Below are positions 1 through 64,000 of a stretch of 64,000 nt of DNA, one piece after another. A program made the position numbers and the translations under genes. The stretch is taken from contig JACRCO010000065.1 in the NCBI GenBank assembly GCA_016218975.1, forward strand, positions 1-64,000, in the 5' to 3' direction. The DNA comes from Deltaproteobacteria bacterium. Lineage in GTDB: Bacteria; Desulfobacterota; Deferrimicrobia; Deferrimicrobiales; Deferrimicrobiaceae. Positions within the stretch are counted from its first letter, which is position 1. The number at the start of each line of letters is the position of its first letter. Below the pieces are notes generated by a model. The model had not been told where the DNA came from and made no database searches. It was given only the letters and a program-made list of their open reading frames with translations.

Positions 1-752
1 AGTGCGTCGATGGCTTCGCCAAGCGCCGATTGGAACGCATCGGTCGAAAGGGGGGCATTTCCCTTCCAGTGCCCGCTCTGCCGCATGCGGATCTCGAGAT
101 GGGACAGGTTCAGCTCCGGGTGATTCGCGGCATACCACACCAGGTCGTACCAGTCGCGCCCCTTCACCCGGTTCTTCCAGCGCCTGCACAGGAGCGCATG
201 CATCTTGCCGGCGAACAGGTCCGGCAGGACGTACACACGCACGGCGAACGGAATCGGCTGGAGAAGGTAACGGGTCTGCGTGGCGAACCCCGCAGGCGGG
301 TCGGTGTCCACCTCCAGCTTGATCTTTAGCACCCTCCCCTTCGGAATCTCGCGCACGATCTCGCGCCCCGCCTCGATGATCAGCAGCTCCCGGATCGTGT
401 CGACCTTCAGGAACGCCGATTCGATGTCGGTGGTCGCCGATTTGTCGATTCTCTCTGCATGCACCCGGAAGCCGAATGCGGCGATCTCTTCCTCCAACTG
501 CGACATATACCGGTCGATTCGGAAAGCCGGGTCCGGCGCCATCAGCGAGAAATCGAGGTCCTCCGAGAAACGGTCCAGGCCGTAGAGAATACGCAGTGCC
601 GTCCCGCCGTAAAACGCCGCCCGCTCGAAGAACTTCGCGCGCCAGAGCCCGAGCAGGGCCACCTCCTGGAGGATCTCCCGAAGGGCCTGGAGATGGTCGT
701 TCACCGTCTCTCTCCGGTATCGCTCCAGCATCTTCGCAACGGCTTCGTTCAC
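1..752 (-). CDS. AbiEii-family nucleotidyltransferase toxin (3' end outside window)
   Basis: Predicted type IV toxin of the AbiEii/AbiGii family, a DNA-polymerase-beta-like nucleotidyltransferase; family members block growth by NMP transfer to tRNA. Translating the minus strand from the GTG at 752 gives an open frame to the window edge. It carries GGTALR (residues about 49-54) and RFSEDLDF (about 61-68), the GG...D-x-D nucleotidyltransferase signature that binds metal and NTP. The GTG overlaps the TGA of the AbiEi gene (GTGA), so the two are translationally coupled in the usual antitoxin-then-toxin order. The C-terminus lies beyond base 1, so integrity of the rest cannot be judged. The toxin activity is inferred from family and context. 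Confidence 0.85.
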   Translation of the reverse strand, partial: MNEAVAKMLERYRRETVNDHLQALREILQEVALLGLWRAKFFERAAFYGGTALRILYGLDRFSEDLDFSLMAPDPAFRIDRYMSQLEEEIAAFGFRVHAERIDKSATTDIESAFLKVDTIRELLIIEAGREIVREIPKGRVLKIKLEVDTDPPAGFATQTRYLLQPIPFAVRVYVLPDLFAGKMHALLCRRWKNRVKGRDWYDLVWYAANHPELNLSHLEIRMRQSGHWKGNAPLSTDAFQSALGEAIDA

Positions 753-1402
753 CCCGTCCCCCGCTTCTTCAAGCTCCCGACGAGAGAGGCGAGAAGCCGC
801 ACCTTCCGGGAGCGGTAACTCTTCGCCAACTCATCGAGGATGCCCCGGTCCAGCCCCTTCAACCGTCCCATATCGATCCGCAACGCTTCGTCAAGGTACG
901 ACGCAAGTTCCCGACGCGAACCGAACGCTCCCCGGCGGTCCGCCACCAGCGCATCGGCCAGCGCCTTCTCGGGAATTGCGATGAGGAAGGCCCGACCGTC
1001 GCCCGTTTCCACTCGGTCCACCCCGACCGGAAACGCCTCCATGGAAATCATCCGGTATGTGAACCGGCCGACCGGCGTGTCGAACGCCCGCGAACGGCCG
1101 CTCGTCACCGACGTGACCGTCTCCACCCTTTCGGGTATCAGGCCGTGCGAGGCAAGGGCGTATTCAAGGGAGACGCAGGAAGGTCCGTAGATCAGATTTG
1201 CCAGGAGTTCCCGGCAGAGAGGCTTGCGACGCTCCTGCTCGCCGAAGACATAAAGCCCCTTCTTGACCCGGACAATAACGCCGTCGCGCAATAACGCCGT
1301 GATCTTCGCCCTCGGCCGTGAATACCCGGGGAGGGCGTCGAGGAGCGTCTGATAATCGAATTCCTCATGCGGGATCCGGTTGCGTAGAGACAGAGATGCC
1401 AT
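749..1402 (-). CDS. AbiEi-type antitoxin / transcriptional repressor
   Basis: 217 aa, the usual length for AbiEi antitoxins. Residues about 1-70 look like the N-terminal winged-helix domain (ALLRDGVIVRVKKGLYVF is the typical wing); the rest is the C-terminal antitoxin domain with the family's ECxLA-like stretch replaced by VSLEYALASHGLIPE. Its stop overlaps the GTG of the AbiEii toxin gene. AbiEi proteins neutralise the toxin and autorepress by binding inverted repeats in their promoter; a strong inverted repeat sits 23-55 bases upstream here. The start is the ATG at 1402, the first in frame after the AT-rich promoter region. No Shine-Dalgarno sequence is obvious. Confidence 0.85.
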   Translation of the reverse strand: MASLSLRNRIPHEEFDYQTLLDALPGYSRPRAKITALLRDGVIVRVKKGLYVFGEQERRKPLCRELLANLIYGPSCVSLEYALASHGLIPERVETVTSVTSGRSRAFDTPVGRFTYRMISMEAFPVGVDRVETGDGRAFLIAIPEKALADALVADRRGAFGSRRELASYLDEALRIDMGRLKGLDRGILDELAKSYRSRKVRLLASLVGSLKKRGTG

Positions 1403-1424
1403 GGCATTAGTGTACGCATTTCTA

Positions 1425-1457
1425 CATAGTATGTCTATTATTTATAGACTTACTATG
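1425..1457. promoter_or_regulatory. AbiEi operator candidate (33-nt inverted repeat)
   Basis: Left arm CATAGTATGTCTAT (1425-1438) and right arm ATAGACTTACTATG (1444-1457) are inverted copies with one mismatch around a 5-nt AT spacer. A shorter pair, ATGGCAT (1401-1407) and ATGCCAT (1455-1461), also exists. AbiEi regulators are known to autorepress at promoter inverted repeats; binding here is inference. Confidence 0.65.
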
Positions 1458-1459
1458 CC

Positions 1460-1488
1460 ATATAACGGGGTGACAGCGGTTGTCGCAA
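1460..1488 (-). promoter_or_regulatory. Putative sigma70 promoter of abiEi-abiEii
   Basis: Read on the minus strand: TTGCGA (1488-1483), 17-base spacer, TTATAT (1465-1460). The predicted transcription start falls inside the 33-nt inverted repeat, as expected for autorepression. The -35 hexamer is the half-site of a dispersed palindrome described separately. Confidence 0.45.
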
Positions 1489-1495
1489 ATTGCGA
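1483..1495. repeat. Dispersed palindrome, core copy 1
   Basis: Core TCGCAAATTGCGA is perfectly palindromic around its central base; the flanks pair only weakly. It belongs to the family found around the ORF6N gene at 5.9-6.4 kb. Confidence 0.6.
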
Positions 1496-1533
1496 TATCC
1501 TGCTGGACGGATCACGGTAGAAACCCGGTACGC

Positions 1534-1893
1534 TCATCTTTTCATTCGTGCCGGCGCCCTACCCTTCATCTTCCCTTTTCGTGCAGCGGCCTCCCTCGCC
1601 CATGAGACCAGTTCCTCGTCGTCTTCGACGATATCCTCCGGAACCTCGTAATACGACTTCAGGACCACCTCGCCGCCCGGCGCAAAGGGGCCCATTCCCC
1701 GGTCACGGTACTCCAGCCGCGTCGTTTCGTCGGTCTTGAAGTAAAGCCGACCGTCGTAGACGATGCCGAAGAAATCCGCACCAAGATAAAGGCCGTACCC
1801 GCCGAACATTGCCCGGCAGGTTACCCCCTCCAGGGAGCGAAGCTGGTCCAGCACGAAGTCCCGATAGGAATCCTCCTTCTTCACTGCGCGCAT
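1534..1893 (-). CDS. TfoX/Sxy N-terminal domain protein
   Basis: 119 aa, matching stand-alone TfoX N-terminal domain proteins. Recognisable features are CRAMFGGYGLYL (about 26-37), FFGIVYDGRLYFK (about 41-53) and the conserved GEVVLKSYYEVPEDI segment, followed by a basic tail. In gamma-proteobacteria TfoX domains act in competence regulation; short stand-alone versions elsewhere have no established role. The first 13 bases overlap the end of the SRPBCC gene, so the pair is probably one operon. The stretch 1604-1695 is repeated without a mismatch at 32014-32105, where it forms the C-terminus of a chimeric ORF. Confidence 0.85.
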   Translation of the reverse strand: MRAVKKEDSYRDFVLDQLRSLEGVTCRAMFGGYGLYLGADFFGIVYDGRLYFKTDETTRLEYRDRGMGPFAPGGEVVLKSYYEVPEDIVEDDEELVSWAREAAARKGKMKGRAPARMKR

Positions 1894-2396
1894 GACCGCA
1901 GGTAGTCGGCCAGTTTATCCAGTGATTCGTTCCAGCCCTGCCGGCACATGTCGCGATCCGGGCCCGGCTTTATCGGATAATGATGCAGCGTGAACTTCGT
2001 CTTGCCGTCATGCTCTTCGAAGGTCACCTCGATCACCGCTTCCTCCGGCCAGTCGGGGCTCATTCCGTATTGCCGAGGCGAGACCGGGTTGCCTTTCTCA
2101 TCCGCGAAGGTATCGGTGCAGACGATCCGCTCCGGCTCCACGATCTCCAGATATACGCCCTGCCCCCAATATTCCTTGCCGTCGGGTGCGCGCATACAGC
2201 TGAAACTGACGCCTCCCGGGCGCAGATCGATCTTGCAGACGGGCGCCGTGAATCCTTTCGGGCCCCACCATCGCATGACGCGCTCGGGCTCGGTCCATGC
2301 CTTGAAAACCAGCTCGCGAGGGGCGGCGAAATCTCGCGTGATAAAGAGTACATCCTCTTCCGGTTGCCTTGCGGCACCGCTTTCGATTCCGGCCAT
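1881..2396 (-). CDS. SRPBCC (AHSA1-like) domain protein
   Basis: 171 aa. It has the START/Bet v1-like fold signature of the AHSA1 group: a strand with FITRDFAAPRELVFKAWTEP, then RVMRWWGPKGF, PGGVSFSCMR, and the final helix with GWNESLDKLADYL. Family members bind hydrophobic ligands or act as polyketide-cyclase-like or regulatory modules; the ligand here is unknown. The start is supported by an AGGAG motif just upstream of the ATG at 2396. It overlaps the TfoX-like gene downstream and is divergent from the aldo/keto reductase. A 60-bp shard of a paralogue lies at 11952-12011. Confidence 0.85.
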   Translation of the reverse strand: MAGIESGAARQPEEDVLFITRDFAAPRELVFKAWTEPERVMRWWGPKGFTAPVCKIDLRPGGVSFSCMRAPDGKEYWGQGVYLEIVEPERIVCTDTFADEKGNPVSPRQYGMSPDWPEEAVIEVTFEEHDGKTKFTLHHYPIKPGPDRDMCRQGWNESLDKLADYLRSCAQ

Positions 2397-2455
2397 GGCT
2401 CCTCTCCTTTCTTCCTGGTTAGATGCGATTCGCGTCTGGGATGCATCGAAGTATC

Positions 2456-3412
2456 ATGATTGCGGGTAAGAAGCGCAAACTTGGGAATTCCGGGATCAAG
2501 GTCGCTCCGCTGGCGTTGGGGGGCAACGTCTTCGGATGGACCGCGGATGAGAAAACATCTTTCCGGCTGTTGGACGCATTTGCGGCTGCCGGCGGCGATT
2601 TGATCGACACGGCGGATGTCTACTCCATTTGGGTCTCCGATCACAAGGGCGGTGAATCCGAGACCGTGCTCGGCAAATGGCTCAAGCGCAGAGGCAACCG
2701 GAAGAAGGTCCTCGTCGCCACGAAGGTCGGTAAGGAGATGGGTCCGGACAGGAAAGGGCTGGCGAAACCGTATATCCTGCGCGCGGCGGAGGATTCCCTG
2801 CGGCGTCTGCAGACTGACCGCATCGATCTGTACCAGGCCCATGCCGACGATCCGGATACGCCGCTGGAGGAAACGCTCGAAGCCTTTGCGCAATTGATCA
2901 AGGAAGGAAAGGTAAGATTGATCGGCGCGTCGAATTACGACTCGGAACGGCTCCTGCAGGCATTGCAGGTCAGCGGGCCGCGCGGGTATCCCGCATACCA
3001 AAGCCTTCAGCCCCTGTACAACCTGTACGATCGCGCCGAGTATGAATCGAAGCTCGAGCCCGTCTGCCGGGAAAACGGGTTGGGCGTAATCCCCTACTTC
3101 CCGCTGGCAAGCGGGTTCCTAACGGGCAAGTACCGGTCGGAAAAGGACCTGGCGGGCCGCGCCCGGGCGGAAATCGTCAGGAAATACCTGGACGACCGGG
3201 GGTTTCGGATACTGGATGCACTGGACCGGGTGGCCCCGCGTTATCATGCGACGCCGGCCGCCGTGGCTCTCGCGTGGCTGATCGCCCGCCCCGGCATCAC
3301 CGCTCCGATCGCGAGCGCAACGAGCGTGGACCAGTTGAACGAGCTCATGAAAGCGCTGGAGCTCAAGCTGGATCCTTCGGATATCGAACTGCTGAACCGG
3401 GCGAGTGCGTAA
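2456..3412 (+). CDS. Aldo/keto reductase
   Basis: 318 aa from the chosen ATG; two upstream in-frame ATGs (2423, 2441) would add residues unlike the family, whose members begin a few residues before RKLGNSGIKV. The catalytic tetrad is visible: D51, Y56 (DTADVY), K90 (ATKVG) and H129 (LYQAHADD). The C-terminal NADPH-binding segment includes PGITAPIASATSVDQLNELM. These enzymes reduce carbonyls with NADPH as cytosolic TIM barrels; the sequence resembles the YajO/YdhF-type oxidoreductases, and the substrate cannot be read from the sequence. A shard of a homologue's C-terminus (TSVAQLNDLMK) occurs at 34311-34360. Confidence 0.9.
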   Translation: MIAGKKRKLGNSGIKVAPLALGGNVFGWTADEKTSFRLLDAFAAAGGDLIDTADVYSIWVSDHKGGESETVLGKWLKRRGNRKKVLVATKVGKEMGPDRKGLAKPYILRAAEDSLRRLQTDRIDLYQAHADDPDTPLEETLEAFAQLIKEGKVRLIGASNYDSERLLQALQVSGPRGYPAYQSLQPLYNLYDRAEYESKLEPVCRENGLGVIPYFPLASGFLTGKYRSEKDLAGRARAEIVRKYLDDRGFRILDALDRVAPRYHATPAAVALAWLIARPGITAPIASATSVDQLNELMKALELKLDPSDIELLNRASA

Positions 3413-3453
3413 CGTCTTGCCCAGAGTAAGATCTGGTTCGAAATACGGTTCGG

Positions 3454-5821
3454 TTACAACAAGACATCGGGCGAAAACCCTCTGCGCATCGTGTTTTCCG
3501 TGATGACCCGCGGCTCCATGAACTGGAGGAGGTAATCGGGGCCGCCCGCCTTGGAGCCGACGCCCGACATCCGAAACCCACCGAAAGGCTGCCGGCCTAC
3601 CAGGGCGCCCGTGATTCCCCGGTTGATGTACAGGTTGCCGACGGCGAACGTCTCCCTCACGCGCTCGATGTCGCCGGGCTCCGGGAGAAGAGCCCGCCGG
3701 TCAATGCATAGTCGGAGGAGTTCGCTATCTTTACAGCCTCCTCGATTTCCCGGGCGCGTATGACGGCGAGCACCGGCCCGAATATTTCCTCCCGCAAGAG
3801 CTTCGAATCCGGGGGGAGGTCCGTGAGGATCGTCGGGGAGACGTAATACCCTTCCTCCGGGACCGGGATCTCGGCGGCCACCTTCCCTTCCCTTCTACCG
3901 AGCTCGATGGCTGCCCGCACCCTCTCCTTCGCGGCGCCGTCGATCAGGGGCCCGATCATGTTGGCGGGGTCCTCCGGCGGGCCGACCGTCATGCCCTGGA
4001 CCGCCTCGCACATACGGGCCAGGAAGCGGTCGTAGCAATCCGCGTGGACGATCGCCCGGGAGCAGGCGGAACATTTCTGTCCCTGGTACCCGAACGCGGA
4101 CTGCATCACCGCCGGCACCGCCTGGTCCAGGTCGGCGTCCGCATCGATCAGGATCGCGTTCTTCCCCCCCATCTCCACGACGGCCCGCTTGACCGACTTC
4201 TGCCCCGGCGCGGTCTGCCCCGCCCTCTCCACGATCCGCAGGCCCACGGCCCGGGACCCAGTGAACAGGACGAAATCGACCTCCGGGTGGCTGACGAGGT
4301 GGTCCCCCACGGCATCCCCCTTGCCCGGGATGAAATTCAGCGCGCCGTCGGGGGCTCCGCCCTCCCTCAGCAGGGAGAACGCGAGCCAGCCGTTGACCGG
4401 GGAGAGGCTCGACGGCTTATAGAGGAGGGCACCTGACATGCCGCAAGCTCGTACTTGCGGCGGCGGGCTGCGTCGGCGGCGCGGAACAGTACCTTTGCCC
4501 GTTCCTCCGGAGGGCGCTGCGACCAACTTTGAAGCGCATCGCGTGCGACCGATACAGCGCGATCGGCGAGCTCCCGCGTGATGCCGTGGACGGTTCCCAC
4601 GACCTCCTGCGGGCGTGCCGGATTGACGGAGACGATCGGGTCCCCCTCCCGGTATTCCTTCCCGCCGATGACCGCGGGATAACTCTCCCCCATCCGGCTC
4701 CCGACTTGCGCGATGGCGTTGCGGAAGGCCTGGCGCGTTTCTTCCCTCGTAAAATCCGCCACCGGCTCGTTCGGTATCGGCTTGCACCAGGTAGGCCATC
4801 CCGGGCAGCAGTTCCCCGATCGGGGCGTATTCGCGGACGGTGAACCCCATGGCTTTCAGCGCGCGCTTGATCGGCTCGGCCATGCCGTACAGCATCTGGA
4901 ATTGTGCCGATCAGCCGCAGCAGGTCCTGCTCCGCGCATTTGAGATAGGCCTGGAGGGCGATCCCGGCGGCCTTCCCATCCGTGGAACTCCGGTTCGTCC
5001 AGGGTCCGCGTGAAGACGTCCAGCGTGATGTTTTTGAGGGCGTACATCTCCATGTCGAGGTTCACGAACCCGCCCGCTTCCCGCACCTTGCGCAGGATCG
5101 GCAGCAGCCGTTGCCGGACCCCCCGGACGCTGTCCTCGTGATTGACCGGCCCGATGCGGGAATAGAGGGAGCTGAGCTTGACGGAAAGGTTGAGGCGGGG
5201 AAACAATCGTTCGCGGCGGGGGTCGAACGGGGGCCAATCGGCAATCTCCCGGGATAGCGTGTCCGCCAGCCGCAGGTAGGCGTCCCGGTACCGATCCGCC
5301 TCCGCTTCGGAGACGACCGCTTCCCCCAGGATGTCGACGGTGAAGCTCCTCCCGTCGTTCCGAAGGCGCCGGAGGGAGGAAAGGGCCGCTTCGGGAGTCT
5401 CCCCCGCGATGAAGGTTCTGGAGAAGCGGGCGACGCCCCGTTTCACGAGATACGCGGTGAGCGCCGCGGCGGGCGCGGATGCGAAGCTGGAGCCGGATGA
5501 TGCGCCGGATGCGGACGTTGAGCAGGATCCGGACGCGGCGGCGGAAAGGAGGGAATTCACGATCCCGGGGAGCGGCGATCCGTCGGTCGCGAAGTATTCC
5601 CTGGCGTGCCGGGCGATCTGCCGGCTGTCGGCCAACGCGGGGAGGACGTCCACGAAGCGGAAGAGCGGGACCTTGAGCGCGGGGTCTCGCATCACCCGCT
5701 CCATCATCCTGCCCGCCCACCACTTCCGGTCGAAGACGGCCGGCGTTTCCGTCCCCATGAGCCGGAAGATCTCCAGCCCCTTCGCCCTCACGGCATCCTG
5801 GGCGACGGACTCCGGCCCCAT
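3454..5821 (-). pseudogene. putA: Degraded copy of bifunctional proline dehydrogenase / P5C dehydrogenase
   Basis: Broken paralogue of the intact putA at 36074-39094. The reading is spread over three frames. The N-terminal PRODH part (from 5821) shifts frame near 4970. Compared with the intact copy, three internal blocks of roughly 170-270 bp are missing: near 4907 (end of the PRODH barrel), near 4785 (linker before the ALDH part), and near 4437 (ALDH cofactor-binding part). Another shift occurs near 3670. The last 68 residues (ending GFSPDVLL) are clean. The catalytic GQKCSACSR and EMGGKNA motifs remain but cannot be part of a whole enzyme. The 73 bases before the ATG are about 95% identical to the leader of the intact copy. 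Confidence 0.9.
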
Positions 5822-5908
5822 GGTTTTGCCTCCCGCTATCCGCGATTTCGCTAATTTTTATGATGTATTGCAAGGACCCCTGGTTGCCGCGTCCCAGTCG
5901 CCGATTCT

Positions 5909-5933
5909 CTAAGGTCGCAAATTGCGACCTTAG
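5909..5933. repeat. Dispersed palindrome, copy 2 (perfect, 25 nt)
   Basis: Arms CTAAGGTCGCAA and TTGCGACCTTAG pair perfectly around one A. It lies in the 303-base gap between the broken putA and the ORF6N gene, 17 bases beyond the point where homology to the intact putA leader ends. Apart from copies 2-5 of this palindrome, I see nothing in that gap. Confidence 0.9.
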
Positions 5934-5951
5934 AAATCGGCCTCGATGACT

Positions 5952-5982
5952 AACTTGAAGTCACAATTTGTGACTTCAAGTT
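5952..5982. repeat. Dispersed palindrome, copy 3 (perfect, 31 nt)
   Basis: Arms AACTTGAAGTCACAA and TTGTGACTTCAAGTT pair perfectly around one T. Compared with copy 2 the core has A:T where copy 2 has G:C at the third position, changed on both arms. Confidence 0.9.
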
Positions 5983-6020
5983 TGCATATACCTGCAATTA
6001 CAAGTGTTTTTCAAAATCTT

Positions 6021-6041
6021 AAGGTCGCAAATTGCGATATC
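6021..6041. repeat. Dispersed palindrome, copy 4 (core)
   Basis: Core TCGCAAATTGCGA at 6025-6037 is perfect; the outer arms (AAGG versus TATC) do not pair, as if halves of two different copies were joined. Confidence 0.7.
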
Positions 6042-6065
6042 AAAGCTTTGGACGGAAGGGGGTTT

Positions 6066-6094
6066 GGAACCGGTCGCAATTTGCGACCGGTTCC
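6066..6094. repeat. Dispersed palindrome, copy 5 (perfect, 29 nt)
   Basis: Arms GGAACCGGTCGCAA and TTGCGACCGGTTCC pair perfectly around one T. It ends 30 bases before the ORF6N start codon. Confidence 0.9.
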
Positions 6095-6124
6095 CCAGGC
6101 ACGTAAATTGAAGAACAATTCTGC

Positions 6125-6658
6125 ATGAGTGAAGACTTGAAATCACAAACTGTGATATCAAAACCGCACCTTCGTGCAGAGGATATTTCCCAGCATATTC
6201 ATATAATTCGGGGGCGCCGCGTCATGATGGACGCGGACCTGGCGGAACTGTACGGGGTCCCAACATTCAGGCTGAACGAAGCCGTCAAAAGAAATTCCGC
6301 ACGCTTTCCCGAGGACTTCATGTTCCAGTTGACTACCGAAGAATACACTTCTTTGATATCGCAAATTGCGATATCAAAGCCAGGGAGAGGCGGCCGGCGG
6401 AAGCTTCCCTATGCCTTCACTGAGCAGGGCGTGGCGATGCTGTCCTCTGTCTTGAATAGCGACCGGGCCATCCAAGTCAACATTACTATCATGCGTGTCT
6501 TTGTCCGGATTCGCAGGTTGCTCGTATCTCGCGAGGAACTTGCCCGAAAGGTTGAAGCGCTAGAAAGGAAGTATGACTCCCAATTCCGCGGGGTCTTCGA
6601 CGCGATCCGGGCATTGATGGAGCCGCCCAAGACACCACGGCGGCGGATCGGATTCTGA
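6125..6658 (+). CDS. ORF6N domain DNA-binding protein
   Basis: 177 aa. The ORF6N (KilA-N-like) domain spans about residues 17-115: [49 protein letters not shown], and [21 protein letters not shown]6N domains were first noted in phage and viral regulators and are assumed to bind DNA. A short helical tail ends in [11 protein letters not shown]. Unusually, two copies of the dispersed palindrome lie inside the coding sequence and encode the SQTVIS (near residue 7) and SQIAIS (near residue 80) segments; four more stand just upstream. Partial copies of this gene occur at 27797-27952 (N-terminus) and 33963-34120 (C-terminus). Its cellular role is unknown. Confidence 0.85.
6143..6155. repeat. Dispersed palindrome, copy 6 (inside ORF6N gene)
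   Basis: Core TCACAAACTGTGA, one mismatch, lies at the start of the ORF6N coding sequence. Confidence 0.6.
6351..6379. repeat. Dispersed palindrome, copy 7 (perfect, inside ORF6N gene)
   Basis: Arms CTTTGATATCGCAA and TTGCGATATCAAAG pair perfectly around one A. It encodes the variable hinge between the two halves of the ORF6N domain. The C-terminal ORF6N shard at 33963 begins at the equivalent site. Confidence 0.9.
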
Positions 6659-6706
6659 CCCGTTGCGGATGGACCAGGTTCGATATCCGGTCGGGAGGAG
6701 AGCCGT

Positions 6707-6735
6707 TTGACCCCTTTCTTCCGTTGTCGTATACT
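6707..6735 (+). promoter_or_regulatory. Promoter of the Phd-RelE operon
   Basis: TTGACC (6707-6712), 17-base spacer, TATACT (6730-6735): a near-consensus sigma70 promoter ending 42 bases before the antitoxin ATG. Confidence 0.75.
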
Positions 6736-6743
6736 TCCAATTC

Positions 6744-6756
6744 GTACGATACGTAC
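6744..6756. promoter_or_regulatory. Putative autoregulatory operator
   Basis: Perfect inverted repeat GTACG-ATA-CGTAC at the predicted transcription start, just before the strong AGGAGG (6765-6770) of the antitoxin gene. Phd/YefM antitoxins autorepress at short palindromes in this position; binding here is inferred. Confidence 0.5.
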
Positions 6757-6777
6757 ATATAGGAAGGAGGCACGCGC

Positions 6778-7023
6778 ATGACCCGAATGAGCGCGAGCAA
6801 GGTTCGTGACGAGTTCTCCGACGCCCTGAATCGCGTCGCCTACAAGGGAGAGCGAATCGTCCTGCGGCGCCGGGGAAAGGATGTTGCGGTCCTTGTTCCG
6901 GTGGAAGACCTGGAGCTCCTGGAGGAAATCGAGGACCGCATCGACATCGAAGCGGCGAAAAAGGCTCTTAAGGAAAAAGGAGGAATCTCCTGGAAGCAGT
7001 TAAAGAAAGAGCTGGGCCTCTGA
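6778..7023 (+). CDS. Type II antitoxin, Phd/YefM family
   Basis: 81 aa. The N-terminal Phd/YefM DNA-binding fold is visible: MSASKVRDEFSDALNRVAYK (residues 4-23), then ERIVLRRRGKDVAVLVPVEDLELLEE. The charged C-terminal helix (DIEAAKKALKEKGGISWKQLKKEL) is the part expected to wrap and inhibit the toxin. The start has AGGAGG seven bases upstream. It precedes the RelE-like toxin by six bases and is preceded by a strong promoter with an operator-like palindrome. Confidence 0.9.
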   Translation: MTRMSASKVRDEFSDALNRVAYKGERIVLRRRGKDVAVLVPVEDLELLEEIEDRIDIEAAKKALKEKGGISWKQLKKELGL

Positions 7024-7029
7024 TTTCCC

Positions 7030-7293
7030 ATGTCCTACGAGATCCTCATCCAACCGACGGCTGTCCGGGACCTTCGAAAACTCCCCAGGGAGGTCCGGAA
7101 GCGGATCGGCAGAAAACTCGACGAACTTGCGAATGAACCGCGTCCCGCGGATGCCAAGCTCCTGAAAGGAAACGAGGGCTTTTCCAGGGTGCGGGTGGGC
7201 GATTACAGGATCGTCTATACGATCCGGGAAAAGATCCTGGTTGTATTGGTCGTGCGCATCGGTCATCGAAAAGATATCTATCGAAATCTGTGA
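7030..7293 (+). CDS. Type II toxin, RelE/ParE family
   Basis: 87 aa, the usual size. RelE-fold features: N-terminal strand SYEILIQPTAVRDLRKLP, helix with VRKRIGRKLDEL, then LKGNEGFSRVRVGDYRIVYTI and the terminal VVRIGHRKDIYRNL, a typical RelE ending with the H-R-x-x-x-Y cluster used for mRNA cleavage by ribosome-dependent members. Paired with the Phd-like antitoxin directly upstream. It appears intact. Confidence 0.9.
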   Translation: MSYEILIQPTAVRDLRKLPREVRKRIGRKLDELANEPRPADAKLLKGNEGFSRVRVGDYRIVYTIREKILVVLVVRIGHRKDIYRNL

Positions 7294-7476
7294 ATTGCGG
7301 ATAGAGCCGGATGCCGCTTGCGGCTTGAAGCGCCGGGCACGTCGCTCCTCCCGCTGACCCCGGAGATCGCCGTAGAGAGCAGCCGCCTCCCGGGGGAATT
7401 CCACGGGAACCCGGCCACTGATCCTCCGGAGAACGGGAACCGCCCGCATCCCCCGGCATCTATTTGGGATGGTGGA

Positions 7477-8724
7477 ATGGCTTGCATGAGCGCCGAAGAT
7501 ACCGATACCGCCGGAAAGTCCGTGAATCCGCCGGGGGGCGCACGCGGCCCCCTGTTCCGAAAGGCGCTGTGGGGCGCCTGGATCCTCGCCGCCCTGCTCC
7601 TTGTCCTTTTCGTCGTTTCCTATTTCCTGGACGAGCCGCTGCGGGAATCGATGGAGCGGAGGATCAACGCTCCCCTCAAAGGGTATTCCGTCCGCCTGCC
7701 GGATAAGGTGTACCCCTCCTCCTTCCACATGGAAACGGCGATCTTCGGGACCGGGCGCGGCATCGTCGACGGCAACGCCAATTTCCTCGCGGAGCCGTAT
7801 CTCGGGATCAACGCCCGCATGAAGCTCGAAAACGTGCCGCTGGAATATTTCAAGCCGGTGGTCGCCCGCACGAATCTTTCCGTCAAGAGCGGGACGTTCT
7901 CCGGAGCCGGCAGCATCGAATACGCCCCCAACGTCAAGGTCGCGCATCTCGAAGACCTGTCGGTCCAGGGGATGGAAATCGATTACGTCCATTCCGCGCG
8001 GACGGCGGAGGCCGAAAAGAGGCGCGCCGAGGCGGTCGGGAAGGCGGTCAAGGAGGCGCCGAAGGCTGAAATGCTGCTCCGGGTCGACCGGGTGAGGCTG
8101 ACGCGGTGCTCCGTCGGAATGCAAAACGAGAACGCCGATCCCCCCTATCGTGTCTACCTGACCGACGCCGATCTCCTTCTCACGAACCTGTCCAACAAGT
8201 TTTCGGAAGGGCCCGCGGACATGGAGCTGGCGGGGAAATTCATGGGGAGCGGCCCCACCGTGGTGAGCGCGCAATTCCGCCCGGAGAAAGCGGGGCCGGA
8301 CCTCGATCTGCGCATCAGCATCGATAATACGCAGATGGCGGATATGAACGACCTCTTCCGCGCCTACGGAAAGTTCGACGTGTCGGAAGGGCTGTTTTCC
8401 TTCTATTCGGAGCTGAAGATCCGCAACGATGCGATCTCCGGCTATATCAAGCCGTTCTTCAAGGACATGAAAGTGTACGACAAGCGCACCGACCGGGAGA
8501 AGACGGGCTTTCGCCGGATGTACGAGATGGCGGTCGGCGGGGTCGCCCGGCTGCTCGAAAGCCGCCACCGGCACGAGGTGGCGGCCCAGGCCGACGTCTC
8601 GGGCACGGTGGAAAATCCCCGGGTCAGCAACTGGCAGATCGTCGGCAAGCTTATCCAGAACGCATTCTTCAAGACGATCCTCCCCGGATTCGAGAAAGAG
8701 GCCTCCCGGGCGAAGCGGAAGTGA
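7477..8724 (+). CDS. DUF748/AsmA-like membrane-anchored protein
   Basis: About 415 aa from the ATG at 7477 (another ATG at 7486). One N-terminal transmembrane helix (LWGAWILAALLLVLFVVSYFL, about 28-48) leaves a large periplasmic beta-rich domain with alternating hydrophobic residues. The motifs DGNANFLAEPYLGINARMKL and PLEYFKPVVA resemble DUF748 proteins, large AsmA-clan envelope proteins thought to help lipid transport or outer-membrane homeostasis. Only a short linker (NAPLKGYSVRLPD) separates the helix from this C-terminal part; in many DUF748 proteins several hundred residues lie between, so an in-frame internal deletion is possible. A Vgb-like gene follows 14 bases downstream. Confidence 0.7.
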   Translation: MACMSAEDTDTAGKSVNPPGGARGPLFRKALWGAWILAALLLVLFVVSYFLDEPLRESMERRINAPLKGYSVRLPDKVYPSSFHMETAIFGTGRGIVDGNANFLAEPYLGINARMKLENVPLEYFKPVVARTNLSVKSGTFSGAGSIEYAPNVKVAHLEDLSVQGMEIDYVHSARTAEAEKRRAEAVGKAVKEAPKAEMLLRVDRVRLTRCSVGMQNENADPPYRVYLTDADLLLTNLSNKFSEGPADMELAGKFMGSGPTVVSAQFRPEKAGPDLDLRISIDNTQMADMNDLFRAYGKFDVSEGLFSFYSELKIRNDAISGYIKPFFKDMKVYDKRTDREKTGFRRMYEMAVGGVARLLESRHRHEVAAQADVSGTVENPRVSNWQIVGKLIQNAFFKTILPGFEKEASRAKRK

Positions 8725-8738
8725 GGGGGTATTGGACG

Positions 8739-9719
8739 ATGAGACGGACAATCATTATTCTGATAACTTTCCTGATCGCGGCATGCGCGTCTTTGGCGGC
8801 CGCCGATGTGCGGATCCAGGAATGGGGGCTCCCGACGCCCGGCTCCTTCCCCCACGATCCTGCCGTCGGGCCCGACGGATCGCTCTGGTACACGGGAATG
8901 GGCACCAACACTCTCGGAAGGCTCGACCCGAAATCCGGAAAGATCCATGAGTATCCATTGAAAACCCCGGGATCGGGTCCGCATGGGCTGGTGGCCGACC
9001 TGAAGGGGAACATATGGTTCACCGCCAATCGCAAGGGATACATCGGCAGGTTGGATGCGCAGACCGGCGAGGTAACCGAGTACCCGATGCCGGACCCGGC
9101 CGCACGCGATCCGCACACCCTGGTCTTCGACGGCAGCCAGGTCCTCTGGTTCACCGTCCAGGTGGGTAATTTCGTGGGGAAGTTGGAGCCCCGCACGGGC
9201 AAGATCACGCTGGCGCGCCCGCCCACGGCCGATTCCCGCCCCTACGGAATCGTCGTGAGCCCGAAGGGAATCCCCTTCTTCTGCGAGCTCGGGACCAATA
9301 AGATCGGCAGGATCGACCCGGTCACGATGTCCATTTCCGAATTCGGATTGCCCAAGGGGGCCAGGCCGCGCAGACTCGCCGTCACCTCCAACGGCCTGAT
9401 CTATTACACGGACTACGCCCGCGGATACCTGGGACGCCTGGATCCGGACAGCGGCAAAGTCGAAGAGTGGCCATCGCCCGGCGGCGGGAAGTCGAAGCCC
9501 TACGGCATCGCTGCGACCCACGACGGGTCTATCTGGTACAGCGAATCGGGAGTCGAGCCGAACACGATCGTGCGGTTCGATCCGAAGACAGGCAAATTTT
9601 CGCGCTGGTCCGTCCCGTCAGGTGGCGGAGTGATCCGGCATATGGCGGCGACGCCCCAAGGGGACGTCTATATCGCCTGCAGCGGCGTCAACAAGGTCGG
9701 GATCGTCCGGGCCGAGTGA
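8739..9719 (+). CDS. Vgb/SMP-30-like beta-propeller protein, exported
   Basis: 326 aa. Signal peptide at 1-22 with IAAC, which could be a lipobox. The body is made of propeller-blade repeats of the type IWFTAN...GYIGRLDAQTGEVTEYPMP, close to the virginiamycin B lyase (Vgb) family. Most such proteins are not antibiotic lyases, and the exact function is unknown. ATG 8739 is preferred over the GTG at 8721 because a purine-rich GAGGGGG lies between them. A close paralogue with the same blade order occurs at 47143-48144. Confidence 0.8.
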   Translation: MRRTIIILITFLIAACASLAAADVRIQEWGLPTPGSFPHDPAVGPDGSLWYTGMGTNTLGRLDPKSGKIHEYPLKTPGSGPHGLVADLKGNIWFTANRKGYIGRLDAQTGEVTEYPMPDPAARDPHTLVFDGSQVLWFTVQVGNFVGKLEPRTGKITLARPPTADSRPYGIVVSPKGIPFFCELGTNKIGRIDPVTMSISEFGLPKGARPRRLAVTSNGLIYYTDYARGYLGRLDPDSGKVEEWPSPGGGKSKPYGIAATHDGSIWYSESGVEPNTIVRFDPKTGKFSRWSVPSGGGVIRHMAATPQGDVYIACSGVNKVGIVRAE

Positions 9720-9741
9720 AACGAACAGCAGGATAAACCCG

Positions 9742-9787
9742 CTACCTGTGCTGCTTCCCCCTGATCAGGACCATGAGGGAGCGGGAA
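9742..9787 (-). pseudogene. Shard of an SDR C-terminus
   Basis: The minus strand reads RSLMVLIRGKQHR-stop, nearly the same as the last 14 residues of the intact SDR at 30148-30912 (RSLMLLIRGKQHR), with the surrounding DNA also similar. It is an isolated fragment between the Vgb gene and a broken hydrolase. Confidence 0.7.
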
Positions 9788-9802
9788 TTATCCCTGGCAA
9801 GG

Positions 9803-10335
9803 CTACTCCAGGGACTTTTTTAGGAACCCGATCGTATCGGGCCAGGCCTTCTCCGAGGCAGCCAGGTTCGCGCCGTCGCGTTGGTCCTGGGCACGAAGGA
9901 ACCCGTGCCCCGCGCCCGGGTAGGTGTGCGCGACAAACGTCTTCCCAAGTTCCTTCATCATTGCCGCCGCCGGGCCGACCGTCGCGTTCACCCTGGCATC
10001 GTCTCCGCCGTAGAGGCCGAGCACGGGGGCGCGGATGTTCCGAAGCGCTTCCGAGTCCGGTCGGTGAGGCCGTAGATCTCCATGATGACGATCACGACGG
10101 GAGCCTTGTCCTTGCGCTCAGGGTAGGCGATGAAGGCGGATACTTTCCCTTCCTTGCCGGGAACGGCGATGCTTGCCCACTCGTGATGTCGCGGCGATTG
10201 TTCCAGGGCGGCCTTGGCCCCGGCCTCGCCCGGGGGAATCGGGGCGGCGCCGGACCCTGGCCCTGCGGCGATACTGGGCAACGGGGCTGATAAAACCGCC
10301 AGGAGCAGCCATATGTAAGCTCGTTTCCCGTTCAT
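9803..10335 (-). pseudogene. Broken dienelactone hydrolase copy
   Basis: Paralogue of the intact hydrolase at 40662-41510. The first 90 or so residues (signal peptide, then SPRHHEWASIAVPGKEGKVS and VIVIMEIYGLTD) are followed by a deletion of several hundred bases that removes the nucleophile-elbow Cys region. Reading then resumes in another frame with LGLYGGDDARVNATVGPA and the GAGHGFLRAQ His motif to the stop at 9803. Without the elbow it cannot be a working alpha/beta hydrolase. Confidence 0.85.
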
Positions 10336-10354
10336 GAGGAGTCCACTTTCTTCA

Positions 10355-10720
10355 TTAACCCTCCCAGGGCGTAATGAGCTGGAAATAATTGTTGTCCGGG
10401 TCGGCGAAGGTTGCGATCATCATTTTCGGATCTTCCGACGGATTGTACGGCTCCGCGACGACCGAAGTCCCGAGCTTCTTGATTCTTTCGAATTCACTCT
10501 TTACATCCTTGGTCTCGAAATTGAACATTACCCGTTCGGGGTTCGCGTTCTTCCCATGGACTTTGTCATGCGGGCCGAAGGTGATGAATCCCTTGCCGGC
10601 CATGAATCCGTAGTAGCCGCCCTCCGACCAATCGGGGTCCTTCTGGAAAACCTTCTTATAGAAATCCGCGAGTTTCTTGGGATTCCCCGAAAACACCAGG
10701 ATGGAATTGAAATCCAGCAT
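10355..10720 (-). CDS. VOC-family (glyoxalase-like) protein
   Basis: 121 aa, a single vicinal-oxygen-chelate domain: MLDFNSILVFSGNPKKLADF, KVFQKDP, GFITFGPHDKVHGK, VMFNFETKDV and IATFADPDNNYFQLI, where the FADPDNNYFQL strand is typical of glyoxalase-fold proteins and contributes the metal-ligand Gln. GGAGGTGG seven bases upstream decides the start at 10720 rather than the upstream codon at 10735. The substrate is unknown. Confidence 0.85.
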   Translation of the reverse strand: MLDFNSILVFSGNPKKLADFYKKVFQKDPDWSEGGYYGFMAGKGFITFGPHDKVHGKNANPERVMFNFETKDVKSEFERIKKLGTSVVAEPYNPSEDPKMMIATFADPDNNYFQLITPWEG

Positions 10721-10916
10721 AACAGCCACCTCCATTCAGAGCGGATACCACATATCATGGTTTTCTTTTAGATGCGCCATCCGGCGAAAACGCATGGAAA
10801 GAAATCAAGTATCCGGGAATCGCGAAGCTAATGGATCCGTCAACCAGTCGAAACCGTCCGGAAATCCGCCGCATCCGTATTACAAGAAGTCCGATAAGCC
10901 GCGAGGTGACGATCCC

Positions 10917-11154
10917 ATGAGACGCTTTGAAGGCAAGGTGGCTGTTGTGACGGGTGGAAACGGCGCTTCTCGGCCGCACCGGGATGTCGGATGATCAGTT
11001 GAAGCAGACCATTGACTGGATCCGAAACCAGGTCCCGGTCAAGCGCTTCGCTAAGCCGGAAGAGATCGCCGAGGCCGTGCTTTTCCTGTGCTCCGACGCA
11101 TCCTCGTACATCGTCGGCGCCGAGATCATCGTCGACGGCGGCATGACTTTTTAA
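10917..11154 (+). pseudogene. Broken short-chain dehydrogenase (large internal deletion)
   Basis: The first 14 residues (MRRFEGKVAVVTGG) are a normal SDR start; the sequence then jumps with a frame change to the C-terminal part: LGRTGMSDDQLKQTIDW, VPVKRFAKPEEIAEAVLFL and IVGAEIIVDGGMTF-stop. The whole middle of a 250-residue SDR, including the rest of the cofactor site and the Ser-Tyr-Lys triad, is gone. A read-through of either half gives no enzyme. Confidence 0.85.
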
Positions 11155-11161
11155 GACGCTC

Positions 11162-11938
11162 TTACTTCTTCTCCCCCTTGAGGGCTTCCTGCGCTTTCCG
11201 GTAGCTCTCCATCACGGCTTGATAGTTCGGAGCATAGGCCGCATACAGGGCGGCAAAATCCGCTGCATCCGGCCGATTCCAGGTGCGTTGCAGCTCGCAA
11301 AACACCGCATTGGTGCTCATCGGGACGACCCCGGCCTGCGTGAGGCGTGCGAGCGTCGTTCTCGATGCCATCTCGCTCGGGTCGCCTGAAGCATCCATCA
11401 CCGCGTAAACCTTGTAGCCGTCCGCCTTCGCCTGGAGCGCCGGGAAAGCGACGCAAACGCTTGTCCACACGCCGGCGATGATTAATGTCTTTCTGCCGGT
11501 CTTGCGTACGGTCTCCACGAACTCCTTGTTGTCCCAGGCGCTGATTTCACCTGTGCGCGGAACGTATATCGCATCGGGTGCATTCTGGTGGATCTCAGGC
11601 ATCAAAGGGCCATTCGGGCCGGTCGGTACGGATGCGGTCGTGATGACGGGGATCTTCATCAGCTTGGCCACCTTCGCCAGGATTATGGTATTGGTCCGTA
11701 ATTCCGCCACACTGATATCCTTGACGGTCTGGAACAAGCCGCTCTGGTGGTCGAGCAAGAGGATAACGGTATCCGCAGGATCGATCAGTACCTTGCCCAC
11801 GTCCGCCTTTACCAAGTCGGGAGCCTGCGGTTGAGCGTAGGCACTATCGCCGACCGACTGGAATAAAAATACACCCGCCGCAAGCAGTGTGAGGACTACC
11901 AACGACACAACTGTTTTCGATGGACGAAGCGATTTCAT
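11162..11938 (-). CDS. Exported isochorismatase-family hydrolase (YcaC-like)
   Basis: 258 aa. A 35-residue signal peptide ends near SAYAQPQ. The isochorismatase fold follows: D63 in [10 protein letters not shown], the [10 protein letters not shown] segment and C161 in [13 protein letters not shown], the expected catalytic Asp and nucleophile Cys with the cis-peptide bond before them. It resembles the YcaC group, hydrolases whose substrates are unknown. Export to the periplasm is uncommon for this family. The last residues are rich in Lys/Glu. Confidence 0.85.
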
Positions 11939-11951
11939 GAGTCTCTCCTTG

Positions 11952-12011
11952 TCAGCTCGGACCCCACCAGCGCATTAAGCGCTCGGGCCGGGTCCAGGAC
12001 TTGAAATCGCG
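11952..12011 (-). pseudogene. Micro-shard of an SRPBCC gene
   Basis: The minus strand reads [19 protein letters not shown]-stop, matching FKAWTEPERVMRWWGP of the SRPBCC protein at 1881-2396. It fills almost all the space between the isochorismatase gene and the broken FAD oxidase. Confidence 0.7.
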
Positions 12012-12012
12012 G

Positions 12013-12844
12013 TCACGCCGCGGACCGCAATTTCCGTTTTCCCGAGGGCCGGATGTTCAGGTTCACGCGAAAGAAATTTTTCGGGTCATACTCGGCCTTG
12101 ACCTTTGCAAGTCGTTGGTAATTGTCCCTGTATGTAGCCTTGATGCGGTCCTGCCCATCGTCCTGCATCATGAAATTCACGTAGGCTCCGCCCGCCGAGT
12201 GGGGGTGGAGCGCCTCCCAGTACGCATTCGCCCATGTTTTCAGCCGGGGATTGTTGGCCGGATCCGGATCGGCTCCGAGGATGATTTCGGCCCAGGTAGT
12301 GTCGCGGTAGCTCCAGGCGGTGTCTTTCCCGTCCACCCGGTGCACTGCGCCGTTGATCGGGTACAGGTGCATCATTGAAAGAGGAGACGGAAGGTCCGCA
12401 CCATGCTTCGAATGCAGCCGGATCGCATCGTCGCTCAGGACATCGAAGAAATCCGCCTGCCGGGACGGCCAGCCCATAGGGATGGGTGGCGTGGTCCACG
12501 TCTTTCAGCAGGCAACCGCCGTCGACCCGGGCGGTTTTCGCGCCGGGATCGACCTGGACGTTGTTTATCGCACCAAGATCTATGACGAGACCGTCGTCGC
12601 ATACTCCCAGGCCCCCTGCATTGTGTCCACCGCCCCGGACAGCCGTGAGCATGCCCGTTTCCGCCGCGAAACGAACGGAGGCGACCACATCTTCCACTCT
12701 CTTGCAGCGGGCGATCAAGGCCGGCCGCCGGTCGATCATGCCGTTGTGTACCTTGCGGGCCTCCTCGTACCCCGGGTCACCGGGCCGTAGAAGTTCACCC
12801 CGCAATGCCGACTTGAATCTTTCAACGATATCTTCTTTTCCCAT
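12013..12844 (-). pseudogene. Broken FAD-linked oxidase (VAO/BBE type)
   Basis: The N-terminal part starts at 12844 (MGKEDIVERFKSAL) and contains the FAD-binding AVRGGGHNAGGLGVCDDGLV (about 69-88) and ARVDGGCLLKDVDHAT. After HPYGLAVP the sequence jumps, with a frame change near 12460, to the C-terminal part (FFDVLSDDAIRLHSKHGADL, ending NYQRLAKVKAEYDPKNFFRV and NLNIRP), where the YDPKNFFR motif is typical of the family. A normal member has about 460 residues; about 275 codons remain. Confidence 0.85.
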
Positions 12845-12951
12845 CGCATCCCCCTTGCCACCAAATTGATGCAAATAAGATGAATGGCGGGATGCCGGGG
12901 TGCCGGATACGGGAAAATTCCTTGGTGATGAAGGGTGCAAAGAAAGGTTGG

Positions 12952-12983
12952 CCGGGCCGTCCACCGTAAGGTTGACGGCCCGG
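12952..12983. terminator. GC-rich hairpin after the SphA/TrpB chimera
   Basis: Perfect 10-bp stem CCGGGCCGTC/GACGGCCCGG with a 12-base loop, downstream of the stop at 12999 in the minus direction. There is only a weak T-rich stretch after it, so termination is possible rather than certain. Confidence 0.45.
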
Positions 12984-12998
12984 GAACTCGTGTATCGG

Positions 12999-13844
12999 TT
13001 ACACCGTGACCTTCGGTAGATTGCGCAGCGCTTCGCGAACCTTCTTCTCGCTGTGCTCGTGGTCCGCCAGCTTTCCGGTAAGGAAGTCGTCGTAGGCCAC
13101 CATATCGAAGAAGCCGTGCCCGGAGAGATTGAACAGGATCGTCTTCTCCTTGCCTTCCTCGTCGGCCTTTTTCGCTTCCTGGATCGCCGCGTGGACCGCG
13201 TGCGCGGACTCCGGCGCCGGGAGCAGCCCTTCCGCGCGTGCGAACGCGATCGACGATGAGAACACCGCGAGCTGCGGGTAGGCCTGCGCCTCCAGGAGCC
13301 CTTCGCTCAACAGTTGGCTCACCAGCGGAGAGGCCCCGTGGTAGCGAAGTCCACCCGCGTGGATCCCCTCCGGGACGAAGTCGCGCCCCAGCGTGTACAT
13401 CTTGACTATCGGGGTCAGCTTCCCCGTGTCTCCGAAATCGAACGCGTAGACACCCTTCGTGAGTGTCGGGCATGACGCCGGCTCGGCGGCGACCAGCCGG
13501 GGATTTTTCTTCCCGCCGGCCATCTTGTCCGGGAGGAACGGCAGGGCGATCCCGCCGAAGTTGCTTCCGCCTCCGTGGCAGCCGATCACCACGTCGGGGT
13601 AGTCTCCCGCTATTTCCATCTGCTTCTTCGCCTCGAGCCCGATCACCGTCTGGTGGAGCTTGAACTCGTCACTCTGGAATCCCTGGATGTATTGCGTGAA
13701 ATAGGTGCCTGGTCCCGGGAGCGCTCCATCCAGGATGTCCGTTAATCCGAGGTTCATCGGCGGCAGGTTGAAAGCGTTCGAGGGCACGGCGAAGAAAACT
13801 GCGGCGGTCAACAGGATCGCGGGCAACACTTTCCGTACTTTCAT
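12999..13844 (-). CDS. Chimeric ORF: SphA-like secretion start fused to TrpB2-like C-terminal part
   Basis: 281 aa. Residues 1-24 are a signal peptide, and 25-55 (FNLPPMNLGLTDILDGALPG, then PGTYFTQYIQ) match the start of SphA/phenol-pathway outer-membrane beta-barrel proteins. From about residue 60 the sequence is the C-terminal part of a TrpB2-type tryptophan synthase beta chain: LHQTVIGLEAKKQM, VVIGCHGGGSNFGGIALPF (the PLP phosphate-binding GGGSN loop) and EGLLPAPESAHAV. The PLP-lysine half is absent. A good AAAAGGAGG site precedes the ATG. The fusion is in frame, so a protein may be made, but it cannot be a working TrpB. It is probably a pseudogene formed by deletion. Confidence 0.75.
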   Translation of the reverse strand: MKVRKVLPAILLTAAVFFAVPSNAFNLPPMNLGLTDILDGALPGPGTYFTQYIQGFQSDEFKLHQTVIGLEAKKQMEIAGDYPDVVIGCHGGGSNFGGIALPFLPDKMAGGKKNPRLVAAEPASCPTLTKGVYAFDFGDTGKLTPIVKMYTLGRDFVPEGIHAGGLRYHGASPLVSQLLSEGLLEAQAYPQLAVFSSSIAFARAEGLLPAPESAHAVHAAIQEAKKADEEGKEKTILFNLSGHGFFDMVAYDDFLTGKLADHEHSEKKVREALRNLPKVTV

Positions 13845-13939
13845 CTGAACCTCCTTTTAAAATATAGAAGGCCGCAAAAACGAGGAACCGAATCTCATGG
13901 GGTCAAGAGGATTTTTGACATACCACATGCAGGGCGTCA

Positions 13940-16900
13940 TTAAACAAGCGTTTGGAGAATCACCACCTCGACCGAATGATTTCGGCGGTCATCGACAAGG
14001 GGGATCGACTTGTCGGGTTGATCAATCCCATCGACAGTCACCGTCGTTCCGCCGACATCGGCAGGCTGTTGCAGGACTGCGATGTCGTAGACCGTCTCGC
14101 GATACCGGTAGTACACCTTGAACCCCTTCCAATCCGTGGGGAGGCATGGAGCAACACGCAGCTTGTCCACTTCCAGCCGCAAGCCCAGGAGGGATTCCAC
14201 GATCAGCCGGTACATCCAGCCGGCCGAGCCGGTGTACCATGTCCATCCGCCGCGGCCCGTGTGGGGCGAGAGCGCATAGACGTCCGCCGCGACGACGTAC
14301 GGTTCCACTTTATAGGCCGCAACCTCCTCCGGAGATCTCGCATGGTTCACCGGGTTGATCATCGCCAACAGTTCCCATGCGCGCCGGCTGTCGCCCAACG
14401 CGGCGAACGCCATCGCCGCCCAGATCGCAGCATGCGTGTACTGCCCGCCGTTTTCCCTCACGCCCGGGACGTACCCCTTTATATAGCCGGGGTTCAAATC
14501 CGACTTGTCGAACGGCGGGTCCAGGAGCTGGATCAGCGCATGCTCCCGTCGAACGAGGCGCCGATCCACCGCTTCCATCGCCATGCGCGAGCGCTCGGTG
14601 TTTCCTGCCCCGGATAGAACCGACCAGCTTTGCGCGATCGAATCGATCCGGCATTCGGGGTTGCTCTCCGATCCAAGCGGCGAGCCGTCGTCGAAGTAGG
14701 CGCGGCGGTACCACTCGCCGTCCCAGCCGTTCTCATCGATCTTCAGGCGCAGTTGATCCGCCTCTCTGCGGCAACGTTCGGCGAAGGACAGGTCGCCGCG
14801 ATCGCGTGCAACCTCGGCGAACCGCAGGAGCACCTCATAGAGGAAAAACCCCAGCCAGACGCTTTCGCCTTTGCCGTTTTCGCCCACCAGGTTCATGCCG
14901 TCGTTCCAGTCGCCGGAGCCGATGAGCGGAAGACCGTGCTCTCCGGTCCCGAGGCCTTTCAGGATGGCCCGCACACAGTGGTCGTACAAGGTGGCCGACT
15001 CTTCGGACCGTCCGGGCAGGTCGTAATAGGAGTCTTCCTCCAAAGTTACCGGGCGGCCTTCGATAAAGCGGATGGGTTCGTCCAATACTCCGGTATCCCC
15101 CGTGTTCAAAACGTAATGACAAGTCGCCAGCGGCAGCCAGAGGAAATCGTCCGAACAGTGCGTGCGCACTCCCCGGCCCAAGGGGGGATGCCACCAATGT
15201 TGGACATCTCCTTCCCGGAACTGGCGGGCCGCGCAACGGAGCAAATGCTCTCGCGCAAGGAGCGGCTCGGCGTGGAGGAGCGCCATTACGTCCTGCAGCT
15301 GGTCGCGAAAACCGAACGCGCCTCCCGATTGATAGTATCCGCTCCGCGCCCAAAGACGGCATGCCAGGGTCTGGTACAGGAGCCAGCCGTTGGTCAGGAT
15401 GTTGATGGAAGGGTCGGGGGTTTCCACATGGACTGCGCCGAGAGTGCGCTTCCAGTACTCCCACACTGCTTCGAGTACCCCACGCGCCGCGGAAGACCCA
15501 CGGAATCGATGCACCAGGTTGACTGCATCATTCGCGTTTCGCCCTGCGCCGAGCGTGAAGATGACCTCACGCTCTTCCCCGTCGGCCAGATCGAAGGGAA
15601 CCTGGATCGCGGCGCAGGGATCCAGGGCGGCCCCTACCTTGCCCGAGAGGCACGCCCGGGACATGGCGGCAGGACTTCGCAGCGTGCCGTTGCGCCCGAG
15701 GAACTCCATCCTGTCGCCGCTTGCGGTCCGAATCGCATCGTGTACGTCGAAAAAGGCGACCCGTCCGGCGAACTCCGTGTTGTACGCGTTCCGCGCGAAG
15801 AGCGCGCCGCTGTCGTGGTTGACTTCAGTGACCACGTGCATGGCCGTTTTCGGCCGCAGATCTCCCAGCACCCATTCCACATATCCCGTGGCGGAGAGCC
15901 TGCGCGATCGGCCGGATTCGTTTCGGACTTTCAACACCGTGAACTTGACCGGTGCGTCCAGAGCCACATAAACCCACATCTCGGACCGGATGCCGCTCTC
16001 CGTGTGCTCGAAGACGCTGTAGCCGAATCCGTGCCTGATGACGTAAGGCGTCGCCCCCCGGGCGGGCAGCGGCGTGGGGGACCAGAAGCGGCCGCTCTCT
16101 TCATCACGGATGTAAAAGGATTCTCCGCTCGAGTCGGTCACCGGGTCGTTTGCCCACGGAGTAAGACGAAACTCGTGGGCATTCTCGCTCCACGTAAAGG
16201 CATGGCCGCTCTCGGAGAGAACCGTTCCGAAGTTCGGATTCGCCAGCACATTCACCCACGGCGCCGGCGTCACTTCCCCCTGCGCAGTCGTAATTACGTA
16301 TTCGCGTCCATCCGGCGTGAAACCTCCCAGTCCGTTAAAGAAAACCAGGTCGCGGCGGGGCGGCTCGGCTGCCGCGGGAGCTTCGGCGGGATGGCTACGG
16401 GACGGCGTGAGGCGCGGGACCGCCACTTCCGCCGGCCGGCGGCGGTGGATCTGGTCCCACAGCGTCCCCCGGCTGTCTATGAGGATGGCGCGGGCGACCG
16501 TTTGCAGCAGGATGCGGTCCTCTTCCGATATCTGCTCCGCGAGCCGCACAAAGATGCCGCCCGGCCGATCGGTCGCGTAGGCTTCGATGCCTGAAGCAAT
16601 CAACCCCATGATTTGATCCTGGAGCACTTGCCGGTAACCTGCGCGATCTTCGTTCCAGATCACCAGGTCCACCGCCAGCCCTTTCAAGCGCCAGTATGCG
16701 TGGGCCTGCACGAGTTGGCGGACCAGGTTGATGTTCTCCGGGTCTCCGATCTGCACCAGCACGATCGGAAAATCGCCGGAAATGGAATATCCCCATAGGC
16801 CGGATTGTCCGCGGCGGTTCTTGATCAGAACGCTCGCGTCGGCGCGCAGAGAAGAATCGGCATGGATGACGGAGCCGGCAAGATGTCCAAAAAGTTGTGC

Positions 16901-19900
16901 GTCGGCTTCCGTGGCATTGAGCTGTTGCAGGACCACCTGCCCGTGTGTCCACGCCAGGTCGAAAGCGCGATCCGCGAGGCGCCGATCCTGGTATTTCCCG
17001 ACAAGGCTTAAAGCGGCGGCGCGGGTTTCGCATGCGCCGGAAACGATATCGATCGTCGCCGATTCTCCCGGATCGAAGGTGATCCGGCGGCGGATCGCGA
17101 CAATCGGGTCGAGCACGGAGCCCTGGGTGCCCGAGAGCGCCGCGGATTCTCTCATCGCTTGCGGATCGGCGGCCGTGTTTCCGCGGCCGATGAACCGCAT
17201 GCGGTCCGTCTCATAGGAAACTTCTCCGGTTTCCGCCCCGTGCACGGCCATCACGTGAAACATCCAGGGAACCGGCTCATCGAGGGACCGGGGCCGGCGG
17301 GTGCAGAGGATCGCCTGGCGCCGGGGGAGGATCTCGGTCTGGACAAAAAGGTTGCTGAACGCCGGATGCAGTGCGTCCGCAGCAGGCGATGCAAGAACGA
17401 CTTCCGCGTAACTCGTCACGTCGAGCGCTCTGCGCCTCCGTGAGCGATTGACGACGCGGATTCGGCGCAGCTCGATGTCATCCTCCGGGGAAACGACGAT
17501 CTCCGTATGAGTGTCGAAGTCGTGGTCGCGTCGGCGGAATTCCGCTCGCGCTTCCGAGAAAATCACCTCGTACTTCTCCGGCCGCTTGAGCGTCGGCTGA
17601 TAGGCGGTCGACCAGAACTCCCCGCCGGCCACGTCGCGCAAGTAACAGAACGTGCCCCAGCCGTCGCGGGTACCGTCTTCGCGCCAGCGGGTGATCGAGA
17701 TGTCCTTCCAGCGGCTGTAACCGCCGCCGGCGTTGGTGACCATCACGTGGTATCTGCCGTTCGACAACAAATGCACTTCCGACACCGGCGTGTCCGGGCT
17801 GTTGAATGTGCGCACCGGGGTTTTCATGCCATCGGGAGTCGTACGCAAATCGGAGAGCTCGGCGGCAAGCGAATAGTACGCCGTGGCCTTTGGAACCCGC
17901 TCCTGGAGCAACAGCGTGGTTGCCTGGAACCGCGGATCCGAATCGAATCGCTTCTGCATCGGTCGGTCCAGGAGCAGATAAGCCAGGGAAAGGAGGCTCA
18001 TGCCCTGGTGATGCGCCAGGAAGGCCCGGACCACGGTACTCGATTGTCCGCGTCGTTGACGGGAAGGCGTGTAGTCGACGGCTTCATACAGGCCGAATTT
18101 TCCTTCCACCCCTTCCGCGGCAAGTCGCTGCAGATTCAGACATGCCTCCTCGGCCGTCACCATCAGCGCCAGTGCGGACGCATACGGCGCGACGACCAGG
18201 TCCTCGGCGAGCCCGCGTTTGAGCCCCAGCCCGGGCACTCCGAATGCGCGGTATTGGTAATTGAAACGTGCGTCGACCAGGTTGTAGCAGGATTCCGACA
18301 TGCCCCATGGTACGCCGCGCTGCGCCCCATACCGGATCTGTCTCTCCACGGCCGCCCTGTAGGTCCGGTCGAGCAGCGTGTTTTCGTACGTCGGCATCAC
18401 CAGGAGCGGCATTAGGTACTCGAACATCGAACCGCTCCACGAAAGGAGGATCGGCTCTCCTCCGGCGGTAGTGAGCAGGCGCCCCAGGGCGAACCAGCTC
18501 TCCTGCGGCAGTTGTCCCTGCGCAATCCCCACGAAAGTGCACAATCTCGCTTCCGAAGCCAGCAGATCGTAGAAACTCGAATCACGCCTGCGCTCACCCA
18601 CGTTGTACCCGATGGCCAGCAGACGACGTGTCTTGTCGAACAGGAAATCGACCTCCATGCGGGCGAGATCGCCGGCTTGCCGTGCAAGGAGATCGATTGA
18701 CGCAATCCTTGCCCTGGCACGACCGTTCCCCACGCCTGCCAACTCGCGCAGGGTCGGGATCCCATCGTTGCCGGGATCGAGATACGTCAATTCCTCGATG
18801 AGGTCCCTGCATTGCCGGGCGAAGGCATGTGCCCACCACGCCGGCTGACCCTCGGAGTCGGCTTCAAGAGCGCGGATAACCTCATCGGCGGACGCCGCCA
18901 GCCGGTCCAGGCACTGCCGGGCGGCCGGGAGCGTCGAAGGCCGGGATTCCGATGCTGCCGCAAGGTCATTTTGAAGTTGGGCAAGCTGTGCCTTCGCTGC
19001 TCCCCCCGCTGCGTCCACGAGAATCCCGAGCGTGTCGCTTAAGCCCTCCACCCATCGCGATCCCAGGATTTTCTGGTCGGGAAGTGCGAGCAAACCCGGC
19101 TGCAACGTCAGCAGATGGCCGGCGAGGTTCCCGCTGTCCACCGTCGAAACGTAGAGAGGGTTGAGAGGTGTCAGGGACTGCGTGTCGTACCAGTTGTAGA
19201 AGTGGCCCCGGTGCCGTTCCAGGGATTCCATCGTGCGGAATGCGTTCGCCGTGCGCTCGATGAGTTGTCCGGCCGGGAGGTAACCGAAGTCGTACGCGGA
19301 CAGATTCGCGAGCAGCGCGAGCCCCATGTTGGTCGGCGATGTGCGGTGCTCAACCGCGGCGACGCGATACTCCTGATAGCTGTCGGGAGGCAACCAGTTA
19401 TCTTCCGGGCCGACGAAGGTTTCGAAGAACGCCCAGGTCTTTCGGGAAAGTTTACGGAGAAAGATGGCCTGGTCGGCCGAAAGCCGGGGGGATCGGGGGG
19501 GAAACGGCAGGCTGATCCACCAGGCAACCGCGGGGGAGGCAAGCCAGAGGGCCAGTATGGGCCCGGCCACGGCCAGCGCGACCGGCCTCGAAAGCGCCAG
19601 GTATACCACCGCGGCAGCGGCGATCGCGGGAGCGATCCACATTGACCGGTAAGAGGCGACGAGATCCGCGTCGCGATTGCGGTCCGGATCGCCCGACGGG
19701 CTCCATTCCAGAAGCCGTTTATTCGCGATCAACAATCGCCAGACCGTGCGCAACATCGCATCCAGGCTTAAAAACGCCTCGTAGGGCAGGCACACTAACG
19801 TAAATGCCGCCTGGGTGAAGTGCCGGCCGGCCAAACGCATTGCGGCGGCGAAGTGCTGCCCCGGCAGCACGTCGTTCGGCTTCCGGAACAGTTCCAGTAC

Positions 19901-22531
19901 CGATGCCGCCAACGGTGGAACCAGGAGAATTCCGATCACCGCCAAGGTCCATAGCCAGAGCGGCGACAGGAACATCCAGCCCAGCAGCAACATCAGCGTC
20001 AACGCCGAAGGCACGAGACTGCGACGAAGATTGTCGAAGACCTTCCATTGGGACAGGTTCGAGAGAGGATTCCTCTTGCGGAGCTCGCCGGGTCCGGGAA
20101 CGCGCGACACCAACCACGACGCAATCTGCCAATCCCCGCGAATCCAGCGGTGCCGGCGACTCATGTCCGCGCTGTAGCGTGATGGATAATCCTCGTACAA
20201 CTGCACATCGCTCAACAGCCCCGCCCGCGCATAGCACCCTTCCAGAAGATCGTGGCTTAAGATCCGGTTCTCGGGAAAACGCCCACGGAGCGCCCGCTCG
20301 AACGCATCCACGTCATAGATCCCCTTGCCGATGAAGGAGCCTTCACCGAACACATCCTGGTAGGCGTCGGAGACGGCGCGCGTATACGGATCGATGCCCG
20401 ATTCGCTCCCGAACAGTCGCGCGTACCTCGACCTGTTCGTGCCCGGCAGGCTCGCGGCTACGCGAGGCTGAAGGATTCCGTACCCTTCGGAGACACGCTG
20501 CTTCACTTCGTCGTACCGCGCACGATTCAGCGGGTGCGCCATGGTTCCCACGAACTGCCGCGCCGAATCGCGCGGAAGCCGCGTATCCGTGTCCAGGGTA
20601 ATCACGTACTTCGCGTTCGATAAAACGGCGGTATTGCCGACAACGAGGGAAAAGCGATCCCCTGGGCCGCCGCGCAGCAAGGCATTCAACTCCGCAAGCT
20701 TCCCACGCTTTCGCTCGTAGCCCATCCAGATCCCCTCCCGGGGATTCCACAGGCGCGGGCGATGAAAAAGGAAAAACGTGTCGCTCTTTTCATCACTGTA
20801 CTTTTCGTTCAGCTCCTCGATCCGCTTCCGGGCCAGCCGCAACAGCGGTTCGTCCTCCGGCATCGTTTCCTGGAGCGCATCCCGGAAATCCGTCAGCAGT
20901 CCGAAGTACAGATTGTCGTCCCGGTTGGCCAGGAACCGGACTTCCAGCGCCTCGACCAGGTCCTCGATGTCGGGAGCGCTCGTGAGCATCGTCGGGATCA
21001 CCACCAGGGTGCGTGATTCCTCCGGAATCCCTTCGGAGAAATCCATTCGCGGCAGCGGATGCGGCGTCACCAGCAACGTGCCCAGCCAGTTCACCAGCGC
21101 GACCGCCAGCTGACTTCCGCCCAGCAGCGAAAGGAACCCCATCAGCGCGAGCAGCCTGTCCGGGGTCCCACCTGCATGTGCTTTCACTAACAGGATCCCT
21201 GTGATAATCGCCGTCAGCAGCGTGATCGTGCCGAGATAGAGGAGCAAGGGAAAGGGGCGGCTCCTCCGCACAATAGCCTCCAGGAGGGACAGGCGCACCT
21301 CCGCCGCTCGTTCGAGTTGCGGCAATCCCTTGTCGACCAGGTAGAACCCGACATGTGCCGCTCGATCGTCCCTGCCTTTCCCGGCCGCGTCCTCGCCGGA
21401 TAAACGAATGGCTTTGCGCGCCACCTCGCCTTCGGATAGCCGGCTGATCTTCGCGATCTTCTCCACGACGTGACGGTAGCGATCGCGGGTGGCGATATCC
21501 ATCCTGCCGTAGACTCCGCCGGGATCCTCACGCAGCACCTGCTCGACAACACTCATCCTCTCGACGAAGTCGCGCCAGTCCATCGCTCCCAGGAATCGGA
21601 GGCTGCCGATGCTGTTGCCGATGGACACCTGATCGGCGGCCTGTTGCTGGCTCTCCGACCGTACCAGCTGCTCGATCGTCAGGCCGGACTCGGAAAGTCT
21701 TTGTTCTATCCAGGTGAGCGGCAATGCCAAAGCGGGGCTCTGTCCCTGCAACCGGCGCGCAAATTCCGCAACAAACGAGCTCACCATCGGCGGGTTCGAC
21801 CGGGCCATGTCCGCGGTCACGAGGATCAGGCTCTTCGGATCCTTCTCGGCGATCTCCATCATCTGTTCCGCCCAATGGGCGGCGCGGTTTCGTTCCCTCA
21901 TATCGGCGGCGATCCGCGCTGCGGCGCGCCGGAGATTCTCGATCAGCGCCAGGCGGAGCATGATCGGGATCGCCCACAATTCGCCCAACGTAAGGAAAGT
22001 TACCGTCTGGTAGGCGGCCACGAAGCTGCTGAGAGTTTCCGGGTCCACCCTGCCGTCGCCGTGCATGATCGTCTCAAGGGCGATGTCGTACACGCGCGGA
22101 CGCCCGGCGGATGGGCCGGAAAGCAATCGCGGCAGCTCCCGGCTGTACCCCTTCGGCAAGTGTCGCCTGGCCGTGCGGATCTGTTCTTCGATGAGGTAGA
22201 AGTTGTCGAGAAGCCATTCCCCGGCCGGCGCAATCCGGCGGTTCGCCTTGGCCGCTGAGGTCAGCAGGTTGCAGGCTCGGATCAGGACGTCTTCGTTCTC
22301 CGCCAGCCGAGCCAGGAGCCGGTCCTTCACTTCTCTCGGACCCAACTTGTGCGAGCCCGCCAGGATCCTGCCATGCTGCTTCATCTGGTCGCTGCTGAAC
22401 AACTCCGATCGCAGCGGCGGCTCGTCGGCGGCGAACTTTATCGCCGATCCGTTTCCGAGGAGGCTAGCTCTTAAATTGCGCAGGGTCCCTAGAATGGACA
22501 TCGATGGGGGAAACCGTCGGTACCTGCCCAT
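13940..22531 (-). CDS. ndvB: Cyclic beta-1,2-glucan synthase (NdvB/ChvB-like)
   Basis: 2863 aa, the size of the NdvB/ChvB family. Inner-membrane enzyme that makes cyclic beta-1,2-glucan from UDP-glucose. Visible layout: cytosolic N-terminal region; transmembrane pairs near 430-500; GT84 glycosyltransferase domain with [11 protein letters not shown] (about 640-650) and HRWIRGDWQ (about 790); more transmembrane helices to about 1020; a glycoamylase-like domain from [20 protein letters not shown] (about 1060) to [14 protein letters not shown] (about 1510); then the GH94 region with [10 protein letters not shown] (about 2535), whose Asp is the catalytic acid in GH94 phosphorylases and trims chain length in NdvB. 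An alternative ATG is at 22501; neither start has a clear ribosome site. It stands alone without a transporter gene. Confidence 0.92.
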
Positions 22532-22684
22532 TGGCGTGCGCCATGGAACGCTTCGATCACGGGTGTCACGGAGGCAAGGACCATCGGGGGAAGGCCTCCA
22601 TTTTCGGCAAGTTGCAGATTGGATGTTCAGTGACTGGGCGACGTTCCAATTTGCAATCGTCTGATTTGTGGATCCCTGTCGCCC

Positions 22685-24070
22685 CTACCGGCGGCGATCC
22701 GCCGCGCGGTTGCCCTGCCTGCCGTTTCCGGGGCGGGCGCCCCACTTGGACTCCCGGCGGGACCGGCCCGGCCTCCCGTCGGAACGGCCCGGGAATGCGT
22801 CGATACGGCCCGGCCGGAACAACTCGTCTGCGCGGATCATGGACAAGGCCGGCAAGCCGTTCGCGCGCCGCGGATCGAGGTCCGTCGGCGGCCCCGGGTT
22901 GCGTTCGGAGCGGTATGGGTGGCTCTCCGCCACAGGCAGATGCTTGCGGATCAGCCGTTCGATCCCCGCGAGGAACGGGCGCTCCTCGAAGGAACAGAAG
23001 GACAGGGCGATGCCTGTGGCGCCCGCCCGTCCCGTGCGGCCGATCCGGTGGACGTAGCTCTCCGGCTCGTTGGGAAGGTCGAAGTTGATCACGTGGGACA
23101 GGTCGACGATGTCTATCCCCCGGGCGGCGATGTCGGTCGCGACGAGCACCCTCGTCTGGCCCCGCTTGAAACGCGACAGGGCCTTCTCGCGCGCCTGTTG
23201 CGACTTGTTGCCGTGGATCGCCTCGGCCTGTACGTTATGGCGGGCAAGCTGCCTGGTGACCCCGTCGGCGCCATGCTTGGTGCGGGTAAAGACCAGCGCG
23301 TTCTTGACGGAGGGGCCGTCCAGGAGGTGCTTGAGCAATGCGATCTTTTCCGGTTTCTCCACGTAATGGACCTGCTGCGCCACGGCTTCCGCCGGAGTCG
23401 CGACGGGTGTCACGGCTACCCGGACAGGGTTGCGCAGTATGCTGTCGGCGAGCCCCCGGATCTCCCCCGGCATCGTGGCCGAGAAGAACAGCGTCTGCCG
23501 CTCCCCGGGCAACTGGTCGATGATCCGATGGATGTCGTGTATGAATCCCATGTCGAGCATCCTGTCGGCCTCGTCCAGGACGAAGGTTTCGACGGTCCGC
23601 AGGTTGACGAACCCCTGCGACATAAGGTCGAGCAGCCGTCCTGGCGTGGCCACGAGGATGTCGATCCCTCTCTGGAGGGCCTGCACCTGCGGGTGCTGGC
23701 TGACGCCCCCGAACACAATCGCGTGCTTGAGGCCCGTGTGCCTGCCGTACGCGCCGAAGCTCTCCGCGATCTGGGAGGCCAGCTCCCGCGTCGGCGTCAG
23801 CACGAGGACGCGGATGGACCGCTTCCCGCGCCCCATCCATGGCGCCTCCTGGAGCCGGTGGAGGATCGGCAGGGCAAAGGCGGCCGTCTTCCCGGTGCCG
23901 GTCTGGGCGCAGCCGATAAGATCCTTTCCATCGAGTACGATGGGGATCGCCTTCTCCTGGATGGGTGTCGGTACGGTGTAGTTCTTCTCCGCCACGGCAC
24001 GGAGGAGCTCGGGGCGGAGCCCGAACGCTTCAAACGGTTTTCTTTCCTCGGACGTTCTCTGTACTTGCAC
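22685..24070 (-). CDS. DEAD-box RNA helicase (RhlE-like)
   Basis: 461 aa from a GTG start at 24070 with AGGAGAAGAAGAG upstream; the longer open frame to 24463 is rejected because it has no homology and crosses a phospholipase D shard. All helicase motifs are present: Q motif [10 protein letters not shown], Walker [18 protein letters not shown], the DEAD box in [16 protein letters not shown] in [18 protein letters not shown] and [10 protein letters not shown]. The tail after residue 400 is rich in Arg, Gly and Pro, as in RhlE-type proteins that use it to bind RNA. Likely role: ATP-dependent remodelling of rRNA or mRNA in the cytosol. Confidence 0.92.
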
Positions 24071-24371
24071 GTTCTCTTCTTCTCCTGTCGTTTTCACCAG
24101 GCACAATCGTTGGAGCGGGCTGTTCGCCCGACCGGTCTTTCCGCATGGTGAAATCTCGGGAGAAGCGTTGAACGCCGGCGGCGGCGGGCCTGCTTCTTCG
24201 AAAGGTCCCTTGGGGAGAGGATTGTGTCTCGGGATTTTCCGAACTGGCGTCAATCTAGCACGTAGGTCCCGGATCCGCAAGCAAGGATCCAGGCTGTCGG
24301 AGTTGCCTGCTTTCGGGAAGGTCTCATTTACAGACACATTCCTGACCTTGAACTCCATTGCGCTTGCCGCA

Positions 24372-24449
24372 AGTGACCACGACAAGATCATTATCGTCAA
24401 CGGACGGCTTGCGCTGACGGGAGGGAGGAACATAGGGGCGGAATATTTT
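24372..24449 (+). pseudogene. Phospholipase D HKD-motif shard
   Basis: The plus strand reads [20 protein letters not shown] followed by GAEYF, an almost textbook HKD half-site of the phospholipase D / cardiolipin synthase superfamily. Only about 26 codons are recognisable; neither the second HKD motif nor a start is nearby. It lies in the 420-base stretch between the helicase and the broken nucleotidyltransferase, in which I see nothing else. Confidence 0.65.
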
Positions 24450-24490
24450 ATAGTTCCAGGCATCAGTTCGGAAAGATCCTTTCTGGAGAC

Positions 24491-25019
24491 TCATATGGCT
24501 TTTCCCAGCAGCAGGCTCACCCGTTCGAATGCATCCCGGCAAAGCAACGCCCGGTCTTCCGGATCGGTCACCTCCTCGAAGTCGGCTACGGATACCGGTC
24601 CTACGTGCTCCACGGATGCGAAAGCAGCGGCAATCTTCTCCATGCCTTCCCGGACAAGGCCATGCCGCATATAAGGGTGGAACTCCTCAGACAGTGCATC
24701 GATTGCCCCCGGAAAGTGCCGCACGCAGTAATAGATATCCCAAGGGTCCTTTTCCTTTAGGCGATCGGAAAGTGCCATGCCCTTCATCACGAGGAAAGGC
24801 ACGATGGAAGCGACTCGTACGATAACGGAATCCTTTCCGCCCCCCGGCAGTCCTCCCTCCACCCGCAATTCCGTCGGAGCCGTGAACGCCAGATCGCATC
24901 CCCTCGCCGCCAACGAGAACAATTTCGTCCCGGTATTCACCCAGCAGATGGACAAGTTCGATCAAAACGGACTTCGCCGCCCCGACCGCCTTATCCGTAT
25001 AGTCCCTTCGGGTTACCAT
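24491..25019 (-). pseudogene. Broken AbiEii-like nucleotidyltransferase toxin
   Basis: The start (MVTRRDYTDKAVGAAKSVLI, then LGEYRDEIVLVGG) ends exactly at the GG that opens the nucleotidyltransferase motif; the following S-x-D-x-D metal site is missing. Reading continues in another frame at RGCDLAFTAPTELRVEGGLPG and runs through KGMALSDRLKEKDPWDIYY, FHPYMRHGLVREGMEKIA and VADFEEVTDPEDRALLCRD to the stop at 24491. The 5' end overlaps the AbiEi-like gene by seven bases, the arrangement of an antitoxin-toxin operon. The deletion should have abolished toxicity. Confidence 0.8.
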
Positions 25020-26071
25020 TTCGGCCGGATCACCTCATCGAGAAGTTTCACGGCGGCCTCCTCGCCCCGCCCCCGGAATCCTTTCAGGTCGAGATAGACT
25101 TGCACGGGCGATGCCACACGGATCCCATCTACCTCCTTGGCGCCGTAAAAAACCCCATCGTCGTAAGGCTCCAGTAGAGTCACATTCGCCCCGCTCGTAA
25201 CCTCCTTAAGCCCCAGGGTGGTGATCAACTCCTCCAACGGTTTCTCGACATAGGCCATAGCACGTGGAGAGCGCACCATCGGCGCCAGCCGCGCCGCAGC
25301 GGAGAAGCCCGTCAGGGCATACCGCACCTTTCGATCCCGGCACTCCTCTGCCAGACCGGCCTCCAGGTCGGGAATCGGTTCGAGCGAGTAACAATCTCGA
25401 ACCCGGTTCTTCCGGAAGGAGTAGTTTTCCGTCCATTCCGCCAGCAGCTTCTCCGGCTCTCGGATCGCCACTCCCCCTTCCGTTTTCCGGGTCCATTCCC
25501 GATCCTCCAGGAGCTTCTTAACGTTGTCCGCCAGTCCCAGGCTGACCTCGGATTCCCGCGCCAGCTCCTGAACCCTCCAAACCTTGCCGGGATTCGCCAG
25601 AAGAACCCTCAAGACCCGCGAAGACTTGGGCGAGTACAGCGAACGCAGATCACGTTTCTCCGCGAAAGGGTTGGGTCTTCCTTCCCGCTCGATAAACGCA
25701 TTGTCGAAGACCAGCCGGCAATTCCCGGACAGGTCCACATAGCTCGTACCGTCCTGCTTGCAGAGCTCCGCAGATGCGGGAGAGATATAAGGCGCAATGA
25801 AGACCGGAACGACATCCGGTCGCTTCTCCCGGAAGCGCCAGAGTTGGTTGACCGCTTCGCGCGCCGCTCGGGGCTGTCCCACCGATTTGACCTCGGCAAC
25901 GAAATACCGGGTCCCGGCCGGCGTACTGACGGTCGTAACAAAATCAGCCCGATGGCCACCGATGTCGCAATCCTTGTCGATACCCTGGACCTTGACGGAA
26001 GGAACCCCCTCCAGCGAGGATCGCAACGCCTCTGCCGCCTTCCGCTCCAGTTCTTCCCATGCAATTTTCAT
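25013..26071 (-). CDS. AbiEi-like antitoxin with N-terminal nuclease-like domain
   Basis: 352 aa, longer than the classical AbiEi. Residues 1-110 (DFVTTVSTPAGTRYFVAEVK and NQLWRFREKRPDVVPVFIAP) resemble a PDDEXK-type nuclease fold with D...E-x-K; residues about 145-215 look like a winged helix (SSRVLRVLLANPGKVWRVQE, LGLADNVKKLLEDREW); the C-terminal part (ALTGFSAAARLAPM, VQVYLDLKGFRGRGEEAAVK) is typical of long AbiEi-family antitoxins. The ATG at 26071 is chosen over the GTG at 26080 because AGGTGAGGGAG sits directly before it. The downstream toxin is deleted, so this is an orphaned antitoxin. Two matching inverted repeats surround its promoter. Confidence 0.75.
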   Translation of the reverse strand: MKIAWEELERKAAEALRSSLEGVPSVKVQGIDKDCDIGGHRADFVTTVSTPAGTRYFVAEVKSVGQPRAAREAVNQLWRFREKRPDVVPVFIAPYISPASAELCKQDGTSYVDLSGNCRLVFDNAFIEREGRPNPFAEKRDLRSLYSPKSSRVLRVLLANPGKVWRVQELARESEVSLGLADNVKKLLEDREWTRKTEGGVAIREPEKLLAEWTENYSFRKNRVRDCYSLEPIPDLEAGLAEECRDRKVRYALTGFSAAARLAPMVRSPRAMAYVEKPLEELITTLGLKEVTSGANVTLLEPYDDGVFYGAKEVDGIRVASPVQVYLDLKGFRGRGEEAAVKLLDEVIRPKW

Positions 26072-26083
26072 CTCCCTCACCTA

Positions 26084-26101
26084 TTTCAACGTCTGTTGAA
26101 A
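26084..26101. promoter_or_regulatory. Operator candidate 1 of the AbiEi-like gene
   Basis: TTTCAAC-GTCT-GTTGAAA, a perfect inverted repeat in the predicted 5' leader, 13 bases before the start codon. It shares the pattern TTCARC-N4-GYTGAA with a second site at 26152. Confidence 0.6.
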
Positions 26102-26116
26102 ATGCCATCCACAATG

Positions 26117-26145
26117 ATAATAGCAGATTAGTTTTCATCAAACAA
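26117..26145 (-). promoter_or_regulatory. Putative promoter of the AbiEi-like gene
   Basis: On the minus strand: TTGTTT (26145-26140), 17-base spacer, TATTAT (26122-26117). The two inverted repeats lie just upstream and just downstream of it. Confidence 0.55.
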
Positions 26146-26151
26146 GGACTT

Positions 26152-26167
26152 TTCAGCAGATGCTGAA
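26152..26167. promoter_or_regulatory. Operator candidate 2 of the AbiEi-like gene
   Basis: TTCAGC-AGAT-GCTGAA, perfect inverted repeat six bases upstream of the -35 box, with the same TTCARC-N4-GYTGAA pattern as the site at 26084. It abuts the 3' end of the chimeric ORF at 26168. Confidence 0.6.
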
Positions 26168-27090
26168 TTACCTATATTTGGTGAAAGTCGATGCGGTGCC
26201 CTCATCCACCCCGGTGATGTCCTGGATGACGAACAGCTCCTCCGGTACGATGTCCCCGTCCCGGACGTAGCCGTTGTTGATGTGCACCCGGTACGCATTG
26301 TTCACGGGGATCCCGCACCCATCCCAACAGCCGCGATTCCGGACGACGATGTCCGCCTTTACGAAAACGTCGTCGTGGGAAAAGGTAGCCTCGTAGATGG
26401 CCTTCGTCCCGCGGTCGATCTCCTCGCGGGTTTTCGCCAACTGCTCGTCCTTGGTCAGCCCGTCGAAGGGTACGACGACTCCCCCGGGGAACAGCATGTG
26501 GGCATACACGCCGACCTCGTGCCCGCTTGCCCAGAGTGCCTCGAGCTCCGGCGTCGCCTCGCTGCGCAGTTCCGGCCGATGCCGGTCGAGGTACAGGGAT
26601 TTATGGCACTGGAGGCCGCGAATATAGAGCGATTTGCTCAGGGAGGCTGATTTATTCGGCGGGGACATCTCCCCTCCAGGGGCGGGATCGGTGTCCACCG
26701 TGGCGTACCCCTCCTCCCACTCCAGGAGGGCCTTGCGCAGCGGCTCGAAGACGTTGTGCCCCCAGGAGCCGATCAGGCAATGGGGAGGCCAGATGGTGAG
26801 CGGATACCGCCCGCCCGCGTCCAGGGCCCGCACGTAATCGAGCATCCGGTCCCGGAGCGACCGGTCCCTGTGCCTCCACCGTCCCTTCTCGACGTCCTCC
26901 ACGGTGATGATCGTGAAGGGCGCCGGGGGATTCCCCTTCGGGTCGATCCAGAAGATCGGGTGATCGACATCGACCAGGTGATAGGTGTCTAGGGTTACGC
27001 AGATGCGGTCCCACCGGTCCTTGAGCCGGCGGACGACATCGCTTACGCGCTCGATGTCCTCCTTGGCCCCCTTGATGTAGAGGGAACGGG
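26168..27090 (-). pseudogene. Three-part chimeric ORF: isochorismatase fragment, DUF2779 N-terminus, unknown tail
   Basis: One open frame on the minus strand (open from 27163) carries three unrelated pieces. First, the middle of a nicotinamidase-related isochorismatase-family hydrolase: LYIKGAKEDIERVSDVV, VTLDTYHLVDVDHPIFWIDP and WPPHCLIGSWGHNVFEPL, without the family's N-terminus and catalytic Cys part. Second, from about SASLSKSLYIRGLQCHKSLY to FVKADIVVRNRGCWDG, the N-terminus of a DUF2779-type protein. Third, an unrecognised tail starting NNAYRVHINNGYVRDGDIVP and ending TASTFTKYR. There is no plausible start for the first piece. It is probably a deletion-made pseudogene, although GTG codons could allow a product. 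Confidence 0.7.
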
Positions 27091-27208
27091 CGGCGGCCCC
27101 AAGCTTCCGGGGGCGGAAAGAAAAGCGATCCGATTCCGCATTCCCAAGGGGGAGGGATTTCCTTTACTCTGGAAGGAACGATCGGCCCGTCGGCGGATCG
27201 CGGAGACA

Positions 27209-27685
27209 TTGGCGTATATGAGGGATTCCGTGTCGAACATGTGGAAGGACAAAGTGAGGAGCCAGGACGCCGCCATCCTTGACTACGCCGTCCGCAACCG
27301 GCTCCTTCGCGGCCCGGGGCCGACGGCGGAAGCGCGATCGGATGCGCATGCGCGCGAGGCGGCGCGCGCCGAACGTAGGCGCCGGCGGCGCCGCGTTGGC
27401 GCTCCCCGGGCGGCTGCGAGGGCCGAAGGGATCTACCGCATGATCGCTCCTGCGGCCCAGGAGTACCCGTTTCAGGCGGTCACCGTCATCCGAAGACTGC
27501 TGGACGAAGGGGCGCCGGACGAGTTCGTCCAGGGAAATTACCAGACGCACGTCCGGTGCTGCGGCGAGATCGGCGTCCCGTCGATGCCCCTCATCCCCTA
27601 CCTCGCGGAGCTGCTGGAGGTCTTCCTGCTGGACAGCAGGGCGGCCCGACGCAACGGGACGGTCCGGAAGGGATCGATACTGTAA
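27209..27685 (+). CDS. Doubtful hypothetical protein
   Basis: 158 codons starting in DNA that faces the chimeric ORF. The middle is an Arg/Ala-rich low-complexity stretch; the last 85 residues (GIYRMIAPAAQEYPFQAVTV, PYLAELLEVFLL) look more protein-like but match no family I recognise. No clear ribosome site. It may be another shard rather than a gene. Confidence 0.25.
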   Translation: MAYMRDSVSNMWKDKVRSQDAAILDYAVRNRLLRGPGPTAEARSDAHAREAARAERRRRRRRVGAPRAAARAEGIYRMIAPAAQEYPFQAVTVIRRLLDEGAPDEFVQGNYQTHVRCCGEIGVPSMPLIPYLAELLEVFLLDSRAARRNGTVRKGSIL

Positions 27686-27796
27686 GTGGACCAGGCTCCC
27701 TGCCCGCCCGGCGCACCCTGCGCGCCACGTCCTTTGTCGCGAGCAAGAAGAAAGCGGAGGATCTCGCTCACGATCGACCTCCAGGCCGGCGGCGGC

Positions 27797-27952
27797 ACAT
27801 AAATTGAAGATCGATTCGGTATGAGCGACGATTCGAAATCGCATATTCCGATATCAAGACCAACCCTTCGGACAGAGGACATTTCTCAACGAATTCATAC
27901 CATTCGGGGGCACCGGGTCATGCGGGACGAAAACCTGGCGAACTTGAGGTAA
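27797..27952 (+). pseudogene. N-terminal shard of an ORF6N gene
   Basis: From ATG 27821, 43 codons (PTLRTEDISQRIHTIRGHRV region) match residues 1-45 of the ORF6N protein at 6125-6658, and similarity begins some 24 bases before the ATG in the leader. Reading stops at a TAA inside a dispersed palindrome (27941-27971). The preceding stretch 27686-27796 holds nothing I recognise. Confidence 0.8.
27832..27859. repeat. Dispersed palindrome, decayed copy 8
   Basis: Core TCGCATATTCCGA with two departures from the consensus, at the position equivalent to copy 6 in the intact ORF6N gene. Confidence 0.4.
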
Positions 27953-27971
27953 CAATTTGTGACGTCAAGGT
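27941..27971. repeat. Dispersed palindrome, copy 9 (left of hicAB)
   Basis: AACTTGAGGTAACAA and TTGTGACGTCAAGGT, an imperfect version of copy 3. It truncates the ORF6N shard and lies 82 bases upstream of hicA. Confidence 0.6.
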
Positions 27972-28017
27972 TACGACTCTTTCTCGAACAGGTCCTGGCA
28001 TGAATTTCGGTCGGAAA

Positions 28018-28046
28018 TTGACAATACAGGTTATAACCTGTATTCT
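28018..28046 (+). promoter_or_regulatory. hicAB promoter with embedded 22-bp operator
   Basis: TTGACA (28018-28023), 17-base spacer, TATTCT (28041-28046). Between and across the boxes lies a perfect 22-bp palindrome, half-site AATACAGGTTA, at 28023-28044, the expected binding site for the HTH domain of HicB. The predicted start point is about base 28053, the first base of the hicA ATG. Confidence 0.75.
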
Positions 28047-28052
28047 CGATCC

Positions 28053-28232
28053 ATGACGGGCAAAGAGCTCGTCAAATTGCTGAGGGCAGCCGGATGGGTT
28101 GAGGACCGGATAGAAGGTTCCCATCATATTCTCGTAAAAGGAACCAGGACGATATCGGTACCGGTACATGGGAAGAAGGATCTAAAGAAAGGAACATTGG
28201 AAGCACTCCGAAAGCTGGGTGGCCTGAAATGA
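28053..28232 (+). CDS. hicA: HicA mRNA-interferase toxin
   Basis: 59 aa, typical for HicA, a dsRBD-like ribonuclease that cuts mRNA. Conserved features: TGKELVKLLRAAGWVEDRI, the catalytic-His segment GSHHILVKG (G-S-H-H), and the end KGTLEALRKLGGLK. No Shine-Dalgarno site precedes the ATG, and the predicted transcription start coincides with the ATG, so the message may be leaderless. The stop overlaps the hicB start (ATGA). The toxin looks complete. Confidence 0.92.
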   Translation: MTGKELVKLLRAAGWVEDRIEGSHHILVKGTRTISVPVHGKKDLKKGTLEALRKLGGLK

Positions 28233-28657
28233 AGATCGTATATCCACTTATGATCCACAAAGCCGAAGAAGGAGGATACTGGGCGGAGTTTCCCGACCTT
28301 CCCGGTTGCGTTACCGAGGGAGACACGGAAGAAGAACTCCTGAAAATGGCGAAAGACGCCCTTTCCGGGTGGCTTGCGGTGCGCTTTGAACGCAATTTTT
28401 CGATTCCCGAAGCGAAGCCACTGAAAGGGAAAAACGTTCGCTGGGTGGAGCCATGTCCCGATGTAAGTATCCCCTTGATGATTCGAAAAATTCGAACCGA
28501 TTTAGGTCTGAGTCAAAAAGAGGTGGCGCACCGGCTTCGTATCACATACCAGTCCTACCAGGCATGGGAAAATCCGAAGGTCGCCAATCCCACCCTCAAA
28601 CAACTCGCGAAGTTGGCGGATGCCGTCGGTAAAAAATTAATCATCGAAATGGCTTGA
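28229..28657 (+). CDS. hicB: HicB antitoxin with HTH DNA-binding domain
   Basis: 142 aa. The N-terminal HicB fold (MKIVYPLMIHKAEEGGYWAE, FPDLPGCVTEGDTEEELL, AKDALSGWL) neutralises HicA; the C-terminal residues about 85-140 form an XRE-type helix-turn-helix (IRTDLGLSQKEVAHRLRITY, QSYQAWENP) that should bind the palindrome in the promoter. It overlaps hicA by four bases. A second copy of the last 28 codons is found as a shard at 34121-34210. Confidence 0.92.
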   Translation: MKIVYPLMIHKAEEGGYWAEFPDLPGCVTEGDTEEELLKMAKDALSGWLAVRFERNFSIPEAKPLKGKNVRWVEPCPDVSIPLMIRKIRTDLGLSQKEVAHRLRITYQSYQAWENPKVANPTLKQLAKLADAVGKKLIIEMA

Positions 28658-28678
28658 AGTCACGATCAGTGACCTCAA
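28654..28678. repeat. Dispersed palindrome, copy 10 (right of hicAB)
   Basis: TTGAAGTCAC and GTGACCTCAA around GATCA, one arm mismatch. The hicB stop codon lies inside it, so hicAB is bracketed by copies 9 and 10. Confidence 0.6.
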
Positions 28679-28798
28679 CTGGTTCGAAATCCGTTCACAT
28701 CGGGAGCGCGGCCAGCCTGTCGATCAGGGATTCCTGCTCGACCCAGGCTCGCCGTTCGAGAACGGCCTTCAGGGTTTCCGCGAGGTGGGCGTCCGGAG

Positions 28799-28990
28799 TC
28801 AGGCGCGGATGGACAGGGCGTGGCGGAAGACGTTGCGGGGGTCCCAGCGGGTCTTGATCTGCTGCAGCCGGGGGTAGTTGTCCTTGTAGTACAGCGTGTG
28901 CCAGGGGACCCCGGAGGTATTCCACTCCGGATCGGCGAGGTCGACATCCGGATGGTCGGCCTCTGCTTTTCGCTGGAAGCACCAACTTCG
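28799..28990 (-). pseudogene. C-terminal shard of a berberine-bridge-type FAD oxidase
   Basis: The minus strand reads a clean frame to a stop at 28799: DPEWNTSGVPWHTLYYKDNY, PRLQQIKTRWDPRNVFRHAL, SIRA. The Y-x-x-N-x-x-L...WDPxNVFxH ending is diagnostic of BBE-like oxidases. An N-terminal shard of the same type of protein lies at 33655-33749. The rest of the 468-base gap (28658-29125) holds palindrome copy 10 and unrecognised sequence. Confidence 0.75.
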
Positions 28991-29125
28991 GAATGTTCAA
29001 TGATCTGTTGTCCTGGTCGCTCACGGAAAGGCAACCCTGGCGCCGGGGCGAGACCTCCTTCCGCTTCGGCGAATCCAATCGGTAATAAGCAATGTCCAGA
29101 GATCGGGAGAAGAAAGGAGACCGTC

Positions 29126-30115
29126 ATGGCACGCCTCGTCCGATTCCACCAGAACGGTGGCCCGGAAGTGTTGAAGGTCGAGCACGTGGACGTACCGCCG
29201 CCGGGGCCGGGAGAAGTCCGCATCGCGGTGAAGGCGCTTGGCCTGAACCGGGCCGAGGCGATGTTCCGTTCGGGCCACTACCTGGAGCCACCCACGTTCC
29301 CCGCCCGCCTCGGTTACGAGGCGGCAGGTAACGTCGCGGAGCTCGGCGAAGGCGTGCAGGGCTTTAAGGTCGGCGACGCCGTCAGCACCATCCCGGCGTT
29401 CTCGCAGAACCAATACGGCGTCTACGGCGACACGGCAACCGTGCCGGCCTTTGCGGTGGCCAGGCACCCTGCGTCGCTGTCGTGGGCCGAGGCGGCGGCG
29501 GTATGGATGCAATATGCCACCGCGTACGGCGCGTTGATCGACATTGCGGGCCTGAAGGCGGGCGACACCCTGCTGATCCCGGCGGCTTCCAGCAGCGTGG
29601 GCATTGCCGCCATCCAGATTGCACGGATGATCGGCGCCACGCCCGTGGCGCTCACGCGCGGCAGCGGCAAGCGCAAGGCTTTGCTTACCGCCGGTGCGGC
29701 GCACGTCATCGTAACCGAAGAGCAGGACCTGGTCGCCGAGGCGAACAGGCTCACCGGGGGGAAGGGAGCCCGCATCGTGTTCGACCCGGTGGGCGGGCCC
29801 ACCGTAGCCAAGCTGACGGCGGCGATGGCCGAGCGCGGCATCCTGTTGCTGTACGGCGTCCTCGGCACCGACCCGACACCGCTGCCGCTGTTGGACGTGT
29901 TGGCCAAGTCGCTGACCATCCGCGGCTATCTCGTGTTTGAGGTCACCCAAGATCCGCCGCGGCTCGAACGAGCCAAGAAGTTCATCGTCGACGGTTTGTC
30001 CGCGGGCAAGCTCAAGCCGGTGGTCGCCAAGACGTTCCCTCTCGAGCAGATCGTCGAGGCGCATCGGTACCTGGAGTCGAACCAGCAAGTCGGCAAGATC
30101 GTGGTGACGGTCTAA
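29126..30115 (+). CDS. Quinone-oxidoreductase-like MDR alcohol dehydrogenase
   Basis: 329 aa, the size of zinc-free quinone oxidoreductases in the medium-chain dehydrogenase superfamily. GroES-like N-terminal domain (VPPPGPGEVRIAVKALGLNR, RLGYEAAGNVAELGEGV) and Rossmann domain with AASSSVGIAAIQIARMIGA (NADPH motif, about residues 153-171) and RIVFDPVGGPT. The zinc-ligand Cys/His residues of true alcohol dehydrogenases are absent. AAAGGAG five bases before the ATG at 29126 decides the start. It probably reduces quinones or enones with NADPH. Confidence 0.9.
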   Translation: MARLVRFHQNGGPEVLKVEHVDVPPPGPGEVRIAVKALGLNRAEAMFRSGHYLEPPTFPARLGYEAAGNVAELGEGVQGFKVGDAVSTIPAFSQNQYGVYGDTATVPAFAVARHPASLSWAEAAAVWMQYATAYGALIDIAGLKAGDTLLIPAASSSVGIAAIQIARMIGATPVALTRGSGKRKALLTAGAAHVIVTEEQDLVAEANRLTGGKGARIVFDPVGGPTVAKLTAAMAERGILLLYGVLGTDPTPLPLLDVLAKSLTIRGYLVFEVTQDPPRLERAKKFIVDGLSAGKLKPVVAKTFPLEQIVEAHRYLESNQQVGKIVVTV

Positions 30116-30147
30116 GTGCGGTACATGGGACTTTCGAGAGAAACCCG

Positions 30148-30912
30148 CTAACGGTGCTGCTTCCCCCTGATCAGGAGCATGAGGGAGCGGATGAGAGAGC
30201 CGGGCACGACGAACAGTTTTCCCCGCGAAAGGCCTCGCAAGGAAGCGTCCACCACGTCCTCCGCGGACATCCACCAGGCCGCGGGAGTGTGCTCCCTCCC
30301 GATCCCCGATGCATCATGGAATTCCGTGAGGGTGTAACCCGGACAGAGCGCCTGCACCTTGACGGGCGATCCGGCGGCGTCAAGATCGAGGCGCAGCCCT
30401 TCCGTGAAGCTGTTCATCCACGCCTTGGTGGCGCAGTAGCCGGCGTTTCCGTGGCTCTGTCCGAAGGCGGCCACCGAGGAAACGTTGACCAGGGTCCCTT
30501 TTCCGCGGGCGACCATTCCTGAAAGGGCGGCGTGGCACAACCGTACGGCGGCGATTACATGAAGACGGTGCATCCGGTCCGGTTCCTCCACGGGAGCCTG
30601 AAAAAACAGGCCGCGGGTGCCGAAGCCGGCGTTGTTGACAAGGAACTCAAGCTCCCCGGCGCGGGCGATCCGCTCCTCCACCTTCCGGAGATCGGCGTCG
30701 TCGGTCAGATCCGCCGCCAGGACCTCCACCGCAGCCCCGTGGTTTGCCTCCAGTTCCTCGGCAAGTTTCTCAAGACGGTCTTTTCTGCGGGCAACCAGTA
30801 TCAGATCGTAACCTTCGGCGGCGAGACGCCTGGCGTAGACGGCTCCGATTCCGCTGGATGCGCCCGTCACCAATGCAGTCCGCCCGGCGCTTTTCCGTTC
30901 CATGCTCGTCAT
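30148..30912 (-). CDS. Short-chain dehydrogenase/reductase
   Basis: 254 aa from the ATG at 30912 (an alternative ATG is at 30903). Classical SDR: TGASSGIGAVYARRLAAEGY cofactor loop, LVNNAGFG, catalytic Ser in NVSSVAAFGQ and Y-x-x-x-K in GYCATKAW, then LCPGYTLTEFH. The arginine-rich RRKDRL after the second strand suggests NADPH. It resembles the YqjQ/DltE-like group; the substrate is unknown. A 14-residue shard of the C-terminus of a paralogue occurs at 9742-9787. Confidence 0.9.
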   Translation of the reverse strand: MTSMERKSAGRTALVTGASSGIGAVYARRLAAEGYDLILVARRKDRLEKLAEELEANHGAAVEVLAADLTDDADLRKVEERIARAGELEFLVNNAGFGTRGLFFQAPVEEPDRMHRLHVIAAVRLCHAALSGMVARGKGTLVNVSSVAAFGQSHGNAGYCATKAWMNSFTEGLRLDLDAAGSPVKVQALCPGYTLTEFHDASGIGREHTPAAWWMSAEDVVDASLRGLSRGKLFVVPGSLIRSLMLLIRGKQHR

Positions 30913-30982
30913 TATTGGATGTCCGGTCAACGATAGGATGGCAGATTGGGAGCAGGGACGGCGTGTTCCGAAAGGCCCTGCC

Positions 30983-31855
30983 CTAATTGCAGGGGATGGT
31001 GCCGACGATCTTATACGCAATCTCCATGTATCCCTGCTCGAACTCCTCTTCCGCGGGGGCGGCGCCGTCCGCCATCCACTCGGCGAACTTCCGTTCGCCG
31101 CCTTCGAAGACCAGGTTCTCCACGCCAAGCAGTTTTCCGGTTTTTCCGTCGTATCGGCGGACGCGGACCGCCAGAAAGACCGACAGGGGCGGATCGCTCC
31201 CCCATTGAGTTCCCTTGAACCCGACGGAGACGACGCCGATTTCAAGGATCGAGTCGAACCCTTCTCCCGCAAGGGAGCTGTAGTCGGCTTCGTCGTCCGG
31301 CGCCGACCAGGACTCGTCGGGAAGAAGGATATACCGGCACGCGCAGTCCTCCGTTTCCGTCTCGAGGACCCGGTCCGTCATGATCTCCTGGATCCACAGG
31401 TTCGCGAGACCCTCCGTCGCCTCCTCGATCTTCCTCGCCTCGCGGGCGGGCATGGCCTTGATCGCTCCGTGCACGCCTCCGACGATCGCCCCTACGGAGC
31501 CGGTGGCGGTCGCCACCGCGAGTATCCCGATCGCAACGTACCCGCATTCCTGGCCGCTGCAACCGTGCATCCCCTCGCCGAGGATGCGAAGCGGGACCTC
31601 CGCGCCGGTGAGGAATCCGCGTCCCGCCCCTCTCACGGCTCCGTCTACCCTGCCCTTCCCGGGCAGATCCAGTCTCACTTCCGGCTGGAAGGTCGCGGTC
31701 ACGATGCCCACGGTTCCCGGAGCGTCGGACGTGCGCCCGTTTCTTGTCGGCGAAACATGTCCGCATCCGGCTTGAACCACGAGGAGGAGGATAAGTAGAT
31801 ATGGCCCGATCTGCCGGGAGATTCGAGGAAGGGACTTATACGGCGCAAATTCCAT
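30983..31855 (-). CDS. Hypothetical lipoprotein
   Basis: 290 aa. N-terminal signal with a clear lipobox VQAGC near residue 30. After a short linker comes a glycine-rich hydrophobic segment (IGILAVATATGSVGAIVGGV, about 110-130) of glycine-zipper type, then an alpha/beta region ending FEQGYMEIAYKIVGTIPCN. No known family is recognised; the general layout resembles envelope lipoproteins whose C-terminal domain scores metabolites or peptides. It is likely exported and lipid-anchored. It is preceded by the SDR gene on the same strand but transcribed first. Confidence 0.7.
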   Translation of the reverse strand: MEFAPYKSLPRISRQIGPYLLILLLVVQAGCGHVSPTRNGRTSDAPGTVGIVTATFQPEVRLDLPGKGRVDGAVRGAGRGFLTGAEVPLRILGEGMHGCSGQECGYVAIGILAVATATGSVGAIVGGVHGAIKAMPAREARKIEEATEGLANLWIQEIMTDRVLETETEDCACRYILLPDESWSAPDDEADYSSLAGEGFDSILEIGVVSVGFKGTQWGSDPPLSVFLAVRVRRYDGKTGKLLGVENLVFEGGERKFAEWMADGAAPAEEEFEQGYMEIAYKIVGTIPCN

Positions 31856-31937
31856 CGTGCACCCCGGATGCGGCGAGAGGCGGACGCCGCCCAACGGAGA
31901 TTCTCACACAGCCGGTATCGTCCTGCAATAATACCCT

Positions 31938-32396
31938 TTATCGGACATGCCGCAGCGTGCGGCGCACCGGCGCCTTCCTCTTTCCTCTTAACGCCGCGGC
32001 AACTCTCGCCCAGGAGACCAGTTCCTCGTCGTCTTCGACGATATCCTCCGGAACCTCGTAATACGACTTCAGGACCACCTCGCCGCCCGGCGCAAAGGGG
32101 CCCATCGCCCGGTCCGTGAGGTGGATCTCGCCGCCCTGGAGGGCATTGTGCATCTTCTTCGTGATGCTGAAAAAATCGGGCGATCCCTGGATCACCCTCC
32201 AACCCGTCTTGATCCCGAGGCTGTTCAGGAGCAGCGTTTTCGCGGACAGGATCTCCGCGACGCCGCCCCCGTAATACGTCGAATTGACGTGGGCGATGTG
32301 CAGATGCCGGAGCGGCTTCGCTTTCCCGAGTATCCGTTCGACCGTCTCCGCGCCGACGTACGGCTCGAAATCCTCGACCTTCACGATCCGGTTCAT
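31938..32396 (-). CDS. Chimeric ORF: trehalose synthase (GT4) N-terminus fused to TfoX C-terminus
   Basis: 152 aa. Residues 1-95 (MNRIVKVEDFEPYVGAETVE, HLHIAHVNSTYYGGGVAEIL, GWRVIQGSPDFFSITKKMHN) match the start of TreT-type trehalose synthases, including the GGG loop of the GT4 donor site. At residue about 96 (HLTD/RAMGPFAPG) it changes in frame to the last 50 residues of the TfoX-like protein. The TfoX part is base-for-base identical to 1604-1695 over 92 bases. The ATG overlaps the stop of the prohibitin gene (ATGA). It cannot act as a glycosyltransferase and is probably a recent deletion or recombination product. Confidence 0.75.
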   Translation of the reverse strand: MNRIVKVEDFEPYVGAETVERILGKAKPLRHLHIAHVNSTYYGGGVAEILSAKTLLLNSLGIKTGWRVIQGSPDFFSITKKMHNALQGGEIHLTDRAMGPFAPGGEVVLKSYYEVPEDIVEDDEELVSWARVAAALRGKRKAPVRRTLRHVR

Positions 32397-33250
32397 CTCT
32401 TCGGAACTTCGCCCACGCCGATGAACGGCACCGCCCCGCCCCCGGTAACCTGGGGAAGGATCCCGTTCCACTTCTCGATGGCCCTCAGATTTGCCTCCAC
32501 CTTCCTGAGCTCGATGAGGTCCAGGGATATATTCGCCCTCTGCAGCCTCAGCGACTCGGCCTCCGCCTTCGCCGCCGTGACCTTCTGTTCCGCCTCGATC
32601 TTTATCCGCTCCAGGTCCCTTCGCGCCTTCAGCGCGAGCTGTTCCGCCGTCTGCTTGGACTCGATGGCTTCCATGAAGATCTTGGAGAAGCTGAAACCGA
32701 CGATGGAGAATGCGTCAACGGCGATGTTGTTCGTTATCAGCCTTTCCGTAAGGTTCGATTTCATGGCATCGCTCACCGCCGGCCTCTTCGTTATGAGCTC
32801 TTCCGCCGTGTACTTGGCCGTCACAGCCTTAACCACCTCCTGCACCGCGGGGTCGATGATCCGCTCCTTGAAATGGATGCCGATCGTCTGGTAGACGACG
32901 TTCGCCTTGTCCGGAACGATGTGATAGTTGATCGCGACCTCCGAGGTCACTTCCTGGAGGTCGAGCGAGGCCGCCGCCGCGCTCGTCAGCGATTTCTGGA
33001 CCTTGACGTCCATCGGGACGATCCTCTGCATGATCGGCATGCGGATGTGCAGCCCTTCATCGAGCACGACGCCCTGAACGGCCCCGAAGTTGAGGACGAC
33101 CCCTCTTTCCCCCGCCCCGATCTGCGCCCACGGCTTCAGGAACAGGAAGAACGCCGCGATGATCGCGCCGATCGCCGCCATCCTCACCGGCCTTTTCCTT
33201 ACGGCGGTACGCATTGCGTCCCTTGCCGCGAAGACGTTTCTTTCATCCAT
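32393..33250 (-). CDS. Prohibitin-like SPFH-domain membrane protein
   Basis: 285 aa. One N-terminal transmembrane helix (MAAIGAIIAAFFLFLKPWAQ, about 24-43), then the SPFH/band-7 domain: GERGVVLNFGAVQGVVLDEG, MDVKVQKS, and VAINYHIVPDKANVVYQTIG. A long coiled coil (about 200-260, rich in Lys, Glu, Ala) follows. Prohibitin-type proteins form large ring complexes at the membrane that restrain FtsH-like proteases. The start has a GGAGGTGACGCG context. Its stop overlaps the start of the TreT/TfoX chimera. Confidence 0.88.
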   Translation of the reverse strand: MDERNVFAARDAMRTAVRKRPVRMAAIGAIIAAFFLFLKPWAQIGAGERGVVLNFGAVQGVVLDEGLHIRMPIMQRIVPMDVKVQKSLTSAAAASLDLQEVTSEVAINYHIVPDKANVVYQTIGIHFKERIIDPAVQEVVKAVTAKYTAEELITKRPAVSDAMKSNLTERLITNNIAVDAFSIVGFSFSKIFMEAIESKQTAEQLALKARRDLERIKIEAEQKVTAAKAEAESLRLQRANISLDLIELRKVEANLRAIEKWNGILPQVTGGGAVPFIGVGEVPKR

Positions 33251-33408
33251 CGCGTCACCTCCTTATTCCTTATCCTTAAGATGACGCCGACTCTATATGA
33301 TTTCGCGGGAGGGGTGCGATCGTTTTACGGCGTCCGCCGAATTCATGGGTTGACGGAAATTTTCTATTATGCAAACTGTCTCTAACTGCCATTACCATTT
33401 GGGGTGGA

Positions 33409-33639
33409 ATGAAACGGGTCGTCGCCGGCATTGCCATATCGAGTGCAGCGATTGTCGTCGTGAGTTACCTCTTGTCGTATTCCTCCCTGAAGGATTCTTC
33501 GACTCCCCCCCCGGGGAGATCATCCGCCGGGGAGTTGGCCGATTTCCGGAGGCTCCGAGCGGGGATGGCGGAATCGCTTGCCTCGATCGTACCTTCACCG
33601 CCGGTAGACACGGAACAGGCGGTAGCGTCGAACCGCTGA
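33409..33639 (+). CDS. Small single-helix membrane or secreted protein, hypothetical
   Basis: 76 aa. Residues 1-23 (MKRVVAGIAISSAAIVVVSY) form a membrane anchor or signal peptide; the rest is a short polar region rich in Ser and Pro (SSTPPPGRSSAGELADFRRL). GGGGTGG lies just before the ATG. No family recognised. It could be the start of a gene whose remainder was lost in the shard field that follows. Confidence 0.4.
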   Translation: MKRVVAGIAISSAAIVVVSYLLSYSSLKDSSTPPPGRSSAGELADFRRLRAGMAESLASIVPSPPVDTEQAVASNR

Positions 33640-33654
33640 TCAGCGGGAACACGA

Positions 33655-33749
33655 CATAGGCGTGTGAAGTCGGGCCTGCCCGCGAACCGCATGTTGTATC
33701 CCCTGCGGACCAGGTAGGCGTAACGCGGATCGTCCCGCCCGATCTTGTC
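33655..33749 (-). pseudogene. N-terminal shard of a berberine-bridge-type FAD oxidase
   Basis: The minus strand reads DKIGRDDPRYAYLVRRGYNM, RFAGRPDF, the D-P-R-Y...N-x-R-F-x-G-x-P-D motif near the start of BBE-like oxidases. It runs straight into a putA shard. Confidence 0.65.
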
Positions 33750-33756
33750 CGAAGAA

Positions 33757-33950
33757 AGAGGAGGTAATCGGGGCCGCCCGCCTTGGAGCCGACGCCCGAC
33801 ATCTTGAATCCCCCGAAGGGCTGCCGGCCCACCAGGGCGCCCGTGATTCCCCGGTTGATGTACACGTTGACGACGGCGAAGGCATCCCTCACACGTACGA
33901 TCTTCGCCGGACTCCGGGAGAAGAGCCCGCCGGTCAATGCATAGTCGGGG
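33757..33950 (-). pseudogene. putA: C-terminal shard of putA (third copy)
   Basis: The minus strand reads [34 protein letters not shown] and [16 protein letters not shown], the near-terminal part of the P5C dehydrogenase domain. It is about 90% identical to the equivalent DNA of the broken copy at 3454-5821. It ends 11 bases from palindrome copy 11. Confidence 0.85.
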
Positions 33951-33960
33951 GGGTTCGATT

Positions 33961-33989
33961 CTTTAAGATCACAAACTGTGATCTTAAAG
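33961..33989. repeat. Dispersed palindrome, copy 11
   Basis: CTTTAAGATCACAA and CTGTGATCTTAAAG, one mismatch. It separates the putA shard from the ORF6N shard. Confidence 0.8.
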
Positions 33990-34120
33990 ACCGGTCGCGG
34001 ACACCATCGTAAATTCCTCCCCAACGCATTTACCGAGCAAGGCGTTGCGATGCTTTCCGGAGTCCTCAGCAGTCCTCGTGCAGTTCAGGTCAATATTGCG
34101 ATTATGCGGGCGTTTGTCCG
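33963..34120 (+). pseudogene. C-terminal shard of an ORF6N gene
   Basis: Reads [39 protein letters not shown] and [11 protein letters not shown], matching residues about 76-136 of the ORF6N protein at 6125-6658. The match begins in the palindrome and ends abruptly at base 34120, where HicB sequence starts. Confidence 0.8.
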
Positions 34121-34210
34121 GAAAATCCGAAGATCGCCAATCCGACGCTCAAACAGCTCTCGAAGCTGGCGGACGCTGTCGGGAAGAAACTCATCGTCGA
34201 TCTATCTTGA
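34121..34210 (+). pseudogene. hicB: C-terminal shard of hicB
   Basis: Reads [29 protein letters not shown]-stop, matching the last 28 residues of HicB at 28229-28657. It is joined directly to the ORF6N shard. Confidence 0.8.
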
Positions 34211-34310
34211 TGCCGCATTTTACGACTTCAATTTTATGGGGTGGCCGTTCTCGCCGGATTATACCGCGATATCCATAGCCACAAAGGCCGGAAAGAAAAC
34301 GGGTGTGGTG

Positions 34311-34360
34311 CGAGTGTAACGAGCGTGGCCCAGTTGAACGATCTCATGAAATCGCCGGAA
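34311..34360 (+). pseudogene. C-terminal shard of an aldo/keto reductase
   Basis: Reads [16 protein letters not shown], matching SATSVDQLNELMKALE of the reductase at 2456-3412. Bases 34211-34310 between the shards hold nothing I can identify. Confidence 0.6.
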
Positions 34361-35294
34361 TTCGTACGGGAGGCAGGATCTCTTCCAGGCTGGAGCGGCG
34401 TGGTTCGAGCCCGGGGGGAAGCAGAAGGCGCGAGCCGAGGTGGTCCGGGGGTTCGTCTACGGTAAAGCCCGGGGAATCGGTTGCAATCTCATAAAGGACG
34501 CCGCCGGGCTCCCGGAAGTAGATCGAGCGGAAATAGACCCGGTCGATGACCGGAGAGACGTTATACCCCAGGTCCACGAGCTTGCTGCGCCACGCCGCCT
34601 GTTCCTTCGGGCCGGCGGTCCGGAAGGCCACGTGATGAACCGTCCCCACCGCCACCTGGCCGGACGGTGCGGAATGAAGACAAAGAAGGTCCACGACAGC
34701 GCCGGGAGCCCCGCCCCCGGACTCGTATCGGAACCTGTTCCCCTCCTCGTGCGACGGGGTGAAGCCGAACGTATTCGCATGCAGTTCCGCGGTCCTCTCG
34801 TAGCCTTCCTCCAACAGGGTAACGCCAAAGAATCCCCGGATAGCATGAGCCGCGGATACCGGACCATCGCTCCAGGGATCGCGTGACTCCGCGCTGGCGT
34901 GCGCCACCAATTCAAGCTGGAGCCCGTCCGGGTCCGCAAACGGGATGACCTCCTCATCGAAACGGCGGTGCGGAGCCGTAGCATCGATCCCGCTGGCTTT
35001 CAGCCGCTCGATCCAGAAGCCCGCCGCGTTCCGGGGGATGGAGAAAGCGACGGCGGTCGCCTGGCCCGTCCCCCTTCGCCCCCGGGGAGCCCCGGGCCAA
35101 GGGAAGAAGGTGAGGATCGTCCCCGGGCGTCCTTCCCCGTCGCCGAAGTAGAAGTGGTATGTCGAAGGGTCGTCGTAGTTGACTGTGAGCTTTACGAGCC
35201 TCAGCCCCAGGATGCCCGTATAGAAATCGAGATTCCGCTGTGGATCGCCGGCGATCGCGGTCACATGATGGATGCCCGATATAGTCCCTGCCAT
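34344..35294 (-). CDS. Ring-cleaving dioxygenase-like VOC protein
   Basis: 316 aa, two tandem VOC modules as in PcpA/LinE/MhqO-type hydroquinone dioxygenases. N-terminal module: GIHHVTAIAGDPQRNLDFYT, GLRLVKLTVNYDDP; C-terminal module: GTVHHVAFRT, RVYFRSIYFREPGGVLYEIA. The metal ligands would be H9/H10, H-H in the second module and the Glu of VLYEIAT. These Fe(II) enzymes open hydroquinone-type rings, or act in quinone detoxification. Its 3' end overlaps the aldo/keto reductase shard on the other strand. Confidence 0.88.
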   Translation of the reverse strand: MAGTISGIHHVTAIAGDPQRNLDFYTGILGLRLVKLTVNYDDPSTYHFYFGDGEGRPGTILTFFPWPGAPRGRRGTGQATAVAFSIPRNAAGFWIERLKASGIDATAPHRRFDEEVIPFADPDGLQLELVAHASAESRDPWSDGPVSAAHAIRGFFGVTLLEEGYERTAELHANTFGFTPSHEEGNRFRYESGGGAPGAVVDLLCLHSAPSGQVAVGTVHHVAFRTAGPKEQAAWRSKLVDLGYNVSPVIDRVYFRSIYFREPGGVLYEIATDSPGFTVDEPPDHLGSRLLLPPGLEPRRSSLEEILPPVRIPAIS

Positions 35295-35528
35295 GGCGAT
35301 CCTCCTTTCGGTGCAACGTATAAGTTAGAGATGCTTTTTGAGGATGTGAAGGATCGGTGCCTTGATGTCGGTTCGCCGGGCGAAAGCAACCCCGCAAAGA
35401 GAAGTTGAACCGGAAATGATTCGCAGGGTGTAAGGCGGCCGGGCCTGCAGCGACTAATACCCACGCATCCGGACGAACGCGGCCGCGTATCGGGTCGGAA
35501 CAACCATGAAACAGGAAGGAGCGATGGA

Positions 35529-35990
35529 ATGAAACGTCTAATCAGTACATTCGCCATGATCGCCGTTGTGGTCTTGTTCGCATCCGCGGCGAGCGCGGCA
35601 AACCTCGTCAACGTGGCGGGCGCCAGCGGCATCGCGCTGAACGGCTATGATCCCGTGGCGTTCTTCACCGACGGAAAACCTACGCACGGAGACCCCGGCG
35701 TTACGTCAACCTATAACGGAGCAAAATATCTCTTCGCTTCGAAGGCGCACAAGGCGCAGTTCGACGCGGATCCGGAGAAGTTCGTCCCGCAGTTCGGCGG
35801 CTTTTGCGCCTACGGCGCGGCGTTGGGGGCGTTGTTCCCCGTGGATATCAGCACTTGGCAGATCCGGGACGGAAAGCTCTATCTCAACCTCAACCCGGCG
35901 ATCGCAAAGGAGTTCAACAAGAACCCCGCGGGAAACATCGCCAAGGCCGAGAAGAATTGGCCCGGCCTGGTAAGCAAAAACACCAAATAG
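35529..35990 (+). CDS. Exported YHS-domain protein
   Basis: 153 aa. Signal peptide 1-23 (ending SAASAAN). The YHS domain covers about 35-95: LNGYDPVAFFTDGKPTHGDP, TYNGAKYLFASKAHKAQFDA, FVPQFGGFCAYGAALG, where Y-D-P-V and the GGFCAYG turn with its Cys are characteristic. YHS domains bind heavy metals or protect metal enzymes; the role here is unknown. A good ribosome site (GAAGGAG) lies upstream and a strong terminator follows the stop. Confidence 0.88.
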   Translation: MKRLISTFAMIAVVVLFASAASAANLVNVAGASGIALNGYDPVAFFTDGKPTHGDPGVTSTYNGAKYLFASKAHKAQFDADPEKFVPQFGGFCAYGAALGALFPVDISTWQIRDGKLYLNLNPAIAKEFNKNPAGNIAKAEKNWPGLVSKNTK

Positions 35991-36016
35991 ACGCGTAAGT
36001 CGATACGAACCAAAGT

Positions 36017-36052
36017 GGGGGAACCGCTACTCCGGTTCCCCCCTGTTTTTTT
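36017..36052 (+). terminator. Rho-independent terminator of the YHS gene
   Basis: Perfect 10-bp stem GGGGGAACCG/CGGTTCCCCC with a six-base loop, then CTGTTTTTTT. It also separates the convergent putA gene. Confidence 0.9.
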
Positions 36053-36073
36053 CTGCCGGGAAACCGGATTGGG

Positions 36074-39000
36074 TCAAAGCAGGATGTCAGGTGAAAACCC
36101 CCGGCGCATCGTGTTTTCCGTGATGGCCCTCGGCTCCATGAACTGGAGGAGGTAGTCGGGGCCGCCGGCTTTGGAGCCGACGCCGGACATCTTGAACCCG
36201 CCGAAGGGCTGCCGCCCCACCAGGGCGCCCGTGATCCCGCGATTGATGTACAGGTTGCCGACCTGGAAGGTCTCCCGCACGCGAGCGATGGTTGCAGGGC
36301 TGCGGGAGAATAGCCCTCCGGTCAACGCATAGTCCGAGGAGTTCGCTATCTGCACTGCCTCTTCGATATCCCTGGCGCGGATGACGGCGAGAACCGGGCC
36401 GAAAATTTCCTCCGTGAGTATCCTCGAATCCGGGGGAAGGTCCGTGAGGATCGTCGGGGAGACGTAATACCCATCCGCCGGGACCGGGATTTCGGCGGCC
36501 ACCCTCCCCTCCCGCCTCCCAAGTTCGATAAATGTGAGTACCTTCTCCTTCGCGGCGGCGTCGATCAGTGGGCCGATCATGTTGGCAGGGACCTCCGGCG
36601 GGCCGACCGTCAAGCTCTGTACCGCCTCGCACAAGCGGGACAGGAACCGGTCGTAGCAATCCGCGTGGACGATCGCCCGGGAGCAGGCGGAGCATTTCTG
36701 TCCCTGGTAGCCGAACGCGGACTGCATCACCGCCGGCACCGCCTGGTCCAGGTCAGCGTCCGCATCGACGATTATCGCGTTCTTCCCCCCCATCTCCACG
36801 ACGGCCCGTTTTACCGACTTCTGCCCCGGCGCGGTCTGCCCCGCCTTCTCCACTATCCGAAGCCCCACGGTCCGGGACCCCGTGAACAGGATGAAATCGA
36901 TATCCGGGTGTCTTACGAGGTGATCCCCGACGGCATCCCCCTTGCCGGGGATGAAGTTCAACGCGCCGTCGGGCGCTCCGCCATCCCGCAGCAGGGAGAA
37001 TGCGAGCCACCCGTTGATCGGAGAGAGACTCGACGGCTTATAGAGAACGGCGTTCCCGGCGACCAGGGCCGCGCCGGTCATCCCTACCGAGATTGCCAGG
37101 GGGAAATTCCACGGGGCTACGACGAGACCCACTCCGCGCGGGCGGTACAGGTAGAGGTTTTCCTCTCCGGGGCAGTCGCCCAGGCGCATCGGCTTGCCCA
37201 GGCGGATCATCTCACGGCCGTAGTATTCGAGGTAGTCGATCGCTTCGGCCACGTCGGCGTCCGCCTCCGCCCAGTTCTTCCCCGCCTCTCGCACCTGCCA
37301 TGCGGCAAGCTCGATCCTGCGGCGACGGGCTTCGGCGGCGGCTCGGAACAGCACCTTGGCCCGTTCCTCGGGGGATCGCCGCGACCAATCTTTTTGCGCG
37401 GCACGGGCGGCAGACACGGCCCTGTCGGCGAGCTCCCGCGTGATCCCGAAGACGGTCCCAACGATTTCCAAAGGGCGGGCCGGATCGACGGAGACGATCT
37501 GCTCCCCCTCCCGGTATTCCTTCCCGCCGATGAACGCAGGATAGTTCTCCCCCATTCGGCTTCCTACCCGCGCGAGGGCGTCCCGGAATGCGTTGCGGGT
37601 CTCTTCCCTCGTGAAATCCGCCGCAGGCTCGTTGGAAAACGGCGCGATCCCTTCCGGATCTTTCCCGTGCGACGTTTCCTGCGAGTATCCTTCCGGCTCC
37701 GCAAGCAGCGCTTCGGGAGATACGTGCTTCATGAATGCCTTCTGGAGGAACCCTTCGTTCGAGGCGTTTTCCAGCAGGCGGCGAACCAGGTACGCCATCC
37801 CGGGGAGAAGCTCCCCAACGGGTGCGTATTCGCGAACCGCGAACCCCATCGACTTGAGTGCGCGCTTGATCGGTTCGCCCATGCCGTAGAGCATCTGGAA
37901 CTCGTAATGTTCCCGGGGGACCTCCAATCTTTCGGCCGTCGCCAGCGCCTTGGCGATCGAACGAACGTTGTGGGATCCTACGGCAAGCGTCACGTACTCG
38001 TGATATTCCATCGCAAGTTCCACGCACCGCTCGAAGCTCGCATCCGTGTGCATCTTCCGCGGGAAGACGGGAATCTCCCACCCCTTTTGCCGCGCCACGA
38101 CGGTCTCGTATTCCCAGTAGGCCCCTTTCACCAACCTGATCGTTACGCGCCGGTTCCTCTCTTTCGCCCAGCCGATCAGCCGCTTCATGTCCTGCTCCGT
38201 GCATCTGAGATAGGCCTGGAGGGCGATCCCGGCCCCTTCCCATCCGCGGAACTCCGGTTCGTCCAGTGTTTGCATGAAGACGTCCAGCGTGATGTTTTTC
38301 AGACTGTGAATCTCCATGTCGAGGTTCACGAACCCGCCCGCCTCCCTCACCTTGCGAAGGACCGGCAGGAGCCGTTTTCGGACCTCGCGGACGCTGTCCT
38401 CGTGATTGGCAGGGCCGATGCGGGAAAAAAGGGAACTGATCTTGACGGAAAGATTGAGGCGGGGGAAGGATTCTTCCATGCTCGGGTCGATCGGAGGCCA
38501 GCCGGGGATCTCCCGGGAGAACGTGTCGGCCAGCAGCAGGTAGAGATCCCGGTACCGGTCCGCTTCCGCCTCGGACACTACCGCCTCCCCCAGGATATCG
38601 ACGGTAAAAGTTTTCCCCTCGTTCCAAAGGCGGCGCAGGGAAATCAGGGCATCCTCGGGAGATTCTCCCGCTATGAAGGTCTTCGAGAAGCGGGCGACAC
38701 CCCGTTTCACGAGGGCCGCGGTGAGCGCTGCGGCGGTTGCGGAGGCAAAGCCGGCTGAAGAGGCGGAAGCCGGGCTTGAGGCGGACGGATCGCGATCTGA
38801 ACCCGAGCCGGCTGCGGAAAGGAGAAAATTGATGAAACCGGGAAGCGGCGACTCGCCGCCTTTAAAATATTCACCGGCGTGCCGGACTACCTGCCGGCTG
38901 TCGGCCAGCGACGGGAGGACGTCGATGAACCGGAAGAGCGGGATCTTGAGTGCGGGGTCGCGCATAACCCGCTCCATCATCCGTCCCGCCCACCACTTCC

Positions 39001-39094
39001 TGTCGAAGACGGCCGGCGTCTCCGTCCCCATGAGCCGGAAGATCTCCAGCCCCTTCACCCTTACGGCATCCTGGGCGCCGGACACCGGCCCCAT
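36074..39094 (-). CDS. putA: Bifunctional proline dehydrogenase / P5C dehydrogenase (intact)
   Basis: 1006 aa. Oxidises proline to glutamate in two steps: an FAD proline dehydrogenase (residues about 100-460; RRVTIRLVKGAYWEYE, HNVRSIAKAL, YEFQMLYGMGEPIKRAL) that feeds the quinone pool, and an NAD-dependent glutamate-semialdehyde dehydrogenase (about 500-990; VEMGGKNA with the catalytic Glu near 768, GQKCSACSR with the nucleophile Cys near 800). No N-terminal ribbon-helix-helix repressor domain is present. A Ser/Ala-rich insertion near residues 98-130 is odd. GGGAGG seven bases before the ATG decides the start. A broken copy (3454-5821) and a shard (33757-33950) exist. It faces the YHS gene terminator. 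Confidence 0.95.
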   Translation of the reverse strand: MGPVSGAQDAVRVKGLEIFRLMGTETPAVFDRKWWAGRMMERVMRDPALKIPLFRFIDVLPSLADSRQVVRHAGEYFKGGESPLPGFINFLLSAAGSGSDRDPSASSPASASSAGFASATAAALTAALVKRGVARFSKTFIAGESPEDALISLRRLWNEGKTFTVDILGEAVVSEAEADRYRDLYLLLADTFSREIPGWPPIDPSMEESFPRLNLSVKISSLFSRIGPANHEDSVREVRKRLLPVLRKVREAGGFVNLDMEIHSLKNITLDVFMQTLDEPEFRGWEGAGIALQAYLRCTEQDMKRLIGWAKERNRRVTIRLVKGAYWEYETVVARQKGWEIPVFPRKMHTDASFERCVELAMEYHEYVTLAVGSHNVRSIAKALATAERLEVPREHYEFQMLYGMGEPIKRALKSMGFAVREYAPVGELLPGMAYLVRRLLENASNEGFLQKAFMKHVSPEALLAEPEGYSQETSHGKDPEGIAPFSNEPAADFTREETRNAFRDALARVGSRMGENYPAFIGGKEYREGEQIVSVDPARPLEIVGTVFGITRELADRAVSAARAAQKDWSRRSPEERAKVLFRAAAEARRRRIELAAWQVREAGKNWAEADADVAEAIDYLEYYGREMIRLGKPMRLGDCPGEENLYLYRPRGVGLVVAPWNFPLAISVGMTGAALVAGNAVLYKPSSLSPINGWLAFSLLRDGGAPDGALNFIPGKGDAVGDHLVRHPDIDFILFTGSRTVGLRIVEKAGQTAPGQKSVKRAVVEMGGKNAIIVDADADLDQAVPAVMQSAFGYQGQKCSACSRAIVHADCYDRFLSRLCEAVQSLTVGPPEVPANMIGPLIDAAAKEKVLTFIELGRREGRVAAEIPVPADGYYVSPTILTDLPPDSRILTEEIFGPVLAVIRARDIEEAVQIANSSDYALTGGLFSRSPATIARVRETFQVGNLYINRGITGALVGRQPFGGFKMSGVGSKAGGPDYLLQFMEPRAITENTMRRGFSPDILL

Positions 39095-39247
39095 GGTTTT
39101 GCCTCCCGCTATCCGCGATTTCGATAATTTTTATGATGAATTGCAATGCCCCCTGGTTGCCGCGGAATACCGCGCAGTTCCCCGGGCACGAAAAACGAGT
39201 ACTCATTCTGAATTGCCAGGATCGGCATGGAGCCGAGATGCGGCGAG

Positions 39248-39517
39248 TCAGGCACTTGCTGCCCACTTTCGTTTCGCGTCCGGTGTCAACTTCTTCAATG
39301 AGCTTTCGACCCGCAGTGCCGTGCCGCGGTCAGGGTACCGCCGCGCGCCGATGATCCGGATCGGTTTCCTCGCTCGCGTAAACCTGGAACCCTTTCCGCT
39401 CAGGTGTTCGAGGAAGCGAGATTCGGGATCGACAGCGATCCCCGTGTAAATGCATTCTCCCGCGCATTCAAGCATGTAGACCCAGAATTCCTTATTCGTT
39501 TTTCGCTTCGGTCCCAT
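39248..39517 (-). CDS. GIY-YIG domain nuclease-like protein
   Basis: 89 aa from the ATG at 39517; a longer frame to 39613 lacks homology. Signature: FWVYMLECAGECIYTGIAVD (GIY-YIG form VYML...YTGI), then the conserved Arg in DPESRFLEHLSGKGSRFTRA, and the Glu in ALRVESSLKKL. Small UvrC-like GIY-YIG proteins (the UPF0213 group) are common but mostly uncharacterised DNA-binding or nuclease proteins. Confidence 0.88.
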   Translation of the reverse strand: MGPKRKTNKEFWVYMLECAGECIYTGIAVDPESRFLEHLSGKGSRFTRARKPIRIIGARRYPDRGTALRVESSLKKLTPDAKRKWAASA

Positions 39518-39611
39518 CGGTCCTTTTATAGCACGGCGGATCTTCCGGCCGGTACTCGGAATCGAATATGAAAGCGCAGGGAACCATAACGCACGATCAA
39601 GGGAGGGACCC

Positions 39612-40007
39612 ATGAAATTCTATTGCCTCGGATACTACGACGAAAAGCAGTGGCAGAAATTGCCCGAAAGCGAACAGAACGCGTTGATGGACGAGTGTTT
39701 CGCATACGATGACGAACTGAAGAAGAACGGCAACTTCGCCGGCGGGGATGGTCTCCAGAGCGCCGGAAACGCGGTGACTCTACGATGGAAGAACGGCAAA
39801 TTAACCATTTCCAAGGGACCGTATGCCGAGACAAGGGAACAGTTGGGGGGAATCCTCATCCTCGAAGCCAGGGACCAGGACCACGCCGTCGAATTGTTAT
39901 CGAAACATCCGGGCGTCAAGGCGGGGCCTTTCGAGATTCGCGCGGTCGAGGACATGTCGGCCGTTATCGCGGAAAGCGAACGAAGACGGTCGAAAAAGAT
40001 CGCTTGA
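39612..40007 (+). CDS. YciI-related (YCII) domain protein
   Basis: 131 aa. The YCII ferredoxin-like fold is seen as MKFYCLGYYDEKQWQ, LMDECFAYDDELKKNGNFAG, KGPYAETREQLGGILILEA and AVELLSKHPGVKAGPFEIRA, with the usual GPF/EIR ending. A GGGAGGG site precedes the ATG. Such proteins are often linked with sigma-factor-like and glyoxalase genes; here a PhnB-like VOC protein follows 36 bases downstream, so they may be cotranscribed. Function unknown. Confidence 0.88.
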   Translation: MKFYCLGYYDEKQWQKLPESEQNALMDECFAYDDELKKNGNFAGGDGLQSAGNAVTLRWKNGKLTISKGPYAETREQLGGILILEARDQDHAVELLSKHPGVKAGPFEIRAVEDMSAVIAESERRRSKKIA

Positions 40008-40043
40008 CGGATTTTGGAACCGTTACAGGAGGCATGGAAAGGA

Positions 40044-40568
40044 ATGGCTATGGGGAAAATCACACCGTTTCTATGGTTCGAGGACAAGGCCGAAGAGGCA
40101 GCGAAGTTTTATATCTCGGTTTTCAAAAACTCGAGGATCGTAAAAACCACTCGCTACGGCGAAGCGGGGGCTGAAGTCACCGGGAGGCCGAAGGGTAGCG
40201 TGATGACGGTTGCATTCGAGATCGATGGCCGGGAATTCGTGGCGCTGAACGGCGGCCCCATGTTCACGTTCAACGAAGCGATATCGCTTGCCGTGAACTG
40301 CGATACGCAGAAGGAAATCGACGTATTGTGGGAGAAGCTGTCCGACGGCGGCGAAAAGGTCGAATGCGGGTGGCTCAAGGACAAGTACGGACTATCGTGG
40401 CAGATAGTGCCTTCCGTATTGGGCGAGTTGTTATCCGGCCCCGATCCCGACAAGTCGGACAGGGTCATGCAGGCGTTGCTCGGCATGAAGAAACTCGATA
40501 TCGAAGAACTGAAGAAAGCGTACGAGGAAAAGCAATTCGACGTTAAAGCGGAGAGAAAAGCCGGTTAG
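40044..40568 (+). CDS. PhnB-like VOC protein (3-demethylubiquinone methyltransferase-like)
   Basis: 174 aa. [67 protein letters not shown] and [11 protein letters not shown] are typical of the PhnB/YjdN group of glyoxalase-fold proteins. A C-terminal extension includes a second helix-rich end ([19 protein letters not shown]). AGGAGG eleven bases upstream supports 40044; an in-frame ATG at 40050 is possible. Despite its database name, catalysis is not established for this group. Confidence 0.88.
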
Positions 40569-40661
40569 ATGTTCGCCGCGGGGCGTTTCCCGTGAACGGC
40601 GCAATAAGGGTTTTACGCGTCTCGCATGGATTGACGCCCCGCTTAAAAAAAGAATCGAAAC

Positions 40662-41510
40662 TTACCGCTCCAGGTATTTTTTCAGGTGATCGATCGTGGC
40701 GGGCCAGGCTTTTTGCGCCGCGGTCAAATTCGCTCCGTCGCGTTCGCCCTGGGCCCGGAGGAAACCGTGGCCCGCCCGCGGGTAGGTGTGCGTTATGAAT
40801 GACTTCCCAAGTTCCCTCATCCTCGCCTCTGCAGGACCGACGGTGGCGTTTACCCTGGCATCATCCCCCCCGTAAAGTCCGAGAACCGGCGCCCGGATCG
40901 TTCCCATGGAATCGGACCCGGGGGAAGTGCCGTAGTAGACAACGGCAGCGTCAAGGTCCGGCTGCGCGGTGGCGTAGTGGAAACTCTTCCCGCCGCCCCA
41001 GCAGAATCCCACGGTAGCGGATTTGCTCTTTGCAGCCGGCAGCCCCTTCCCGTAACGCCTCACGGCGTCCAGGATCGCGACGACCTCTTTCGCCTTGATG
41101 TCCCGCACGGCCTTCACGACATCGTCCCGGCTGCCGAACTTTTCGGTCCCTCCCCCGCCCGGTCCCTTGCCGGAAAGGAGATCGGGAGCTATGGCGATGA
41201 ACCCTTCCGCGGCCAGCCTGTCCGCTACGGCCCGCACCCAATCGGTCAGACCGTATATCTCATGGATGACGATCACGACGGGCGCCTTGTCCTTGCGCTC
41301 CGGGTAGGCGACGAAGGCGGACACCTTTCTTTCTTTACCGGGAACGGAGATGTAGGCCCATTCGTGATGGCGTGGGGAACGCTCCAGCGTGCCCTTTGCG
41401 TCCGGTTCGCCGGGAGGAATGGCGCCCCCACCCGGTTCGGCGGCTCCCGCTGAAAACGGGACCGCAAGAACCGCAAGGAGAAAAGCGAAGTTTGCGATAG
41501 TCCTTCTCAT
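40662..41510 (-). CDS. Exported dienelactone hydrolase-like enzyme (intact)
   Basis: 282 aa from the ATG at 41510. Signal peptide 1-24. An alpha/beta hydrolase of the dienelactone hydrolase family: PVVIVIHEIYGLTDWVRAVA, nucleophile elbow with Cys in VGFCWGGG, Asp in YGGDDARVN and His in RAGHGFLRAQ, so the Cys-Asp-His triad is complete. The signal peptide sends it to the periplasm. The substrate is unknown. A copy that lacks the Cys region lies at 9803-10335. Confidence 0.9.
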   Translation of the reverse strand: MRRTIANFAFLLAVLAVPFSAGAAEPGGGAIPPGEPDAKGTLERSPRHHEWAYISVPGKERKVSAFVAYPERKDKAPVVIVIHEIYGLTDWVRAVADRLAAEGFIAIAPDLLSGKGPGGGGTEKFGSRDDVVKAVRDIKAKEVVAILDAVRRYGKGLPAAKSKSATVGFCWGGGKSFHYATAQPDLDAAVVYYGTSPGSDSMGTIRAPVLGLYGGDDARVNATVGPAEARMRELGKSFITHTYPRAGHGFLRAQGERDGANLTAAQKAWPATIDHLKKYLER

Positions 41511-41580
41511 AGCGCGTTTAAGATGATTCCCAAGCCCATTTCGGTGCGTCGTCGAATCGTCGCATGGCCCGGCAACCGTT

Positions 41581-43053
41581 TCAGGGAAGAACGATATTGG
41601 TCCTTTCGGCGTCCGATCGTACCGCCGCCTTGGCATTTATCCTTGCCCGCAGGTTCTCCGCGCGAATGCGAACCGCTTCCGATGCCGCATCCGGGAACCC
41701 TTTCCATGGATCTGCGGAACTGTCGACCAGTCCCCTGACATGCGCGAGCAGCGGATTGGGCGCTCCCCCTCCGCCGGTCGCCTCCACCACCTGGACGCCG
41801 GTTGCCTGCGCATCGAGGGATTCGTTGTACAAGCGTATCGAGACGATGTTCAGCTCTTCATCCGCCAGGACCATCGCTCCGCCGTGCATGGGCTCGGGGT
41901 CCACTGTTTCCACTACCCACCCTCCCGTGTTGTAGACCCGGACCTTCCCCGTGTACTTGTCGAAGTCCCTCCCTTCCTGGAACGGCTTGTGGGTATGCCC
42001 GAATACGAAGGTCACTTGCTGCGGTACCGGCAGAACCTTTTCGCCGCACTCATTGTCCAATTGGTGCCGGAGAGGGACGTTCATGTACCACTTGAGGCCT
42101 TTTTCGGCGTCCTCGCTGAGCAGCCGGGCCCCTTTCGTCCTTTCCATGGCGAAAACGGCCTCCACGGCCACATCGAAAAAAGCATTCAATAACGCGGCTT
42201 CCATATTGTCGCCCAATCCCGGCAGGTTATACTTTTTCGCAAGGCTCCCGGCGAGATCGTGGAGCAGATTCTTGAACGCTTTCTTGTCCTGCATCTTTTC
42301 GTAGATGATCTCGACGTCGTTCCCCACGTCGCCGGATCGGCCCAGAGTGGACCAGAAGAAGTCGATCCATGCGTAATTGAACGCTTCCACGTTCCACACA
42401 TGTTCGGGCACTTGCTGCTTTGGAAAGATCATGCCCATGAGTTTGCTCATGAGCAGGTAGATCGATTCGATGAAATGGCCGTGGCTGAAGACGACGCACC
42501 TTTTCCCGTCACTGCCCAGAACGCCGTAGTTCGGGTACGCCGCGGCCACGATGGACTTCTTCAAGTGGGGATATCGCTGAATGAGCCGGGTGGGGAAATA
42601 AAGGGGTACCGGCGGGTCCTTGTCCACGAAGAGGTTCGTAGTGTGCCATGGGATATCCAACTTGTTTCCGGGGGGGATCGTCGAAATGTAGTTGATGTAC
42701 TGCGTTTCCCGCGCGCTTTCCCAAAGGTGGTGGTCGTGGTTGCCGGGGATGTAGACGATCTTGTCGAAGAGCTGTCCTCCTTCGGGCATCACGCGCTCGA
42801 TGAACCGCTCGAATACCATCGCCGCCACATTGTCCGTCGCCAGGGCCATTTCGAGAATGTCCCCGTTCAAGACCAGCGTTGGCTTCGTCGCCTGGTCTTT
42901 CAGGAGTGTCTTGATGCATTCGACCAACCGGACCATCACCGGGCTGGGGTGATACGGGTCTACCTCCGTGCTTTCCGTCCGAAGGTTTGTCAGAAGGCTG
43001 TCTTCCTCACCCAGGTGCATGTCCGACAGGGAAACGTAACGGATCTCCGGCAT
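41581..43053 (-). CDS. Calcineurin-like metallophosphoesterase
   Basis: 490 aa, a large member of the family. All five metallophosphoesterase motifs are present: D-x-H in VSLSDMHLGEED (D11, H13), GD in VLNGDILEM, GNHD in YIPGNHDHHLW, H in CVVFSHGHFIE and GHTH in VFGHTHKPFQ. Two metals bind there; the substrate cannot be told. The C-terminal 120 residues have no recognised domain. A GGGAGG site precedes the start. It is the last gene of a same-strand run with three unknown genes and is probably cotranscribed with them. Confidence 0.9.
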   Translation of the reverse strand: MPEIRYVSLSDMHLGEEDSLLTNLRTESTEVDPYHPSPVMVRLVECIKTLLKDQATKPTLVLNGDILEMALATDNVAAMVFERFIERVMPEGGQLFDKIVYIPGNHDHHLWESARETQYINYISTIPPGNKLDIPWHTTNLFVDKDPPVPLYFPTRLIQRYPHLKKSIVAAAYPNYGVLGSDGKRCVVFSHGHFIESIYLLMSKLMGMIFPKQQVPEHVWNVEAFNYAWIDFFWSTLGRSGDVGNDVEIIYEKMQDKKAFKNLLHDLAGSLAKKYNLPGLGDNMEAALLNAFFDVAVEAVFAMERTKGARLLSEDAEKGLKWYMNVPLRHQLDNECGEKVLPVPQQVTFVFGHTHKPFQEGRDFDKYTGKVRVYNTGGWVVETVDPEPMHGGAMVLADEELNIVSIRLYNESLDAQATGVQVVEATGGGGAPNPLLAHVRGLVDSSADPWKGFPDAASEAVRIRAENLRARINAKAAVRSDAERTNIVLP

Positions 43054-43116
43054 ACGCGACCTCCCGAAAGGCGTTCGCCCCGTTCGCGTTGATTTCCCCC
43101 ATTCCCCCGCTCGACG

Positions 43117-44802
43117 TTACGTGCCGTTGCTCTCCGCGCTCTGTCCGTCGGGGTTGATCACCCTGATCACAGCGGCGCCGGCAACCTGCCTTTCCGCTTC
43201 CTTGGGTATTACGATCAATTCAGATACGAACTCCTTGCCCTCCGGCGGCCGTTCAGCCGGCTTCACCCGGTCGGCAGGCAGCGGGTGTCCATAGATCCGG
43301 ACTTCCGCCCGCGGCGACAGGTTTTCTCCGATGATCCGGATTTCATTCGGAGGTCTGTCTACGGCGAAGCGCTTCGGCTCGCAGTCGAAATCCTTGATCA
43401 CCGGTCCCGGTTTCCGCGCAAACTTTCCGGCGAGATAGCCTATAGAGCTTGCGCCCATCAGTTGGTTGAAGTTCTCCGGGATCTCCGGCATTTTCGTTAC
43501 CGTTGCCGGATCCTGCACAAGCGTCCCCGCGACGAAGCCGGCCACGCCGAGGATCGTCCAAAGAAAAAACTGAAGCCGCTCGGGAGCGAACACCCCTCCT
43601 GTCGTCAGGAAATCGCCGATCCCGGGGTGAATCGGCCCCGCGCCCTTGCTGCCGCGGAACCCCGTGGCGCCCACCGCCACCGCCGTCGTCGTCGCGCTGA
43701 GCCCGAGCAGCGTGGGCAGGCCATCAGGAACTCTCGGCAGCGCCCAGTTCCCCTGCACGAGCGACTGCGACAACGCAAGGTAGGAATATGCAACGATGGC
43801 GGCAGCCGCCCACAGGATCAGCTGGAACTTGGACAAGCTGTAGGTATTCGTCTGGTTATCGATCAGCAGGAAGGTCAGTGTGCCGGAATTCCGATGACTC
43901 CGCCGGTAATGTTCTACCCTTTCCCGGGAAAAGAAATACACCGTCCCGATAAACAGAGACAATATCCCGAAAGCGCCCAATCTCGGCCAGTAGTACTGCA
44001 CGCACGAGAGCACCAGCCGCTTCGGTTCCGAGATTTCCTGGTCGCCCTCCACGCTGACGACAAACGGCCGGTGAACGGACACGTTGTCGAGGAAAGACTG
44101 CCGGTCCAGCGAAAGCCCGTAGATCCGCAGCGTCCTCCAGTTCCAGATCAGGCAGGGATATTTCCCATCGCAGGCGGTTTCCGACATTCCGCCTTTTTTG
44201 TCGTTCAGGCGTTTCTCGAAGAGCACCTTGGCGTCGTTGATCCAGACGTCAAGTTCCTCCGCCTTGTATTGAGCGAAATCGTTCCCGACGAGTTCGAAAT
44301 CGAACCTGCCTTCCGACGGATAGCACACCCCGGGCATCACCGCCGCAATGGAAGGTTTTTCGGTTCCCCGCACCCTGATATCCTCCGGGCCCCGCGCGAG
44401 CACCTTGCCGTCCTCGTCGACCAATTCCGACTTGTATGTGCCTCTGCGCATGTGATCGGAAATCCTGGCCTCCGCAACGCCTCTGCGCACCTGCTCGCGA
44501 TCGAGCGCAAAGTCCTTGACCGTGTTATTGGGCAAAGTGAGACGCAGAAACAATTTGTTCTTCTTTATGACGTCGAGCTTGCCGCCGAGATTGACCCTGA
44601 CGACGGCATCCGGACCGGGACGGATCCATTTCGGCGTCACTTCAAACGCTTTTTCGGCGGCCAGACACGGATTCCATGCCGCCATTCCAAACATCGAAAG
44701 AAGAACAAGAGACAGGAACGCCCATCTCGCCATGGGAACGGGAGACGCTACGACGGCGGAAAACGTCAGCCGGAATTCCGGAACCGCGGCGCCTTTCATC
44801 AT
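43117..44802 (-). CDS. Multi-pass membrane protein with IPT/TIG-like C-terminal domain, unknown
   Basis: 561 aa from ATG 44802 (AGGAGG eight bases upstream). A signal-like helix near 25-48, then a beta-rich periplasmic region (to about 270) with Lys/Pro-rich strands (VTPKWIRPGPDAVVRVNLGG), then four hydrophobic helices: about 277-295, 330-352, 365-388 and 415-435 (LQFFLWTILGVAGFVAGTLV). The last 100 residues (PGPVIKDFDCEPKRFAVDRP, NEIRIIGENLSPRAEVRIYG) look like an immunoglobulin-like IPT/TIG domain. No family is recognised. The neighbours suggest an envelope complex with the lipoprotein and helical protein upstream. Confidence 0.65.
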   Translation of the reverse strand: MMKGAAVPEFRLTFSAVVASPVPMARWAFLSLVLLSMFGMAAWNPCLAAEKAFEVTPKWIRPGPDAVVRVNLGGKLDVIKKNKLFLRLTLPNNTVKDFALDREQVRRGVAEARISDHMRRGTYKSELVDEDGKVLARGPEDIRVRGTEKPSIAAVMPGVCYPSEGRFDFELVGNDFAQYKAEELDVWINDAKVLFEKRLNDKKGGMSETACDGKYPCLIWNWRTLRIYGLSLDRQSFLDNVSVHRPFVVSVEGDQEISEPKRLVLSCVQYYWPRLGAFGILSLFIGTVYFFSRERVEHYRRSHRNSGTLTFLLIDNQTNTYSLSKFQLILWAAAAIVAYSYLALSQSLVQGNWALPRVPDGLPTLLGLSATTTAVAVGATGFRGSKGAGPIHPGIGDFLTTGGVFAPERLQFFLWTILGVAGFVAGTLVQDPATVTKMPEIPENFNQLMGASSIGYLAGKFARKPGPVIKDFDCEPKRFAVDRPPNEIRIIGENLSPRAEVRIYGHPLPADRVKPAERPPEGKEFVSELIVIPKEAERQVAGAAVIRVINPDGQSAESNGT

Positions 44803-44878
44803 AAGCACGTCCTCCTCTCTGCGGCTTCCCGCTTCGCGGTCAACGGCGCCGCCCCCACGTCAGCCGTGCAGGTTGACG

Positions 44879-45199
44879 TTATACGACTCTTGCAACGATC
44901 TTCCCGGCGATGTCGAGGACCCTGGCGACCTTTTCTATCGTCCTTGCAACCTCCTCGATCCCTTCCATGGCTTTTTGAATGGAAGCCATGGCGGAAGCTG
45001 CGGCTTTCGAAAATTCCACGTAACCGCTATCGGCCTCGTCGATCGCAACGCCGACCGCCTGCTCGGCAAGATCGGACGCTTGCCTGTATTGTTCCTCGAT
45101 CGTTTTGTAATCCGGGCTCTCCACAGGCGTCGCATCGCGCAAATTCCCGAGCCGATCGGCAATCTCCTTCAACTTCAGGGCAATCTTGTCGTCCGGCAT
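44879..45199 (-). CDS. Small helical hypothetical protein
   Basis: 106 aa, acidic and almost wholly helical in appearance (KLKEIADRLGNLRDATPVES, ASDLAEQAVGVAIDEADSGY, MASIQKAMEGIEEVARTIEK). Regular hydrophobic spacing suggests a coiled coil or four-helix bundle. No signal peptide or cysteine. GAGGAGGAAGGG upstream supports the start. It lies 15 bases after the lipoprotein gene and probably works with it; function unknown. Confidence 0.7.
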   Translation of the reverse strand: MPDDKIALKLKEIADRLGNLRDATPVESPDYKTIEEQYRQASDLAEQAVGVAIDEADSGYVEFSKAAASAMASIQKAMEGIEEVARTIEKVARVLDIAGKIVARVV

Positions 45200-45214
45200 C
45201 GCCCTTCCTCCTCT

Positions 45215-46171
45215 TTACTTTTGGGTGAACGGCTTGACGGCCTTCGCCAGTTCGCTTACGTCCCTGGAGAATGCCTTGACGGCATCCAGCGTGATCTGCC
45301 GCTCCATCACCAGTTCGACGAGTGTCTTGTCCGCTTCCCTCAGGGAGGCGACGGCCTTGAGCATCTTGCCCGTCACGCGGTCCAGGTTTTCCCTGGCGTC
45401 GTTCGCCATTGCGAGTCCCTCGATCAGGATCGCCCTGTCCGCGATGCTCCCTGGCTCCCGTTTCAGCACGTTGATCGACTCCCTTGCAAGACGATCCTGC
45501 ACGACGTCGACGCCGGACGCGAAGCCGGTTCCTTTGACGTTGAAATCATTTTCCAGGCTGTCGCAGAGATGCCGGACGAGAGGAGACATTTTCGGCACGA
45601 TTTCCCGTATCACCCGCTTTTTCCCGCTTTCGATCCAAAGCCCTCCCGCCATGGTCAGAAGCTTTCCCAGGCCCTCGACCTGTCCCGCGTCGAGCGGGTT
45701 TCCCGGGAATTTTTTTACACTCTCCATGAACGCGTCTGCCGCGGCGTTCAGCTCCTTCTCCTGCGACTTTTCCGAAAGCGCCTGGAGGAGGTTTCCGTAT
45801 GCGGTGAGCGTGTCCACTGCCTTCAGCCTTTTTTCAAGATTGTCCGGGTCGAGCCCCGAGTCCAGGTTAAGTTCCTCGGTGTAGAATTTCCGGTCTGCGG
45901 GCTTGCCGTCGGGTTTGGCCGCCGGCAGCTTCTTTCCTTCGATGGCCAGGCGCGTCGTCTTCATCATGATGACGTCGCTTCGGAATGCCTTGAACTGCTG
46001 CGCGCTCGCCGCACCCAGTGCACTGGAAGCCTGCGCGAAGGACCCTACGCCTTCCTTTTGGACATTCGTCAGTCCGCAGCTCGAAAGAAACCCGGCAAGC
46101 GCGATTCCGCAAAGGACTGCGGAGGCGATTCCACATCCGGAGGGCCTCGAGGCGACCGGCCTGATTACCAT
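45215..46171 (-). CDS. Hypothetical lipoprotein, helical
   Basis: 318 aa from the ATG at 46171, chosen because GGGGGAGGAG stands five bases upstream; the frame to 46216 is longer but unsupported. A signal peptide with lipobox LSSC (near residue 32) is followed by mostly helical sequence with many Lys/Glu pairs, e.g. SFAQASSALGAASAQQFKAF and GKMLKAVASLREADKTLVEL. No known family is recognised. First gene of the uncharacterised run 46171-41581. Confidence 0.7.
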   Translation of the reverse strand: MVIRPVASRPSGCGIASAVLCGIALAGFLSSCGLTNVQKEGVGSFAQASSALGAASAQQFKAFRSDVIMMKTTRLAIEGKKLPAAKPDGKPADRKFYTEELNLDSGLDPDNLEKRLKAVDTLTAYGNLLQALSEKSQEKELNAAADAFMESVKKFPGNPLDAGQVEGLGKLLTMAGGLWIESGKKRVIREIVPKMSPLVRHLCDSLENDFNVKGTGFASGVDVVQDRLARESINVLKREPGSIADRAILIEGLAMANDARENLDRVTGKMLKAVASLREADKTLVELVMERQITLDAVKAFSRDVSELAKAVKPFTQK

Positions 46172-46397
46172 GTATGCTCCTCCCCCCAGCGCACGATTCG
46201 GAGATTCGACGTTCAAGGCATAGATATCTTTTATCCGATAATGCAGAATTTATCACTTAACCGATGACATATTGGTGGCAAATTGATAAGTGACTGTTTA
46301 CATTAACTAATATCATTATATTTATATGCCGCGCGCATCGCTTGCGCTTCCACTTTTAATCGACCGGTATTATGGTGGACAGGGGGCATCGACGACA
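46172..46397. other. AT-rich divergent intergenic region
   Basis: Separates the unknown operon (minus) from the SRAP gene (plus) and should hold promoters for both. A short inverted pair TCACTTA/TAAGTGA spans about 46250-46294. No gene seen. Confidence 0.4.
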
Positions 46398-47078
46398 ATG
46401 TGCGGACGGTTTACGCTCTTCGAAGCCGATTCGATACTTTCCAGGGAATTCGGTGCGGATATATCCGCGAGCCCGACCCCTCGATACAATATCGCCCCTT
46501 CTCAACAGGTCCTTGCCGTTCGCGTATCGCCCGGAACGGAAAAGCGGGAGTTTGCCTGGTTGCGCTGGGGATTGATTCCTCGATGGGCGAAAGATCCGTC
46601 CATCGGCAATCGCATGATCAATGCACGCGCCGAAACCGTCGCCGGGAAACCGGCCTTCCGTGACGCTTTCAAGCGCCGGAGGTGCCTGATCCCTGCGAGC
46701 GGATTCTACGAGTGGATGAAGGGGGAGCGCAGGAAACAACCCCATTACATCCGCTTGAAGAACCGCCGCCCGTTCGGGATAGGCGGGCTTTGGGAACAAT
46801 GGCAGGGACCGGGCGATCCGCCGATCGAAAGCTGCACGCTGCTCACCACTGAAGCGAACGAAACGATTTCCCCGCTGCATGACAGGATGCCCGTGATCTT
46901 GCCGCCCGAATCCTACGATCTATGGCTGAATTCGGAGGTAATGGACCGCGAACTCCTGCTGCCTATCCTGCGTCCCTTCCCCGCCGATGAAATGGAAGCG
47001 TTCCCCGTCGGATTCCGGGTAAACGATCCGAAGGTAGATAATCCGCGTTGCATCGATCCGATTGACGCCTCTCATTGA
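46398..47078 (+). CDS. SOS response-associated peptidase / abasic-site sensor (SRAP, YedK-like)
   Basis: 226 aa from the ATG at 46398; after Met removal, Cys2 of MCGRFTLFE becomes the catalytic N-terminus that forms a thiazolidine link with abasic sites in single-stranded DNA. Other family marks: PRYNIAPSQQVLAV (Asn), LRWGLIPRWAKDP, MINARAETVAGKPAFRDAFK, RRCLIPASGFYEWM (the Glu of FYEW) and SPLHDRMPVIL (the His). The whole SRAP domain is present. It is transcribed apart from the minus-strand neighbour; no clear LexA box was seen. Confidence 0.93.
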   Translation: MCGRFTLFEADSILSREFGADISASPTPRYNIAPSQQVLAVRVSPGTEKREFAWLRWGLIPRWAKDPSIGNRMINARAETVAGKPAFRDAFKRRRCLIPASGFYEWMKGERRKQPHYIRLKNRRPFGIGGLWEQWQGPGDPPIESCTLLTTEANETISPLHDRMPVILPPESYDLWLNSEVMDRELLLPILRPFPADEMEAFPVGFRVNDPKVDNPRCIDPIDASH

Positions 47079-47142
47079 CCGCTACCCGGATCCCCCGACC
47101 TGCAAGAGGAATCGAAAATGAAGGGACAGCGAGGATCGGACG

Positions 47143-48144
47143 ATGAAAGGGAGAGTGTTCGCACTTGTTCCATTCCTGGTCGCGGCGTGGATATCCGCTG
47201 CGTCGGCAACTGTGTCGATCCAGGAGTACGATATTCCGACGCCAGCTTCCTTTCCCCACGATCCTGCCGTCGGCCCCGACGGATCGCTTTGGTATACGGG
47301 AATGCGATCGAACATGCTGGGGCGTCTCGATCCGAAAACCGGAAAGATCCGCGAGTATCCGATAAAAACACCGGAATCGGGTCTGCACGGGCTGGCGGCC
47401 GACAAGGACGGGAACATCTGGTTCACCGCCAGCTACAAGGGATACATAGGCAAGCTGGATCCGGCGACCGGTCAGGTCACCGAGTACCCGATGCCCGACC
47501 CGGGTGCGCGCGATCCGCATACGCCGGCGTTCGACGGCAAGGGAATTCTTTGGTTTACGGTCCAGTCGGGGAACTTCGTGGGGAGACTCGATCCCGAAAC
47601 CGGCAAAATCACCCTTATTCGCCCTCCAACGGCCGGCGCCCGTCCTTACGGAATCGTAGTCGATGCGAAGGGTATCCCGTTTTTTTGCGAATTCGGCACG
47701 AACAGGATCGGCAGGATCGACCCCGCAACCATGACGATCACCGAGTACCGACTGCCGGAAGGGGCCAGGCCGCGGAGGCTCGCCGTCGCGCCTGACGGGC
47801 TCGTATATTACACCGACTACTCGCGCGGTTACCTTGGGCGCCTGGAACCCGACAGCGGAAAGACGGAAGAATGGCCGTCGCCCGGAGGCAAGGGGTCGAA
47901 ACCGTACGGGATCGCGGTCGGGACAATTGGCGAGGTCTGGTACAGCGAGTCGGGACCCGAACCGAACACGATCGTGATGTTCGATCCGAAAACGAAGGCG
48001 TTTTCGCGCTGGGCGATCCCTTCGGGCGGTAAAGTGATCCGCCACATGGCAGCGGCGCCTTCAGGGGATATCTTCATTGCATGCAGCGGAGCCAACAAGG
48101 TCGGGATCGTAAATACCGGTCTTGCGCGAACGAACGGCAAATAA
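47143..48144 (+). CDS. Vgb/SMP-30-like beta-propeller protein, exported
   Basis: 333 aa. Signal peptide 1-22 (ending SAASATV), then propeller blades of the same type and order as the protein at 8739-9719 (GNIWFTASYKGYIGKLDPAT, KGIPFFCEFGTNRIGRIDP, GLVYYTDYSRGYLGRLEPDS). The two proteins are clearly recent paralogues. No lipobox Cys is seen here, unlike its relative. Resembles virginiamycin B lyase, but the substrate is unknown. Confidence 0.85.
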   Translation: MKGRVFALVPFLVAAWISAASATVSIQEYDIPTPASFPHDPAVGPDGSLWYTGMRSNMLGRLDPKTGKIREYPIKTPESGLHGLAADKDGNIWFTASYKGYIGKLDPATGQVTEYPMPDPGARDPHTPAFDGKGILWFTVQSGNFVGRLDPETGKITLIRPPTAGARPYGIVVDAKGIPFFCEFGTNRIGRIDPATMTITEYRLPEGARPRRLAVAPDGLVYYTDYSRGYLGRLEPDSGKTEEWPSPGGKGSKPYGIAVGTIGEVWYSESGPEPNTIVMFDPKTKAFSRWAIPSGGKVIRHMAAAPSGDIFIACSGANKVGIVNTGLARTNGK

Positions 48145-48212
48145 ATCTTCCGCCGGAATTTCCCGGCGGAGCATCCAACCATAAGAAACGGGAATGCGAC
48201 GCGAGGGAACCC

Positions 48213-49439
48213 ATGGCCACGTTCTCAAAGGTCGTCGAATTGCGGGGTCACATCATAGACTCCCTCACCTTTCCCAAGGTCCTGGACGAGATCCTGGACC
48301 ACGGCGCCGAGTACGAAACGGAAGAGATCGACGTCGGAAAGAAGCGCCAGGACCCGAGCTACGCACGCATCCGGATCACTGCGCCGTCGGAGGAGGTCCT
48401 GCTCAAGGTCCTCGGGCACATCCGGCGCCTGGGGGCCATGGCGGTCGAAGAAGAGGAAGTACGCCTGGATCCGGCTCCGGGCGACGGCTTCTTTCCCGAC
48501 GGCTTCTATGCGACTACAAATCTTCCCACCTGGGTTCGGCACGGAGGCCGCTGGCTGGAAGTCGAAGACCTCTGTATGGACAGCGGTATCCGGGTGCTCC
48601 CTGAGGAAGGCCGGGCGGCCTGCGTCAAAATGTACCAGGTCAAGGCAGGCGACTTTCTGGTGGCGGGTCAAGAAGGCGTCCGCGTGGAGCCCCTGAGGAA
48701 GGAGCTCTCCCGCCGCGGGCTCTTCGAGTTCATGTCCAGCACCGTCTCACCCGAGAAACCGAAGGTGCTTATCATCGATGAGATAGCCCGGGAGATTAGG
48801 CGGATAAAGATGGAAGGCGGGGGACGGATTCTCTGGGTTCTGGGGCCGGCCCTGGTACATACGGGAGCCCGGGACTGTTTCAGCGCCCTCATCGAAGCCG
48901 GGTACGTGGACGCGGTCTTCGCGGGGAACGGTCTCGCCGCGCACGATATCGAAGTTTCCCTGTACGGCACTTCCCTCGGCGTATCGACCAGGGGGGGAAA
49001 GATCCTCCCGCGGGGACACGAGCACCATCTCCGCGCCATCAATTTCATCCGGTCCGTGGGGGGGATCTCGCGGGCGATCGAGCTGGGTCATCTTTCAGAC
49101 GGCATCATGCATGGCCTCGTCAAGGCCGGAATCCCATACGTTCTTGCCGGCTCCATCCGCGACGACGGCCCCTTGCCGGAAGTGATCACCGACGCCGTCG
49201 AGGCCCAAAAGCGGATGCGGGAGCTCTGCCGGGGGGTGTCCATGGCCGTGATGATCGCCACCATGCTCCACTCCATCGCCACGGGCAACCTGCTGCCCGC
49301 GAAGGTCCGCACGGTGTGCGTGGACATCCAGTCCGAAATGGTGACCAAGTTGGCCGACCGGGGGACCCATCAGTCGCTGGGCCTGGTAACCGATGCCGAG
49401 CTGTTTCTGCGCGAGCTCGCCGGGAAGCTCAAGGGATGA
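48213..49439 (+). CDS. TIGR00300/LOR-SDH-type ornithine cyclodeaminase
   Basis: 408 aa. The N-terminal LOR/SDH-like region (TFSKVVELRGHIIDSLTFPK, GAEYETEEIDVG) and the C-terminal nucleotide-binding region (RILWVLGPALVHTGARDCFS, VDAVFAGNGLAAHDIEVSLY, GHEHHLRAINFIRSVGGISR) match TIGR00300 proteins. An archaeal member and the C-terminal half of cyanobacterial AgrE/ArgZ convert ornithine to proline and ammonia with NAD. Here it is a separate gene, directly followed (start adjacent to its stop) by the arginine-dihydrolase-like gene. Proline made here could be used by PutA at 36-39 kb. The activity is inferred from homology. Confidence 0.88.
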   Translation: MATFSKVVELRGHIIDSLTFPKVLDEILDHGAEYETEEIDVGKKRQDPSYARIRITAPSEEVLLKVLGHIRRLGAMAVEEEEVRLDPAPGDGFFPDGFYATTNLPTWVRHGGRWLEVEDLCMDSGIRVLPEEGRAACVKMYQVKAGDFLVAGQEGVRVEPLRKELSRRGLFEFMSSTVSPEKPKVLIIDEIAREIRRIKMEGGGRILWVLGPALVHTGARDCFSALIEAGYVDAVFAGNGLAAHDIEVSLYGTSLGVSTRGGKILPRGHEHHLRAINFIRSVGGISRAIELGHLSDGIMHGLVKAGIPYVLAGSIRDDGPLPEVITDAVEAQKRMRELCRGVSMAVMIATMLHSIATGNLLPAKVRTVCVDIQSEMVTKLADRGTHQSLGLVTDAELFLRELAGKLKG

Positions 49440-50294
49440 ATGAACGGGCCGATCGGCCCGATGACACGCATAGCCCGCATTTCTGACGGGGGGGCTTCCT
49501 TGCGCCGCATCCTCATGTGCGAACCGGCCTACTACGGCATCGAGTACGAGATCAACCCATGGATGTCCCGCGCGCGCCAGGCCGATCCCGCCCGTGCCCG
49601 GAAACAGTGGGAGGACCTCTACAACCTGCTCGAAAATAAACTGGGGCTTTCGGTCTCGCTCCTTGCGCCGGTCGAGGGGGTCCCCGACCTCGTCTTCACC
49701 GCGAACGCCGGCCTGGTCCGCGGGAACACCTTCATCCCGAGCAACTTCCGGCATCCCGAGCGCCGCGCGGAAGCCCCGGTCTTCCGGCGTTGGTTCGAAA
49801 AGGAAGGCTACGATATCCGCCCCCTTCCCGCGGACCTTCCCTTCGAGGGGGAGGGCGACGCTATCGAGGTCGGCGGCGAGATGTTCTGCGGCTACCGGCT
49901 CCGCTCAGACATCCGCACCCATGTCCACCTCGGAGAGTTCGTGGGAAAGCGGGTCCTGTCGCTCGAGCTCGTGGATCCACGCTTCTATCACCTGGACACC
50001 TGCTTCTGCCCGCTCGCGGAGGACGCCGTAGCCTGCTATCGTCCCGCCCTCGATCCTTATGCCCTTAAGGTGATCGAGACCTACGTGCCCCGGATGGTCG
50101 AAATCTCCAGGGAGGACGCGCTCCGGTTCGCCTGCAATGCCGTGGTGGCGGGGAAAAAGGTCGTGCTGAACGCCGGCTGCGGGGATTTCAGGCGGAGCCT
50201 TCGGAAGTCGGGATACGAGGTGTGGGAGACGGACCTCTCGGAGTTCATAAAGGCCGGCGGCGCCGCAAAGTGCCTGGTGCTTTTCCTGGATTGA
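49440..50294 (+). CDS. Arginine-dihydrolase/DDAH-like amidinotransferase-fold enzyme
   Basis: 284 aa, guanidine-modifying superfamily (alpha/beta propeller). Motifs: VPDLVFTANAGLV (Asn), FEGEGDAIEVGG (Glu/Asp), His in YHLDTCFCPLA, and nucleophile Cys (about residue 247) in VVLNAGCGDFRRS. The FTANAG/HLDT/NAGC pattern is that of the arginine-guanidine-removing part of cyanobacterial AgrE/ArgZ rather than ordinary arginine deiminase. The ATG at 49440 follows the stop of the ornithine cyclodeaminase without a gap. Likely reaction: arginine to ornithine plus CO2 and ammonia; citrulline formation is the alternative. Confidence 0.85.
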   Translation: MNGPIGPMTRIARISDGGASLRRILMCEPAYYGIEYEINPWMSRARQADPARARKQWEDLYNLLENKLGLSVSLLAPVEGVPDLVFTANAGLVRGNTFIPSNFRHPERRAEAPVFRRWFEKEGYDIRPLPADLPFEGEGDAIEVGGEMFCGYRLRSDIRTHVHLGEFVGKRVLSLELVDPRFYHLDTCFCPLAEDAVACYRPALDPYALKVIETYVPRMVEISREDALRFACNAVVAGKKVVLNAGCGDFRRSLRKSGYEVWETDLSEFIKAGGAAKCLVLFLD

Positions 50295-50331
50295 CGGAGG
50301 GGAAGACCACATCTAATGATCAGAGGGGATC

Positions 50332-50964
50332 ATGAAGTATTTCACCGACCGCAGGGATGCCGGGAAACGATTGGCCTCGGCTCTTGAGCGATACGCGGGC
50401 CGCAGGGACACGATTGTCCTGGGGCTCCCCCGCGGCGGAGTTGCCGTGGCCTACGAGGTTGCAAGAGGGATCGGCGCACCCCTTGACCTGCTTCTCGTCC
50501 GGAAGCTCGGCGTGCCGGGCCAGGAGGAGCTGGCGATGGGGGCGATAGCCTCCGGCGGGATACGGGTGTTGAACGACGACGTTGTTCGCATCGCTGGAAT
50601 CACCCCCGAGGAAATCGCGGCCGTCGAGTCGAGGGAACAGCGTGAGCTGGAGAGACGGGAGCGCGCATACCGCGGGGAGCGGCCGCCGCCCGATCTCCGT
50701 GGCCGCACTGTCGTTCTCGTCGACGACGGCCTGGCGACCGGCGCCACGATGCGTGCGGCCGTCCATGCAGCGCGTTCCCTGGGAGCTGTGCGTATCGTCG
50801 TCGCCGTGCCCGGTGCGCCCGCCGAAACGGCGGAATCCATCTCGCGTGAAGCGGACGAGTTTGTGGTTCTGGCCGTGCCGGAACCGTTCTGCTCGGTCGG
50901 GACGATGTACGAAACCTTTGCCCAGGTCGCCGACCAGGAGGTCCGCGGATTCCTCGCGGCATGA
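50332..50964 (+). CDS. Phosphoribosyltransferase-domain protein
   Basis: 210 aa. Type I PRTase fold: IVLGLPRGGVAVAYEVARGI, DLLLVRKLGVPGQEELAMGA, a long helical hood insertion (GITPEEIAAVESREQRELER) and the PRPP loop TVVLVDDGLATGATMRAAVH (about 125-144). GAGGGG precedes the ATG. Stand-alone PRTases of this type are common; the base substrate is unknown. Confidence 0.9.
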   Translation: MKYFTDRRDAGKRLASALERYAGRRDTIVLGLPRGGVAVAYEVARGIGAPLDLLLVRKLGVPGQEELAMGAIASGGIRVLNDDVVRIAGITPEEIAAVESREQRELERRERAYRGERPPPDLRGRTVVLVDDGLATGATMRAAVHAARSLGAVRIVVAVPGAPAETAESISREADEFVVLAVPEPFCSVGTMYETFAQVADQEVRGFLAA

Positions 50965-51047
50965 CGGTGGAACCGAATCCGTCTCCCAGCATCCAACCGG
51001 GGGCGGCCGGGTGATCCAAACCATCCATCGGAACGGAGGGCGTGATG

Positions 51048-51236
51048 ATGATCGTTTGCGAACAATGCTTGTATTGGGTGAAGGCGAAGGCGTGTCCGGA
51101 GTGCAAAGCGGCATCCGAAGAAAGCCGCGAATGCCGCCGGAACGCGCCCGAACCCGTCTCGGACAAGAACGAAATGATAGCCTATTGGCCGCACACCCGC
51201 GTGAGCGACGGATGCGGGGAAGGCATGAAAATATAG
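51048..51236 (+). CDS. Small cysteine-rich protein, probable metal-binding
   Basis: 62 aa. Six Cys (C-E-Q-C, A-C-P-E-C, E-C-R-R, D-G-C-G-E-G) spaced as in small zinc-ribbon or iron-sulfur proteins; the end YWPHTRVSDGCGEG resembles known short C-x2-C...W-P...CGE proteins. GGAGGG with seven bases to the ATG at 51048 is preferred over starts at 51042 and 51045. It follows the phosphoribosyltransferase on the same strand. Function unknown. Confidence 0.6.
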   Translation: MIVCEQCLYWVKAKACPECKAASEESRECRRNAPEPVSDKNEMIAYWPHTRVSDGCGEGMKI

Positions 51237-51385
51237 GGAATCCACCTGCCGGGCAGCAAGAGTCACCCCGGCCGCCTGATTTTTTTACCATTCCGGTATT
51301 CAAACGGACCTGCCCGGGTGCGCTTCCTGCCGACGACGGGGGAAACCCCGAGGGGGTGATATATTGTTTGTTACGGGAGGACAGC

Positions 51386-52450
51386 GTGAATCCGCAGTTT
51401 CCTTGCGTCGGCAAGGTATCTTCCGAAATCTTCGATGAAATCATCCTTCCCCGGCTGGGTCTGAAACGCCCGGAGATCCTCGTGGGTCCCCATCACGGTG
51501 TGGATGTCGGGGTCGTCGACCTGGGGAACGGTCAAGTGATGGTGACGACAACGGACCCGATTTTCGTCGTCCCCCCTTACGGGTGGGAGCGTTCGGGCTG
51601 GTTCGCGGTCCACATCCTGGCCTCCGATGCGGCCACGTCGGGAATCCGGCCGCAATATATCACCATGGATCTGAATCTCCCTCTCTCCATGTCCCGGGAG
51701 TGCCTTGAAGCGTTGTGGGCGGCGGTGCACAGGGAGTGCGGCAAGTTAGGCATGGCAATCCTGTCGGGACACACCGGCCGCTATCAAGGATGCGAATATC
51801 CGATGATCGGCGGCGCCACAGTCATCGGAATAGGTCCCAGGGACCGGTATGTGACCCCCATGATGGCGCGGCCGGGAGACGTCGTAATCGTCACCAAAGG
51901 GGCGGCCATCGAAACCGCCGGACTGTTCGCCGTCACCTTTCCCCGGGTGGTGGCGGAACGATACGGGGAAAAAGCCGCGCGGGATGCGGAGGAGATTTTC
52001 TGGCAGATGTCGGTCGTTGAGGACGCCTTCACCGCGGCTGAAGCCGGGGTGAGAGACGCCGGCGTGACGGCGATGCACGATGCCACCGAGTGCGGCGTGT
52101 GGGGCGGTCTTTTCGAGGTCGCCAGGGCGTCGGCAGTCGGCATGACCATCGACAAGGACAAGATCATCGTGCAGGACCTGGTGGGGAAGGTGTGCGAACT
52201 GTTCGGAGTCGACCCGTATTCGTCGATCAGCGAGGGGACGCTGATCATCGCCTGCCGGCCGCACAAGGCGCAGGAAGTGATCCGTCGGTTAAGCGACAAA
52301 GGGATTCCCTCCAGCATGGTGGGTGAGATCATGGAATCGAAGGATGGATTGCGAGTCTTCGAAAAGGGAACGGCTCACGAATTGACCCATCCCGGGGTGG
52401 ATCCGTTTTGGGCCGCCTTCGGCAATGCGGCCACGCAGGAGACGCGTTGA
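51386..52450 (+). CDS. AIR-synthase/HypE-like ATP-binding protein
   Basis: 354 aa from a GTG at 51386 (GGGAGG eight bases upstream). The PurM/HypE/ThiL superfamily fold is seen: PHHGVDVGVVDLGNGQVMVT, TTDPIFVV, ILASDAATSGIRPQYITMDL, HTGRYQGCEYPMIGGATVIG, MARPGDVVIVTKGAAIETAG and AGVTAMHDATECGVWGGLFE. Members bind ATP and phosphorylate or activate a carboxamide-type substrate. No HypE-specific C-terminal Cys is present. The next gene is thiD with its start inside the stop of this one, which suggests a role linked to HMP or thiamine metabolism. Confidence 0.85.
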   Translation: MNPQFPCVGKVSSEIFDEIILPRLGLKRPEILVGPHHGVDVGVVDLGNGQVMVTTTDPIFVVPPYGWERSGWFAVHILASDAATSGIRPQYITMDLNLPLSMSRECLEALWAAVHRECGKLGMAILSGHTGRYQGCEYPMIGGATVIGIGPRDRYVTPMMARPGDVVIVTKGAAIETAGLFAVTFPRVVAERYGEKAARDAEEIFWQMSVVEDAFTAAEAGVRDAGVTAMHDATECGVWGGLFEVARASAVGMTIDKDKIIVQDLVGKVCELFGVDPYSSISEGTLIIACRPHKAQEVIRRLSDKGIPSSMVGEIMESKDGLRVFEKGTAHELTHPGVDPFWAAFGNAATQETR

Positions 52451-53256
52451 CCGTCAAGATCGATAAGGCACTGACCATAGCCGGCTCCGACAGCGGCGGA
52501 GGCGCCGGAATCCAGGCGGACCTCAAGACGTTCACGGCCTTCGGCGTTTACGGGATGTCGGCAATAACCGCTCTCACGGCCCAGAATACCGTTGGGGTGC
52601 AGGGAATTTTCGACGTTTCGCCGGAATTCGTCCGGGAGCAGATTCGAAGCGTCATGACCGACATCGGCGCCGATGCCGCCAAGACCGGGATGCTGTCCAA
52701 TGCGGAAATCGTCAAGGCGGTGGCGGAAGCGGTCCGCGAATTCCGGATTCCCAACCTGGTCGTCGACCCTGTCATGGTCGCCAAGAGCGGCGCTACCCTG
52801 CTGGCGCCGGAAGCCCGCAAGGCGCTCGCCCAGGAACTGCTTCCGCTTGCGACCGTAATCACCCCCAATATTTTCGAGGCCGAGGCGATTCTTGGCCGCC
52901 GGATCGAAGATCTGGACGCCATGAAGAATGCCGCGCGGGAACTGAAAAACATCGGTTGTCGATGGGTGGTCTTGAAGGGCGGACATCTGGACATCGAATC
53001 CCGGGCCATCGACGTCCTGTGCGGCGGGCGGGAACTCATCCTGTTCCGGTCGCCGCGATTGAAAACCTCCTGCGTCCACGGAAGCGGCTGCACTTTCGCC
53101 TCTGCGATCACCGCCGGACTGGCCAAGGGGCTGACGCCGCCGGAGGCGGTCGGACGGGCCAAGGATTATGTCACCGAGGCCATCCGAAACGGATTTTCCA
53201 TCGGAAGCGGACAAGGTCCCACCGACCACCTGACAGGCGTATCGAGCAAATGGTAG
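52447..53256 (+). CDS. thiD: Hydroxymethylpyrimidine (phosphate) kinase ThiD
   Basis: 269 aa. Ribokinase-like fold of ThiD: ALTIAGSDSGGGAGIQADLK (about 7-26), VDPVMVAKSGATLL (anion loop region), TPNIFEAEAILG, VLKGGHL and the terminal SCVHGSGCTFASAITAGLAK with the catalytic Asp/Cys equivalent. It phosphorylates HMP and HMP-P for thiamine synthesis. The start is a TTG at 52447 that overlaps the TGA of the AIR-synthase-like gene, preceded by AGGAGA; the longer frame to 52408 is inside the previous gene. It ends nine bases from the convergent nuoN. Confidence 0.92.
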   Translation: MTVKIDKALTIAGSDSGGGAGIQADLKTFTAFGVYGMSAITALTAQNTVGVQGIFDVSPEFVREQIRSVMTDIGADAAKTGMLSNAEIVKAVAEAVREFRIPNLVVDPVMVAKSGATLLAPEARKALAQELLPLATVITPNIFEAEAILGRRIEDLDAMKNAARELKNIGCRWVVLKGGHLDIESRAIDVLCGGRELILFRSPRLKTSCVHGSGCTFASAITAGLAKGLTPPEAVGRAKDYVTEAIRNGFSIGSGQGPTDHLTGVSSKW

Positions 53257-53265
53257 CCGGACGAC

Positions 53266-54720
53266 TCACGGACCGGGAACCAGGCCTGCGGCCGCCGCCT
53301 GGATCAGGCGCAGGAGCGGGGCCGGGTATACGCCGATTCCGACGAGGAGCAGGACAAGCCCGGCCAGCGTGACAATCCCGGCAAGCGGAACCGCAGGCGC
53401 GAACGGAGCGGTACCGGCTCCCTCCCCCGGCAACCGCGAATAGACCGCAACGATGATCCTGAGGTAATAGAAGAGGCCGATGGTGCTGCCGAGCACAAGG
53501 GTTACCACCGGGAGCCACGCCTCCACCCGGATGCCTGCCGCAAGGATGTAGAACTTTCCCACAAATCCCGCGGTCAACGGAACTCCCGCCAGGGACAGGA
53601 GAGCCGCCGAAAAGATCCCGGCCAGCCAGGGCCGGCGCAGGAAGAGGCCCCGGTAATCGTCGATCGCATCCGCGTCCCGGTCCGGCCCGGACATGACGGT
53701 AACGACTCCGAAGGCCGCCAGCGTGGTGATGAAATACGCAACCAGGTAAAACATCACCGCTTCCCAGGCAAGGGGACCTCCCGCCGCAAGAGCCACCAGC
53801 AGGTAACCCAGGTGAGCGATCGAGGAATAGGCGAGAATGCGTTTCACGTTGCTTTGCAGGAGGGCCAACAGGTTTCCCGCCAGGATCGAAGCCACCGCGA
53901 CGACGTTTATCGCCGCCAGCGCGGACGGGGAATCGTAGGCCCCCGCGTCGACCACGTACCGGAGGAGAAGCGCCGCCATGGCGCCCTTCGACACGGTGGC
54001 CACGAAGGCCGTCGCGGGTGCGGGGGCTCCCTCGTAGACGTCCGGTGTCCACAGGTGGAATGGGACCACTCCCAGCTTGAACCCCGCCCCGGCGAGGATC
54101 AGCCCCAGCCCCGCAAGGAGATAGGCGTCCCGGAACCCGCCTGCAAGGGAAAGCGACGCGCCTGGACGCACGAACTCCATCGTCCCGCAGCGGGCGTACA
54201 CCAGGGCCATCCCGAAGAGAAGGAAGGCTGATGACGCACCCGCGAGGATAAGGTATTTCAGTCCAGCCTCGAGGGAAATATCGCCCTCCCGCGGGTAGGC
54301 GACCATGGCGTAGAGCGAGACGCTCAGGAGCTCCAGCCCCAGGAAGAAGGACGCAAAGTGCCGGCTCCCTGCCAGGACGGCCGAACCCAGCACCGCGAGA
54401 AGCAGGAAGAAGTAGAATTCCTCCTTCGGGTCCGGCCTGTCCCGGAGATACCCGAATGAAATGAGGACCACCGCGAAGCCCGACGCGAAGATCAGTCCCA
54501 TGCAAAAGAGGGCGTACCGGTCGACTGACAGGAGCGGAGTGACCTGCCGGGGGGACAGCGGGGATACCGCCGGAACGAGCGCGAAGGCCGCGGCGAGGGA
54601 GAGGGCCGCCAGTCCGGCCGCAAGCGCGTGGCTGCGGAAAGTGGCGGCGATCATCACAGCCACCGACCCCGCGGCGACCGCGATCAGCGGAAGAAGGGCG
54701 AGCACGTCGGAGGCGGGCAT
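53266..54720 (-). CDS. nuoN: NADH-quinone oxidoreductase subunit N
   Basis: 484 aa, a 14-helix antiporter-like Complex I subunit that forms part of the membrane arm. Key stretches: FFLGLELLSVSLYAMVAYPR (Glu of TM5), KYLILAGASSAFLLFGMALV, GAGFKLGVVPFHLWTPDVYE (the TM8 loop with Lys/His), VKRILAYSSIAHLGYLLVAL and TAGFVGKFYILAAG. Gene order and size match NuoN at the end of the nuo operon. It begins three bases after the nuoM stop. It ends nine bases from thiD, so the two operons converge. Confidence 0.95.
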   Translation of the reverse strand: MPASDVLALLPLIAVAAGSVAVMIAATFRSHALAAGLAALSLAAAFALVPAVSPLSPRQVTPLLSVDRYALFCMGLIFASGFAVVLISFGYLRDRPDPKEEFYFFLLLAVLGSAVLAGSRHFASFFLGLELLSVSLYAMVAYPREGDISLEAGLKYLILAGASSAFLLFGMALVYARCGTMEFVRPGASLSLAGGFRDAYLLAGLGLILAGAGFKLGVVPFHLWTPDVYEGAPAPATAFVATVSKGAMAALLLRYVVDAGAYDSPSALAAINVVAVASILAGNLLALLQSNVKRILAYSSIAHLGYLLVALAAGGPLAWEAVMFYLVAYFITTLAAFGVVTVMSGPDRDADAIDDYRGLFLRRPWLAGIFSAALLSLAGVPLTAGFVGKFYILAAGIRVEAWLPVVTLVLGSTIGLFYYLRIIVAVYSRLPGEGAGTAPFAPAVPLAGIVTLAGLVLLLVGIGVYPAPLLRLIQAAAAGLVPGP

Positions 54721-54723
54721 GTC

Positions 54724-56223
54724 TCACCTCCCCGCCGGCGCGGAAGCGACGGAGACGGACGCGGCGATGCGGTAGAGATCCGGCGCCGCCGTGTCGATCA
54801 AGGTTTGCGGGCGCAGCCCGATCCACAGGAGAAGGGCTATCATCGCGGCCATTACAACCATCTCCCGCATCGTGAAGTCCGGGAAGGTCCAGCCACGCAC
54901 GTTCGACCCGTGAAAGGTCTGCTGGACCAGGCGCAGGGAGTAGACCGTCGCGGCGACCAGGCCGACGACGGCGACGGCCGTTACGGCGGGATCGACCCGG
55001 TAAGCCCCCAGGAGCACCAGGAACTCCGCCACGAAGTTGCCGATGCCGGGCAGGCCCAGGGAGGCAAGGGCGAAGAAAAGGCCTGCCCCCGCCATCCGCG
55101 GGGAGACCGCCCACAGCCCCTCCATCATGTCCATGTCCCGCGTGTGGATCCTCTCCTGGAGCGCCCCCGCCAGGATGAAGAGGCCCCCCGTGCTGAGCCC
55201 GTGGCAGATCATCTGAAGGACCGCGCCCTGGAGCGCCAGGACGCTCCCGGAATAGATCCCCAGCATGACGAATCCCAGGTGGCTGACGCTCGTGTACGCC
55301 ACCAGCCGCTTCAGGTCGGACTGGGCGAAGGCCAGCAAGGCGCCGTAAAGGATACCGGCCGCCCCCAACGCCATGGCCAGGGGCGCGAATGCGCGCGCCG
55401 CTTCCGGAAAGAGAGGGACGGCGAAGCGCAGGAGGCCGTAGGCGCCCGTCTTGAGGAGAAGACCGGCGAGGATCACGCTCCCCGCGGTGGGCGCCTCCGT
55501 GTGGGCGTCCGGAAGCCAGGTGTGCAGCGGCACTGCGGGCAGCTTCACGGCGAAGGCTGCAAAGAAACCGAGCATGAGCCACCATGATGTCGCCCCTCCC
55601 ATCGGGGTGCCGAGGAGCCGCTCGTAGTCGAAGGTGTAGACGCCGGTGGCGCGGTGATGGACGAAATAAAGTCCCAGGATGGCGAGGAGCATGAGCAGCC
55701 CGGAGAGCTGCGTGAACAGGAAGAACTTTACCGCGGCGTAGATGCGGTTCTCGTGGCCCCAGACGGCGATGAGAAAATACATCGGGACGAGCATCAGCTC
55801 CCAGAAAAAATAGAAGAGGAAAAGGTCCAGGGACAGGAAGACGCCCAGCACCCCCGAGAGGACCCACATCAGGTTGAAGTGGAAGAACCCGACCTGTTCC
55901 CGGATCTCGGTCCACGAAGCGGCCACCGCGGCGATCCCCAGGAACACGGTCAGCGCCGAAAGAAGCAGGCTGATCCCGTCCATCGCCAGGCGGAGGCCGA
56001 TTCCGAAACGGGGTATCCAGCTCCACCGCAGCTCCGCGATCCAGCCGCCGGCCGACCCGTCCATCCGTGGGAATGATACGGCCCACAGGACGAGGACGAG
56101 CAGTAGATCGAGTGTCAGGGCGGCAAGGCAGACCCAACGGGGCCGGCGCGCGTCTCCGCACTCGAGCAGCCAGGCGACGACTCCCCCTGCAAGCGGGATG
56201 AGAATGAGTACCGGCAGGATCAT
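54724..56223 (-). CDS. nuoM: NADH-quinone oxidoreductase subunit M
   Basis: 499 aa from the ATG at 56223, which overlaps the nuoL stop (ATGA); the longer frame to 56457 lies inside nuoL. An antiporter-like proton channel: FYFFWELMLVPMYFLIAVWG (Glu), AVKFFLFTQLSGLLMLLAIL, AVKLPAVPLHTWLPDAHTEA (the TM8 Lys/His region), DLKRLVAYTSVSHLGFVMLG and MICHGLSTGGLFILAG. All expected helices seem to be present. Confidence 0.95.
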   Translation of the reverse strand: MILPVLILIPLAGGVVAWLLECGDARRPRWVCLAALTLDLLLVLVLWAVSFPRMDGSAGGWIAELRWSWIPRFGIGLRLAMDGISLLLSALTVFLGIAAVAASWTEIREQVGFFHFNLMWVLSGVLGVFLSLDLFLFYFFWELMLVPMYFLIAVWGHENRIYAAVKFFLFTQLSGLLMLLAILGLYFVHHRATGVYTFDYERLLGTPMGGATSWWLMLGFFAAFAVKLPAVPLHTWLPDAHTEAPTAGSVILAGLLLKTGAYGLLRFAVPLFPEAARAFAPLAMALGAAGILYGALLAFAQSDLKRLVAYTSVSHLGFVMLGIYSGSVLALQGAVLQMICHGLSTGGLFILAGALQERIHTRDMDMMEGLWAVSPRMAGAGLFFALASLGLPGIGNFVAEFLVLLGAYRVDPAVTAVAVVGLVAATVYSLRLVQQTFHGSNVRGWTFPDFTMREMVVMAAMIALLLWIGLRPQTLIDTAAPDLYRIAASVSVASAPAGR

Positions 56224-58112
56224 AGAAACAGCACGATGGCCACGAGGCCTGCGGCTCCCGCCGCGATCGCCGCGGCGTACCAGCGCACGTTCCCGGTCTG
56301 GGTCCGGACGAGGACGCGGTGCAGCATCCTGTTGAAGAGAGCCACGCCGTCGTAGAACGAGTCGATGAAATCGTCCCGGTTGACCGCCGCCGCCCGAACG
56401 ACCGGGCGGACGATGAGCCGGTCGTACAGCCGGTCGAATCCCCACCCCGAGAGCCATAACCGGTGCACCGCCTCCCCCATCGAAGTCCGGGCCAATCGAT
56501 CGATGACGCCGGGGCGGCGCAGGAACAGCAGGTACGCCACCCCGATGCCAAGGAGCGATGCGGCGATCGCGAGGAGCTGCGGAATCACCGATGCGCCGGC
56601 GACTCCTTCAGGTTCCGCGGGGACCGGGAGTGCGGTTCCGAGGAATCCGGTGAGCCGGGCGGAGCCGCCAAGGGTCCCCGGGATCTCGACGAACCCGGCC
56701 CCGACGGAAAGAACCGCGAGGACCGCCAGCGGAAGCTCGATCCGGACGCTCGGCCTCCTGTCGGCAGGCCCCTTCGGAGCCCCGAAGAAGACCTGGAATA
56801 TCAGGCGGAAGATGTAGATCCCGGTGATGACGGCCCCCGTCCACCCGGCCGCAAAGAGCCACGGCCCCCCGGAGGGCGAGGACCATGCGTGCCGTAGGAT
56901 CTCGTCCTTGCTGTAGAATCCCGCTGTCACCAGGGGGAAGCCGGAGAGCGATGCCCCGGCGGCAAGGAAGGTCCAGAATGCCAGCGGAAGCTCCTTCCGC
57001 AGGCCTCCCATCCGGAAGATGTCGTGCTCGTGGTGCAGGGCCCGGATGACGGCGCCTGCCGCAAGGAACAGGAGCGCCTTGAAGAACGCGTGGGTCATGA
57101 AGTGGAAGATGGCGGCCGTATACGCCCCCACTCCCAGTGCAAGGAACATGTAACCGATCTGGCTGATCGTCGAGTAGGCGAGGACCCTCTTTATATCCCT
57201 TTGCACCATGGCGCTTGCTCCCGCCACGAGGAGCGTCAGGGCCCCGATCACGGCGACGGCGTGCTGGACGGGGGGAGCCAGGGTGTAAAGCGCATGTGTG
57301 CGGGCGACGAGGTAGACCCCCGCGGTCACCATGGTGGCGGCGTGGATCAGGGCGGAGACCGGGGTGGGGCCCGCCATGGCGTCCGGCAGCCATGTCTGGA
57401 GGGGGATCTGGGCGGACTTTCCCAGCGCCCCGCCGAGCAGAAGCGCCGCGGCGGCGACAGGCATCGCCGATCCCGGCGTCCACGAAAGCCCCGCCCGCCG
57501 CATCATCTCCTGGATATCCATAGTTCCCAGCTCGGTGAAGACAAGGAAGAGGCCGACGGCCATCGCGGCATCGCCGATCCTGGTCACGATGAAGGCTTTT
57601 CTGGCCGCCGCGCCGTTGGCGGGGTCCTTGTACCAGAAGCCGATGAGCAGGTAGCTGCACAGACCCACTCCTTCCCAGCCGAGATACAGAAGGAGCAGGT
57701 TGTCGGCCAGCACCAGGATGAGCATCATCGCCACGAAGAGGTTCATGTAGGCGAAGAACCGGCCGTACCCTTCCTCCTCGATCATGAACTCGGAGGAGTA
57801 AAGGTGTATGAGGAAGGCGACGAAGGTGATGACGGCCATCATCAACAGGGAGAGCGCGTCAAGGCGCAGCGCGATCCGGGGCGCAAAGCCGTCGATGTCG
57901 ATCCAGGTCCAGAGCTGCTGGACGAAGGCGTGGCCGGGGGGAGGATGGACCAGGAAAGAGGCGGCGACAAGAAGGGCCCCCAAGGCCGAGAGCCCCACGG
58001 CGCCCACGCCGACAAGCGCGGCCTGCGGCCTCGTGAGCCGGCCCGCTCCGGCGGCCAGCACGGAGAAGCCGGCGAGCGGAAGCGCGGGGACGAGCCACAG
58101 AAGGGACAACAT
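56220..58112 (-). CDS. nuoL: NADH-quinone oxidoreductase subunit L
   Basis: 630 aa, the terminal antiporter-like subunit. Motifs: LYLGWEGVGLCSYLLIGFWY (Glu), KSAQIPLQTWLPDAMAGPTP, VSALIHAATMVTAGVYLVAR, QRDIKRVLAYSTISQIGYMF and FHFMTHAFFKALLFLAAGAV. The C-terminal part carries the long amphipathic (HL) helix and an extra helix (WYAAAIAAGAAGLVAIVLFL). Starts six bases after the nuoK stop and overlaps nuoM. Confidence 0.95.
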   Translation of the reverse strand: MLSLLWLVPALPLAGFSVLAAGAGRLTRPQAALVGVGAVGLSALGALLVAASFLVHPPPGHAFVQQLWTWIDIDGFAPRIALRLDALSLLMMAVITFVAFLIHLYSSEFMIEEEGYGRFFAYMNLFVAMMLILVLADNLLLLYLGWEGVGLCSYLLIGFWYKDPANGAAARKAFIVTRIGDAAMAVGLFLVFTELGTMDIQEMMRRAGLSWTPGSAMPVAAAALLLGGALGKSAQIPLQTWLPDAMAGPTPVSALIHAATMVTAGVYLVARTHALYTLAPPVQHAVAVIGALTLLVAGASAMVQRDIKRVLAYSTISQIGYMFLALGVGAYTAAIFHFMTHAFFKALLFLAAGAVIRALHHEHDIFRMGGLRKELPLAFWTFLAAGASLSGFPLVTAGFYSKDEILRHAWSSPSGGPWLFAAGWTGAVITGIYIFRLIFQVFFGAPKGPADRRPSVRIELPLAVLAVLSVGAGFVEIPGTLGGSARLTGFLGTALPVPAEPEGVAGASVIPQLLAIAASLLGIGVAYLLFLRRPGVIDRLARTSMGEAVHRLWLSGWGFDRLYDRLIVRPVVRAAAVNRDDFIDSFYDGVALFNRMLHRVLVRTQTGNVRWYAAAIAAGAAGLVAIVLFL

Positions 58113-58117
58113 TTCCG

Positions 58118-58426
58118 TCAGCCCCGCATCCGGCTGGCCGCGTCGGCGTCCACCGTCTTGAACCGGTGGAACATACGCAGGACCAGCGCCAGCCCGACGG
58201 AGACCTCCGCGGCCGCCATCGTCAGGATGAAGATGAACATCACCTGGCCGTCGGCCTGCCCCCAGCTGGAGCCGGCGACCACGAAGGCGAGCCCCGCCGC
58301 GTTGAGCATAATCTCGATCGACATCAGGATGAAGATGACGTTGCGGCGGACGAGGAGCCCGGCGAGTCCCAGCCCGAAGAGGATCCCCGCCAGCAGCAGT
58401 CCGTGCCCGACCGGAGCCGCGCCCAT
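58118..58426 (-). CDS. nuoK: NADH-quinone oxidoreductase subunit K
   Basis: 102 aa, three helices, normal size. [40 protein letters not shown] (Glu of MSIEIMLNA) and [20 protein letters not shown] (the second Glu), the two conserved glutamates of the proton path. Start at 58426 follows nuoJ closely; the longer frame lies inside nuoJ. Confidence 0.94.
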
Positions 58427-58430
58427 GCCG

Positions 58431-58964
58431 CTACTCCCCTCCCCCTCGCCCGTGTCCCGAATCCCGATCCGTGCCGCGCCGGCCGAGGTGGTACGCGCCA
58501 ACGAGCCCCGCAAGGAGCAGCATGGAGGCCAGCTCCACGCCGAGCAGATACGGTCCGTACAGGACGATCGCAACCTGCTTGGGCCCGACTACCAAGGCGC
58601 CGGAGACCTTCTGTGCGGTCTCGCCGCGCGACAGTACGTAGATCAGCTCGATGAGCAGGAGGACGCAAAGGGCCGCGGGCCCGCCCCAGATCCCCGGACG
58701 AAGCCACGACGCTTCCTGCGCAGCCGCCGCCTTCCCCAGGTTGAGCATCATGATGACGAACAGGAAGAGCACCATGATGACGCCCGCGTAGACGATAACT
58801 TCCAGGGCGGCGATGAACGGCGCGCCCAGGGAGAGAAAGACCAGCGCCACGGACAGGAGCGACACGACAAGGTATAGCAGGGCGTGCACGGCGGAAAGCC
58901 GCGTGATCACCATCGCAGTGGAGAAGATCGCGACGGCGGCCGCGATGTAGAAGGTCGTGCCCAT
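58431..58964 (-). CDS. nuoJ: NADH-quinone oxidoreductase subunit J
   Basis: 177 aa, five helices: [60 protein letters not shown] (the TM3 with the conserved Y-A-G-x-I-M-V-L pi-bulge) and a polar loop before the last helix [20 protein letters not shown]. Sits between nuoI (30 bases upstream) and nuoK. Confidence 0.94.
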
Positions 58965-58994
58965 GCGCGGTCCTTCGTCCGCCCCGGGGGCCTC

Positions 58995-59546
58995 TTACGG
59001 CAGAAGCCCCTTGGGGTCCGCCGGAGGCTCCTCGTTCTCGGCCTCCCCCTTCTCCTTCCCCTTGATCGCGAGTCCCGCTACACGGTAGAAGTTGTACTCC
59101 GGGTATTTCCCGGGACCGCTGATGAGCAGGTCCTCCTTCTCGTAGACCATGTTCGCGCGGTCATACTCGCTCATCTCGAAGTCGGGGGTGAGCTGGATGG
59201 CGTAGGTCGGGCAAGCCTCCTCGCAGAAGCCGCAGAAAATGCAGCGTGAAAAGTTGATCCGGAAAAACTCCGGGTACCGCCGGCCGTACCCGTCCTCGGT
59301 CGCATCGAGGGCGATGCAGTCCACGGGGCAGGCGACGGCGCACAGGTAGCAGGCCACGCACCGTTCCTCGCCGTCGGGGTCCCGGGCCAGGATGATTCGC
59401 CCCCTCCACCGCGGCGCAAGGTACGCCTTCTCCTCAGGGTACTGCACGGTCGCCTTCCTGCGGAAGAGGTGGCGGAAGACCTCCCACATTGTCCGCAGCG
59501 AGCTTGCGATCGCGCTATCGGGAGAGAAGGGATGTCCGCCCGTCAT
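58995..59546 (-). CDS. nuoI: NADH-quinone oxidoreductase subunit I (two [4Fe-4S])
   Basis: 183 aa from the ATG at 59546, overlapping the nuoH stop (ATGA). Two ferredoxin-type cluster motifs: [12 protein letters not shown] and [12 protein letters not shown], clusters N6a and N6b that carry electrons to quinone. The N-terminal helix ([20 protein letters not shown]) anchors it to NuoH. The C-terminal 30 residues are Lys/Glu/Pro-rich. Confidence 0.95.
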
Positions 59547-60505
59547 GATCCCCCCCGCGCAGCCAGCACGATCCCGCCCGTGACGACCAGGTTGAGGAGG
59601 GACAGCGGCAGAAGGAACTTCCATCCGTATGCCATGAGCTGGTCGTAGCGCGGTCTCGGCAGGGAGGCGCGCAGCAGGATGAAAAATCCGACGAATAAGA
59701 GGGTCTTTAGCAGAAACCAGGCGACGGGAGGAAGCCCCGGACCGAGCCAACCTCCGAAGAACAGCGTCGCGATCAGAGCCGAGACCAGGGTTACGCCGAT
59801 GTACTCTCCGACGAAGAACATCCCGAACTTCATCCCCGAGTACTCGGTATGGAATCCCGCCACCAGCTCGCTCTCCGCCTCGGGAAGGTCGAAGGGTAGC
59901 CGGCGGGTCTCGGCGATCCCGGCGATCGTGAACACGATGAAGCCCGGGAGCTGGGGAACGACGAACCACATACTCTTTTGCGCCTCCACGATCTCGCGCA
60001 GGTCGAAGGAGCCGGCCAGGATCACCACCCCCATGAGCGACAGCCCCATGAAAACCTCGTAGGAGAGCATCTGCGCCGCAGCGCGCAATCCTCCCAGGAG
60101 GGAATACTTGCTGTTGGACGCCCATCCCGCCAGGACCACGCTGTAGACGGCCAGGGAGGACATGGCGAGGACGAAGAGCAGCCCGACGTCGAGGCTCGCG
60201 ACGCCGATGCCGGGCGCGACGGGGACGACGGCGAACGACAGGAGCGCCGTGACAACGATGATCGCCGGCGCGAGGACGAACGCGTGCCGCTCCGCAAAGG
60301 GGGGGATCCAGTCCTCCTTCGCGAAGAGCTTGATCATGTCGGCCACCACCTGAAAAATCCCCTGGGGACCCACCCGGTTCGGCCCGTACCGGTCCTGCCA
60401 GAAGGCGAGGAGGCGGCGCTCCGCCCAAACGAGGACGGCGGCCGCTGTAAGCACGGCCCCCAGGATCCCGAACACGTTGAGAAGCGCGCTCGCCGTTCCT
60501 GTCAT
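59543..60505 (-). CDS. nuoH: NADH-quinone oxidoreductase subunit H
   Basis: 320 aa, eight helices, the quinone-site subunit. Marks: [51 protein letters not shown] (Glu), [20 protein letters not shown] and [20 protein letters not shown], the E-x-E loop of the quinone cavity. The start at 60505 overlaps the nuoG stop (ATGA). Confidence 0.95.
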
Positions 60506-63222
60506 GGCCGCTCCGCCGCCTTGATCGTCCCGAACCCGGGCAAAACCGCCCCCTTCCACCCGCCCATCCCCGCCGGCAGGCCGGCCGTGCCGCGGGGGAG
60601 ATCAGGCCGCAACGAAACCGGCAGGTAGCGGACGGCCCCGCCCAGTACAAGCTCCGCGTTTCCCCCCGGCTCGATCCGTAGCGCTGTGGCGTCGCGCGGG
60701 TTAAGCGCAAGGTAGGGAGCGGGCGCACGTTGGTTTATGGCCGGGGAAAGGGCGCTCGTCTCTTCCGAGCCGAAGATGTGGTGCAGGGGCAGGACAAGGA
60801 ATGACCCCTCCCTCGGCAAGAACGCCGGGGGGATCTCCTCGAACCACGCCGCCCTTCCGGATGTTGACGCCTCGATCAGCCGGATGCCGCTCTCCTCCCC
60901 GATCCATGGGGCGGCCCCCTCCGCCTGGAACTTGATCGTCGCCTGGACCGAGTTCCACGAGGGCGCCCAGAACCGGGAAACAAGCGGCGCCGGGGGGATC
61001 CCCGGGAACCCTTCCATTGAAAATGAGAGCGCGTTATCGGGGTCGTCGGGAGGTCTCGGCTCGTGGACGCTTAAGTTCGCCAGGATCGCTGTGCGGCCGC
61101 TGTAGCGTTGCGGCTGCCTCGGGATCTTCTGTCCCGCGATTCGGAATTCGGCGTAAGGGGCGCACTCGGAAATTCGCCGGAAGACGGGCAGCGCCTCGGC
61201 GAGGGCGGCGGCGACGTCGTCCACCTTTTTCCACTCCGCACCCTCCGGTCTGCCGAGGGATGAAAGGGCGTCATGCAGCCAGCGCCAGCTTTCCCGTATT
61301 TCTCCGTTCGGGGAGAGCACCCGATGGAATCGCTGCGCCCGCCCCTCGCCGCTCACCACAGTTCCGTTCGTCTCGGCGAAGGTCCCCCCGGGCAGGAGGA
61401 GATCCGCCTTCGAGGCGGTGTCGTGAAGCAGGTGGTCGACGACGATCACGTGCTTCGCCTTCCCCAGGAAGGCGTCAACTTCCGCGGCATCCGCGCGGCG
61501 GTAGAGGTCGTTCTCCAGAACGATTACCGTGTCCGCATTTCCCTCCTCGACCGCCCGGAACGCCTCCGGGAGGCTTCGGCCTTCAAAAAGCGCCAGCCCG
61601 AGGGCATTGCACTCGGGGACAGTGAAGCAGAGCCTCGCCGGCAGGCCCGACTCGCAGAGGGCCCGCGCTATGTTTGCAGCGGCGAGGATCACCGGCTCGC
61701 TGCCGCACCCGGTCCCCGAGACGACGAGCGGCAGCCTAGCGCCCGAAAGCGCCGCCGCGATCTCCGCGCCCAGGGCCCGCGCTTCTTCAGAAAGGTCCGG
61801 GACCGGGGGCGCGTCGGCGGACAGCTCCCTGGCAACCGCGAACCCCAGCCTGGCCAGGTCGTCGGGCGCGGCGCGGTACGTCCGGACGGCCAGGTCGTCG
61901 AGCTTCGTGCCGCAAGGCGAGGCGATGAAGAACGGGCCCCGATCGTCCTGAACGGCATCCCGGACCGCCCCGTCGTGCCAGAGGGGGATCTTCAGCCGTT
62001 CCGCGATCCGCATCGGGGCCTGGCGCGCCGACTGCCGGAGAGCCAGCGCCAGCCGCGGGGCCGTGTTCGTCACGTCCTCTCCCAGCACGAGCACCGCATC
62101 GCACTCCTCCACGTCCCTAATGGATGCAGCGGGCGCCGGGCCGTCCCGAAGGATGCCGGCGATGCGCCGGACCAGGCGTGACTCGCCTTCCGCCATACCG
62201 GCGTGGAACCGCTCCGGGCCCACAAGGGTGCGCAGCCCGAAGTTCGCCTCGAGCGAGGCGCGGGGGGACCCTATGCCGATCACTCTCCCGCTCTCCGAAA
62301 GAAGGCGCGCAAGGAGATCCTGCGCCTCTTCCCGGCGGGCGGCGACGGGGGTTGCGCCCCGGCCCGGCGCGCGCAACGGCTGCCGGATACGGTGTTCCCC
62401 ATTGACGAACTCGTAGCCGAACCGCCCCCGGTCGCACAGAAAATAACCGTTGACCTCGCCGTTGTACCGGTTGAGAATTCGTCGCAGCGTGCCGTACCGC
62501 TCTCCGGGTATCGTGTTGCACCCCAGGCCGCAATGCATGCATACGGAAGGCGCGGTCTGGAGGTCCCACTTCCTCGTGTAATGTATTTTCAGCGTCTTGT
62601 CGGTGAACACGCCGGTGGGACATACCTCGACGAGGTTCCCGCTGAATTCGTTTTCCAGCGTCCCGTCCTCGTGCCGTCCGAAGTAGACGTAGTGGTGCGC
62701 GCCCAGCGCCTGGAGATCGCGCCCCCCTGCGTAATCCCGGTAGAAGCGCACGCACCGGTAGCAGGCGATGCACCGGTTCATCTCGTGGTTGACGAAGGGA
62801 CCCAGGTCCTGGTTCCGGAAGGTCCTCTTCCGGAACCGGTACCGGCGGTAGGCGTGGCCGGTCATCACCGTCATGTCCTGGAGATGGCACTCGCCGCCTT
62901 CGTCGCAGACGGGACAGTCGTGGGGGTGTCCGACCATGAGCCACTCGATGACCCGTGCGCGGAATTCGCGCGCCTCCGGGTCGTCGATCGAGATTAGCGT
63001 CCCGTCGGCCGCCGGGGTCATGCACGACATAACTATCTTTCCCTTCGTGTCGCGCTCGTCCTGGAACTGCCTTACAGCGCACTGGCGGCACGCGCCCACG
63101 GAGTGCATCGCCGGGTGCCAGCAGAAGTAAGGGATGTCGAATCCCAGGGACAGGCAAGCGTGGAGGAGATTCTGCCCGTCCTTTACTTCGTACCATTTTC
63201 CGTCAACCCGGATTCGCGCCAT
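60502..63222 (-). CDS. nuoG: NADH-quinone oxidoreductase subunit G (with molybdopterin-type domain)
   Basis: 906 aa, from ATG 63222 two bases after the nuoF stop. The N-terminal ferredoxin domain has C-x11-C-x2-C ([13 protein letters not shown]) plus VMSCMTPA for N1b; the His-ligated N5 [13 protein letters not shown]4 C-I-A-C-Y-R-C...VEVCPTG. An extra C-M-H-C-G-L-G-C...FLCDRG matches the N7 cluster that many NuoG proteins have lost. The rest is the large bacterial molybdoenzyme-like domain without the cofactor ([20 protein letters not shown]). Confidence 0.94.
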
Positions 63223-63224
63223 CC

Positions 63225-64000
63225 TCACCTCCAGGGACACCGCTTCTCGCGGATGTGGCGCAGGAAATCGTCGCGGAAGAGAGACAGGCCGCTCCGCAGC
63301 GGTTCCATGGCCCCCGGAGCCAGGGCGCAAAAGGTCAGCCCGGGCCCCAGGAACTTCGCGTGCATCGCCAGGAGTTCGAGGTCCTCCGGCTCCCCCCGCC
63401 CCACCTCGACGGCGTCCAGAAGTTTCTCCACCCAGGGCAGCCCGTCGCGGCACGGCGTGCACCAACCGCACGACTCCCTGGCGAAGAATTGCTCGAGGTT
63501 GCGCAGCATCGCTACGGGGCAGGTGCGGTCGTCGAGGACGATCATCGTCCCGGTGCCCATCCGGCTTCCGACCGCCTGGAGGGAGTCGAAGTCCATCGGC
63601 ATGTCCTGGTGCTCCGCCGGGACGAATTCCGTGGAAGCTCCCCCGGGTATGACGGCGCGCAGCCGGTATCCCTCCTGCATCCCCCCCGCGGACTCCAGGA
63701 TCTCCCGGATCGTGGTCCCCATCGGCAGCTCGCTGATCCCGGGCCGCCGTACCCTGCCGCTCACCCCGTATAACTTTGTTCCGGAGTCCCCGGTCCGGCT
63801 CAACCCCTTGAACCAGTCCGCACCGCGGTTGACGATATGAGGTACGTTGCACAGTGTCTCCACGTTGTTGATTACCGTGGGCTTTCCCCAGAGCCCGCAG
63901 ACAGCCGGGAATGGCGGCTTGGCCCTCGGGGTGGCGCGCTTTCCTTCGAGCGAGTTGAGAAGCCCCGACTCCTCCCCGCACATGTATCGCCCGGCGCTCG
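63225..64000 (-). CDS. nuoF: NADH-quinone oxidoreductase subunit F (5' end outside window)
   Basis: The C-terminal 250 or so residues of the NADH/FMN-binding subunit; the N-terminus lies beyond base 64000. Visible: [40 protein letters not shown] (the E-S-L-E-G-x-x-G/P-R-x-K-P-P-F-P signature), and the N3 cluster ligands in [11 protein letters not shown] plus FCALAPGA. It ends two bases before nuoG. The operon continues outside the window, probably with nuoE and upstream subunits. Confidence 0.95.

Follow-up and report, generated by a model that had tools for sequence, protein, structure and literature searches.

The window analysed here is a stretch of 64,000 nucleotides, and two genes lie on its + strand without any spacing. 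The first (48213-49439, 408 aa) encodes an ornithine cyclodeaminase (OCD) of the TIGR00300 type, equivalent to what AgrE and ArgZ carry at their C-terminus but present here as a stand-alone protein. The second (49440-50294, 284 aa) encodes an ArgZ-type arginine dihydrolase. When the ORFs are read, the stop codon of gene 1 is immediately followed by the ATG of gene 2 (0 nt between), so that the original prediction of two adjacent, gapless ORFs is exact in its coordinates. Its reading of the pair also proves largely correct. AAGGG stands directly 5' of this ATG. Gene 2 could instead start from a TTG at 49500, which would give the better N-terminal match, relatives beginning near residue 22. Upstream of the pair, 47143-48144 (+) encodes a virginiamycin B lyase-like beta-propeller protein, which scores far under the cut-offs for true streptogramin lyases. 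The ORF at 13940-22531 (-) is very long, at 2863 aa.

Gene 1 scored 510.6 bits against TIGR00300, above the curated equivalog cut-off of 410.8, and the alignment covers positions 3-405 of the 407 in the model. All three C-terminal domains of ArgZ/AgrE were recognised by Pfam (PF21570, 314 bits; PF04455, 115 bits; PF21571, 89 bits). PF04455 is the N-terminal Saccharop_dh_N domain of the protein (48213-48467, +, about 85 aa), for which a modelled relative shows a ferredoxin-like fold. The top PDB match is the archaeal 3c2q (E 9e-101), and AgrE and ArgZ are also matched, in their C-terminal part. The stretch of OCD motifs (48858-49271, +), which runs from H216 (48858-48860) through H244 (48942-48944) and H269-H272 to H353 (49269-49271), is intact, and H216, H244, D245, GTSLG, GHxxH, RDD, H353 and D371 are all identical to AgrE and 3c2q. 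These active-site motifs suggest an enzyme that is active on ornithine, as the original prediction needs. No classical OCD (PF02423) was found in the window genome by profile search, and this candidate was rejected. The cofactor of gene 1 may be NAD+ or the nickel-pincer nucleotide (NPN), for which the sources differ: the NCBIfam family is named nickel-pincer-nucleotide-dependent, whereas the title of the AgrE crystal 6lrg gives a complex with ornithine and NAD+. No paper on a nickel-pincer-dependent ornithine cyclodeaminase was found in a search of the open-access literature.

The top PDB matches of gene 2 are AgrE (6lrf) and ArgZ (6jv0/6juy), with E values of about 1e-71. Its score against the NCBIfam arginine dihydrolase model (NF052232) is 285 bits, under the cut-off of 450, and that against the Mtb-type dimethylargininase model (NF045659) is 252 bits, under the cut-off of 300. 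The NF052232 cut-off was passed in 0 of 198 relatives' genomes and therefore seems to have been set on cyanobacterial sequences. Because gene 2 misses this cut-off and its dimethylargininase score is not far below its dihydrolase score, it is called a dihydrolase on the strength of its residues and its context and not of a model score. At all catalytic positions checked (AgrE N22, N71, R90, E118, D122, R139, H168, D170 and C264), the residue is the same in each of the 77 sequences compared from outside cyanobacteria, that of the window among them. By alignment, N89 (49704-49706, +) corresponds to AgrE N71, where the PDB chain 6juz has Ser, and E136 (49845-49847, +) corresponds to AgrE E118. 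H184-L185-D186 (49989-49997, +) contains the catalytic His (AgrE H168) and, at His+2, the Asp of AgrE D170. C278 (50271-50273, +) is the nucleophile, equivalent to AgrE C264, and PDB 6lrh is titled as the C264A mutant.

According to the ArgZ and AgrE structure papers, N71 is reportedly needed for dihydrolase activity. Since gene 2 reaches neither cut-off, it might encode a dimethylargininase (DDAH) or an arginine deiminase (ADI) instead of a dihydrolase, which we regard as very improbable. At His+2 of the catalytic site, Asp is the residue of ADIs and Lys that of DDAHs (PMC11659421). At this position gene 2 has D186, which argues against dimethylarginine as the substrate, and the Asn retained at the AgrE N71 position argues against a citrulline-forming deiminase; dimethylarginine as substrate and citrulline as product are two of the three outcomes that the original prediction had named against itself. 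In addition, DDAHs are matched with E 2e-8 or worse versus 1e-71 for ArgZ, no arginine deiminase is among the PDB matches listed for gene 2, and the conserved partner OCD uses the product of a dihydrolase as its substrate. The pair would thus comprise an arginine dihydrolase and an OCD.

The bifunctional AgrE/ArgZ family (NF052231) is one polypeptide with the dihydrolase first. Here two ORFs are separated by a stop codon and the OCD comes first, and the family and PDB matches bear out the predicted split AgrE/ArgZ with reversed gene order. When one genome per species was scanned, 537 relatives of gene 2 were recovered, and the best 80 of the 537 were read. These were chosen by similarity to the window-family query and include no cyanobacteria, and the frequencies are valid for this sample only. 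Grouped by the titles of their records, the best 80 span Planctomycetota, Verrucomicrobiota, Chloroflexota, Myxococcota and other 'Deltaproteobacteria', Nitrospirota, Armatimonadota, Nitrospinota and Actinomycetota. A full OCD gene lies directly upstream of ArgZ on the same strand in 60 of the 80 best loci, across eight phyla, and the distance is 100 nt or less in 52 of these 60, always with both genes on the same strand. This recurrence indicates that the adjacency is not due to chance. The two-gene order that was to be surveyed in other genomes was therefore recovered, and the local rarity that had been implied was overturned by the 80-locus survey, OCD-then-ArgZ being the usual non-cyanobacterial order among the best matches.

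Among the other loci of the best 80, the OCD is cut by the contig edge in 2, only the N-domain is upstream in 4, no OCD is upstream despite sufficient room in 10, and 4 are cut off. Fourteen loci have no linked OCD, and for 10 of them a full OCD was present elsewhere in the genome. In the dihydrolase tree most phyla form single clades, which points to a long history of the enzyme in these phyla. The idea of a conserved PutA operon was rejected, because an aldehyde dehydrogenase is directly upstream only in L060-L062, L064 and L103 and PutA is nearby only in L068. Against the NCBIfam models listed, these upstream aldehyde dehydrogenases stayed below every equivalog cut-off. In same-family relatives no other window gene tested recurs near the pair, so the pair travels alone, with no local pathway context. 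The split two-gene form was not found described in a search of the open-access literature; the pathway is known, and the split arrangement and the loss and swapping of its parts appear to be little described.

The window genome assembly is 97.6% complete and was examined by targeted family searches. An intact PutA with the Pfam domains PutA_N, Pro_dh and Aldedh is encoded at 36074-39094 (-), so that the window genome contains the PutA that belongs to the AgrE-PutA pathway, and it is the probable proline sink. The pair had been predicted to feed PutA. The intact PutA in the window agrees with this, but its gene is about 9 kb away, on the opposite strand and outside the operon. Co-occurrence with putA, which was proposed as a check, is common and not obligatory: a proline dehydrogenase was found in 36 of the 50 ArgZ genomes of the set and was not found in 14, many of which are incomplete MAGs. 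Enzymes of the PutA family deliver electrons to quinone, and the predicted coupling to Complex I through the quinone pool, a weaker part of the prediction, is general to this chemistry. Complex I subunit genes are located at 53266-60559 (-) in the window. A broken second putA is present at 3457-5821 (-), in six pieces that are 56-91% identical to the intact PutA, with changing frames and with residues about 309-397 and 584-668 absent. A fragment of a putA 3' end (33740-33970, -), 74% identical to PutA residues 909-990, lies about 2 kb past the 3' end of the intact putA.

The sole ureohydrolase of the genome scores as an agmatinase (212 bits, cut-off 174), with an arginase score of 83 bits (cut-off 228), and an arginase was rejected. 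By these scores there is no detectable arginase in the genome, which is consistent with the predicted urea-free route. For proline synthesis, ProC was found in the genome with 268.6 bits (cut-off 196.75), and the OCD is therefore dispensable for this function. Alternatively, the OCD could be the proline source of the cell, with ornithine provided by ArgZ. The archaeal family member MMP1218 makes proline from ornithine (discussed in PMC10809761), and proline dehydrogenase is absent from some pair-bearing genomes, both of which agree with such a biosynthetic role. However, the presence of ProC and of the intact PutA in the window speaks against it, and we consider it improbable.

We propose that the pair carries the AgrE/ArgZ activities as separate subunits and serves a route from arginine through ornithine and proline to glutamate via PutA, with a probability of roughly 0.83. 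The two genes would be expressed as one translationally close unit. From arginine, the 284-aa enzyme would form ornithine, CO2 and two ammonia, and the 408-aa enzyme would cyclise ornithine to proline with loss of the third ammonia. PutA, encoded elsewhere in the genome, would oxidise proline to glutamate and pass the electrons to quinone. Overall, arginine would yield glutamate and three ammonia, and neither urea nor citrulline would be formed. We infer the reactions, their catabolic direction as opposed to proline synthesis, and a physical association of the two proteins.

The AgrE-PutA route has been described in Anabaena (PMC8262935), and an ornithine-ammonia cycle has been described for cyanobacterial ArgZ (PMC8262935, PMC9952445). 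By analogy with the latter, the pair may serve nitrogen release and recycling, in which ornithine mostly returns to arginine synthesis and the OCD and PutA act as an overflow. Several lineages keep ArgZ without a functional OCD, and in these ornithine by itself suffices as the product. Nevertheless, an intact OCD stands beside ArgZ in most loci, which favours the proline branch, and recycling as the main function is possible but rather unlikely. The preferred reading remains the catabolic route through proline.

In most verrucomicrobial OCDs some of the motifs have been lost by substitution (H216 to R, H244 to Y or R, with changes in GTSLG and RDD), and their ArgZ proteins are unchanged. Such an eroded OCD is found beside an intact ArgZ in L087, L088, L089, L094, L097, L099, L100, L102 and L105, and likewise in L108, L110, L112, L113, L115, L120, L125 and L130. 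LarC inserts nickel in the synthesis of the nickel-pincer cofactor. It was found in 0 of these 17 genomes with eroded OCD, and both verrucomicrobial genomes that have LarC (L132 and L136) have an intact OCD. In L123 the OCD is intact and LarC was not found. The association between OCD erosion and LarC absence gave Fisher p values of 0.016 within Verrucomicrobia and 3e-7 overall, the states being inherited and not independent. When phylogenetically independent pairs were counted, about 2 were for the OCD-LarC link and 0-1 against, which is too few for significance. Outside Verrucomicrobia no association between OCD erosion and LarC was observed. These results are suggestive of an OCD erosion that depends on the cofactor supply through LarC; they fit such a link and do not show it.

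Eight genomes have an intact OCD without LarC, which sits badly with a strict nickel-pincer dependence unless the assemblies are incomplete, and many genomes in the LarC comparison are incomplete MAGs. LarE, LarC and LarA were all found in the window genome, LarA being another NPN user. Strict NPN dependence was rejected as a conclusion from genome content, because the window genome itself has LarA too and the phylogenetic pairs are too few. It is also countered by G011 and seven non-verrucomicrobial genomes, in which the OCD is intact and LarC was not found. About 15% of genomes, including many cyanobacteria, have larB, larC and larE without larA, and these probably encode another NPN-binding protein (PMC11796402).

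In L062, L092, L122, L153, G004 (L027/L157) and apparently L116, the OCD is cut down to an ORF of about 80 codons that keeps the conserved residues of the N-domain. The L153 case is a second copy in the L115 genome and lies at a contig end. The N-domain-only ORF is directly before ArgZ in all cases except L153, where the contig ends. A structure model of the L122 N-domain protein (1873-2121; mean pLDDT 74) matches PDB structures of Saccharop_dh_N from MJ1480 as well as this domain in ArgZ and AgrE. Among relatives of the window genome, a strong ArgZ was found in 0 of the 12 genomes whose OCD is without the N-domain and in 6 of the 9 whose OCD has it, kinship being ignored in both counts. This suggests that the N-domain goes with ArgZ. 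Full-length OCDs without ArgZ also occur, for example in M. jannaschii.

In G004 (L157, 5777-10385), the N-domain and ArgZ genes are convergent with two further genes. One encodes an aldehyde dehydrogenase, the other an ornithine-family aminotransferase of the PRK05769 type (602.8 bits, cut-off 552). The same dehydrogenase and aminotransferase genes adjoin ArgZ in L071, where the aminotransferase scored 621.5 bits and no TIGR00300 protein was found in the genome. The two L071 enzymes share 54% and 63% identity with their G004 counterparts. The same dehydrogenase subfamily (38-46% identity) is encoded directly upstream in L060, L061, L062, L064 and L103. We read the pair of enzymes in G004 and L071 as a probable replacement of the OCD, which would convert ornithine to glutamate semialdehyde and then to glutamate. 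An aminotransferase and a dehydrogenase beside ArgZ in two loci without OCD catalysis fit ornithine as the ArgZ product.

A tentative model, to which we give somewhat less than an even chance, is that ArgZ has in the N-domain a dedicated partner or regulator and that OCD catalysis is a removable, nickel-pincer-dependent part. Loss of the cofactor would lead to a dead OCD and then to the N-domain alone with ArgZ intact, while in some lineages an aminotransferase and a dehydrogenase would take over ornithine. The fused AgrE would then be one outcome of a modular system. This story of OCD loss and swap is interesting and not yet demonstrated. Intact, eroded and N-domain-only OCDs beside an unchanged dihydrolase amount to a natural experiment on the cofactor of TIGR00300 and on the role of the N-domain. 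The AgrE-PutA arginine route would also reach at least eight phyla beyond cyanobacteria. For uncultivated bacteria of these phyla, annotations of arginine catabolism are probably wrong, since the dihydrolase misses the NCBI cut-off and falls near dimethylargininase.

The enzymes of the pair have likenesses in several known systems. The dihydrolase shares the guanidino-group-modifying superfamily and the Cys/His/Glu active site with DDAH and arginine deiminase, but it differs from them by Asp and not the DDAH Lys at His+2, by Asn at the AgrE N71 position and by a much weaker match. Classical OCD of the mu-crystallin family (PF02423) has the same proposed reaction and belongs to a different family. 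The archaeal TIGR00300 OCDs (MMP1218; 3c2q and 3mgj) are stand-alone proteins of the same family, and MJ1480 (3mgj) has the same N-domain. In contrast to the window protein, 3c2q aligns only from residue 79, and no arginine dihydrolase match was found in the archaeal control genomes. The closest likeness is to AgrE (Alr4995, Anabaena) and ArgZ (Sll1336, Synechocystis), with which the pair shares both domains, the dihydrolase catalytic positions checked, the OCD motifs and the N-domain, and the presence of PutA in the window genome extends this likeness to the AgrE-PutA route. Unlike AgrE and ArgZ, which are bifunctional single proteins, the window has two proteins, a gene order that reverses the domain order, and a non-cyanobacterial host. 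We would class the locus as a split form of the AgrE-PutA route, which is itself known, and this form is widespread in the phyla that were sampled.
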